DNA of 30,074 bases from the IMG/VR virus record IMGVR_UViG_3300044624_001015, positions 1 through 30,074 of that record; one strand, 5' to 3'. Both the position numbers and the translations under genes were made by a program. Below the pieces are notes generated by a model, which made no database searches, had not been told where the DNA came from, and saw nothing but the letters and a program-made list of their open reading frames with translations. Shown one piece after another: positions 1 to 30,074 of this stretch. The DNA is from a virus. Position 1 is the first letter of the stretch. Each line of letters begins with the position of its first letter.

Positions 1-906
1 GTCTTCCTCGTCGCGACGCTTGGTGTCGACGACGAAGCCATACTCGTTCGTGCCGCCGAGGTAACCGGCCCACGAGAAGGTATAGCCTGCGGCCGGGGTC
101 ATAATGCCCGGGCTCGGCGGACGGTAGGTCAGGAGGCACTTCTTGCCCAGAATGAACGAGTGAGCGGCGGTGTCGCCCTCGGCTGCGGTGTTCTGGATTG
201 CTTCGCCGACCATGACCTCGTCGACCTCGAAGATCTGCGCGAGCAGGTTCAGGGAGGCGATCGAGGGCTGGGAAGTGGTCGCGCCGCCATTGATGCGGCC
301 CTGCACGTCCGGGTGATCGATCAGCGCCGAGTAAACTTGACGGCCCATGACCATCACGTTCGGCTTAACGCCGGTCGAGCCGAGGATCGTGTCGATCCCG
401 GTGCGAACGTTGCCGATCGGGTCGCCCGAGGTGGTGTCAGACCACTTGATGACCTGCCCGGTCGACGGAGAAGAAGCGACGCCGGTGATGTCGGTGCCCC
501 AGAGACCGGTCGAGAAGAACGACGACGAGAAATCGGTCTCCTTCTGGATCAACATCTGGTGCGTCGCCAGCTCGGCGGCTGCGCGAGCAGGATCTGCGGC
601 CGGGTCTGCGTTGGCGCGGACCTGATCCGGGATCGGGATCGCGACGCCGTATTCTTCGCAGAAGTAGCTGTCGTTCGAGAGGGCATAGCCCACCTCGGAC
701 ACGCGAGCACCGGCGGCGCGCTTCTTAGCGCCGTTGCGGTTGAAGTAGGAGCGATCGAACGTGAAGTATTTGTCCGACTGCTTCTGAACCGGGATGTTCT
801 GGAAAACGCGCGAGGCGACGAAGCCTTGCGGGTTTTGCAGCAACGCGACCGAGATGTTCGTGAGGGCGGCGTCGATATGGAACGAGCCTACGTTGGGTTG
901 CGGCAT
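1..906 (-). CDS. Major capsid protein (C-terminus beyond the left edge)
   Basis: The frame is open from an ATG at 906 to the window edge, giving 302 residues that begin MPQPNVGSFHIDAALTNISV. The start has a strong Shine-Dalgarno (AGGAGGG, about 8 nt upstream). The content fits an HK97-fold major capsid protein of the group that follows a small decoration protein: an N-terminal arm with RVFQNIPVQKQSDKYF, a central helical part rich in Ala around residues 95-125, and a later segment with KPNVMVMGRQVYSAL typical of the A-domain strand. Its position directly after the protease, scaffold and decoration genes supports the call. The protein would form the icosahedral shell. The gene is cut by the window, so the C-terminus and exact family cannot be judged. 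Confidence 0.88.
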   Translation of the reverse strand, partial: MPQPNVGSFHIDAALTNISVALLQNPQGFVASRVFQNIPVQKQSDKYFTFDRSYFNRNGAKKRAAGARVSEVGYALSNDSYFCEEYGVAIPIPDQVRANADPAADPARAAAELATHQMLIQKETDFSSSFFSTGLWGTDITGVASSPSTGQVIKWSDTTSGDPIGNVRTGIDTILGSTGVKPNVMVMGRQVYSALIDHPDVQGRINGGATTSQPSIASLNLLAQIFEVDEVMVGEAIQNTAAEGDTAAHSFILGKKCLLTYRPPSPGIMTPAAGYTFSWAGYLGGTNEYGFVVDTKRRDEED

Positions 907-923
907 GACTTATCCCTCCTGCC

Positions 924-1292
924 TTATGCTGCTGCGCCGCGCGGCTGGAACAGGATCTCGATGATCCGTCCGGCTGCGCCGGTTTCGAGAGCCACGCCGA
1001 GGATGATGTCCCCGGATGCGGCGTTGACTGCGGTGCCGCTCGCGTCCGAGGCCACGGGACCGCCACGGGTGACGACGCCACCGCAAACGACCTTGACCTT
1101 GCCAGCGATCGCCACGAGCGCGGCGCGCCCGGCGGCGGCGGGAGCGTCTTGCAGGACGCCGTCCGCATCGAGCCCGTCACCGGTAGGGTCAATCTGACCA
1201 TCCGACGCGACGGATACGAAATAGAACTGCTTCGTCGAGAGGTCCGCACCGGCCTCCAGAGTGACGCAGAGCATGTTGTCTTGAGTTGCCAT
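924..1292 (-). CDS. Capsid decoration (cement) protein, DUF2190-like
   Basis: This encodes 122 aa. The ATG at 1292 is preceded by AAGGAGG with 7-8 nt spacing. The sequence is small, beta-rich and full of Gly, Ala and Val, with VCGGVVTRGGPVASDASGTA near residues 68-87 and a final GRIIEILFQP. This pattern is typical of DUF2190-type cement proteins, which sit on the outside of the capsid and stabilise it. The place between scaffold and major capsid protein is the usual one for this family (compare lambda gpD). It ends 17 nt before the capsid gene. I am fairly sure of the role. The family label is by eye and not searched. Confidence 0.75.
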   Translation of the reverse strand: MATQDNMLCVTLEAGADLSTKQFYFVSVASDGQIDPTGDGLDADGVLQDAPAAAGRAALVAIAGKVKVVCGGVVTRGGPVASDASGTAVNAASGDIILGVALETGAAGRIIEILFQPRGAAA

Positions 1293-1304
1293 CTGTGGGC
1301 CTCC

Positions 1305-1907
1305 TTACTGCACGTTGCGCTTGGCAAAGAGTTCCGCGCCGCGTCCGGTCTTGGTCACCTCGGCGAACGCCTTGGCGAACGTGACCTTCTTCTCGGCGGA
1401 GTAATCTTCGGCCATCTTGTTGAGCTCGGTCATGGCGTCGGTCTCTTGCGGAGCGACGGTGCCGAACTCGCGGGTCAGCTTCGAGGCGACGGAGTTCGCG
1501 CCTTTCAGCATGGCATGAGCGGCCTTGCGAACGTCCTCGTCCGCGATCGCGTCGATCGCCTTGAGGACCGCGCCCTTGGTCGCTGCGTCGCCTGCGAGGT
1601 GCGGGATCTCGGCGCTCACGCGCTTCGTCAGCTCCTCGGCGGCGAGGCGCTTGTTGACCTCGGCCAGCTCGTCGGCCTGCTTGGCGATCACCGAGAGAAC
1701 GCTCGCAGGGAGCACGCTCTTGAGGACCATCTCGCCGCCGACCTCGATGTAGTCTTCGGGCTTGCGCTTTTCGACGGTCACGGCGTCGTCGGCGATCTGC
1801 ACGACGAAGCCTTCGCCTTCCAGCGACTTCGCAAGCGCATCGACGGAAGCCGAGAGACGCTTGTTCGCGGCCTCGAGATCCTCGAGGCGCTTCTCTTGAT
1901 CGGACAT
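1305..1907 (-). CDS. Nested in-frame scaffold product (internal start)
   Basis: An ATG at 1907 lies in frame inside the 278-aa gene and would give a 200-aa protein starting MSDQEKRLEDLEAANKRLSA. It has a much better Shine-Dalgarno (AAAGGAGA, about 8 nt upstream) than the full-length start at 2141. The predicted product begins exactly where the helical, coiled-coil-like part starts and omits the protease-type LVDEPANP segment. Nested scaffold starts inside protease genes are known in lambda (C/Nu3). Whether this start is used here is inferred from the ribosome binding site and domain boundary alone. Confidence 0.55.
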   Translation of the reverse strand: MSDQEKRLEDLEAANKRLSASVDALAKSLEGEGFVVQIADDAVTVEKRKPEDYIEVGGEMVLKSVLPASVLSVIAKQADELAEVNKRLAAEELTKRVSAEIPHLAGDAATKGAVLKAIDAIADEDVRKAAHAMLKGANSVASKLTREFGTVAPQETDAMTELNKMAEDYSAEKKVTFAKAFAEVTKTGRGAELFAKRNVQ

Positions 1908-2141
1908 CGAGTTGTCTCCTTTGTCCAGATCGCCGGTCGGTCCGGCCCCCTTGTTGCGCCTCATACGCGCAACTTGCTCGCGGGCTTCGTCCTCGGACAT
2001 CCCCCCCTCGATCAATTCTTTGATTTTCATCTCGTCCGGCGCGCTGTCGCGCTTAAACATGACGACGCGCGCTGCGGGGTTGGCGGGCTCGTCGACGAGC
2101 GAGAGCTCGATCAGTTCGAGGTCCGTGACGTTAAACGGCAT
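1305..2141 (-). CDS. Scaffold-like protein with XkdF-type C-terminal motif at its N-terminus
   Basis: This encodes 278 aa from ATG 2141. The frame stays open upstream to 2210, but that part overlaps the protease gene. The first 32 residues (MPFNVTDLELIELSLVDEPA, then NPAARVVMFKRD) carry the LVDEPANP motif that in many XkdF-type proteases follows the catalytic FSIGG segment in the same chain. Here that segment lies in another frame. From residue 79 on the protein is charged and helical, with EKRLEDLEAANKRL and a later EVNKRLAAEELTKR stretch, as in scaffold proteins. The start overlaps the protease stop by 11 bp and has only a weak ribosome binding site (GGGGAAAAG), so it is either translationally coupled or reached by a +1 shift. 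A second start inside is listed separately. Confidence 0.72.
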   Translation of the reverse strand: MPFNVTDLELIELSLVDEPANPAARVVMFKRDSAPDEMKIKELIEGGMSEDEAREQVARMRRNKGAGPTGDLDKGDNSMSDQEKRLEDLEAANKRLSASVDALAKSLEGEGFVVQIADDAVTVEKRKPEDYIEVGGEMVLKSVLPASVLSVIAKQADELAEVNKRLAAEELTKRVSAEIPHLAGDAATKGAVLKAIDAIADEDVRKAAHAMLKGANSVASKLTREFGTVAPQETDAMTELNKMAEDYSAEKKVTFAKAFAEVTKTGRGAELFAKRNVQ

Positions 2142-3597
2142 TTCTTTTCCCCATGCCCCCGATGCTAAAGGCTGCGAGCTCTCCGCTCTTAACCCTATTC
2201 CATACATCATCGTCGTGCACTTTCATAGCCACGACCCATCCTTCGAGTGCAGAATGTATGCCGAGAGCCTCTCCGAGGGCCTTTGTGAGCGGGAAAGAGT
2301 GGATCACCTCCCCGATCTTGCCCCCTTCGTGCATCGCTTTTGCGGTGCGGACGTCGGCCATGAAATTGTCTGCGGCCTTCGTCATCACCTCGGGCGAGAT
2401 GATGTCGCCTTGCCGGTCGACCATTGGCTTGCCATCGATCGAGACGACCGAAGCCCAGCCCCAGACGATCCGCGCCTCGTCGTCCATCTTGAGGATCTTG
2501 GCTGCGTGCTTTTCGACCCGCGCCTCGAGGATCGCGCCGATCGCGGCCTCGATCACGGTCTCGATCAGATCCTCGGTCGGATCTTCGATCTCGGCCTGCT
2601 CCGGGTCGAGGCTCTCCGGCATGATAAGACCAGCCTCGCCGACCATCTCGAGATAAGCCTCGTGGGTCGCGCCCGGCATGTAGAACGCCTGTCCGTCCGG
2701 ACCTTCGGTCATATGCGCGACGAGCCCGAGCCCGAGCTGGTGCGCGCGCTGCACGGCCTCGATCGGCGTCGTGAAGACGTCGTCCGAGATCTGCCGCTTG
2801 CCGATGTTTTCCATCTTCGTCATCTCCGATACTGAGGTGCCACTTTCCCACATCTTGCAGGACCAATACCGCGCCGAGGTCTTGTCGGTCGCGCTGTCGC
2901 ATGAGTGCCGCGCGCGAAAATTGGCGCGGGCTTCGGGATCGTCCCGGCGGATCTCCATGTTCGGATCCCCGAACGTGACCCGGCGCACGCGCTCGCCGTC
3001 CTTGACGTAGACCCCGAACTTCTTGGTCGCGCCGCGCGGGAGCCGGAAGGGCTTGTCGAGCTCGACGTCTCGGCCCTCATATTCCGCCTTCTCGAGGCTC
3101 TTGGTCGACATGGGGTGCTTCTCCGGGAGAAGATCAGTGTCGTGCTTGCCCGACTTGAACTTGCCGTCGCGGATCGCGCGCAGGAAATTGTTGACCCGCG
3201 CCATCGCCCACTGCTCGGGCGAGGTCACGTTCGGCCGCACGCTCTGCGGGTTCGTGCGATACGCGCCGACGCCCCGATCGTAGACTTGGCGGAGCATCCC
3301 GACCGTGACGCGGCCCTTGTCCCCGTGCTCGGCGTTGTGCTCCTCGACCTTGGCGCGCAGCGTGTCCGCCGAGACCTTCTCGAGATCCTCGTCCGCCTTC
3401 TCGATGTAGACCCCGTCCTCGCCCTTCTTGTAGCCCGCGCTCTCGATCGCAGCGTAGGCCGCGCCGAACGCCCGGCCCTCCTGATAGCCGCTGTCCATGC
3501 TCTCGTTGAAGACGCGCCGCCAGATCGAGCGCGCCTTGTCCGAGGTCAGGACGCGCTTCACCGCGTCGGGAAGATCGTCATTTGTCGAGTATGGCAT
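2131..3597 (-). CDS. Multi-domain prohead protease: ChaB-like plus XkdF-type (S78_2) protease
   Basis: This encodes 488 aa with several regions in order. Residues 3-55 resemble ChaB (DDLPDAVKRVL at 7-17, then a helical stretch ending in SAGYKKGEDG). Residues 77-160 resemble a phage structural domain of the DUF5824 kind (VTVGMLRQVYDRGVGAYRT, WAMARVNNFLRAI). Residues 175-250 form a Cys/His-containing domain (FGDPNMEIRRDDPEARANF, ARHSC, ARYWSCKMW). Residues 368-488 match XkdF-type phage serine proteases, with candidate catalytic His423 (AMHEGGKIGEVIHSF) and Ser478 (AAFSIGG). The enzyme would mature the prohead by cleaving scaffold and capsid proteins. The ATG at 3597 has AAGGA 8 nt upstream. It ends right after FSIGGMGKRNAV, shorter than usual for the family: the normal LVDEPANP motif is in the next gene in the +1 frame. 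Confidence 0.8.
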   Translation of the reverse strand: MPYSTNDDLPDAVKRVLTSDKARSIWRRVFNESMDSGYQEGRAFGAAYAAIESAGYKKGEDGVYIEKADEDLEKVSADTLRAKVEEHNAEHGDKGRVTVGMLRQVYDRGVGAYRTNPQSVRPNVTSPEQWAMARVNNFLRAIRDGKFKSGKHDTDLLPEKHPMSTKSLEKAEYEGRDVELDKPFRLPRGATKKFGVYVKDGERVRRVTFGDPNMEIRRDDPEARANFRARHSCDSATDKTSARYWSCKMWESGTSVSEMTKMENIGKRQISDDVFTTPIEAVQRAHQLGLGLVAHMTEGPDGQAFYMPGATHEAYLEMVGEAGLIMPESLDPEQAEIEDPTEDLIETVIEAAIGAILEARVEKHAAKILKMDDEARIVWGWASVVSIDGKPMVDRQGDIISPEVMTKAADNFMADVRTAKAMHEGGKIGEVIHSFPLTKALGEALGIHSALEGWVVAMKVHDDDVWNRVKSGELAAFSIGGMGKRNAV

Positions 3598-3622
3598 GTC
3601 AGATCCTTCTCATGGTGGACGC

Positions 3623-3639
3623 GGGAGGACAGAAAAACG
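3623..3639. repeat. 17-nt inverted copy, partner at 11335-11351
   Basis: GGGAGGACAGAAAAACG here is the exact reverse complement of the 17 bases at 11335-11351. It directly abuts the larger duplicated element 3639-3774. On the minus strand it lies in the presumed leader of the protease gene. Its core (CTGTCCTCC on the other strand) also recurs in the arms of the larger element. The function is unknown. Confidence 0.7.
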
Positions 3640-3774
3640 AGGAGGGCTCAAAAACGGCCAGAACCTCCGAGGGGTGACCCTGCGATAGCAGGGCTCCCCT
3701 TGGGGTTCCACCCGGAGATCCGCAGGGAGGGGAGGAGAGGATAATACTATAGGGAAGTCTGTCCTCTTCTCCCA
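3639..3774. repeat. Duplicated structured intergenic element, copy 1
   Basis: About 135 bp that match 11151-11287 closely. Both copies sit in a gap between minus-strand operons. Parts in plus-strand order: a CGGCCAGAACC box; a hairpin with stem CCCTGC/GCAGGG at 3678-3683 and 3688-3693 and loop GATA; flanking GGGG (3671-3674) and CCCC (3696-3699); a second GGGG at 3702-3705; the box GGGGTTCCACCCGG; and a conserved TAATACTATAGGGAA core (3741-3755) between purine-rich and pyrimidine-rich arms (GGGAGGAGAGGA and TCCTCTTCTCCC). The hairpin pair T3681-A3690 is C-G in the other copy, which supports an RNA or DNA structure. The orientation of transcription and the function are unknown. It may serve as promoter, leader or terminator for the capsid operon. 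Confidence 0.8.
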
Positions 3775-3788
3775 GATTTAGAGCGCGG

Positions 3789-4607
3789 TCAGTCTGCATC
3801 TTCGAGCCACCCGTAGAAGCCGCCGGTGACCGTCGCGGCCTTGTCCGTCGTGGCGCGCAGAGCGACGATCTCTCCCGCTGGGATCGCGTAGAGCGCGCCG
3901 TCCGAGAGGATCACCGAGCTGTCTTGCAGCGCGATCGTCCCCTGAGTGATAAGTAGCCCGGCGTCGGCGAAGCTCTCGTTGTTGATGCGGGACACGACGA
4001 CATCGATCGTCACGCCCGCCGCCGATGTTCCCGAGTGCGCTCCGGCGTAGAGCGTATGGATTATCAGCCGCTTGCCTGCTGGGACGCGATAGGCGGAGCT
4101 GCGCGTCGTCCGGGATCCGGCGGAGATGAACTTGTATCGCGTGCCCCCGTTCGTCACGGTGAGATTACCGGCGAACGCCTTCCCGGACCCGTAGGTGTGC
4201 AGATGGATCTCCCCGACCCACCTAATATTCGTCGCGGTCGTGAGGACCGGCGTCGTGCCGTTGAGCGTGATCGTCTCGCTGTGCGGCATCAGATCCGCGT
4301 CGAGGTAGTTCAGGACGATCGAGCGGACGCCTGTCCCGTTGACCCCGTCCTGCGCGCTGGTCGAGACGATCGACATCTGCAAGCCCGCCGCCGGTGCGAC
4401 GGACGGATCCTTGATCGTCGAGCCCTCTAGGATCAGGACGTTGGTCGCCGAGCCCGAGGTCACCAGATAGCCGTCGATGACGACCGGATAAGCCCCATCG
4501 ACGCGCCCGCGCGTGATCTCGAGCTGCTGATCGAACAGGAGCCGCCAGATGCGCTGGTTCCAATCTCGCACCGGCTTGAGCGTCTTGGTGTAACCGACTG
4601 TCGTCAT
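3789..4607 (-). CDS. Virion structural-like protein of unknown function
   Basis: This encodes 272 aa from ATG 4607, which overlaps the stop of the gene before it (ATGA). The frame is open further upstream to 5123, but that part runs through two other genes and is low-complexity, so I reject it. A weak AAAAAGG ribosome binding site lies about 10 nt before the ATG. The protein is beta-rich and full of Thr, Ser, Gly and Val (for example GTTPVLTTATNIRWVGEIHL), without signal peptide or membrane segments. It ends with GGFYGWLEDAD. The look suits a virion structural protein such as a head fibre or decoration component, and it lies between Mu-F and protease genes. I do not recognise a named family. 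The long gap and repeat element begin just after its stop. Confidence 0.72.
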   Translation of the reverse strand: MTTVGYTKTLKPVRDWNQRIWRLLFDQQLEITRGRVDGAYPVVIDGYLVTSGSATNVLILEGSTIKDPSVAPAAGLQMSIVSTSAQDGVNGTGVRSIVLNYLDADLMPHSETITLNGTTPVLTTATNIRWVGEIHLHTYGSGKAFAGNLTVTNGGTRYKFISAGSRTTRSSAYRVPAGKRLIIHTLYAGAHSGTSAAGVTIDVVVSRINNESFADAGLLITQGTIALQDSSVILSDGALYAIPAGEIVALRATTDKAATVTGGFYGWLEDAD

Positions 4608-4822
4608 AGAAATCGACCTTTTTCTGGATCTGGCCCCGATATGCCGTCGATGAAGTCCGCGTCGACGAGCGCGCTTCCGCGCAGAATAGCACGATCCATC
4701 AGCGCCGGGAGCGCGTAATAGTCCGCATCGCCCATCGATCGCATGTCTGGCATCTCTCCCGGAAACATTGCCACGTAGCGCGTGATCGCCGCGCGCAGCC
4801 GCAGGGTGAAGTCGTCCATCAT
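4604..4822 (-). CDS. Small head-module protein, unknown
   Basis: This encodes 72 aa (MMDDFTLRLRAAITRYVAMF at the start). The tandem ATG at 4822/4819 has AGGAGG with 7 nt spacing to the first ATG and overlaps the stop of the Mu-F gene. Its own stop overlaps the next start (ATGA). A longer frame reaching to 5041 exists but only repeats antisense-like, Arg-rich sequence, so I take the short form. It has an acidic middle (PGEMPDMRSMGDADYYALPA) and a predicted helical N-terminus. Size and place suit a small head or completion protein, but nothing identifies the function. Confidence 0.66.
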   Translation of the reverse strand: MMDDFTLRLRAAITRYVAMFPGEMPDMRSMGDADYYALPALMDRAILRGSALVDADFIDGISGPDPEKGRFL

Positions 4823-6960
4823 AGCAGCGCCTCCTCGACCAGCTCCTCGAAGACCTTCGAGGTGCGCGGGAAGAACCGCACAAAGACCGCGTATTGCGTC
4901 GCGTTGCCGCTGGTCCACGCCTCGAACCAGTTTGCAAAGAGCTGCGCCGATGTCCCGACCCCATACTCGCGCTTGCCGAGGGTATGGGTGAACGTGCCCG
5001 GGAGCCCTGCGGTATCTGCGACCTTGGACCAAGCGCGCCAATCGGTGTAATACTTTGTCTTGTGGCCGAAATTGTAGGCAATCTGATTAAGCGTCGAGGC
5101 TCCGATGCTGTCTGAGAGCCCACTGAGCGCAGCTCCCCGGCGTAATGACGCCAGCTCCTGCATCAGGGTGTAGTGGTCCTTGAGATCGTAGGAGACGAGG
5201 AACTTGACCGCCTCCTCGACGATCCGAAGCGTGTCGAAGTCCTTCTGCGGCTGGATCCCGGGCAGAAACGCGATCCCCGGCGCGAGCTTCTTCGCGTCGG
5301 CCAGCGTCAGCCCGCGCTTCTCGAACTCGGCCTCGAGCTTGGCATAGGCTGCGGGCGCGTCCTCGATGTCGTTGAGCCCGAGCTTGTTCAAGAGCTTCTC
5401 GCGTTCCGCAAGAACGGCGTTCTTCGCAGCCGGGGAGCCCTTCGTCGGCGTCGCTTTGAACAGGGGGTTCACGGTGGCCTCAATTAAGGAAGCGTCGAGA
5501 TCCTTCGCGTCGTCTGCGATCGCCGGGAGGGCGCGCCTCGAAGCCACATCACCAAAGGCGAGCATCTTACTCTCCGGAACTCCGGCCTTTGCCAGAAGGT
5601 GCCGGTCGATCACGTGGTCAATATGGTGCCCGTATTCGTGCCGCATCGTCGTTTGATAGTCTTGCGACGCGGTGTCGCGGTTCGACATCTCGATTTGTCG
5701 CATGGAAGCCTGATAGCACGCCCCCGTCTTGACAAAGGCGACGCCCCCGCGAAGGTTCCCGAGCTTCTCGATGATCGCCATGCGGTCCGGATCTGTTTGC
5801 ATGAACGTAGGCGCGACATTGAGGCGCTCGTCGATCGTCTTGTTGGCCCAGACCCTCCGCCGCCGCTCCTCGTCGGTCATCGCCGGTTGAGGGCGAGCAG
5901 CGACCGGAGGGGGCGGCGGAGGCGGCGCGACCTGTCCCGGGGAGGTAGACGGGAGCAGGCCGCGATCGATGATGCGCGCGAAGACCGCGCACCGGCATTG
6001 GATCGTGTTCGCAGCGAGCGCGTTCGGGTCGCCGGGATAGAGGATCGGCCCGAGCGGGCTCGCGAAGGTCTCGTTCTGCCCGACGCCGCGCGGGTTCATG
6101 CTCGGGATCTGCAAGTGCGCGTTGCGGACGTGCGCGTCGCCGGTATGGATCCACGTCCGGCGGACCTGTCGAGCGTCGATCTGGCCTTTGTTTATCATGT
6201 CCTGAAAGAGCTCCCACTGGGCCCCTTGCACGGCGCGGATGCTCTCGGTCCGGGCGATGACGTTCGCCCTGTATTTGACGTATCGGTCACGATACCGATC
6301 GACCAGCGACCGGATCTGCGCCTCGGTCAGCGCCTTGTCGTTGCGGATCGCGCGCTCGACGGTGCCGTCGCTTCGCCGGTCGCGCAGCTTGCGATCGAGC
6401 GCCTCGGGATCGAGGGCGCGCAGCATCCGCTCGTAGTTCGAGACCGCCGTCTCTTGCCTGCGCGTGAGCCCGATCGATCCCCGGATCTGCCGAGCGATCG
6501 CGAACGGATCGTCTCCGGCCGTGAGCCCGCGCTGCAAGACCTGTCGGATCGTGTCCCGCGTCGTCTGGTCGATCTCCCGGATCCGGGTCGAGGTGAGCGT
6601 GATTGCGAACTGCTCGAGGCGCGGGTTGAGCCCGACGGCGATCTGGAAGTCCTCTTGTGCGCCGTTTACGACGCCTTGCGTGTCGCTCGTCGCCTTCACG
6701 CCTGCGAGGACGGCCTGCTCGATCGCCGCGCCGTAGGGTTGCCATTCGCTCGAGCTGAAATGCCCGGAGAAAGCGTTCTCGAGCGAGACGAAGTCGCGCC
6801 GCTCGATCATGCGCGCGATCTGCTCGGCCGGGACGCGGGTCCGGATCTGCTCGATCGCCCGGATGAACGCGCTCGCGATCTTCGGGTCCATGCCCTCCGC
6901 AGCCCGCAAGAAGACGGCCACCGCATCCGAGGCGGTCATCTTGCGGAGCACGGCGTTCAT
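4819..6960 (-). CDS. Mu-F/SPP1 gp7-type head protein fused to a zinc metallopeptidase-like domain
   Basis: This encodes 713 aa. Residues 1-330 look like a phage minor head protein of the Mu F/SPP1 gp7 family: a helical N-terminus, then the diagnostic block RRTWIHTGDAHVRNAHLQ at 267-284 and NTIQCRCAVFA at 318-328. A proline-rich linker (APPPPPPPVAARPQP) covers 345-359. The C-terminal half has HEYGHHIDH at 441-449, an HExxHxxxH zinc-site pattern, and a late FANWFEAW at 675-682 whose Glu680 could be a further ligand. Such C-terminal enzyme domains on Mu-F proteins are known in other forms, for example ADP-ribosyltransferase-like toxins. A few copies of this protein sit in the head and may enter the cell with DNA. 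The start ATG overlaps the previous stop (ATGA). The domain assignment is by motif only. Confidence 0.82.
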   Translation of the reverse strand: MNAVLRKMTASDAVAVFLRAAEGMDPKIASAFIRAIEQIRTRVPAEQIARMIERRDFVSLENAFSGHFSSSEWQPYGAAIEQAVLAGVKATSDTQGVVNGAQEDFQIAVGLNPRLEQFAITLTSTRIREIDQTTRDTIRQVLQRGLTAGDDPFAIARQIRGSIGLTRRQETAVSNYERMLRALDPEALDRKLRDRRSDGTVERAIRNDKALTEAQIRSLVDRYRDRYVKYRANVIARTESIRAVQGAQWELFQDMINKGQIDARQVRRTWIHTGDAHVRNAHLQIPSMNPRGVGQNETFASPLGPILYPGDPNALAANTIQCRCAVFARIIDRGLLPSTSPGQVAPPPPPPPVAARPQPAMTDEERRRRVWANKTIDERLNVAPTFMQTDPDRMAIIEKLGNLRGGVAFVKTGACYQASMRQIEMSNRDTASQDYQTTMRHEYGHHIDHVIDRHLLAKAGVPESKMLAFGDVASRRALPAIADDAKDLDASLIEATVNPLFKATPTKGSPAAKNAVLAEREKLLNKLGLNDIEDAPAAYAKLEAEFEKRGLTLADAKKLAPGIAFLPGIQPQKDFDTLRIVEEAVKFLVSYDLKDHYTLMQELASLRRGAALSGLSDSIGASTLNQIAYNFGHKTKYYTDWRAWSKVADTAGLPGTFTHTLGKREYGVGTSAQLFANWFEAWTSGNATQYAVFVRFFPRTSKVFEELVEEALL

Positions 6961-7340
6961 GCGGCGATCTCGAGCGAGAGGAACGACGGCGCGCCGGGGA
7001 GCTTGTTCTGGAACTCCTTGTAGACCTGCTTGAGCGAGGCGTCGCCCGGGAACAGATCAAAGAACTGCCGCACGCCGTCGAGCGTGACCCGGACATAGTC
7101 GTCTCTGACGCGCTGGATCGACCGCACGGCCGAGGCGCGGATCCACCGCTGCGCGCTCATCTCGACGAAGTCGCGCGCGAAGGCGTCGCTCTCGATGAAC
7201 TCGACGCCGTTCAGGACCGGGAACTGCAAGCCCGGCGCGTGCACGATCATCGTCTCTCCCGACATCGAGGTCTCGATCGCTTGGACGTTGAAGTCCGCGA
7301 CCTCGATCCAGATCCCATTGGGATAGACTTGAAACCTCAT
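6957..7340 (-). CDS. Hypothetical protein between portal and Mu-F genes
   Basis: This encodes 127 aa, starting MRFQVYPNGIWIEVADFNVQ. It is coupled on both sides by ATGA overlaps (7340 with the portal stop and 6960 with the Mu-F start). There are no membrane segments or signal peptide. The sequence mixes beta-like N-terminal strands with a C-terminal helical part (DASLKQVYKEFQNKL). The tight coupling between portal and Mu-F suggests a part in the head or portal vertex, or in regulating one of them. I do not recognise the family. Confidence 0.7.
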   Translation of the reverse strand: MRFQVYPNGIWIEVADFNVQAIETSMSGETMIVHAPGLQFPVLNGVEFIESDAFARDFVEMSAQRWIRASAVRSIQRVRDDYVRVTLDGVRQFFDLFPGDASLKQVYKEFQNKLPGAPSFLSLEIAA

Positions 7341-8698
7341 TCTGCGACCCCCTCGTCGATCGGTTGAACCTGCGCGCCCAGAAGATCCGGGTCGACGCTC
7401 TTTTCTGGGAACCCGGCGGCGCGCCGGAGCGTGTTCTCGGTGTCGTCGTCCGGGAAGATCGGCATCCCAGCGCCTGCGATGTCGCGAACGAACGCGCCCA
7501 GCTCGGCCAGATCCACCGGCGCGATCTCCCCGAAGGCGATCATAGGCATGAGCTCCGGGTCGAAGCCGTTGATCTCCCAGAGCCGAGGCATGAGCTGCCG
7601 GTTCAGGACCGACGCGATCGCCTCGGTGAAGCCCCCGGCTGCGGTCAAGAACAGGTCGGTCTTGCTGCGCGAGAGCGCGAACGAGCCCTTATCGCCACTG
7701 CCGAGCATCAGGAAGTCGGCCAGCACCGAGCGCGCGATGTTCTGCTGGTGCCGCAGGATCACCTCGCCCGTCGGGATCGCGCGCGTCCCCTTGGCGGTCA
7801 CGAGATCGAACTCGACCATTGGGATCGAGGTCTTGGTGCCGTCGTCGTTCTCGTAGACGTCCGAGGGGATCAGGATGAAGCCCTGATCGTTGAACTTGAC
7901 GTCGCGCAGGATCTTCTTGAAGGCGTTCGTGAAGCCCTGCTGCGCCGCGCTCGCGCTCTCCCCGAGGTATTCCGAGGGGATCTTGCCGACCGGGATCCCG
8001 TTCATCTCGCGCTCGACCGCGATCGCCTCGACCATCTGGATATGCGAGGCGTAGTGGTAGGAGGTGAAGGCGTTGCGGAGGATCGATCGGCCGCTCGGGT
8101 CGTTGTTCACGGTCGAGGTGCGGAAGTGCAGCATCTTCGAGGCCGGGATGTCGACCGATCCGAGCTTGAGCGAGAGCGCGCTCTGCCGCACGCCGGTGAT
8201 CGTCCCGTTCTCGTCGGTCAGGAACCGGTCGATCGTCCACTGGGCACGCGGCGCGAGCTTGCGGATCCCGTAGCGGCCATCGTCGAACTGGGAATAGCGC
8301 GCCGGGTCGTCGCTGTTGCGCCCGGATCTGGTCTTGTAGACCACCTCGAAGACCGAGAAGCCGAACGGGAGGAACGTCAGAACCTCGGCGAGGAAGTCGT
8401 CGACCGTGCCTTCCATGTCCGCGAAGCATTGCTCGACGAAGACCTTCGCCTCCTCGGCCTCCGGGCTGTCGTTGGCTGCGTCGATCCGGAACTCCGCCGC
8501 GCGCAGGAGCATCTCGAAGGCCATGAGGATTGCGCCGATGATCGGGTCGTTGTCCTTCATCTCCCGGAAGGTCCGCGTCGCGTTGAGCCCGCGCAGCTTC
8601 GGGAGGAACTCGTCCGGCCGGAGCTGATCGTCCCGCCCGTAATTGCCCGCCGCGCCGAGCTCGCGGGTCGCCGTCGCCTTCGTTGGTGCTTTTGCCAT
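7337..8698 (-). CDS. Portal protein (Mu gp29/DUF935-like)
   Basis: This encodes 453 aa, within the usual range for portal proteins. The portal is a dodecameric ring at one capsid vertex through which DNA is pumped in and out, and to which the tail binds. Evidence: the N-terminal LNATRTFREMKDNDPIIGAI segment, then AFEMLLRAAEFRI and FLPFGFSVFEVVYK, which are typical of DUF935/gp29-like portals; a central IDRFLTDENGTITGVRQ; and a polar C-terminus. It lies directly after the large terminase with a TGATG overlap at 8696-8700 and ahead of the Mu-F gene, the classic terminase-portal-MuF order. I am confident of the role and less so of the subfamily. Confidence 0.9.
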   Translation of the reverse strand: MAKAPTKATATRELGAAGNYGRDDQLRPDEFLPKLRGLNATRTFREMKDNDPIIGAILMAFEMLLRAAEFRIDAANDSPEAEEAKVFVEQCFADMEGTVDDFLAEVLTFLPFGFSVFEVVYKTRSGRNSDDPARYSQFDDGRYGIRKLAPRAQWTIDRFLTDENGTITGVRQSALSLKLGSVDIPASKMLHFRTSTVNNDPSGRSILRNAFTSYHYASHIQMVEAIAVEREMNGIPVGKIPSEYLGESASAAQQGFTNAFKKILRDVKFNDQGFILIPSDVYENDDGTKTSIPMVEFDLVTAKGTRAIPTGEVILRHQQNIARSVLADFLMLGSGDKGSFALSRSKTDLFLTAAGGFTEAIASVLNRQLMPRLWEINGFDPELMPMIAFGEIAPVDLAELGAFVRDIAGAGMPIFPDDDTENTLRRAAGFPEKSVDPDLLGAQVQPIDEGVAE

Positions 8699-10164
8699 CA
8701 GACCGGCCTCGCTTTATTGCCCACATGATCCCCGATCACAAAAAGACCGGTCTTTCTCTGCCGCTTCGGAGCGACGGCGTTGAAGCCCGAGCTCGCAGCG
8801 TCTGCTTGATCCTTATACACGCCTCTCGGGAAATGTCGAAGCTCCTCGATGAAATCTCTATTCCAAGGACCGGTCACGATGTCGACGTTCCCGGCCTCGA
8901 TCTGCGCCGCGAGCGGCTCGGCCCGGGTCTCCTTGGATCCGCTCTGCGGCTCGATCCGCACGCGATAGCCTGCAAGCCGGACGGTGAAGTCGCGCGCCTG
9001 TGCCTTGCCCGCCTGTCCCGGATCCTGCGGGAGCGAGATCGGGACGTCGTCGCCGTCGAACTCGGCCGCATCTGCGACCATCTTCCGCACGCCGTCCGGC
9101 CCGAGCCGGGCGCGCTTCACGTCGGCGATGATGACCCGGCGCGCCTCGACGCGCCATCCGACCAGCACGCCCGCCGTGTAAGCTCCCGCGCCGTCCGTTG
9201 CGGCCAAGTCCCACGCCCTGCACCAGACGATCTCCTCGTCCGGCACGGCGTCGATCGTCTGGATCTTGTCGACCTTGAACAGCCCGCCCTCGCGCGGCGT
9301 CGGCCGCTGCTCGAGCTGGGCCGAGGAGGCGTAGGGTCCGAGCGTCTGGACCAGATCCGCCACCGCCTGCGCGGAGAAGCGTTGCGGCCACATCAGCTCG
9401 CCCTCCTGCGTGCGAGGATCCGACCAACCGATCGAGGTCGTGCGCGCTCTCGAGCTGTCGTAGTGCATGGGGATCAGGAGGTGGTCGTAGCCCTGCTCGA
9501 TCGCCGCCGCTGCGACGTCCTCGTGATGCACGCGCTGCATGATGCAAACGAACGCGCTGCGATCGAGGTCGTTCACGCGGCTCGGGACGACCTCGCGGAA
9601 CCATTGCAACGTCTCGCTTCGGATCGCCTCGCTCTCGGCCTCGAGCACGTTGTGCGGGTCATCGATCACGAAGACGTCACCGCGTTCGCCGGTGGCCCGG
9701 CCTCGGACCGAGGTCGCCATCATCGAGCCCGTCTCGGTGTTCGCGAAATTGACCTTCTGGGCTTGGTCGTCCGAGAGCCGGACGCGCGGAAAGAGCCGCT
9801 GGTAGAGCGGGCTCTCGACGATCATCTTGGCGCGCCGGTTATCCCGCGCTGCGAGCGCCTCGGCGTAGGACGCGCCGATATACCGAAGCGACGGGTTCGA
9901 GATCCAGCTCCACGTCGGCCAGAAGGCGCGCGTGAGGAGCGACTTCATGGATCCCGGCGGGACCGTTATCAGGAGCTTGCGGATCTCGCCCCGCGTGACG
10001 GCCTCGAGGTGCTCTGCGATCGCCTCGATCGGCCAGCCGGTGACGAGCGATCGACCGGGCTCGAGCACCGGCCAGAAGGTCCGGGCGAAGTAGAGCACCG
10101 ATCGGCGGCATAGCTCGGCCTCAATTAAGTCTCGATCGGCCGTCGTGATCTTCGGGAGCTGCAT
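8698..10164 (-). CDS. terL: Terminase large subunit
   Basis: This encodes 488 aa. The N-terminal ATPase has Walker A VPPGSMKS at 68-75 and Walker B VFVIDDP at 164-170, followed by HN and a QRVHHEDVAAA segment (motif III region). The C-terminal RNase H-like nuclease begins with CRAWDLAATDG around 315-325 (Asp319 a likely metal ligand). The protein cuts concatemeric DNA and drives it into the prohead through the portal. The start at 10164 lies inside the small-subunit gene (44-bp overlap) with a modest AAAGG ribosome binding site, so coupling is likely. Length and motif order are normal for the family. Confidence 0.94.
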   Translation of the reverse strand: MQLPKITTADRDLIEAELCRRSVLYFARTFWPVLEPGRSLVTGWPIEAIAEHLEAVTRGEIRKLLITVPPGSMKSLLTRAFWPTWSWISNPSLRYIGASYAEALAARDNRRAKMIVESPLYQRLFPRVRLSDDQAQKVNFANTETGSMMATSVRGRATGERGDVFVIDDPHNVLEAESEAIRSETLQWFREVVPSRVNDLDRSAFVCIMQRVHHEDVAAAAIEQGYDHLLIPMHYDSSRARTTSIGWSDPRTQEGELMWPQRFSAQAVADLVQTLGPYASSAQLEQRPTPREGGLFKVDKIQTIDAVPDEEIVWCRAWDLAATDGAGAYTAGVLVGWRVEARRVIIADVKRARLGPDGVRKMVADAAEFDGDDVPISLPQDPGQAGKAQARDFTVRLAGYRVRIEPQSGSKETRAEPLAAQIEAGNVDIVTGPWNRDFIEELRHFPRGVYKDQADAASSGFNAVAPKRQRKTGLFVIGDHVGNKARPV

Positions 10165-10633
10165 CTGAGATCGCCTTTGACAGTTCGAGGAGGGCTTCGG
10201 TCGAGACCTTCGAGAGGTCGACGCTCTGGATCGGTCCGCCGTGCGCGCCGGTGACCTCGAGCTTCTGCGTCTCGGACCAACGCATCTGCGTCTTGGTCCA
10301 CCAGATCATCGCCGCGACGTCGCCCTTCATCGCCTTGGTGTAGAGCGCGCTCGCGATGTCCCAGCCCGTCTGAGCCTTGCCCTCGTCGAGCTCGAAGCGG
10401 AAGTGCTCGAGGAGCGTCTCGAGCGCGATCCCGCGCCGCACAAGCATCCGGATCTGGTTCTGCGGGAGCCCGAGGCCTGAGAGCTTCTTGACCAGCTCGC
10501 GCTCCTCATCCGTCGGGACGAACGGCGGACGTCCCGCTCCCGGCATCGCGCCGCCTGATAAACCAGAGCCGGGCTTCGGCCCGCGTGGGCCGCGAGCCTT
10601 TTCTGCCGTCGGCTTTTCTGTTTCCTTGGTCAT
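10121..10633 (-). CDS. terS: Terminase small subunit-like protein
   Basis: This encodes 170 aa from ATG 10633, with GGGAG about 9 nt upstream. An in-frame extension to 10753 would run into the resolvase gene and is rejected. After a basic, Pro/Gly-rich tail (residues 1-40, with RPPFVPTDEERELVKKL) comes a helix-turn-helix-like stretch with SGLGLPQNQIRMLVRRGIAL, then FELDEGKAQTGWDIASALYT. That order is common in small terminase subunits that recognise phage DNA. It lies directly before and overlaps the large subunit. The family call rests on pattern and location. Confidence 0.75.
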   Translation of the reverse strand: MTKETEKPTAEKARGPRGPKPGSGLSGGAMPGAGRPPFVPTDEERELVKKLSGLGLPQNQIRMLVRRGIALETLLEHFRFELDEGKAQTGWDIASALYTKAMKGDVAAMIWWTKTQMRWSETQKLEVTGAHGGPIQSVDLSKVSTEALLELSKAISDAAPEDHDGRSRLN

Positions 10634-10650
10634 CTCGCGTCTCCCGTGGG

Positions 10651-11124
10651 TCACCGGTATCCGGCCGCATGATACGCTAAAAGCGCAGCCTCCGCCACGC
10701 CGTCGTCGGAGATCGCGCGGAACGTGAAGGCGTCCCCGAAGCGGAGGCGGCATAGGTCGAGGCTGTCGCGCTTCTCGGTCCCGAGCCCGAGGTCTTTCTT
10801 CCAGACCGACGGCGTCGTCCAGACGACCGTCTCGGCCATGAGCTGCGCTAGGGTCTCGATCGCGCCGGTGGCCCGGCCGAAGGTGAACGACGAGGTCACG
10901 CCCTGTCCCGGACGCGCTGCGACCTGCTCGATCACCGCCTGATCGATCCGGCCGAGGTCGGTCAACCAGACGAGCAGCTCTCGCGCGTCGACCAGCCCCT
11001 TTCCCTTGTGCCGGATCACCGGCGTTCGGAGACCGGCGACGAACGCGGGAGGCGCGCCCTCCTTGGTCTCGATCAGGGCGAACCCTCCCCCGAGCCCGGG
11101 GTCAATTCCTAGATACCGCGCCAT
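10651..11124 (-). CDS. RuvC-like Holliday junction resolvase/endonuclease
   Basis: This encodes 157 aa with an RNase H-like fold signature. YLGIDPGLGGGFALI (residues 4-18) carries the first catalytic Asp8, AVIEQVAARPGQG has Glu66, and the C-terminal ISDDGVAEAALLAYH carries Asp140/Asp141. This matches phage RuvC-type nucleases that cut branched DNA. It precedes the terminase genes by 17 nt, so it may trim recombination or replication junctions before packaging. The leader, up to the helicase stop at 11369, holds the second copy of the duplicated element. No strong Shine-Dalgarno is visible (weak AAAGG about 10 nt before the ATG). Confidence 0.86.
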   Translation of the reverse strand: MARYLGIDPGLGGGFALIETKEGAPPAFVAGLRTPVIRHKGKGLVDARELLVWLTDLGRIDQAVIEQVAARPGQGVTSSFTFGRATGAIETLAQLMAETVVWTTPSVWKKDLGLGTEKRDSLDLCRLRFGDAFTFRAISDDGVAEAALLAYHAAGYR

Positions 11125-11150
11125 CTGTTTGAGCCTTTCGTTGGAGTGCA

Positions 11151-11287
11151 GAGGAGGCCGAAAATCGGCCAGAACCCGGTAGGGGTAACCCCCGCGCTAG
11201 CGGGGTTTCCCCTCGGGGTTCCACCCGGCCACGGACAGGGAGGGGAGGAGAGGATAATACTATAGGGAAACCTGTCCTCTCCTCCCA
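11151..11287. repeat. Duplicated structured intergenic element, copy 2
   Basis: This is the counterpart of 3639-3774. The hairpin stem is CCCCGC (11180-11185) with GCGGGG (11190-11195) and loop GCTA. Flanking blocks are GGGG at 11172-11175, CCCC at 11199-11202 and GGGG at 11205-11208. The TAATACTATAGGGAA core lies between arms GGGAGGAGAGGA and TCCTCTCCTCCC, which here are perfectly complementary (12 bp). A further perfect small hairpin GGCCGA-AAA-TCGGCC (11157-11171) is only in this copy. It lies in the leader between the PrimPol-helicase stop and the resolvase start. The shared features suggest a regulatory role for the packaging operon. Confidence 0.8.
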
Positions 11288-11334
11288 TATTTTTAGGGTT
11301 TTTCGGCGCGCTGTTTTGGCGCGTTGGGAGGGGA

Positions 11335-11351
11335 CGTTTTTCTGTCCTCCC
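11335..11351. repeat. 17-nt inverted copy, partner at 3623-3639
   Basis: CGTTTTTCTGTCCTCCC is the reverse complement of 3623-3639. A second CTGTCCTCCC follows at 11353-11362, so the motif is present in tandem just after the stop of the helicase gene. The rest of this gap (11288-11334) holds an AT-rich stretch with TTTTTAGGG and a GCGCGCTGTTTTGGCGCG run, without a recognised signal. Confidence 0.65.
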
Positions 11352-11368
11352 TCTGTCCTCCCGAGCCA

Positions 11369-13552
11369 TCATTCGGCGCGCTCCTCGATCATATTTTCGA
11401 CCAGCGCGAGCCCGCCCTTGGTGACCTCGTAAGCCTTGCCGTGGTTCTTGCCCGGACCCGGATCTTTGAAGTCGATCACCTCGAGCGCGCCCATCCCGAC
11501 GAGCTGGGAGAGGACCGCCGTCACGCGACCGCGCGCCGCGCTCTCCTCCTTCGTCAGATCCGCCTTCGCCTTCTCATAGCCCAGATCCAGCCCGAGCGCC
11601 TTGGCGACCGGATAGTCCGCCCTCGACGCGCCCTTCGTGCGGCGCTCCTGCGGAGGCAAGGTCTGCAAGACCTGCACCGCGAGCACCATGTCCCCGAACC
11701 GCTCGCCCTGCGACGCCGCCGTCGGCTTCCACGGGACCGAGACCGCGACGACGTCCTCGTCGTTCTCCTCGTCCCCGTTCCCGAACGGGACCAGCTCGAC
11801 CTTGACGAAATCCCCGCCGAAGGTGCGCGGCCCCATGTTCGCCTTCGGGCGCGTGAGCTCGCCATAGAGCGGCCGCTCGTCCTCGGGGATCCCGAGATCC
11901 TCGGCGTCCTTCGCGGTCATCTCGTTGAGCACCATCGAGACGCGCGCCGAGTTGACGATCGCGCCTGCGCCGCGCGTCGCTGTCGCCGCGCTCTTTTTGC
12001 CGGCATCGACCGACGCCTTCGAGGCGTGATGCAAGAGCAGGATCGCCGCCTTGGTCTCGCGTGCGACCGATCGCATCATGCCCATGAGCTTCGCCATCTG
12101 GACGTTGTCGTTCTCCTCGAGCTCGTGAAGCTCGGCGATCGGGTCCAGCATCACCACGTCGAGCCTGTTCGAGACGATGATCTGCTTGAGCGCGGGGAGG
12201 TCGACCGCGATCACCTCGCGCAGCTCCTGCGAGAAGCGCGCGATCGTGATCTTGAGCTCGTCGATCGAGACGACGATCAGACGGTCCTCGATGTCGGCGC
12301 GCGTGAGCCCGTGGACCTGCATCGCAGCGTCGACGCGCTTCGCGAGCTCCTCCGGCGGATCCTCCGACCAGATCAGCACGCGGCGCGGTTTCCCGACGCG
12401 CTCGCCCATCACCGGCTTGCCGGAGGCCAGCGAGAGCGCCCAGCCGATCGCGAGCGAGGTCTTCCCGCCGCCACCGGATCCGGCGAGCACGGTCACGAAC
12501 TGCCGGATCAGAATGTTCCCGAGCAGCCACCGGCGCGGCTCATACTGATCGAGCGGACGCGGGACGTGCCCATGCACCGGATCCTCGACCGGTCCGGGAT
12601 CCTCGACCGGGATCTCCGGATCGTCCTCGACCCCGAGGAGCTGCGCCAAAGCGTCGAGAGCTGCGCGCTCGTCTCTGGGCTTGAAGCGTCGCAGAGCGCC
12701 ATCGAGAGCGCGCTCCGCGTCCTTGCGCGCCTTCTGCCACCGGCCGAGCTGCGCTCCGCTTGCCGGGCGCGCCTCGTCGTAGAGCGCCATGAGCCGCGCG
12801 AGCGCCTCGTCCTGTTCCATCCCGGCCAGCGCCCACCGCTTCGTGATCTCGAGCGTCGTGTAGTGAAAGTCCGCCCCGGTCCGGATCCGCTTCTCGAGCT
12901 CCTCGAGATCGACGCCGGACAGATCCGCGCCTGCGTCGGCCGCGCCGCTCGCCCGGTAGGCTGTCTGCATCCGCAGGAGATCCGCAAGCAGCGCGCGCGA
13001 CATCTGCGGAGGATCGACGTCGTGCTCGACGCTATAGCCCAGCGAGGGAGGCCAGACGACGAACCCGCTCGCGCCCCGGATGTCGATCGCGTCCGCCGAT
13101 TTGCGCGACGAGACGACCGCGTCCGAGGCCGCGAAGATGTAATGTTTTCCGCCGCTTGTCGTGCGGTGGATCCGCGCCTCGGCCAGCTCGGCCGCGTGCC
13201 GGGCGAAGAACGCCTCGGCGACCGGATCCTCTTTCTTGGCGCGGTCGTCATCGATCACGACGAGATCTGCCGCGCCGGTGGCGACGCCGATCGCGCTCGC
13301 CCTGTCGCCTGCGGCCTTCATCATCGCCTCGATCGTCGCCCGGTCCTGCGTCGCCGCGTAGAACCCGGCCTTGAAGTCGTCCCCGGATCCGGATCCCCAG
13401 CCGTGCGCCGCGCAGATGTCACGGTTTAGCGCGGGGATCTTGTGCTTCGTTCCTTCTGGATCGGTATAGACATTGACCCAGAAGATCGGGTATTTAGTGG
13501 ATGCGGCGATCGCGTCCTCTAGGAGTTGTGTCTGGTCAGTTCTTTGGCCCAT
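11369..13552 (-). CDS. PrimPol-RepA-type helicase fusion (replicative primase-helicase)
   Basis: This encodes 727 aa from ATG 13552. An extension to 13627 is possible, but the first conserved part begins later. Residues 20-180 resemble an archaeo-eukaryotic primase/prim-pol domain: LVVIDDD at 97-103 supplies the acidic metal site and TSGGKHYIF at 132-140 the conserved His. Residues 340-550 are a RecA-like ATPase of the RepA/AAA_25 type, with Walker A GSGGGGKT at 358-365, VVMLDP at 466-471 and LLLHHASK at 505-512. The C-terminal 120 residues look winged-helix-like (VTAVLSQLVGMGALEVIDF). It would make primers and unwind DNA at the phage fork. The gene points away from the early operon and shares the control region 13553-13754 with it. 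Confidence 0.87.
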   Translation of the reverse strand: MGQRTDQTQLLEDAIAASTKYPIFWVNVYTDPEGTKHKIPALNRDICAAHGWGSGSGDDFKAGFYAATQDRATIEAMMKAAGDRASAIGVATGAADLVVIDDDRAKKEDPVAEAFFARHAAELAEARIHRTTSGGKHYIFAASDAVVSSRKSADAIDIRGASGFVVWPPSLGYSVEHDVDPPQMSRALLADLLRMQTAYRASGAADAGADLSGVDLEELEKRIRTGADFHYTTLEITKRWALAGMEQDEALARLMALYDEARPASGAQLGRWQKARKDAERALDGALRRFKPRDERAALDALAQLLGVEDDPEIPVEDPGPVEDPVHGHVPRPLDQYEPRRWLLGNILIRQFVTVLAGSGGGGKTSLAIGWALSLASGKPVMGERVGKPRRVLIWSEDPPEELAKRVDAAMQVHGLTRADIEDRLIVVSIDELKITIARFSQELREVIAVDLPALKQIIVSNRLDVVMLDPIAELHELEENDNVQMAKLMGMMRSVARETKAAILLLHHASKASVDAGKKSAATATRGAGAIVNSARVSMVLNEMTAKDAEDLGIPEDERPLYGELTRPKANMGPRTFGGDFVKVELVPFGNGDEENDEDVVAVSVPWKPTAASQGERFGDMVLAVQVLQTLPPQERRTKGASRADYPVAKALGLDLGYEKAKADLTKEESAARGRVTAVLSQLVGMGALEVIDFKDPGPGKNHGKAYEVTKGGLALVENMIEERAE

Positions 13553-13650
13553 GCTCTTGCCCTTATTGGTGTGTCCTTGGCAGGTCCGCACCATAAACCC
13601 GGGACCGCGATCGCCGCAAGCCTTCATGGGTTATCTGCCTGTCATCACCT

Positions 13651-13680
13651 TCACCCGCTCCGGCGGGTGATCTTTTTTCT
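13651..13680 (+). terminator. Rho-independent terminator on the plus strand
   Basis: The perfect 8-bp stem TCACCCGC/GCGGGTGA with loop TCCG is followed at once by TCTTTTTTCT. This is a textbook intrinsic terminator for rightward transcripts. No rightward gene lies upstream. It would stop antisense transcripts coming through the helicase gene, or end a short RNA made in 13553-13650, just before promoter P1. Confidence 0.8.
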
Positions 13681-13681
13681 C

Positions 13682-13713
13682 GGACCGGTCTTGAACTCCT
13701 CGAGGACCGGTCC
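13682..13713. promoter_or_regulatory. Paired palindromic operator candidates at P1
   Basis: GGACCGGTC (13682-13690) lies directly before the -35 box and the palindrome GGACCGGTCC (13704-13713) lies inside the spacer, about two helical turns apart. The same pair occurs at 20850-20881. A related GGACCGGACC is found at 14200-14209. A repressor or activator dimer could bind these sites. The regulator is not identified in the window. Confidence 0.6.
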
Positions 13714-13719
13714 TATATC
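13691..13719 (+). promoter_or_regulatory. Early promoter P1 (sigma70-like)
   Basis: The -35 box TTGAAC, a 17-bp spacer and the -10 box TATATC point rightward to the gene at 13755. The same -35 box and the complete 17-bp spacer are repeated at 20859-20887. The leader is about 30 nt and ends in the GGAGACCTGCC ribosome binding region. Confidence 0.75.
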
Positions 13720-13743
13720 TTGCGGAGACGACAACGCAACCTC

Positions 13744-13754
13744 GGAGACCTGCC
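13744..13754 (+). promoter_or_regulatory. Ribosome binding site with shared GACCTGCC spacer (1)
   Basis: GGAGACCTGCC directly precedes the ATG at 13755. The spacer GACCTGCC is also present before the starts at 14247, 17251 and 20924 and, with two extra C, at 19037. Ribosome spacers are normally not conserved, so this may be a shared control site. Confidence 0.7.
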
Positions 13755-14153
13755 ATGCAAACCCGTTTCAAGTTCAGCGCCACCTTCTCGACCGGCGAGA
13801 CCATCACCCGCAACACCGACAATCTCTATTCCTTCGCTTGGGCGGTGATCCGCATCGCCGACGGGAAGATTGAGAAGTTCGGGTTCAGCGCCGACCCCGT
13901 CAACGCCGCCAAGGGCGCGAGCGCGAAGCTCTGGAAAAGCGTCTCCGCGAGCGACCGCAAAAACCCGGCAATGCGCCGTTATTGGGCCGGGCTCGCCAAG
14001 CAGCGCGGGTTCGCGTCGGTCGACGCCCTGATCGCCCACTGGGACGCGGAGGCGATCGCCCACAACGCAGCCCGCCGGGTCGAGATCGTCGAGATCGTCA
14101 ACGTGCCCCGGATCCGGATCTCGAGCTGGGGTCACGGCGGTCAGACCGTCTGA
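13755..14153 (+). CDS. First early-operon protein, unknown
   Basis: This encodes 132 aa, starting MQTRFKFSATFSTGETITRN. It has an N-terminal beta-hairpin-like segment followed by helices and a basic region. It lacks signal peptide and membrane segments. It lies directly downstream of promoter P1, so it is probably among the first proteins made after infection. The first strand (FSTGETITRNTDNLYSFAWA) weakly recalls the 103-aa protein at 20924, which is behind the twin promoter P2 and also has a DNTYSVA segment. Both may belong to one family of small early proteins. No function is recognised. Confidence 0.78.
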   Translation: MQTRFKFSATFSTGETITRNTDNLYSFAWAVIRIADGKIEKFGFSADPVNAAKGASAKLWKSVSASDRKNPAMRRYWAGLAKQRGFASVDALIAHWDAEAIAHNAARRVEIVEIVNVPRIRISSWGHGGQTV

Positions 14154-14158
14154 TCTGC

Positions 14159-14178
14159 GCGGGGGGTTGACCGCCCCC
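14159..14178 (+). terminator. GC-rich hairpin after the first early gene (weak terminator)
   Basis: A run of G (14160-14166) can pair with the run of C after TTGACCG (14174-14179), forming a six-pair stem with a 7-nt loop. No T tract follows, so at most it is a weak or factor-dependent stop. It overlaps the -35 box of the next promoter candidate. Confidence 0.35.
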
Positions 14179-14196
14179 CTCGCCTTCGCCTATGAC
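14167..14196 (+). promoter_or_regulatory. Promoter candidate P3 ahead of the SNF2 gene
   Basis: TTGACC, 18-bp spacer, TATGAC. It is followed by GGACCGGACC (14200-14209), which resembles the operator of P1 and P2, and by CATGTAGCAACGT. The boxes fit sigma70 moderately well. Confidence 0.5.
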
Positions 14197-14219
14197 TTAG
14201 GACCGGACCGCAAGCGGCC

Positions 14220-14232
14220 CATGTAGCAACGT
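14220..14232 (+). repeat. CATGTAGCAACGT leader motif, copy 1
   Basis: The thirteen bases are identical to 18248-18260. Each copy comes just after a hairpin and 14-20 nt before a start codon (14247 and 18281). It may be a binding or processing site in the mRNA leader. Confidence 0.65.
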
Positions 14233-14246
14233 AAGGAAGACCTGCC
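14233..14246 (+). promoter_or_regulatory. Ribosome binding site with shared GACCTGCC spacer (2)
   Basis: AAGGAAGACCTGCC precedes the ATG at 14247. Its spacer is the same as at 13744, 17238 and 20911. Confidence 0.7.
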
Positions 14247-15581
14247 ATGAAACTACTCCCCCACCAGATCGAGGACGCCGCGTTCCTCGCCTCCCGCGCC
14301 TTCGCCGGGTGCTTTAGCGGCATGGGGTCCGGCAAGACCCGGACCGCCCTCGAGGCCGCGCGCCTCGTCGCTGCGGATCCGCTGGTCGTCGTCGCTCCCC
14401 CGATCGCGCTCCGCATGTGGGCTCGCGAGGCCGAGGATCACCTCGGCGCGACCGCCCAGATCGTGAAGACCGGCGCGACCAAGATCGACCCGGCCGCGCG
14501 GATCCTCGTGATGTCCTACGAGATCGCCACCAAGCGCGCCGCCGAGCTCAAGCAGATCTCGGGCGCGTCGAAGGTGCTGATCTGCGACGAGAGCCATGCG
14601 CTCAAGAGCACGAGCGCCAAGCGCACGAAGGCGATCCTCGGATCCGGCGGGATCTGCTCGACCTTCGCGCACGCTTGGCTCTTGACCGGCACGCCTGCGA
14701 CCCGGTGGAACGACGATCTGATCCCGTTCCTGTTTCGCGCCTGCCCCGACGTGATGCGCGACAAGCTCGGCGGGCTGTCGATCGAGAAGTTCCAGCTCCG
14801 CTATACGGTCCGCCAGCAAAAGAAATTTGCAGGCGCGCGCTTCCCGACGATGATGACCGTCGGATCGCGCAACACGAGCGAGCTCGCCGAGATCATGTAT
14901 CAAGGCGAGGGCCGGGTCGCTGTCCGGCGCGAGCTGGCCGACGTCTGGGCCGCTATGCCGCCGATCACGCAGAACCGCTATACGATCGGCCTCGCGTCCT
15001 CGCCAGAGCTCAACGCCGCGCTCTCGGATCTGCGCTCGCTGACCCGCGCGCAAGTCGAGGAGAAGCTCGCCTCGAAGGATCCGGCGCTCGCGACGATGCG
15101 CCGGATGATCGGGCTCGGGAAGGTGCCGGAGGCTGCGGCCGTGATCGCCGAGCGCGTCGAGGACACCTCCGGCGCGGTGCTGGTCGGTGCTTGGCACATC
15201 GAGGTCATCGACGGGCTCGTCGCCGCGCTCCGCAAGCGCGGGCTGCGCGTCGAGGCGCTCGACGGCCGGACCTCTCTCCCGCGCAAGGCTGCGGTCGAGG
15301 CGGCGTTCAATGAGCGCGCGATCGACGTCCTCGTCGGCCAGATCGGCGCGATGGGGGTCTCCCTGAACCTGCAAAAGGGCGGGAGCTCGATCATCGTCGT
15401 CGAGGAGGATTGGTCCCCGGCGATGATGGACCAGTTCTATGCCCGGCTGCACCGCATGGGACAGTCGCAGCACGTCCACGTCGACACGCTCGAGACCGAG
15501 ACCAAGATCGACGAGGCGATCCACAAGATCAGCAAGGAGAAGGCGCGCCAGCACCAGATCCTCAACGCAGGGAGCAAATGA
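14247..15581 (+). CDS. SNF2-family DNA helicase/translocase
   Basis: This encodes 444 aa, compact for the family. It has the Q-motif-like LLPHQIEDAAFL, Walker A GMGSGKT at 25-31, VVVAPPIALRMW (motif Ia), DESH at 114-117 (motif II), LLTGTP at 145-150 (motif III), and in the second lobe IGAMGVSLNLQKGG (motif V) and ARLHRMGQ at 399-406 (motif VI). Phage SNF2 proteins of this size act in replication or recombination as ATP-driven DNA translocases. It starts with a conserved early leader and is the first large gene of the early operon. Its stop overlaps the following ATGATG. Confidence 0.92.
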   Translation: MKLLPHQIEDAAFLASRAFAGCFSGMGSGKTRTALEAARLVAADPLVVVAPPIALRMWAREAEDHLGATAQIVKTGATKIDPAARILVMSYEIATKRAAELKQISGASKVLICDESHALKSTSAKRTKAILGSGGICSTFAHAWLLTGTPATRWNDDLIPFLFRACPDVMRDKLGGLSIEKFQLRYTVRQQKKFAGARFPTMMTVGSRNTSELAEIMYQGEGRVAVRRELADVWAAMPPITQNRYTIGLASSPELNAALSDLRSLTRAQVEEKLASKDPALATMRRMIGLGKVPEAAAVIAERVEDTSGAVLVGAWHIEVIDGLVAALRKRGLRVEALDGRTSLPRKAAVEAAFNERAIDVLVGQIGAMGVSLNLQKGGSSIIVVEEDWSPAMMDQFYARLHRMGQSQHVHVDTLETETKIDEAIHKISKEKARQHQILNAGSK

Positions 15582-15754
15582 TGACCGCCAAGCCTATTCA
15601 CCCCGCCTACGGGCTTACCGACGAGTTCCGCCTGCGGGTGCTGCGCGATGCGGCGTTCCTCGGCGTCAAAGCTGCGGCCGAGCTGCACAATGTGTCGCCC
15701 TCCGCGATCTATGTTTGGCTCAAGCGCGTCACGTTCTCGGAGGCCAAGGCATGA
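15581..15754 (+). CDS. Small helix-turn-helix protein
   Basis: This encodes 57 aa (MTAKPIHPAYGLTDEFRLRV at the start). I chose the second ATG of ATGATG because GGGAG then has 6 nt spacing. The first ATG (15578) would add one Met. The middle AAAELHNVSPSAIYVWLKR is a clear helix-turn-helix of the resolvase or terminase kind and could bind DNA. It is coupled with both neighbours and could regulate the early operon, perhaps at the GGACCGGTCC sites, but nothing ties it to them directly. Confidence 0.75.
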   Translation: MTAKPIHPAYGLTDEFRLRVLRDAAFLGVKAAAELHNVSPSAIYVWLKRVTFSEAKA

Positions 15755-16038
15755 AAGACCCACGCAAAAGATCCGACGCCTTCGCCGTCGCGGCCGCGAT
15801 CGACGCCGTTCCGAAGACCTTCGATCACGACGAGCTGGTCGCCTTTCTCTTGACGGTCGTCGTTCAGCGCGTCCCGGATCCGCGCGCGGCGCTGCCGCTG
15901 ATCTTGTCGATGGCGTTGACCTACTGCCGGATCCACGGGATCGGGTTCGACACCTTGGCCCAGATGCTCGAGCTCGCCGCAGCCGACGTCCGGGACGTCA
16001 AGACCGCAGAGGAGGCTCGCAAATGGCGATCCAACTGA
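15751..16038 (+). CDS. Hypothetical early protein
   Basis: This encodes 95 aa from the ATG at 15751, which overlaps the stop of the HTH gene (ATGA). A longer frame upstream to 15439 is an out-of-frame shadow of the SNF2 gene. The sequence is helical, with DELVAFLLTVVVQRVPDPRA and a hydrophobic middle (ALPLILSMALTYCRIHGIGF) that is probably a buried helix and not a membrane span. The function is unknown. Confidence 0.66.
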   Translation: MKDPRKRSDAFAVAAAIDAVPKTFDHDELVAFLLTVVVQRVPDPRAALPLILSMALTYCRIHGIGFDTLAQMLELAAADVRDVKTAEEARKWRSN

Positions 16039-16220
16039 GAGCGGCCGACACGCGGACCGTGCTGCACGCGCTGCAATCTTATCGCGCCTCGCTCGTCGAG
16101 GTTCAGGAGCGGCTCGCGGCGCGGGGTGTCGACATCACCGATCTGATCGAGGACGTCGCGCGGCTCGAGAAGTCCTACGACAAGTCATTCAAGGCGCTTT
16201 GCCGGTGGGGGAAATGGTGA
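16023..16220 (+). CDS. Small helical early protein
   Basis: This encodes 65 aa, starting MAIQLRAADTRTVLHALQSY. The ATG has GGAGG with 7-8 nt spacing and overlaps the preceding gene by 16 bp. It has a coiled-coil-like charged middle (LVEVQERLAARGVDITDLIE) and a basic/aromatic end (KALCRWGKW). No family is recognised. Confidence 0.65.
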   Translation: MAIQLRAADTRTVLHALQSYRASLVEVQERLAARGVDITDLIEDVARLEKSYDKSFKALCRWGKW

Positions 16221-16435
16221 TGTTCTGGAACAGGAAACAAGCGGCGCTGCCGAAGCGCGACGTTCAGTCGGAGGCGGTCGGCGCGATCCTCGCAGGAGCG
16301 AGCCTGCTCCCGCCTAAGCGGTTTGCGGACGCGGTTTACACGGCGGTCTTGGATAACCGCCAGATCTCGACCGCAGATCTCGACGCGCTGGCCAATCGGC
16401 TGTCGCGGCTCGCATGGGAACGGGGGCGGAAATGA
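16220..16435 (+). CDS. Small hypothetical early protein
   Basis: This encodes 71 aa from ATG 16220, in a TGATG overlap with the gene before; GGGGG lies 7-10 nt upstream. An upstream ATG (16214) or TTG (16199) in frame is possible but less likely. The charged, helical sequence starts MFWNRKQAALPKRDVQSEAV and contains GAILAGASLLPPKRFADAVY. The function is unknown. It couples to the next gene by ATGA. Confidence 0.63.
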   Translation: MFWNRKQAALPKRDVQSEAVGAILAGASLLPPKRFADAVYTAVLDNRQISTADLDALANRLSRLAWERGRK

Positions 16436-17085
16436 CTGACGAAGAACTGGTGAAGCGGCCTCTCGACGAAGAGTTCGACACAATGATGGAGGTGCAGCGT
16501 GATCCTTACGGAGCGTGGCAAGCCATCCAAACCCTGACCGAGCAACTCGAAGCCGCCCGTGCTGACGCCAAGGAGGCCGAGGCTTATGCGGAGGAGTTGG
16601 AGAAGGAGCGGGATCATTGGCAGGATGTTGCTGGGCGAGAGGGGGTGTGCATGACTTGCCGTGGCCCCAGAGGTGCGCCTGAGCCGTATGGCTGCTCTGA
16701 CTGCTTCAACACGGGCTATTGCGGCGAGTGGCACAACGAGATGCAGGAACTGCGGGAGGAGCGGGGGCGTTTGGCCCTCGCCATCTGCGGCGGTGAGGAT
16801 GCTCCGGGTTATGCCAACGCACAGACCGTTGAGACGCTGGAAAAGGTAGCCCGCGACAATGCCAACGCCACAATGGCGCAGATCAACTGCACACTAGCTG
16901 TTGAAGCCAAGCTGGCGAAGGCGGTGGAGTTGCTCAAAGAGGCGCGGCAAGACCTTGAGGCATATGTCACCCACGACTGGCCGAAGGACGAGCATCCATT
17001 CTACGAGCGCAAGTGGGAGCGAGACATGGAACTGTGCCGCCGCATCGACACCACGCTGGCCGAGATTGAGGGAGAGGAGCCGTGA
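16432..17085 (+). CDS. Zinc-ribbon/coiled-coil protein of foreign base composition
   Basis: This encodes 217 aa from ATG 16432. Residues 40-68 form a coiled-coil-like stretch (LTEQLEAARADAKEAEAYAE). The next part has paired cysteines, CMTC at about 79-82, CSDC near 94-97 and another Cys four residues on, as in a DnaJ-type or ribbon zinc site. The rest is helical and acidic. The gene is visibly less GC-rich, uses many A- and T-ending codons and contains only about three GATC, which are very dense in the genes on either side. This suggests recent acquisition. It may bind nucleic acid or another protein. I do not recognise the family. Confidence 0.72.
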   Translation: MTDEELVKRPLDEEFDTMMEVQRDPYGAWQAIQTLTEQLEAARADAKEAEAYAEELEKERDHWQDVAGREGVCMTCRGPRGAPEPYGCSDCFNTGYCGEWHNEMQELREERGRLALAICGGEDAPGYANAQTVETLEKVARDNANATMAQINCTLAVEAKLAKAVELLKEARQDLEAYVTHDWPKDEHPFYERKWERDMELCRRIDTTLAEIEGEEP

Positions 17086-17270
17086 GCTTCGGCGATCTGA
17101 GCTCTGCGACCGAGGCGTCGCTCGCCCTGCGAAGGGCGGGCTTCGTGAAAGTGCCCAAAGGGCTCTGGGTGACGCAAGATCAGCTCGATCTGATCCTCTA
17201 TCTTGCCAGCCAGAACCTGCCTACGATAAACCGCATCAAGGAGACCTGCCATGACCCCCGAAGACCTTAA
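17082..17270 (+). CDS. Small hypothetical early protein (GTG start)
   Basis: This encodes 62 aa with a GTG start at 17082 overlapping the previous stop (GTGA); GAGGAG lies 4-9 nt upstream. It begins MSFGDLSSATEASLALRRAG and ends in a basic tail that overlaps the next gene by 20 bp. GVSK-like folds cannot be judged. The overlap implies coupled translation with the nuclease gene. The function is unknown. Confidence 0.6.
   Translation: MSFGDLSSATEASLALRRAGFVKVPKGLWVTQDQLDLILYLASQNLPTINRIKETCHDPRRP
17238..17250 (+). promoter_or_regulatory. Ribosome binding site with shared GACCTGCC spacer (3)
   Basis: AAGGAGACCTGCC directly before the ATG at 17251 is identical to 20911-20923. It lies inside the end of the 62-aa gene. 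Confidence 0.7.
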
Positions 17271-18240
17271 ACGCGCCGTCCTCGCCGGTGCCGACGCGAT
17301 CGACGCCCGCAAGAGCTGGTCGGTCGATCGCTCGAAATACCTCAACGCCTCCGAGGCGCTGTCCTGCATCCGCCGCCAGTGGTTCGCCAAGCGCGCCGAG
17401 GTCGAGCCCGCGCAGGATTGGGGCTTCGCCCGGCGCGGCACGAACGGCGAGAAGTATGTCGTCGAGGCGCTGCGCGCGTCCGGCCTCGAGCTCATGTTTG
17501 CCGGCGACGACCAGACCAGCGTCGCGGACGACGAGCTTATGATCTCGGCGACGCCCGACGGCGTGATCTATAACGCCTCCGGCGCGCACGTCTCGCTCGA
17601 GATCAAGACGATCGACCCGCGCACGAACCGCGCGAACCTGCCGCGCCGCGAGCACCTCGTGCAGATCCAGCTCGGGATGGAGCTCCTCCGCAAGCAGCGC
17701 GGGCTCGACATCGAGAGCGGGTTGATCCTTTACATGGACGCCTCGAACTATAACCAGCTCGACGTCTTCCCGATCGCCCGGAACCCGGGGATCCTCGAGG
17801 ACATGGCGGCGCGCGCTCGGCTCGTCCTGCGGACCCGGAACGTCGACAAGCTCGATCGCGAAGGTCGCACGAGCGGCGCGTGCAAGACCTGCCCGTTCGC
17901 CGAGCAATGCGGCGTCGACATGACCGAGGCCAAGAGCTTCACGCGCTCGAACCGGGGATCCGCGCTCGACATCGCCGTGCGGAGATACATCGACATCGTC
18001 GAGGAGCAGGACGCGCTCTCGGACGAGAAGGCGGCGCTCGCCGAGGACATCAAGGTCGAGCTCCGCAAGCGCAACACATCGTCGACCGTCGTCGGCGACA
18101 TCGAGGTCGAGTTGACTTCCGTCGCGGGACGGTCGAGCCTCGATCAGAAGGCAATGGAGAAGGCCGGGATCGATCTCGCGCCCTTCAAGAAGATCGGTCT
18201 GCCGTCGGAACGGTTGACCGTAAAGGCGCTCGCGACCTGA
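17251..18240 (+). CDS. Cas4-like PD-(D/E)XK nuclease with probable Fe-S cluster
   Basis: This encodes 329 aa. It has an early ASEALSCIRRQWFAK segment with Cys39, the PD-(D/E)XK core with PDG at 102-104 and LEIKT at 116-120, and the helix HLVQIQLGMEL at 135-145 that resembles motif IV. Then comes CKTCPFAEQC at 211-220 (Cys211, 214 and 220). One N-terminal and three C-terminal cysteines is the [4Fe-4S] pattern of Cas4/AddB nucleases. Phage Cas4-like exonucleases process DNA ends in recombination or replication. The C-terminus, after residue 235, looks like a separate helical region. The gene ends in a hairpin that overlaps its stop codon. Confidence 0.85.
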   Translation: MTPEDLKRAVLAGADAIDARKSWSVDRSKYLNASEALSCIRRQWFAKRAEVEPAQDWGFARRGTNGEKYVVEALRASGLELMFAGDDQTSVADDELMISATPDGVIYNASGAHVSLEIKTIDPRTNRANLPRREHLVQIQLGMELLRKQRGLDIESGLILYMDASNYNQLDVFPIARNPGILEDMAARARLVLRTRNVDKLDREGRTSGACKTCPFAEQCGVDMTEAKSFTRSNRGSALDIAVRRYIDIVEEQDALSDEKAALAEDIKVELRKRNTSSTVVGDIEVELTSVAGRSSLDQKAMEKAGIDLAPFKKIGLPSERLTVKALAT

Positions 18241-18248
18241 TCGCGAGC
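18228..18248 (+). terminator. Perfect hairpin across the nuclease stop codon
   Basis: GCTCGCGA (18228-18235) and TCGCGAGC (18241-18248) form an 8-bp stem with loop CCTGA. No T run follows, so it is more likely an RNA-stabilising or processing hairpin than a full stop. It leads straight into CATGTAGCAACGT. Confidence 0.6.
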
Positions 18249-18260
18249 ATGTAGCAACGT
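18248..18260 (+). repeat. CATGTAGCAACGT leader motif, copy 2
   Basis: Identical to 14220-14232 and again just 3' of a hairpin. The next start codon is at 18281 with AGGAG before it. Confidence 0.65.
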
Positions 18261-18280
18261 GCAAACATAGGAGCACAAAA

Positions 18281-18982
18281 ATGACGACCTCTTTGACTTC
18301 TTACCTCGCCGACGCCACCCTGCCCGAGATCTCGGACGACCAGATGATCGCGGCGCTCTCGGAGACCACCGACGAGCAGCGCACCGGGACCGGGCTCAAC
18401 GTCCAGTATCTCGCCTTCTCCGGCAAGTCCGGCGCGTATCAGCTCGGCCGCGACCGTGACGACGTCTCGGACGATCAGCTCTTTATCCTCGAGCCGAAGT
18501 CGGTGATCGAGGGCTGGATCTGCTGGAAAAACTCGAAGCCCGTCGATCGCGTCGAGTGGTCGATCTTCAACAAGCGCGCGGCCGTGGCCGAGATCGATCT
18601 GCCCGACCACGCGCCCTACAACACGAAGACCGGCGAAGGCTGGCATCGCGCTCTGGGCTTCGGCTGCATCTCGACCGACGGCGCGAAGACGAACGTCAAG
18701 TTCGTGACGAACTCGGTCTCCGGGCGCAATGCGATCACCGACCTCCTGAACGAGATCGTCCGCCGCATGACCTCCGGCGCGCCCTCGATCCCGGTCTTCG
18801 GGTTCTCGGCCGAACAGTTCACCGCGCAAGGCGCGACGAACTATAAGCCTAAGTTCGTGATCCAAGGCTGGTCCGAGCGCGCCGAGATCGAGGCGTTCCT
18901 TGGGGGCTCGATCACGCTCGACGAGCTGGTCTATGGTGACACGCCGCCCTCGACCAAGCCTGCCACCCGCGCTCGCCGCTAA
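18281..18982 (+). CDS. Replication-module protein of unknown fold (single-stranded DNA-binding candidate)
   Basis: This encodes 233 aa with AGGAG 7 nt before the ATG. It is beta-rich in the middle (VIEGWICWKNSKPVDRVEWS, FGCISTDGAKTNVKFVTNSV) and carries aromatic residues (Trp, Tyr, Phe) of the sort used for stacking with DNA. The C-terminus is first acidic (TLDELVYGD) and then basic and Pro/Thr-rich. Its place between a recombination nuclease and the DNA polymerase fits a single-stranded DNA-binding or recombination mediator protein. No motif proves this. It has its own hairpin-flanked leader on both sides. Confidence 0.6.
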   Translation: MTTSLTSYLADATLPEISDDQMIAALSETTDEQRTGTGLNVQYLAFSGKSGAYQLGRDRDDVSDDQLFILEPKSVIEGWICWKNSKPVDRVEWSIFNKRAAVAEIDLPDHAPYNTKTGEGWHRALGFGCISTDGAKTNVKFVTNSVSGRNAITDLLNEIVRRMTSGAPSIPVFGFSAEQFTAQGATNYKPKFVIQGWSERAEIEAFLGGSITLDELVYGDTPPSTKPATRARR

Positions 18983-18988
18983 AGCATC

Positions 18989-19017
18989 GCAGGGGGCGCG
19001 TTCTGCGCGCCCTCTGC
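18989..19017 (+). terminator. Hairpin before the polymerase gene (attenuator or terminator)
   Basis: GCAGGGGGCGCG pairs with CGCGCCCTCTGC over 12 bp (one G-T wobble) with loop TTCTG. It is followed by CCTTATTTGG, a weak T-rich stretch. It would partly end transcription after the 233-aa gene and so tune polymerase level. The polymerase start at 19037 has only a poor GGA ribosome site. Confidence 0.6.
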
Positions 19018-19023
19018 CCTTAT

Positions 19024-19036
19024 TTGGACCTGCCCC
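19024..19036 (+). promoter_or_regulatory. Weak ribosome site with GACCTGCC-related spacer (4)
   Basis: TTGGACCTGCCCC precedes ATG 19037. It shares GACCTGCC with the other early starts but has two extra C and lacks the AGGAG part. Confidence 0.55.
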
Positions 19037-20839
19037 ATGACCTACGACCTGATCCTCGACAAAGCCGCCCTACGGCGCGCTCTCGCGCTGTGCACGAAGC
19101 CGACCGCGCTCGACTTCGAGACGACCTCCCTCCGCCCGATCGACGGCCGCGTTCGGCTCGCGCAGCTCCGCAATGACGAGCTGCGCTGCGTCGTCGACTT
19201 CGACCAGATCCCCGGAGGGTTTGCCGCCTGCGCTGGTCTGTTCCTCGGGCTCGGCCCGTGGGTCGTCTTTAATTCGGGCTTCGAGATGCGCTGGTTCCTC
19301 GCTGCCGGTGCCGCGCCTGACATCATCGACGTCGGACATCTGCGGCGCGCTCGCATGGGGGGCGGGCGCTTCTCGCTCGCCGACATGGTGCTCTGGGATC
19401 TCGAGAAGGTGCTCGAGAAGACCGAGCAGGTGTCGAACTGGGCTGCGCCCGAATTGACCGACGCGCAGCTCGAGTATGCGATCAAGGACGCCGACGTCAC
19501 CTTCGAGCTTTACCAGCATTGGACCGGCAAGACGACGGCCGCGCACGATCGCGCCGCGCAGCTCCTCGACGACATGACGCTCGGCGTGATCGAGATGGAA
19601 GAAGCCGGGATGCTGCTCGATCGGCGCGCTCACCGGGATCTGGTGCGGCGCTGGGAGGAGATCCGGGACGAGCTCGCGACGCAAGTCCGGAGCCTGATCC
19701 CCGAGGAGGACGTCGCGAACCTAAACTCGAACCCCCAGTTCTCGGATTTCTTCTCGCGGATCTTCCCGGACCGCGTGCTCTCGGTCTGGCCGAAGACCGA
19801 GAAGACGAACCAGCTCGAGATCTCCGGCGAGGCGCTCGCGAAAATGGCCGGGCTCTTTCCCGGGACGCCGATCGAGACCGCGCTCGACGCGCTGTCACGT
19901 TATCGCAAGATCCAGAAATACCTCTCGAGCTTCGGCCAGACCGTGATCGACACGGCCGCGCGATCGGCCGACGGTCGGGTCCGGGCGCGCTTCAACGTCG
20001 GCGCTGCGCGGACCTGTCGCTTCTCGAGCTCCGGCCCGAACCTGCAACAAGTGCCCCGGGATAAGAAGCTGTTCGCGTCCGACGACGACCAGACCCGCGT
20101 CCGCAAGAGCTTCGTCGCGCCGCCCGGATCTCTGCTCGTCTCCTACGACTATTCGGCAATCGAGATGCGCGTTCTCGCGCTCCTGTCCGGCGACGACCAG
20201 CTCCTGCACGACGTCGTCTTCGGGGACGTTCACTCGGAGGTCGCGGCCGTGATCGCTGGGCACAAGATCGACAAGAAAACCCCCGAGGGGAAGGCGGCGC
20301 GCAGCGCGGCGAAGGGGGTCTCGTTCGGGATCATTTACGGGAGCGCGGCCGGTGGCCTGTCGATCACGATGCGGACGACGCTCGAGAAGGCCCAGAGCTA
20401 CATCGACTTCTGGTCGGCGCGATACCCGCGCGCCTTCGCCTATCGCTTCCTCATGCAGGAGGAGGCCCAGAGCACGGGCTTCCTGACCATGAACGACGGA
20501 GGGACGATCTATCTGGGCAAGAAGAACGCGGATCTCCCGAAGTGCGCGAACTATCCCGTGCAGCGCGCCGCGCTCTCGGTCATGGCGCGCGCGATCACCC
20601 GGCACAAGGCGACGCTCGATCGCCTGCGCGGATCCGGCGAGCTCGACCGCGATCGCACGATGCTCCTCGCGACGATCCACGACGCGCTGATCGACGAGGC
20701 GCTCGAGGATCAGGCCGAGATCGTCAAGCAGGCAATGGCCGAGGACATGACCCAAGCATACCTCGACTTCTTCCCCGGCGCGCCGACGGACAATCTGATC
20801 GAGGGCGGCGTCGGCCCGAACTGGGCGGATCTCGGCTAA
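19037..20839 (+). CDS. polA: Family A DNA polymerase with 3'-5' exonuclease
   Basis: This encodes 600 aa without a 5' nuclease domain. The exonuclease part has DFETT at 26-30 (Exo I), FNSGFEMRW at 78-86 (Exo II, with Glu83 where Asp is usual) and YAIKDAD at 147-153 (Exo III). The polymerase part has RFSSSGPNLQQVP at 328-340, DYSAIEMRVL at 371-380 (motif A), KGVSFGIIYG at 426-435 (motif B, Phe430 equals E. coli Phe762) and IHDALIDE at 547-554 (motif C, Ala where Glu is usual after HD). It is the replicative polymerase of the phage and works with the PrimPol-helicase on the other strand. The gene follows a hairpin and a weak ribosome site. Confidence 0.93.
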   Translation: MTYDLILDKAALRRALALCTKPTALDFETTSLRPIDGRVRLAQLRNDELRCVVDFDQIPGGFAACAGLFLGLGPWVVFNSGFEMRWFLAAGAAPDIIDVGHLRRARMGGGRFSLADMVLWDLEKVLEKTEQVSNWAAPELTDAQLEYAIKDADVTFELYQHWTGKTTAAHDRAAQLLDDMTLGVIEMEEAGMLLDRRAHRDLVRRWEEIRDELATQVRSLIPEEDVANLNSNPQFSDFFSRIFPDRVLSVWPKTEKTNQLEISGEALAKMAGLFPGTPIETALDALSRYRKIQKYLSSFGQTVIDTAARSADGRVRARFNVGAARTCRFSSSGPNLQQVPRDKKLFASDDDQTRVRKSFVAPPGSLLVSYDYSAIEMRVLALLSGDDQLLHDVVFGDVHSEVAAVIAGHKIDKKTPEGKAARSAAKGVSFGIIYGSAAGGLSITMRTTLEKAQSYIDFWSARYPRAFAYRFLMQEEAQSTGFLTMNDGGTIYLGKKNADLPKCANYPVQRAALSVMARAITRHKATLDRLRGSGELDRDRTMLLATIHDALIDEALEDQAEIVKQAMAEDMTQAYLDFFPGAPTDNLIEGGVGPNWADLG

Positions 20840-20849
20840 ATTATTTTGC

Positions 20850-20881
20850 GACCGGTCCTTGAACTCCTCGAGGACCGGTCC
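20850..20881. promoter_or_regulatory. Paired palindromic operator candidates at P2
   Basis: GACCGGTCC (20850-20858) lies directly before the -35 box and GGACCGGTCC (20872-20881) lies in the spacer. The spacing is nearly the same as at P1. The two sites could also pair as an RNA hairpin, but transcription starts downstream of them. Confidence 0.6.
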
Positions 20882-20887
20882 TATCTC
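20859..20887 (+). promoter_or_regulatory. Early promoter P2 (sigma70-like), twin of P1
   Basis: TTGAAC, the same 17-bp spacer as P1, and TATCTC. It points to the gene at 20924. The leader ends in AAGGAGACCTGCC. Its identity to P1 over about 30 bp suggests a promoter duplication with common control. Confidence 0.72.
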
Positions 20888-20910
20888 TAGGTTCACGACC
20901 ACCACCAACC

Positions 20911-20923
20911 AAGGAGACCTGCC
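20911..20923 (+). promoter_or_regulatory. Ribosome binding site with shared GACCTGCC spacer (5)
   Basis: AAGGAGACCTGCC directly before ATG 20924, identical over 13 nt to 17238-17250. Confidence 0.7.
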
Positions 20924-21235
20924 ATGAAAGACTTCGGCATCCACACCGTCCGCCACACCGATAACACCTATTCGGTCGCGATCACCTTTCGCCCGATCAT
21001 GGAAGATATGTTCGAGACCGCCGTTCACGTCGCCCGCTTCAAAGAGGAAGTCGGCGCGATGCGGTTGGCATCGAAAGTCAAAGCTGCTTTCCTGAACCGT
21101 GCCGACAAGTCGGGCGGCGTCATTCAGTCGGTCGACCGCCGCTTCTGGCAGGGTCCGACCAGCATCTGCTCGCCGGTTCGCTGGGACGCCGAGGTCGACG
21201 CCTACTGCGTCCTGCCCCAGCGGCTCGTAGCGTGA
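20924..21235 (+). CDS. Small early protein behind promoter P2, unknown
   Basis: This encodes 103 aa. It begins MKDFGIHTVRHTDNTYSVAI and is soluble and mixed alpha/beta. A DNTYSVA segment weakly resembles TDNLYSFA in the 132-aa protein behind P1. Both are the first genes after twin promoters. The C-terminus (WDAEVDAYCVLPQRLVA) overlaps the next gene's possible GTG start. No function is recognised. Confidence 0.75.
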   Translation: MKDFGIHTVRHTDNTYSVAITFRPIMEDMFETAVHVARFKEEVGAMRLASKVKAAFLNRADKSGGVIQSVDRRFWQGPTSICSPVRWDAEVDAYCVLPQRLVA

Positions 21236-21246
21236 GGAGCCCGGCC

Positions 21247-21708
21247 ATGATCGAGCACTTCGAGCCCGTCCAGATCCCCGAGCGCGTCCCCGGCGCGCTC
21301 GAGAGCGCGAACGACGCGCTCCGCTTCATGTTCGGCGGGAACGCCGTCTTCACGCTCCGCAGCGAGAAGACCAGCACGCGCTTTACCTACAAGATCCGCC
21401 AGAAGGACGAGACCTCGCCTTTCTTCGTGTCGGTCCTCTCCGGCCCGAGCAACGAGACGGACTATCAATACCTCGGCTTCATCCCCCGCGCCGATCGCGG
21501 GACGTTGATCGCCGGATCCAAGGGCTTGCCCGGTGCCAAGAGCTTCAAGGCGCTCTCGTGGACGCTCTCGCAGCTCTCCGGCGCGCGGATCCCCGAGAAG
21601 CTCTCGATCTTCCACGAGGGCCGCTGCTGTGCCTGCGGCCGTAAACTGACCACCCCCGAAAGCATCCTCTCCGGCATTGGGCCGGAGTGCGCGAAAAAAG
21701 GAGCCTGA
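21247..21708 (+). CDS. DUF6011-type zinc-binding protein
   Basis: This encodes 153 aa from ATG 21247 (GGAG with 7-8 nt spacing). A GTG at 21232 in frame would add five residues. The C-terminus CCACGRKLTTPESILSGIGP followed by EC carries three to four cysteines in the DUF6011 pattern, a short zinc-binding tail on many phage and plasmid proteins. The N-terminal 120 residues are a beta-rich domain (FRYK-like strands such as STRFTYKIRQK). Proteins of this sort lie in replication modules, with unknown role. It directly follows the 103-aa gene. Confidence 0.76.
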   Translation: MIEHFEPVQIPERVPGALESANDALRFMFGGNAVFTLRSEKTSTRFTYKIRQKDETSPFFVSVLSGPSNETDYQYLGFIPRADRGTLIAGSKGLPGAKSFKALSWTLSQLSGARIPEKLSIFHEGRCCACGRKLTTPESILSGIGPECAKKGA

Positions 21709-21712
21709 GACC

Positions 21713-21823
21713 ATGCTGAAAGAAATCTTCCGGCGCGCCACGGCGCGCGACATCATCGAGGCCGCGCTCGGCGCGGTCGCGATCTTCGCGATCACCTATG
21801 CCGGTCTGGTGGTGCTGCCATGA
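21713..21823 (+). CDS. 36-aa membrane peptide
   Basis: A short frame runs from ATG 21713 to the TGA ending at 21823: M-L-K-E-I-F-R-R, then a helical part, then one hydrophobic segment (ALGAVAIFAITYAGLVVLP). AAGGAG lies 9-14 nt upstream. Its stop overlaps the next ATG (ATGA), which supports expression. The basic start and hydrophobic end predict a single-span inner-membrane peptide. Host-modifying early peptides look like this, but no function can be assigned. Confidence 0.5.
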   Translation: MLKEIFRRATARDIIEAALGAVAIFAITYAGLVVLP

Positions 21824-22161
21824 AGATCGTCCCGCTGATCTATCATCTGCCCGCGCTTTACGGGTCGCCCGCCGAGCGCGACGCCCTGCTCGAGGACATC
21901 AAGGCGCGCGGGATCCTCGAGGCGCACGATCTGGGCTCGCTGATCGACTACATCCGCCACATCCTCGACGACGCGGACGTGCGGATCGACGAGGCGCACC
22001 GAGAGACCAAGGACGCGCGCTCCGGTGGCATGTCAGACGCCGAGCTCGCGATCGTCGAGGCCAAGATTACCTCGACCTTCGACGACCTGATCCAGCGTCA
22101 CCCGGCGCTCTCCGACGACCTGATCGACGCCTGCGCCGGGCTGATCCACGAGGTGCGGTGA
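21820..22161 (+). CDS. Hypothetical early protein
   Basis: This encodes 113 aa (MKIVPLIYHLPALYGSPAER at the start). It is coupled with the 36-aa peptide by ATGA and with the next gene by TGATG. The protein is acidic and helical (DALLEDIKARGILEAHDLGS, LIDYIRHILDDADVRIDEAH) with no signal or membrane segment. It recalls other small acidic phage proteins that mimic or bind host factors, but this is only a look-alike. Confidence 0.66.
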   Translation: MKIVPLIYHLPALYGSPAERDALLEDIKARGILEAHDLGSLIDYIRHILDDADVRIDEAHRETKDARSGGMSDAELAIVEAKITSTFDDLIQRHPALSDDLIDACAGLIHEVR

Positions 22162-22328
22162 TGGACAAGATCCAAGAGCGCCGCCGCAGGGACCGAGACC
22201 GCAAGCGCGCAGAGCGCGCCGAGCTCGAGGCTCGAGGCATGATCCGGGTCGAGGTGATCGTCCCGAAGGCCAAGGCGGACCAGATCCGCGCGCTGGCCGA
22301 GATGCTGCAAGAGACCACCAGCTCGTGA
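22161..22328 (+). CDS. Small basic protein (55 aa), end of the early operon
   Basis: From ATG 22161 (TGATG overlap) to TGA 22328: MDKIQERRRRDRDRKRAERA, then ELEARGMIRVEVIVPKAKAD and a helix. A highly basic N-terminus followed by a beta-strand (MIRVEVIVP) and helix suits a ribbon-helix-helix-like DNA binder. The fold is a guess. It is the last gene before the convergent terminator. Confidence 0.6.
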   Translation: MDKIQERRRRDRDRKRAERAELEARGMIRVEVIVPKAKADQIRALAEMLQETTSS

Positions 22329-22337
22329 GGCTGGTCC

Positions 22338-22362
22338 GGCTCCCGGGGTCTCCCCGGGAGCC
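22338..22362. terminator. Bidirectional hairpin between convergent operons
   Basis: GGCTCCCGGGG and CCCCGGGAGCC form a perfect 11-bp stem with loop TCT. It lies between the plus-strand stop at 22328 and the minus-strand stop at 22370. T tracts are short on either side, so it probably ends both transcripts by strong pairing, perhaps with Rho. Confidence 0.75.
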
Positions 22363-22369
22363 TTCATCG

Positions 22370-23239
22370 TCAGCCGATCAGCTTCTCGAGCGTCTTCGGG
22401 CCGACGATCCCGTCCGCTGTCAAGCCGTTCGCCTGTTGCCACGCCTTGACCGCGCGCTCGGTGCCGGGACCGAAGTCTCCGTCCGCAGCGATCCCGAGCG
22501 CCTTCTGCACGCGCTGCACCAGATCCCCCTTCGATCCGACGCGGAGCGTCGCAGACGCCGCAGGAGCGGCCGCAGAGGCCGAAATCGGCGCTGGGGCGTC
22601 GACCTTGCCCCCGAGGACCGCCATCGCCTTCGTATAGCGTGCTTGGCGATCGGCGAGGCCGATGTCGCCCCCGTTGATGATCTTCGTGAGCTTCACGACG
22701 TCGCCGGTGTCCGCGACCGCGTTCAGGTTCCGCGAGCCCCAGAACCATAGCGCGCTCTCGAGCGCGCCCTTCTTGGTGAGGAGATACTCCGCAGCCTCCT
22801 CGGCCGTGAGCCCGATCGTCTTCCCGAAGGCCGCGTGATTTGCCCGGCCGGTCACCTGCTTGAGCCCCTTGCCCCGGAACAGCCACCCATCGCCCTCGTT
22901 CACGTTGCCGAGCGCGCCACCGGCCGAGCGGTGCTTGTCCATGTAGACGTAATTCGCGATCTTCTCGGGCTTGCCCGCATACTCGGCTGCGTTCTGCTTT
23001 CCCGGGCCGAAATAGCGCGGAAAAACGCGGAGGAGGGTGGCCTCTTTGTAGCGGAGGTCTTCTTCGAGGAGCCGGTATTCTCCGCTCTCATGAGCGGTCT
23101 GTGAGACGAACCCGGCGATCCGACGGTCGGTCGTGATCTCATACTTCGGGAGCATCTCGTTCAGCGCGGCGCACCAGCCGGGGATCTCCTTGTTCGTCGG
23201 GATCATCGCCGCGAGCTGGGCTTCGGTTAGCAGGCTCAT
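22370..23239 (-). CDS. GH19 endolysin with C-terminal peptidoglycan-binding domain
   Basis: This encodes 289 aa; AGGAG about 8 nt before ATG 23239. Residues 1-210 match the GH19 chitinase/lysozyme family: FVSQTAHESGEYRLL with catalytic Glu51 and a second acid nearby, FRGKGLKQVTGRANH at 121-135, and a C-terminal helix region. Residues 231-289 are a PG-binding_1 domain (LRVGSKGDLVQRVQKALGI and DGDFGPGTERAVKAWQQANG). A Pro/Ala-rich linker joins them. It cleaves the glycan of the cell wall. No signal peptide, so it needs a holin for release. It is the last gene of the minus-strand lysis block. Confidence 0.92.
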   Translation of the reverse strand: MSLLTEAQLAAMIPTNKEIPGWCAALNEMLPKYEITTDRRIAGFVSQTAHESGEYRLLEEDLRYKEATLLRVFPRYFGPGKQNAAEYAGKPEKIANYVYMDKHRSAGGALGNVNEGDGWLFRGKGLKQVTGRANHAAFGKTIGLTAEEAAEYLLTKKGALESALWFWGSRNLNAVADTGDVVKLTKIINGGDIGLADRQARYTKAMAVLGGKVDAPAPISASAAAPAASATLRVGSKGDLVQRVQKALGIAADGDFGPGTERAVKAWQQANGLTADGIVGPKTLEKLIG

Positions 23240-23249
23240 TCTCTATCTC

Positions 23250-23663
23250 CTATTCGCACCACGAGGTCTTGGCCTCGCCTTTGTAAGGCCGGGCGAGGCC
23301 CGCGCCGATCAACATCTCGGACAGGCTGTGCCCGTCGAGGAGGACGTGCCCGAGGACGCGCCCGCCGTATTTGTCCCACTTCTCGATCTGGATCTCGACG
23401 ATCTGCGCCACCGCGACCGCGCTCTTGGTGAACGCGCTCGCCTCCGCCGCCTTCTTGGCCTCCGCCTCGCACTGGGCGCGCGGTGCCTTCTCCGGCGTGT
23501 CGATCCCGAGGACGCGGATCGAGAGCTTCGGCGGGAGCGGATCCGGCAAGAAGTCGACCGCGATCTCGACCGTGTCCCCGTCGATCACGCGGTTGATCTT
23601 GTATTGCTCCGCGAGCGCGGGAGCCGCGAGGACGACCAGCGCGGCTGCGACCCGGAGCATCAT
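23250..23663 (-). CDS. Secreted SNase-type (thermonuclease-like) nuclease
   Basis: This encodes 137 aa. The first 18 residues (MMLRVAAALVVLAAPALA) are a clear Sec signal peptide with an AxA cleavage site. The mature part has the staphylococcal nuclease signature: VIDGDTVEI at 26-34, RVLGIDTPE at 50-58 and GGRVLGHVLLDG at 100-111. Arg50, Glu58 and Arg102 line up with the catalytic Arg35, Glu43 and Arg87 of the S. aureus enzyme. It should cut DNA or RNA in the periplasm. A nuclease in a lysis block could clear host nucleic acid from the lysate, degrade competing phage DNA, or exclude superinfection. ATGATG start (23663/23660) overlaps the previous stop. Confidence 0.88.
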   Translation of the reverse strand: MMLRVAAALVVLAAPALAEQYKINRVIDGDTVEIAVDFLPDPLPPKLSIRVLGIDTPEKAPRAQCEAEAKKAAEASAFTKSAVAVAQIVEIQIEKWDKYGGRVLGHVLLDGHSLSEMLIGAGLARPYKGEAKTSWCE

Positions 23664-23836
23664 TTCTTTAAGACCTTCCCGAGCTTGCCCAGCATCCCCA
23701 AAGGGGAGCCGGTGACGGACGCCTCGATCGCCTTCTCGATCGGAGCTGGCAGATCCACCTTATCGAGGACGGCCTCGACCGCCTTTTCCTTCACCTTGCG
23801 CCCGACGAGCGCGCCGACCAGCTTGAGCCCGATCAT
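23660..23836 (-). CDS. 58-aa basic amphipathic protein in the lysis block
   Basis: From ATG 23836 (coupled to the holin candidate by ATGA) to TGA: it begins MIGLKLVGALVGRKVKEKAV and ends GMLGKLGKVLKK. It alternates small hydrophobic and basic residues and looks amphipathic. It could associate with the inner membrane, as some small lysis or antiholin peptides do. Its stop overlaps the start of the nuclease gene. I find no known family. Confidence 0.55.
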   Translation of the reverse strand: MIGLKLVGALVGRKVKEKAVEAVLDKVDLPAPIEKAIEASVTGSPLGMLGKLGKVLKK

Positions 23837-24120
23837 TCTTGCATCTCCTGTCTTGGCGGCTCGTCATCGTTGCCGCCTTTGCTTCGGTTGTTGCCTGCCG
23901 CCATCACGCCGCCCAGCGCGCCGACGATGAACGAGGCGAGCGGGGTGAGGAGCTCAAAGAATTTCTGGTCGTTCGGCGAGACCTCGAGCGGCTGCGTGAT
24001 AAAGACCAGAGAGTAGAGGACCGCGAAGATCGTGCCCCCGAGGATCACGACCAGCGAGCAGCCGATGAAATAGCGCAAGCGCGCCTCGAGCATTTCCGGG
24101 TCGTTCTTATTGCGTGACAT
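23833..24120 (-). CDS. Holin candidate with two membrane segments
   Basis: This encodes 95 aa; AGGAGG with 8 nt spacing before ATG 24120. Two hydrophobic segments lie at about 18-40 (IGCSLVVILGGTIFAVLYSL) and 58-76 (LTPLASFIVGALGGVMAAG), flanked by a charged N-terminus and a polar, acidic/basic tail. This is a class II holin layout. It precedes the nuclease and endolysin by two coupled genes. The role is inferred from topology and place. Confidence 0.68.
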   Translation of the reverse strand: MSRNKNDPEMLEARLRYFIGCSLVVILGGTIFAVLYSLVFITQPLEVSPNDQKFFELLTPLASFIVGALGGVMAAGNNRSKGGNDDEPPRQEMQE

Positions 24121-24304
24121 AGCTTGAGCCTCCTGTGAGATCGGACGGGCACGTCCGGGTTGCCGAGCATATCGGCGGTGAGCATTGCGGCGTCTCGACC
24201 TTCGCCGGATCCATGCAGGGATAGCGGTAGAAGCCGTCCCCGGACAGGTAGAAGATCCCGGCGAGCGCGCCGACGAAGCCTATCCAGACCAGTTTTTCGA
24301 TCAT
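24107..24304 (-). CDS. Small single-span membrane protein with Cys-rich tail
   Basis: This encodes 65 aa: one N-terminal membrane segment (KLVWIGFVGALAGIFYLSG), then a tail with several Cys residues (YPCMDP, TPQCSPPIC, RTCPSD) that would lie in the oxidising periplasm and may form disulphides. ATGA-coupled to the gene before; overlaps the holin start by 14 bp. It could be a small spanin-like or antiholin-like protein. The function is not established. Confidence 0.6.
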   Translation of the reverse strand: MIEKLVWIGFVGALAGIFYLSGDGFYRYPCMDPAKVETPQCSPPICSATRTCPSDLTGGSSYVTQ

Positions 24305-24732
24305 CTCATGGGGTTCCTTACCAGATCGTCCATTGCCTTCCAGAGATCCTCGATCTCCGCGTCGTATTTCTCGAGCTTGCCCGCGAGCCCGCTCGTGACC
24401 GCGTCCGACTTCTCGACCATCGAGCGGAGCTCGAGGATCTCCTTTTGCTGCTCGAGGATCGTCGACATCTGCGTGCTGATCGCGGAGAGCTTCGGCGCGA
24501 GCCCGCGAACGTCATTGTCTTGGATCGCCTGCTCGAGGGTCTGGACGCGGCTCTCGACGCCCAGCACGCCCTCGACGCTCTCCTCGACGGCCCAGAAGCG
24601 GTTGACGGTGTCATAGCCGACATAAACCGCGCCGCTGATCCCAGAGAGCGCGGGAAGGGCTGCGGCGAGCCACCAGCCCTTGACGTCGATCCCTGCTATC
24701 CGCAGGCCGTTGGCTTCGGGCTCCTCGGTCAC
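24301..24732 (-). CDS. Membrane-anchored coiled-coil protein
   Basis: This encodes 143 aa with a GTG start at 24732 overlapping the previous stop (GTGA). One hydrophobic segment lies at about 20-41 (WWLAAALPALSGISGAVYVG), followed by a long heptad-like region (ESRVQTLEQAIQDNDV, AISTQMSTILEQQKEILELR). N-in with a periplasmic coiled coil resembles an i-spanin or a membrane tether. No family match by eye. Confidence 0.6.
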   Translation of the reverse strand: MTEEPEANGLRIAGIDVKGWWLAAALPALSGISGAVYVGYDTVNRFWAVEESVEGVLGVESRVQTLEQAIQDNDVRGLAPKLSAISTQMSTILEQQKEILELRSMVEKSDAVTSGLAGKLEKYDAEIEDLWKAMDDLVRNPMR

Positions 24733-25478
24733 GAGCCATACCCGGCGGCGTAGACCTCCTCGAGCGTCACGACGTTCGACGAGAGGAAGCCTTGGAAGCC
24801 GATCCCGAACGCGGATCCGGCCGAGATGTTGATGATGTCGGCCGTCGCGTTGTAAGCCACGTTCGCGCCGTAGAGGCTCGTCCCAGCGTTGGCCGCGAAG
24901 GCGTTCGTCTGATCGGTGAGCGAGATGTTCCGCGACGCAGCGAGGAACGCGCCCGCGTCCCGAGCGTAGGTCTGCACCGCGCCGAGGGCGGAGTTGTAGG
25001 AACTGACCTCGCCCGCGCTGATCGTCATATCGTTGTTCGAGAGCACGGTCTGGAAGGCGAGCTGCTCTTGCACGGTGTCGGCGTTCGCGGCCATGTTTGC
25101 CACGACCTGCGCTTCCATGAGGACCGCCGTCGCTGCGACGAGGTTGTCGACGGCCGTGTCGAGGTTCTCCATCGCTTGATCGTGCTGGTCCTCGAACAGC
25201 ATCTGCGCGTCGTAGTAGGTCGCGTCAATGACGTCCTGAATGTCGGCGTTATAGGCCGTCCGCATCTGCTCGGTGATCGCGGCGTCCTGCATCACGCCCG
25301 GCGCGAGGATGTCGCCCTGCCCGGCGCTGTAGACCGCGCCTGCGGTCAGATCCTGCGACGCGGAGAGCTGGTCAAGGATTGTCTGAGCTGATCCCTGTAG
25401 AGCCGTCATCGTCGGATCTGCGTGAACGACGGAAGCGTTCAGACAAAAGAGGACCGCTATTCTCTTGAGGTAGGACAT
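24729..25478 (-). CDS. Secreted helical protein, unknown
   Basis: This encodes 249 aa with a Sec signal peptide (MSYLKRIAVLFCLNASVVHA) and a mature chain that is strongly helical, Ala/Asn/Gln-rich, with few prolines (MENLDTAVDNLVAATAVLME, NMAANADTVQEQLAFQTVLS). The C-terminal 60 residues turn Gly/Ser/Asn-rich. GAGGAG 8 nt before ATG 25478. Its first 107 bp overlap the preceding gene, so translation is coupled. It lies in a block of secreted and lipoprotein genes and is probably part of one periplasmic or outer-surface assembly. The family is not recognised. Confidence 0.65.
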   Translation of the reverse strand: MSYLKRIAVLFCLNASVVHADPTMTALQGSAQTILDQLSASQDLTAGAVYSAGQGDILAPGVMQDAAITEQMRTAYNADIQDVIDATYYDAQMLFEDQHDQAMENLDTAVDNLVAATAVLMEAQVVANMAANADTVQEQLAFQTVLSNNDMTISAGEVSSYNSALGAVQTYARDAGAFLAASRNISLTDQTNAFAANAGTSLYGANVAYNATADIINISAGSAFGIGFQGFLSSNVVTLEEVYAAGYGS

Positions 25479-26031
25479 CTGGTAGCTCCTCGCCCATCAT
25501 CAGGAACGCGTCCCAGAAGGCCGGGTCGCTGGCATACCCTATCACATAAATCGAGGGCTGGGAACGCATCGCCATGTAAGCGTCGCGCCCGACGAGGAGC
25601 TTCCCGCTCTCGATCGAGTAGATCGGGCACGGCGTGCTCGCGAGCGCCATCGCGCGAAAGACCGCCGGGCTGTCGCACATGATCGAGATCCCCGAGACCT
25701 GTAGACCGAGCCCGCCGGTCTCCTGCGGCGTGCCGAGGAGGCGCGCGTCCTTGCGCCGGTTGCATTCTGGATCCTGCTCCATGCTGCCCTCGGCGCGCCC
25801 GAAGATCGAGATCTGGAACGCCTGTTGCTTCGGGATCAAGCAGCTATCGTTCCCGCCCCCGCCCATGACCGTCGGAGCTGCGGCCGTCGGAACCGGCGTC
25901 GAGAACGGCGCGCTCCCCGCGCCGTTATAGTTCGTCGTGCTCTCGTTGTTGTTCGAGCCGATCGTGCTGTCGTTGTTGCCGCTGTTTGTGTTGAGGTCGC
26001 CGGTGACCTGCGCGGCCACCGGCAAGGCCAT
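25372..26031 (-). CDS. Secreted Asn/Ser-rich and Cys-containing protein, unknown
   Basis: This encodes 219 aa from ATG 26031, which is coupled to the lipoprotein stop by TGATG. The frame is open upstream to 26172. A longer start would give a better signal peptide (ARRHGGALLGLLMALPVAAQ). The mature part begins with a low-complexity Asn/Ser stretch (GDLNTNSGNNDSTIGSNNNE), then a compact domain with cysteines (SCLIPKQ, DPECNRR, SIMCDSP, TPCPIYS) and YVIGYASDPAFWDAF. It overlaps the next gene by 107 bp. Exported, probably disulphide-bonded. The function is unknown and the start uncertain. Confidence 0.6.
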   Translation of the reverse strand: MALPVAAQVTGDLNTNSGNNDSTIGSNNNESTTNYNGAGSAPFSTPVPTAAAPTVMGGGGNDSCLIPKQQAFQISIFGRAEGSMEQDPECNRRKDARLLGTPQETGGLGLQVSGISIMCDSPAVFRAMALASTPCPIYSIESGKLLVGRDAYMAMRSQPSIYVIGYASDPAFWDAFLMMGEELPDVLPQENSGPLLSERFRRSRRSDDDGSTGISSDNP

Positions 26032-26246
26032 CAGTAGACCGAGCAGAGCGCCCCCATGACGTCGCGCGTATCGCCCGAGCAGAGCAGCTCGTTTGCTGCG
26101 TCCGGCATTGCCATGTAGTAGAGCGTCTCCGCGTTCTGCCGGATCTCGCATTGCGCGTCCCCCTTCGGGCAAGCGGTGGTATAGGCCACCGAGGAGACGG
26201 TGACGGGTCCGCAGCCCGCGACCAAGAGGACAAGAGCCAGCCTCAC
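26031..26246 (-). CDS. Small lipoprotein
   Basis: This encodes 71 aa with a GTG start at 26246, GTGA-coupled to the previous gene. The signal peptide ends in the lipobox LVAGC (Cys12), so the mature protein is a lipid-anchored chain of 60 residues. Further Cys residues (ACPKGDAQC, LLCSG, ALCSVY) suggest disulphides. It follows a single-span coiled-coil protein, an arrangement seen in i-spanin/o-spanin pairs. A spanin role is possible but unproven. Confidence 0.65.
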   Translation of the reverse strand: MRLALVLLVAGCGPVTVSSVAYTTACPKGDAQCEIRQNAETLYYMAMPDAANELLCSGDTRDVMGALCSVY

Positions 26247-26485
26247 TTGGAGAGGCTCCGCATCAGCTCGTCGATCTTCTTGTCGAGGTTGTCCAGCCGC
26301 GAGATTACCCGGTTCATGTCGGTGTGCATGTCAGCCCGCGTAACGTAGTCACGGGCTACTTCCTCGCGGGTGCGGTTCAGCAGGATTTGCAGCCGCTTGA
26401 CCTCGTCAACGTGGTTCTTCAGCACCCAGCCGATCAAGCCGAGCGCTGCTGATAGACCGAGGCTCCAGAGCATTTCCGTGGTCAT
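26243..26485 (-). CDS. Small membrane-anchored coiled-coil protein (i-spanin- or holin-like)
   Basis: This encodes 80 aa. One hydrophobic N-terminal segment (LWSLGLSAALGLIGWVL) precedes a charged heptad-like helix (KRLQILLNRTREEVARDYVT, MNRVISRLDNLDKKIDELMR). Similar short proteins are common beside phage tail fibres. The gene is less GC-rich than the lysis genes after it, in line with a mosaic boundary near 26240. No strong Shine-Dalgarno is obvious (GGAGTAAGCC lies close before ATG 26485). Confidence 0.66.
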   Translation of the reverse strand: MTTEMLWSLGLSAALGLIGWVLKNHVDEVKRLQILLNRTREEVARDYVTRADMHTDMNRVISRLDNLDKKIDELMRSLSK

Positions 26486-26488
26486 GGC

Positions 26489-26716
26489 TTACTCCGCAAC
26501 CTCAGGCTCAGGTGCAATATCTAGTGGGCCGTTTTCAGTCCAGAGCCAGCGATCACGGACATCACGCGAGGGCAGTTCGCTGTCGTCCACGATGCGCCAA
26601 GGCTTGCCCGCAGGCACGTCCTTCTGGGCCACGGCTTCGATCTGGTCGGTAAACTCAGGCGCTGGGATAACCACGGACACCTTGTTGTCGTCTTGCGGGA
26701 AGATAATGACTTGCAT
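26489..26716 (-). CDS. Small fibre-associated protein (possible chaperone)
   Basis: This encodes 75 aa from ATG 26716 (AAGGA, 7-8 nt spacing). An ATG at 26734 in frame lies inside the fibre gene and is less likely. It begins MQVIIFPQDDNKVSVVIPAP and contains WRIVDDSELPSRDVRDRWLW. Small proteins of this pattern often follow tail fibre genes, as tail-fibre assembly proteins do. It is coupled with the 80-aa gene (4 bp apart). The base composition is less GC-rich than the genome average. Confidence 0.6.
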   Translation of the reverse strand: MQVIIFPQDDNKVSVVIPAPEFTDQIEAVAQKDVPAGKPWRIVDDSELPSRDVRDRWLWTENGPLDIAPEPEVAE

Positions 26717-26727
26717 GGTGTGTCCTT

Positions 26728-28185
26728 TCAGCAAAACACAGCGACGTTTACTTGATCGTAGTCAACGTTAAAGCCGCCCACATTTGACGACCCGCCAACT
26801 GCAACCTGAACTGCCGATACCGTTTTTGTGCCGCCGGGGAATACGCCAAATCCAAAGTTAACGTTGTTTGCTACGGTTTTAGGGATAGAAGTTACCAAAG
26901 CGCAATAGTCTGCGGTGGGCATATCAGTCGTGAAGTTGACCGTGTAGTTACCCGTCCCGTTGTCCGTGATGCTCGACACGTTTCCAGAGGCGCGGATAGC
27001 CACAGTCCCAGTGCCGTTGAAGTTCACCCACGCGCGGCAGGCGTAGATCGGGGCAGAGCCAGAGGCGTTGAGGGCAGTTTTTACAAGAGACGAGTTTGCG
27101 ACACCCACGTCTGCGCTTATCTCAGCGTTCACAAAAGCCGTCGTCGCAATCTGGGTTGTGTTGGTGCCCGCCGCCGCTGTCGGCGCGGTAGGTGTCCCGG
27201 TGAGCGCGGGAGAGGCAAGGTTTGCCTTCGCATTAAGCTGCGTCTGGATGTTTGAGGTGACGCCGTCGACGAAGTTCAGTTCTGCCGCCGTCGCGGTGAC
27301 GCCGTCGAGGATGTTCAGTTCCGCCGCTGTCGCGGTGACGGTCGTCCCGGCGATCGAGAGCGCGTCGACATCGACGACGCCGGTCGAGCGGATCCGCATC
27401 GCCTCGGTCGCTGCCGCGCCTGCCGCCATGACCTTGAACGAGAGGTCGAAGTCTTCGGATCCGCTGGTGACGTCTGTCGAGATCGCCTCGATGCGCGCGC
27501 CGATGTCAAAGACGCTCGCCGCTGTTTCGACCGCGAACAGGAGGCCCGCACCGATGCCTGTCGCCGGTGTCCCTGTGCTGCGAGCCTCGATGCGCGCCAC
27601 GTCGATAACGGTGTTGGTCGCGGCCGAGTTAGTTATCGCGCGCGTCACCCCGGTCCCCTTGGGGGACAAAACGAGGTCGATATTTGTGTCAGCGCCAACC
27701 GTCGAAAGGCTCGGCGAGACGCCGGTCGCAGCGTTCGCGATGTCGATGTGGTTCACCGCGCTCGCGACCGTCGTGAACGAGAGCAGCTCGTTCGCGTTGC
27801 TGTCCGAGATCACCGGCGCGGCAATGTTGAACTGCAAGCCGGTGGATCGCATCGTCGCGATAGTCGTGTTCGCGATCACATGGCGGATCTGCGCGTTGGT
27901 GGTCGAGGTGATGTAGCTCGTCTCTGCTGCGTCGACCGCGACCCGCGCGACGTTGTTCGTCGCATCGAGGACGGCGACCGGGATCCATTGCGCGCCGTCA
28001 TACATCTTGAGCTCAAAGTTCGCCGAGGTCGTGTCCGACCAGAGCATCGAGCTCGTGACGTAGCTCGGCGCGCTCGATCCCGAGTGCGTCGAGTTGACGG
28101 CGTCCCGCCATGAGTTCAGATCTGTCGCGAGCGCGGTCCCGCTCTTGGTGTTCGGGTCGATCGTCCCGAAGCTATACTGCGCCAT
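26728..28185 (-). CDS. Tail fibre/appendage protein
   Basis: This encodes 485 aa from ATG 28185, which overlaps the stop of the tip gene (TAATG); AGAGAGGG lies 7 nt upstream. The N-terminal 90 residues (MAQYSFGTIDPNTKSGTALA) would attach to the baseplate or tip. The middle has a repeated beta-structure with TATAAELNILDGV and TATAAELNFVDGV in tandem (about residues 281-309), then a collar-like GTPTAPTAAAGTNTTQIATT. The last 150 residues form a distinct beta-rich tip (NGTGTVAIRASGNVSSITDN). It recognises the host surface. The 3' third differs in base composition from the rest, which suggests an exchanged receptor-binding end. Confidence 0.82.
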   Translation of the reverse strand: MAQYSFGTIDPNTKSGTALATDLNSWRDAVNSTHSGSSAPSYVTSSMLWSDTTSANFELKMYDGAQWIPVAVLDATNNVARVAVDAAETSYITSTTNAQIRHVIANTTIATMRSTGLQFNIAAPVISDSNANELLSFTTVASAVNHIDIANAATGVSPSLSTVGADTNIDLVLSPKGTGVTRAITNSAATNTVIDVARIEARSTGTPATGIGAGLLFAVETAASVFDIGARIEAISTDVTSGSEDFDLSFKVMAAGAAATEAMRIRSTGVVDVDALSIAGTTVTATAAELNILDGVTATAAELNFVDGVTSNIQTQLNAKANLASPALTGTPTAPTAAAGTNTTQIATTAFVNAEISADVGVANSSLVKTALNASGSAPIYACRAWVNFNGTGTVAIRASGNVSSITDNGTGNYTVNFTTDMPTADYCALVTSIPKTVANNVNFGFGVFPGGTKTVSAVQVAVGGSSNVGGFNVDYDQVNVAVFC

Positions 28186-30074
28186 TAGGTAGCCCTCTCT
28201 CTGCCGTAGCCGATCGCCTGATAGTCGAAGGATCGACTGATCGCGGCCCCGGCGCTGTTGCGGAATGTAACACTGAACCCCGTGCGCGTCTTGCTCGAAA
28301 TCGTGTAATAATCCCCGGTCGCCATGTTCTGCGCGGCGATAGTAACAGACCGGAGCTCCTTGAACCACGGGGAGAACGTGACGGCGTATGCCCCCGCGCC
28401 GGTGACGAGGTCGTTCCCATAATCGACGCGATCCGGCATGTCGATGACGGCGGTCAAGGCGCTGATAATCGGGGAGATTGTCGAGAACCGGGTCGTCAAG
28501 ACCGCGCGGAATTTAAGGTGGCGCGCCGTGTAGTCCCCGACGACGAAGCGCCGCCACCCCTGATAGACCGGGGTCGCGCTGTCGACGATCGAGTAGTTTA
28601 CTTGCAGCTCGACCGTCACCTCGTCGCCGGTGTCGTCACCTGCGAGATCCGCGAGGCCCGCGAGCGTGACCCAGCCGGACATCGTCGAGAGCCCGCCTGA
28701 GGTCGAGACCACGGCGTCGACGGTCACGCGAGACGTGTAGACCTCGCCGAGATCGGTCTGCCCGAACTCGTAGATGCCCTCCTCCTCGTAGCCCGTGCCG
28801 AACGTGAACCCGATGATCGGGGTCGACGCGAGCGTCGTCCAGCTTGCCATGTAATTCGCGCTTGAGAGCTGGATCGCGCCGCCGGTCACGTCGATGTTCG
28901 TCTTCGTTCCGGACCAGCTCGGTTCTTGCGTGAGCGTTGCAACGACGTTCTGCGCGGCCGGATCCTCGAGCGAGGCGTTGATAAAGGTCGCCAAGACCGA
29001 GCGGTTCTCGAGGACGTCGATCGCCTTGATGCCATAGGATCCCGAGCGGCTGGGCACGGTAAACGAGCGCGCCTCGCGCGGGACCGCGTCCGAGAGGACG
29101 GTCATCGAGGTCCAAGCGGTGTTGTTCTGGTTCGCCGAGTAGCGGATCTCGTAGCCGATCACGTCGACCGCGATCGAGGGATAGGTCCATTCGACGTAGG
29201 TGTGCTCCCCGATCGTGTTGAGCGAGAAGGTGTCGACCTGCGGAGGCTTGGCGCTCGCGCCGATCACTTGGTGGTTCGCGATGTCGGCGAAGATGCTCGT
29301 CGTCGCCTCGTCCGGCCCGATCGCGCGGACGCCGATGTCGTAGGAGAGCCCGCTCTCGACCGGGAAGATCTGGACGTAGGGCGTATCGACCGCGCTGTAG
29401 GGCATGTATGTGAACGGATCCGACGAGCCGGATCTGCGGAAGCGCGCTTGGAAGAACGCGGTCCGGGTCACGGTGCCGTCGTTGGTCTTGGCGGTCTTGC
29501 CGGGCTGCACATAGAGGAAAATCGAGGGCACGACCGCGCCGCTCGAGGTGACTTGCAGCGCGGTCTCGTCCGACACCACTTGAGAGATCTTCGGGATCGG
29601 CGGTCCGGTGAACGACGCCGAGACCGGCGCGGAGAGCGCGGTCGTGTAAGCCGGGATCGTCGCGGCCGAGTTATAGACCGCCGGGGAGTAAGGGACGCAC
29701 GTCACGGTCGCCGCGAGATCGTCGATGTATTCGATCGCAGCGACCAGCACCTCGAGGCTCTCGATGTTCTGCTCGCCGAACTGGTAGAGATCGCCGACGT
29801 TGACCGACGTCCCGCCGCTCGTCACGGTCACGGTGTCGCTCGTGACGGTCGTCGAGGACGCCGCGACCGTGAGCGCGAGCGTCGCGCCGGTGGTCGTCAC
29901 CCGGACGCGCAGCGTGTAGACCTTGCCCGCCTCCCGCGTCACCGGCTCGTCGAGCACGATCGTGTTCGTCGCGCGCGAGACAACGCGCCCGGACATCTGG
30001 CCGATCCCCGGCACGTCGTGCGTGAGCCTGCACAAGTCGCCGCGCAGCGCGACGAGATGCTCGATGTCCACCTC
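28185..30074 (-). CDS. Tail tip protein (TipJ/gpJ-like, N-terminus beyond the right edge)
   Basis: The frame enters from the right edge and ends with TAA at 28185; 629 codons are visible. The first visible part (HLVALRGDLCRLTHDVPGIG) resembles the tip-attachment region of lambda gpJ-like proteins. Next come several fibronectin-type III-like beta repeats (for example YVEWTYPSIAVDVIGYEIRY and SYGIKAIDVLENRSVLATF), as in host-specificity proteins at the tail end. It ends in a further beta-domain with WVTLAGLADLAGDDTGDE. It should form the distal tail tip that starts infection. Full length and N-terminal domains cannot be judged. Confidence 0.85.
   Translation of the reverse strand, partial: EVDIEHLVALRGDLCRLTHDVPGIGQMSGRVVSRATNTIVLDEPVTREAGKVYTLRVRVTTTGATLALTVAASSTTVTSDTVTVTSGGTSVNVGDLYQFGEQNIESLEVLVAAIEYIDDLAATVTCVPYSPAVYNSAATIPAYTTALSAPVSASFTGPPIPKISQVVSDETALQVTSSGAVVPSIFLYVQPGKTAKTNDGTVTRTAFFQARFRRSGSSDPFTYMPYSAVDTPYVQIFPVESGLSYDIGVRAIGPDEATTSIFADIANHQVIGASAKPPQVDTFSLNTIGEHTYVEWTYPSIAVDVIGYEIRYSANQNNTAWTSMTVLSDAVPREARSFTVPSRSGSYGIKAIDVLENRSVLATFINASLEDPAAQNVVATLTQEPSWSGTKTNIDVTGGAIQLSSANYMASWTTLASTPIIGFTFGTGYEEEGIYEFGQTDLGEVYTSRVTVDAVVSTSGGLSTMSGWVTLAGLADLAGDDTGDEVTVELQVNYSIVDSATPVYQGWRRFVVGDYTARHLKFRAVLTTRFSTISPIISALTAVIDMPDRVDYGNDLVTGAGAYAVTFSPWFKELRSVTIAAQNMATGDYYTISSKTRTGFSVTFRNSAGAAISRSFDYQAIGYGRERAT

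Follow-up and report, generated by a model that had tools for sequence, protein, structure and literature searches.

Phage T7 carries the cassettes R3.8, R6.5, and R13, in which a promoter stands together with the hairpin of an RNase III site and which are repeated ahead of several gene blocks. Phage middle and late promoters of the T4 MotA or gp55 type consist of a -10 element only and depend on an activator. The put RNAs of phage HK022 suppress pausing and termination through RNA polymerase. The two forms, putL and putR, are related structured RNAs of ~70 nt, each lying in a phage leader behind a promoter (PMC9378689).

Layout of the duplicated element

We analyzed a stretch of 30,074 nt from the virus record IMGVR_UViG_3300044624_001015 (“the window”), which is a 30-kb fragment of a phage genome. 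The window is incomplete; its relatives G001, G002, G006, and G007 have ~127-bp terminal repeats and, with lengths of 37-38 kb, appear to be complete circular genomes. Two elements of about 135 bp had been predicted in gaps ahead of minus-strand late operons, and both were found at the predicted places, with lengths of ~140 bp. Comparison of the window with itself aligned 11151-11292 to 3639-3779 with 81.8% identity over 143 columns (E = 3e-31), and the 22-mer GAGAGGATAATACTATAGGGAA occurred at two sites, one in each element (0/100 shuffles). On the minus strand, copy 1 (3639-3774) precedes the genes for the head protease, the major head protein, and the tail, the last being read in the complete-looking relative G001. 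Copy 2 (11151-11287, also minus strand) precedes the RuvC-like resolvase, TerS, TerL, and portal genes. The location ahead of late gene blocks thus holds for both, with one refinement: copy 2 is flanked by same-strand genes, a primase-helicase and then the resolvase, so that its late block starts within a longer minus-strand gene run.

The hairpin that drew attention to the element is only half of it. On the minus strand the element is bipartite, with an inverted repeat around a TATAGT centre (module A; 3730-3773 in copy 1 and 11243-11286 in copy 2) and a nested hairpin 25-40 nt downstream (module B). The order is inverted repeat GGGAGGAGAGGA..TCCTCTCCTCCC around TTTCCCTATAGTATTA, short pyrimidine-rich stretch, nested hairpin, ribosome-binding site, and first late gene. 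The features, all on the minus strand, are as follows.

11353-11361, minus: GGAGGACAG box upstream of copy 2; a second box lies at 11342-11350
11275-11286, minus: copy 2 inverted repeat, left arm (coding strand GGGAGGAGAGGA), matching the right arm perfectly
11259-11264, minus: copy 2 -10-like hexamer TATAGT
11243-11254, minus: copy 2 inverted repeat, right arm TCCTCTCCTCCC
11162-11229, minus: copy 2 nested hairpin, with stems CGG/CCG, GAACCC/GGGTTC, AGGGG/CCCCT, AA/TT, and CCCCGC/GCGGGG and tetraloop TAGC; 91 bits with covariance model R1, which was trained on this copy among others; stems invariant in 13 copy-2 sequences
10651-11124, minus: RuvC-like Holliday junction resolvase, first gene behind copy 2, followed by TerS, TerL, portal, and head morphogenesis
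3762-3773, minus: copy 1 inverted repeat, left arm (coding strand GGGAGAAGAGGA), with one mismatch against the right arm
3746-3751, minus: copy 1 -10-like hexamer TATAGT inside the conserved core TTCCCTATAGTATTATCC, without a -35-like hexamer 16-18 nt upstream
3730-3741, minus: copy 1 inverted repeat, right arm (coding strand TCCTCTCCTCCC), where the presumed leader begins
3651-3716, minus: copy 1 nested hairpin, with stems CGG/CCG, GAACC/GGTTC, AGGGG/CCCCT, and CCCTGC/GCAGGG and tetraloop TATC; 62 bits with R1 (E = 4.8e-14); covariation present
3623-3632, minus: downstream box of copy 1, CTGTCCTCCC (with GGGAGGACAG as its reverse complement), lying ~25 nt ahead of the protease start codon and largely retained among copy-1 orthologues
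2131-3597, minus: first gene behind copy 1, for a head maturation protease (XkdF-like Peptidase_S78_2), followed by the major head protein and tail genes

Read out on the minus strand, the copy-2 hairpin is CGG-GAACCC-AGGGG-AA-CCCCGC-TAGC-GCGGGG-TT-CCCCT-GGGTTC-CCG.

The T7 cassettes resemble this layout in having a promoter-like site beside an irregular hairpin, repeated before gene blocks, with about two helical turns of duplex. The duplex expected of an RNase III site is present here, as the hairpin of ~22 bp has 22 pairs, small internal loops, and a bulge, and lies 25-40 nt from the -10-like core of a putative promoter. The T7 cassettes go with a phage RNA polymerase, whereas none was seen among the genes of the window, and RNase III cleavage is here only a proposal. 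The search for a polymerase gene covered the PHROG and Pfam matches of the main ORFs of the window, which lacks ~8 kb of the genome. A promoter of a T7-like RNA polymerase (plus strand TAATACTATAGGGAA) was also considered and rejected, since a plus-strand reading points away from the late blocks. With the T4 MotA or gp55 type, the element shares a -10-like hexamer, the lack of a -35, and regulator-type repeats, but the boxes are others, no activator or sigma factor was found, and the -10 forms the centre of the inverted repeat. The likeness to put lies in two related copies ahead of two gene blocks, here behind a candidate promoter. The put RNAs have two stem-loops and belong to early operons, whereas all copies here have a single nested stem-loop and precede late blocks.

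Distribution among related phages

As the original prediction had proposed, further copies were sought in related phages. Viral contigs were scanned for an exact 18-mer and for the hairpin pattern, which yielded dozens of copies; the related phages supply 27 distinct hairpins. The covariance model R1 was trained on 13 copy-2 sequences, with no copy-1 sequence included, and it recovered those of copy 1 as well, with scores of about 60-80 bits and E-values of about 1e-13 to 1e-19. R1 also scores the reverse complement of each hairpin weakly, which was not counted as a separate copy.

The window, G001-G005, G009, G010, and G013 have exactly two copies each, in keeping with the idea that a common control of capsid and packaging genes is plausible. 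One copy was found in G006, G007, G008, G011, and G012, several of these records being fragments. G006 and G007 look complete and carry one canonical copy each, so the pair is not indispensable. The genome of G007 (36.9 kb) is a mosaic relative to the window, with head, late, and lysis genes 87-95% identical, whereas its early region differs and the element on the RuvC side is missing.

Loci with a RuvC of about ≤ 48% identity or a protease of about ≤ 69% gave no credible R1 match (best E = 0.53), which confines the element to one clade. A pattern scan of genome contigs returned three matches, none fitting the model, and among cultured phages the element had no BLAST match. The view that the element belongs to no known RNA class also stood: no Rfam 15 family matched at its gathering score (best sub-threshold scores 13-21 bits against gathering scores of 35-100), and permissive thresholds gave nothing credible. 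The element is thus known from one uncultured phage clade, whose host is probably an alphaproteobacterium.

Conservation of the hairpin structure

Both hairpins fold better than all of 200 shuffled sequences on either strand, with z-scores of -5.1 (copy 1) and -5.7 (copy 2) on the plus strand and -3.7 and -4.4 on the minus strand. The compensatory change that had been noted between the copies is real: the inner stem has T-A in copy 1 (CCCTGC/GCAGGG, 3678-3683 / 3688-3693) and C-G in copy 2 (CCCCGC/GCGGGG, 11190-11195 / 11200-11205), and the loop keeps four bases in both. It represents one old event only, as all copy-1 orthologues have T-A and all copy-2 orthologues C-G. The independent support therefore comes from two further double changes within the copy-1 orthologues and from the hairpin replacement described below.

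These changes were assessed in a model-based alignment of 27 distinct rows from related IMG/VR phages, which is fitted to the model and so leans toward structure; it was preferred over a MAFFT alignment that misplaced one-base gaps between the copies. Among the 27 hairpins, 98.4% of pair cells were standard and three pairs had changed on both sides: the U-A/C-G pair of the inner stem (14 vs 13 rows, split exactly by copy), an A-U/G-C pair beside the bulge (five rows), and a G-C/C-G pair of the outer stem (L078). When copy-1 orthologues were taken alone, two of the three remained. The covariation score was 0.081 against 0.037 ± 0.006 for shuffled alignments, and 0/500 shuffles reached the score or the paired percentage, although shuffles ignore descent and the independent events are few. 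Control partners slid by 1-3 columns were paired in at most 61% of cells, the best being a one-column slide. The copy-2 hairpins have a pairwise identity of 0.85-0.96, whereas the RuvC gene that follows them reaches about 0.65, and in the canonical family the loop UA and an A.A mismatch are nearly invariant. Taking the matched changes together with the replacement described below, it seems to be the fold itself that selection preserves. One-sided changes favor neither strand; several of them are C.A when read on the minus strand and G.U when read on the plus strand.

Natural replacement of the hairpin

In L022 (genome G006), an unrelated sequence, GATCGC..CTTTAACTGGG..CCCAATTAAAG..GCGATC, has taken the place of the interior of the copy-2 hairpin, and it too forms a long hairpin (fold z-score -5.0). 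L022 keeps the core CCCTATAGTATTCC and the flanks CCGG..CCGATTTT, and its flanks are close to those of L023. This swap is the strongest single item in favor of structure; it is independent of the model-based alignment and comes from one genome. Together with the covariation among the 27 distinct orthologues and paralogues, the hairpin-for-hairpin replacement supports the selected structure that had been proposed from two copies.

The swap also bears on the question of whether the nascent leader hairpin binds RNA polymerase and allows read-through of terminators in the late blocks, as in processive antitermination by put. The layout is alike, as put consists of two related RNAs of ~70 nt, each behind a phage promoter (PMC9378689), and the promoters here are putative; the late block behind copy 1 extends over about 20 kb, and the near-invariance of the mismatch and loop bases would also fit. 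Put needs particular bases and two stem-loops, whereas L022 exchanges the whole hairpin sequence and yet keeps a hairpin; the lack of a sequence or Rfam match further argues against kinship. The wholesale replacement favors a stem-based role over sequence-specific polymerase binding, and we regard put-like antitermination as quite unlikely.

L022 and L023 have an inserted gene of ~200 aa between copy 2 and RuvC, which by eye looks like an HNH/AP2-type homing endonuclease, and the arms of the inverted repeat are decayed where it is inserted. L202 was considered as a second carrier of the L022 hairpin and dismissed, the shared piece being due to chance. In the more distant relatives L031 and L035, other large hairpins of unrelated sequence occupy this place ahead of RuvC, e.g., GACCTCGGTCGA..TCGACCGAGGTC in L031.

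Promoter-like core and inverted repeat

The core of module A keeps C-Y-TATA in every variant seen, even where the arms have decayed (L023; L024, CCCTATACTATATCC), and the -10-like hexamer of relatives is TATACT or TATATA. Arms of 11-18 bp surround the core in most copies, in alternative registers. A scan of positions 1-15000 for sigma-70 promoters with a -10 and a -35 at 16-18 nt spacing found none, and at the elements TATAGT is present alone. The early promoters of the window, TTGAAC-N17-TATATC or TATCTC accompanied by GACCGGTC palindromes, serve as examples of ordinary promoters in this phage. They belong to a second duplicated element (13673-13720 and 20841-20888, plus strand), which carries two GACCGGTC-type palindromes, likely a repressor operator, ahead of plus-strand replication genes. 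In G014 the early promoters are arranged in the same way, but the palindrome is a different one (TGCTGATCAGCA).

Directly upstream of the core, GTTCTCTCTTTGTTC (GTTC-N7-GTTC) is found in L016-L020, L074, L086, L087, and L195; L087 has it at both copies, while its hairpins stay copy-specific. GTTC-N7-GTTC is the LexA box motif of Alphaproteobacteria (PMC8565304). Such boxes are absent from the window's own copies. Judged by this motif, SOS control of late genes through the host repressor LexA is possible in several relatives, and the boxes also hint at an alphaproteobacterial host.

The inverted repeat spans the presumed transcription start. Its left arm lies upstream of that start, so the repeat has to work either as DNA or within read-through RNA. 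The whole element might accordingly work as DNA, with an operator array (the inverted repeat around TATAGT and the flanking GGAGGACAG boxes) and a second inverted repeat to which a phage protein would bind in transcription, replication, or recombination. In L197, both sides of a perfect 15-bp repeat depart together from the usual sequence (GGAGTAGAGGACAGA/TCTGTCCTCTACTCC), and perfect GGAGGACAG 9-mers occur in the window only beside the elements; the hairpin's lack of strand preference points the same way. The bulges and the strictly 4-nt loop, on the other hand, resemble a folded single strand, the core-to-hairpin spacing varies by ~12 nt, and a protein-binding DNA site should not tolerate an unrelated replacement as in L022. 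Given that both strands fold equally and that the repeat around the core lies partly outside the promoter's own transcript, a DNA-level element retains an appreciable, though minor, share of the probability.

Coding potential and termination

The gap could also hold a small protein gene or leader peptide running from the stop of the upstream gene to the downstream start. Copy 1 is open in one frame at 19/20 loci, with an ATG at the end of the upstream gene and a stop in or near the protease ribosome-binding site, and nearly all indels are multiples of three. Along this frame, the changes at the three codon positions amount to 0.156/0.123/0.148, 0.134/0.116/0.182, 0.126/0.112/0.081, and 0.29/0.32/0.25, without the excess at the third position that is evident in the protease control (0.097/0.075/0.291). 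L009 is frameshifted, and copy 2 has no common frame: its frames differ between phages and stop inside the hairpin in L003, L011, and L024. A conserved protein gene was rejected on these grounds, and a coding role is very improbable. In the window (3599-3799, minus strand) and its orthologues, the frame is thus open from stop to start without conservation at the protein level; this may reflect selection for ribosome passage between the flanking genes in read-through mRNA, or translational coupling.

A strong hairpin between gene blocks could also be a terminator or attenuator separating transcription units. The coding strand has no U tract after the hairpins and a terminator scan found nothing there. 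An intrinsic terminator was consequently discarded, and we give separation of transcription units hardly any weight.

Proposed role of the element

Our preferred explanation, with a probability of roughly 0.4, is a duplicated bipartite late-gene control cassette, in which a late promoter/operator would be joined to a leader hairpin serving as a 5' stem or processing site. Two modules that are duplicated, held in conserved places, and conserved in structure, with one natural hairpin replacement, are the observations from which we infer promoter activity, a regulator, action at the RNA level, and processing. Module A would be a late promoter of the phage, read on the minus strand, in which TATAGT lacks a -35 and lies inside the inverted repeat; a phage regulator would bind the arms. 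Module B would be transcribed 25-40 nt past the presumed start, and each late mRNA would thereby carry a ~22-bp hairpin near its beginning, at the 5' end. There it may act mainly through its stem, as a 5'-end stabilizer or an RNase III-type processing site, which might also trim read-through mRNA coming from upstream genes. By such processing or trimming, both late blocks would get one defined leader.

The cassette agrees with a hairpin more conserved than the RuvC gene behind copy 2, with the places ahead of the RuvC and protease genes, with a TATA core that outlasts decayed arms, with a variable spacing between core and hairpin, and with GTTC-N7-GTTC beside the core in several relatives, which fits a regulatory region. 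The missing -35 and activator speak against it, as do the single canonical copies of G006 and G007, the about equal folding of both strands, one-sided changes that favor neither strand, and the near-invariance of the loop UA and the A.A mismatch, which exceeds what a mere stem needs. The original prediction is partly supported, namely in structure, location, and the lack of a known family, and an action in RNA can at present only be inferred. It is conceivable, if doubtful, that the element forms a new late-leader RNA class of Alphaproteobacteria phages, with two per genome acting in cis on RNA polymerase or late mRNA fate and a fold that can be swapped for an unrelated hairpin with its function kept.

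To our knowledge, late-gene control in phages of uncultured Alphaproteobacteria has been little studied. The element described here is a compact module that is used twice, with support from covariation and a natural hairpin swap, and predictions follow from it on the start sites of late mRNAs and on the shaping of their 5' ends.

Follow-up and report, generated by a model that had tools for sequence, protein, structure and literature searches.

Paired palindromes at two putative promoters of a phage group and a small basic protein as their candidate repressor

The DNA analysed here, called the window throughout, is a stretch of 30,074 nucleotides from an IMG/VR virus record. It carries two promoter-like elements, P1 and P2, each of which has a pair of palindromic sites (O1 and O2) placed around its -35 box (Table 1). 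With moderate confidence, comparison of the sequences suggests that P1 and P2 are host-type early promoters that are shut off by a dimeric repressor of the phage, probably the 55-aa basic protein encoded at 22161, in an autoregulatory loop of the Aca or Arc kind. Control of P1 and P2 is a well-supported but ordinary sort of phage switch, known in kind and new as an example. The sequence and position of the elements, their conservation, the gene order and the variability of the genes were all seen directly.

Table 1. Putative promoter elements, operator-like sites and neighbouring genes in the window
Feature	Position	Strand	Remarks
Terminator-like hairpin with T tract	13651..13679	+	directly 5' of P1; 8 pairs, tail TCTTTTTTCT; putative role
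P1 O1, upstream operator GGACCGGTCT	13682..13691	.	core GACCGGTC 13683-13690; putative, from sequence
P1 -35 TTGAAC	13691..13696	+	sequence read
P1 O2, downstream operator GGACCGGTCC	13704..13713	.	core 13705-13712, within the 17-bp spacer; putative
P1 -10 TATATC	13714..13719	+	CCTATATC has 6/7 fixed letters of the Caulobacter RpoD -10
132-aa ORF behind P1	13755..14153	+	variable slot; no Pfam, PHROG or PADLOC match
P3 promoter (putative) TTGACC, 18 bp, TATGAC	14167..14196	+	13/13 contigs with helicase start
Third, half-degenerate operator copy (putative) GGACCGGACC	14200..14209	.	just 3' of the P3 -10
Helicase behind P3	14247..15581	+	phrog_62 E 2.4e-70; PF00176
DNA polymerase (polA type)	19037..20839	+	last gene before P2; phrog_17 E 2.6e-80
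P2 O1, upstream operator CGACCGGTCC	20849..20858	.	core 20850-20857; putative
P2 -35 TTGAAC	20859..20864	+	sequence read
P2 O2, downstream operator GGACCGGTCC	20872..20881	.	core 20873-20880; putative
P2 -10 TATCTC	20882..20887	+	sequence read
103-aa ORF behind P2	20924..21235	+	variable slot; ORF comparison
DUF6011 protein	21232..21708	+	PF19474 E 7.4e-15; first gene behind P2 in 5/19 P2 loci
Acidic all-helical protein (21820)	21820..22161	+	pI 4.7; stop overlaps the 22161 start
55-aa basic protein (22161)	22161..22328	+	pI 10.3; best candidate for operator-binding repressor

P1 and P2 have a common -35 box and are identical over all 17 spacer bases, as an earlier, sequence-only reading of this DNA had claimed. 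Direct reading at both promoters also agrees with its claim that the predicted sites overlap the promoter, with one palindrome on each side of the -35 box; O1 adjoins this box from upstream and O2 fills the spacer up to the -10 box. The palindromes are 22 bp apart at P1 and 23 bp at P2, close to the two helical turns proposed. Each promoter has one copy of the exact 10-mer GGACCGGTCC, and no other copy is present in the window. The 8-bp core is exact in all four sites, the upstream copies deviating in one outer base. The T tract 5' of P1 occupies the position of an UP element. A palindrome search over the window gave eight GACCGGTC sites, four of them outside P1 and P2, and pairs only at the two promoters. 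Since single sites are not rare in the window, the pairing is the informative part. Pairs of GACCGGTC at a distance of 20–24 bp were observed twice, against a mean of 0.001 and a maximum of 1 in 1000 dinucleotide shuffles. For any repeated 8-bp palindrome at 20–24 bp, the count was 2 against 0.155 expected (19 of 1000 shuffles reached 2), and the 10-mer with up to one mismatch matched 8 times where 2.26 matches were expected (a count this high was reached in 1 of 100 shuffles). The twin palindromes are not due to chance, and conservation is the deciding evidence.

A scan of viral contigs for polA gave 41 loci. Close relatives were taken as those with at least 85% amino-acid identity, and 20 of them, including the window, have DNA past the polA stop. 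O1, -35, O2, and -10 lie directly after the polA stop in all 20 of these loci. The pair was found after polA in none of 18 distant relatives (53–57%), one of which has just 34 bases past the stop. Altogether 28 promoter instances, 26 of them distinct, were compared, and the distance between the -35 and -10 boxes is 17 bp in every one. The script used for the 28 instances required an O1-like pattern, TT at the -35, 17 bp, and TA at the -10; conservation of O1 and the spacing in that set are partly by construction, and the independent count is that of the 20 P2 loci located by their position after polA. In the relatives O2 reads GA(C/T)CGGTC and ends 1 bp before the -10 box (2 bp in G011), O1 adjoins the -35 box or lies 1 bp off, and the palindromes are 21–23 bp apart. 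The dyad overlapping the promoter is more conserved than the neighbouring bases, with 42–77% identity in the first eight spacer columns vs. 81–100% in the O2 columns among the 26 distinct promoters. The conserved features are the two palindromes and the two hexamers, and not the spacer. The shared spacer claimed earlier is real within the window but is no feature of the family, and the identical 17-bp spacer was rejected as a functional signal because its first eight columns vary among relatives. In the window, G001, and G003, P1 resembles P2, and in G006, G007, and G009 it does not; their spacer identity in the window looks like the product of a recent duplication or of gene conversion, with copying between P1 and P2. 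P1 with the full pair is present in 9 of 11 contigs that have enough upstream DNA; the P1 of G006 was kept despite a poor -10 box, TAGGTT. In G002 and G008, P1 is cut off at the O1/TTG junction and a remnant of O1 is fused to P3; the same hairpin as that preceding P1 in the window is found 5' of the helicase gene in both.

The twin element turned up in 21 viral contigs over two pattern scans (11 and 10). Nineteen of these were already in the set of relatives, and the other two, L066 and L074, carry the genes of the group. When 84,980 genomes of bacterial and archaeal species were scanned for the GACCGGTC form, the single match was unrelated and lay in a MAG labelled Armatimonadetes. The twin-operator module is confined to this phage group. 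A generic search revealed no other paired palindromes around a -35 box in the distant relatives, and GAYCGGTC is present in none of 30 distant helicase upstream regions. CACTGA/TCAGTG was found in 11 of these 30 loci (L093, L117, L120–L122, and others), and in some of them it forms a palindrome beside the -10 box, possibly a diverged operator, which is a weak lead. The group has no near DNA match among the annotated phages searched, where polA relatives have <60% identity. Bacterial genomes searched by polA pattern gave 11 matching stretches, none coding for a relative, and none of the nine published papers with the 10-mer is phage-related by title. Three relatives (G002, G006, and G008) have 127-bp end repeats and a length of 37–38 kb and are probably complete; the window, a 30-kb record, is shorter, and the remainder was judged from them.

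The genes of the region run rightward in the order ORF behind P1, helicase, variable ORFs, RecE/Cas4-like exonuclease, and 18281 protein, followed by polA, the ORF behind P2, the DUF6011 protein, 21820, and 22161. A gene starts shortly 3' of the promoter at all 27 promoters with enough DNA (L066 ends right after the promoter). The slots directly behind P1 and P2 promoters are hypervariable, and their ORFs belong to 13 families, one of them doubtful (a 231-aa cassette ORF in G006); the first cassette ORF at the P1 of G003 was missed by the ribosome-site filter in this count and was found in the ORF listing. The five of 19 P2 loci in which the DUF6011 gene stands directly behind P2 have no accessory ORF. 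One 68-aa ORF family occurs in both kinds of slot, following P1 in G003 and P2 in G004. A Pfam scan of ten cassette proteins from relatives gave one match above the cut-off, a sliding-clamp domain in G003; neither of the window's two cassette proteins (132 and 103 aa) had a Pfam match, and PADLOC gave no match for any of the eight cassette proteins scanned. The G003 match (PF02767, E 7.3e-8) is to the beta-clamp domain of DNA polymerase III and lies in a 204-aa ORF (L008:11885-12496), which takes the place behind P2 that the DUF6011 gene has in others. It is plausible that the variable genes behind P1 and P2 are early effectors, and recombination of cassettes may be made possible by the promoter and leader that they have in common (the leader ends GACCTGCCATG). 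A wider proposal, which we put forward as unlikely, is that the 8-bp palindromes are read by a mini-repressor without an HTH, about 55 aa long and built of a basic helix, a strand, and a helix, and that it governs two exchangeable sockets for a constantly changing set of small early genes, many of them for counter-defence or host takeover. If true, the twin-operator promoter would be a bait for such genes in uncultured phages.

For the type of promoter, the RpoD consensus of Caulobacter has been given as TTGaCgS for the -35 and GCTANAWC for the -10 (PMC8144410). Six of the seven fixed letters of this -10, as in CCTATATC, are present in 14 of the 28 instances, although the consensus may not be that of the host. 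The 28 instances match it on average in 5.2 of 7 letters at the -10 and 4.25 of 7 at the -35, and the -35 of the window has only 4 of the 7 letters of TTGACGS. A strict scan for E. coli-type sigma-70 promoters gave none in the P1/P2 stretch. The best annotated terminase relatives are from phages of Rhizobium, Shewanella, Paracoccus, Erythrobacter, and others, at 35–41% identity. Because of the RpoD-like -10 box and these terminase relatives, an alphaproteobacterial host is likely.

What we infer from these features is that the promoters are active and when, that they are bound and repressed, and which protein binds them. P1 and P2 would be promoters for the host housekeeping sigma factor and would fire early in infection. 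A phage-encoded dimer would occupy both palindromes and exclude RNA polymerase, and this binder would most likely be 22161, transcribed from P2 plus readthrough from P1 and P3. Negative feedback would thus give a burst of accessory and replication genes and then shut-off, with perhaps a weaker control of P3 through its half-matching site, and the promoter and leader modules would act as sockets for the exchange of small accessory genes. Repression by negative feedback is the simplest reading because, of the core genes 3' of P2, the last one encodes the candidate repressor. There is a slim chance that the paired palindromes are no repressor sites and instead act in activation, as part of a promoter for a phage RNA polymerase, in replication or packaging, or in recombination. 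The truncation of P1 in G002 and G008 and the 68-aa ORF found at P1 in one genome and at P2 in another have the look of a recombination joint, but the -35 and -10 boxes are always 17 bp apart, and a gene begins a short way 3' of all 27 promoters with enough DNA. A spacing of 17 bp needs no activator, and a protein within the spacer would block polymerase; activation by a spacer-bound protein is known where the spacer is longer. Unlike a phage-polymerase promoter, the 33-bp block varies between relatives over much of its length.

Among the proteins of the phage, the likeliest operator binder is probably 22161, which the sequence-only reading had already listed as a candidate regulator. It is present in all nine near-complete relatives and, by profile search, in all 19 operator-bearing contigs that reach it, and also in L074. 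The monomer model (pLDDT 87, pTM 0.49) predicts a helix at residues 2–24, an extended segment at 25–35 that includes RVEVIV, and a second helix at 36–54. R29, E31, and P35 are invariant in the 13 aligned homologues from operator-bearing genomes. Residue 33, in the predicted strand, is I or V in 11 genomes that have GACCGGTC at every operator; it is R in the 8 genomes that carry one or more GATCGGTC-type sites (AATCGGTC in G007). Six unlabelled rows (G012, G014, and four distant relatives) were left out of this count. The match between residue 33 and the operator variant amounts to one change on the polA tree, and as a single event it is suggestive only. If 22161 binds, it would be a repressor that belongs to none of the HTH families, and I/V33 with GACCGGTC and R33 with GATCGGTC would be natural specificity variants. 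With the operators and their positions known and a single candidate that is small, basic, and conserved, the circuit is open to in vitro test.

A Pfam search with 22161 itself gave nothing at E 0.1, the PDB held no match to its sequence or its fold, and no HTH profile scored above threshold. Compared with the ribbon-helix-helix (RHH) proteins of the Arc/MetJ type, it has the predicted order helix-strand-helix and no match to an RHH profile or fold. Its homologues weakly resemble the profiles PF11455 (MazE-like) and phrog_536 ("transcriptional regulator"); 7 of 24 members matched PF11455, the best at E 0.0013 and 19.1 bits, below the cut-off of 22, and the protein of the window did not match. 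PF11455 is distinct from the profile of MazE proper. Homologues of 22161 are also found in distant phages that have no operator of the P1/P2 type. Among annotated phages, a search with one homologue gave no match, and a distant homologue gave three matches at E 0.7–0.8, all inside helicase genes. A homologue at L018:7523-7741 has its basic N-terminal stretch duplicated and is 73 aa long instead of 59. The genes for the acidic helical 21820 and the small basic 22161 overlap and are found together in all near-complete relatives. Because the stop of 21820 overlaps the start of 22161, the two may act together, possibly as partners or as an antagonist pair.

The sequence-only reading had allowed for a dimeric regulator encoded either by the phage or by the host, with a 57-aa HTH protein (15581) as its other candidate in the window. 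The HTH protein is basic (pI 9.7) and resembles an HTH profile weakly (PF13518, E 8.4e-5, under the gathering score), but it is present in 1 of 9 near-complete relatives and by profile search in 4 of 19 contigs, all close to the window, while the operators are kept throughout the group; some contigs stop short of its locus. It was rejected on this distribution, and its chance of being the regulator is close to negligible. That another phage protein binds, whether 21820, the 18281 protein, or one encoded outside the window, is improbable. In favour of this reading, 21820, the 18281 protein, the helicase, the exonuclease, and polA are each found in all nine near-complete relatives, as is 22161. 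In addition, 21820 has a sub-threshold match to ZntR (E 6.6e-4, bits far below the cut-off), but the protein is acidic, and the match covers profile positions 47–119, which lie outside the N-terminal DNA-binding part. No Pfam match above the cut-off, no convincing solved structure, and no confident fold match were obtained for 21820. The gene table of G008 lists no further small conserved non-structural gene beyond the share of the window, which speaks against a binder encoded elsewhere. The DUF6011 protein was rejected as regulator, since it is missing in G003, which has kept both operator pairs.

Binding of the operators by a dimeric regulator of the host, so that the phage reads the state of the host through P1 and P2, is given a similarly low probability. 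The promoters look host-type, and from clade to clade the operators change together, an effect that a difference in hosts might produce as well. Against it, the basic phage protein 22161 tracks the operators, and the scan of the 84,980 genomes, which covered twin sites of the GACCGGTC form only, gave one unrelated contig, although a host regulator might use single sites and the host may be absent from these genomes. The phage-encoded part of the earlier claim is supported, and the host-encoded part is less likely. A LexA box was also considered and rejected. In alphaproteobacteria this box consists of GAAC (or GTTC) direct repeats 7 bp apart; the window has only GAAC-N7-GGAC, and GAAC is absent in most relatives.

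The proposed repression of P1 and P2 by 22161 can be compared with several known systems. P1 and P2 resemble acr-aca loci in having a promoter that looks host-type, inverted repeats within and beside the core promoter, small accessory genes, and a small candidate repressor encoded downstream. Studies of acr-aca have reported a strong host-type promoter before small accessory genes, with the repressor encoded downstream in the operon, and one inverted repeat inside the core promoter, often or sometimes with a second outside (PMC9410906). Unlike the known Aca proteins, which are HTH proteins, 22161 has no HTH match; it is encoded several genes downstream, one regulator would serve two promoters, and none of the accessory ORFs here is known as an anti-CRISPR. 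For Aca10, a site of 21 bp and a need for 19 bp have been reported (PMC9410881); the palindromes here are 8–10 bp, and a perfect palindrome of 8 bp is short for an HTH dimer. P22 Arc and other RHH mini-repressors (CopG, MetJ) are dimers of about 45–55 aa that use a strand for base reading, as is proposed for 22161. The Arc operator lies within the promoter. Arc has the order strand-helix-helix, unlike the helix-strand-helix predicted for 22161, which has no match to any solved RHH protein. Sizes of 45 aa for CopG and 53 aa for Arc have been reported for RHH mini-repressors, and the operator of the Kis/parD system is described as two palindromes, the first of which overlaps the -10 region while the other precedes the -35 (PMC4803016). 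The likeness to Kis lies in the twin palindromes at the promoter and in the weak match of distant 22161 homologues to a MazE-type family; unlike Kis, 22161 has no known toxin partner, and 21820, for which Pfam gave no match above the cut-off, is not known as a toxin. In cluster K mycobacteriophages, ESAS elements containing inverted repeats precede some of the non-structural genes, and their consensus changes from one subcluster to another; SAS is a 13-bp element at translation starts that is present in 11–19 copies and has no known function (PMC3203893). The elements studied here share with ESAS the repeated inverted repeats and a sequence that varies by clade, but unlike SAS they are limited to two twin-operator promoters or fewer per genome and are centred on the -35 and -10 boxes. 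P1 and P2 would work by analogy with acr-aca promoters and with Arc.

The looser third copy that had been noticed by P3 is present and is kept in all 13 contigs with the helicase start. P3 in these relatives consists of TTGACN, 18 bp, a TATGAC-like box, 2–3 bp, and RGACCGG(G/A)CC. With its degenerate right half and its position near the start point, this palindrome may be bound more weakly. In the P3 leader (14200-14230), at the beginning of the predicted helicase transcript, the operator-like site is followed by a conserved dyad of the GGRCC...GGYCC type, possibly a hairpin in the RNA or an operator of greater width.
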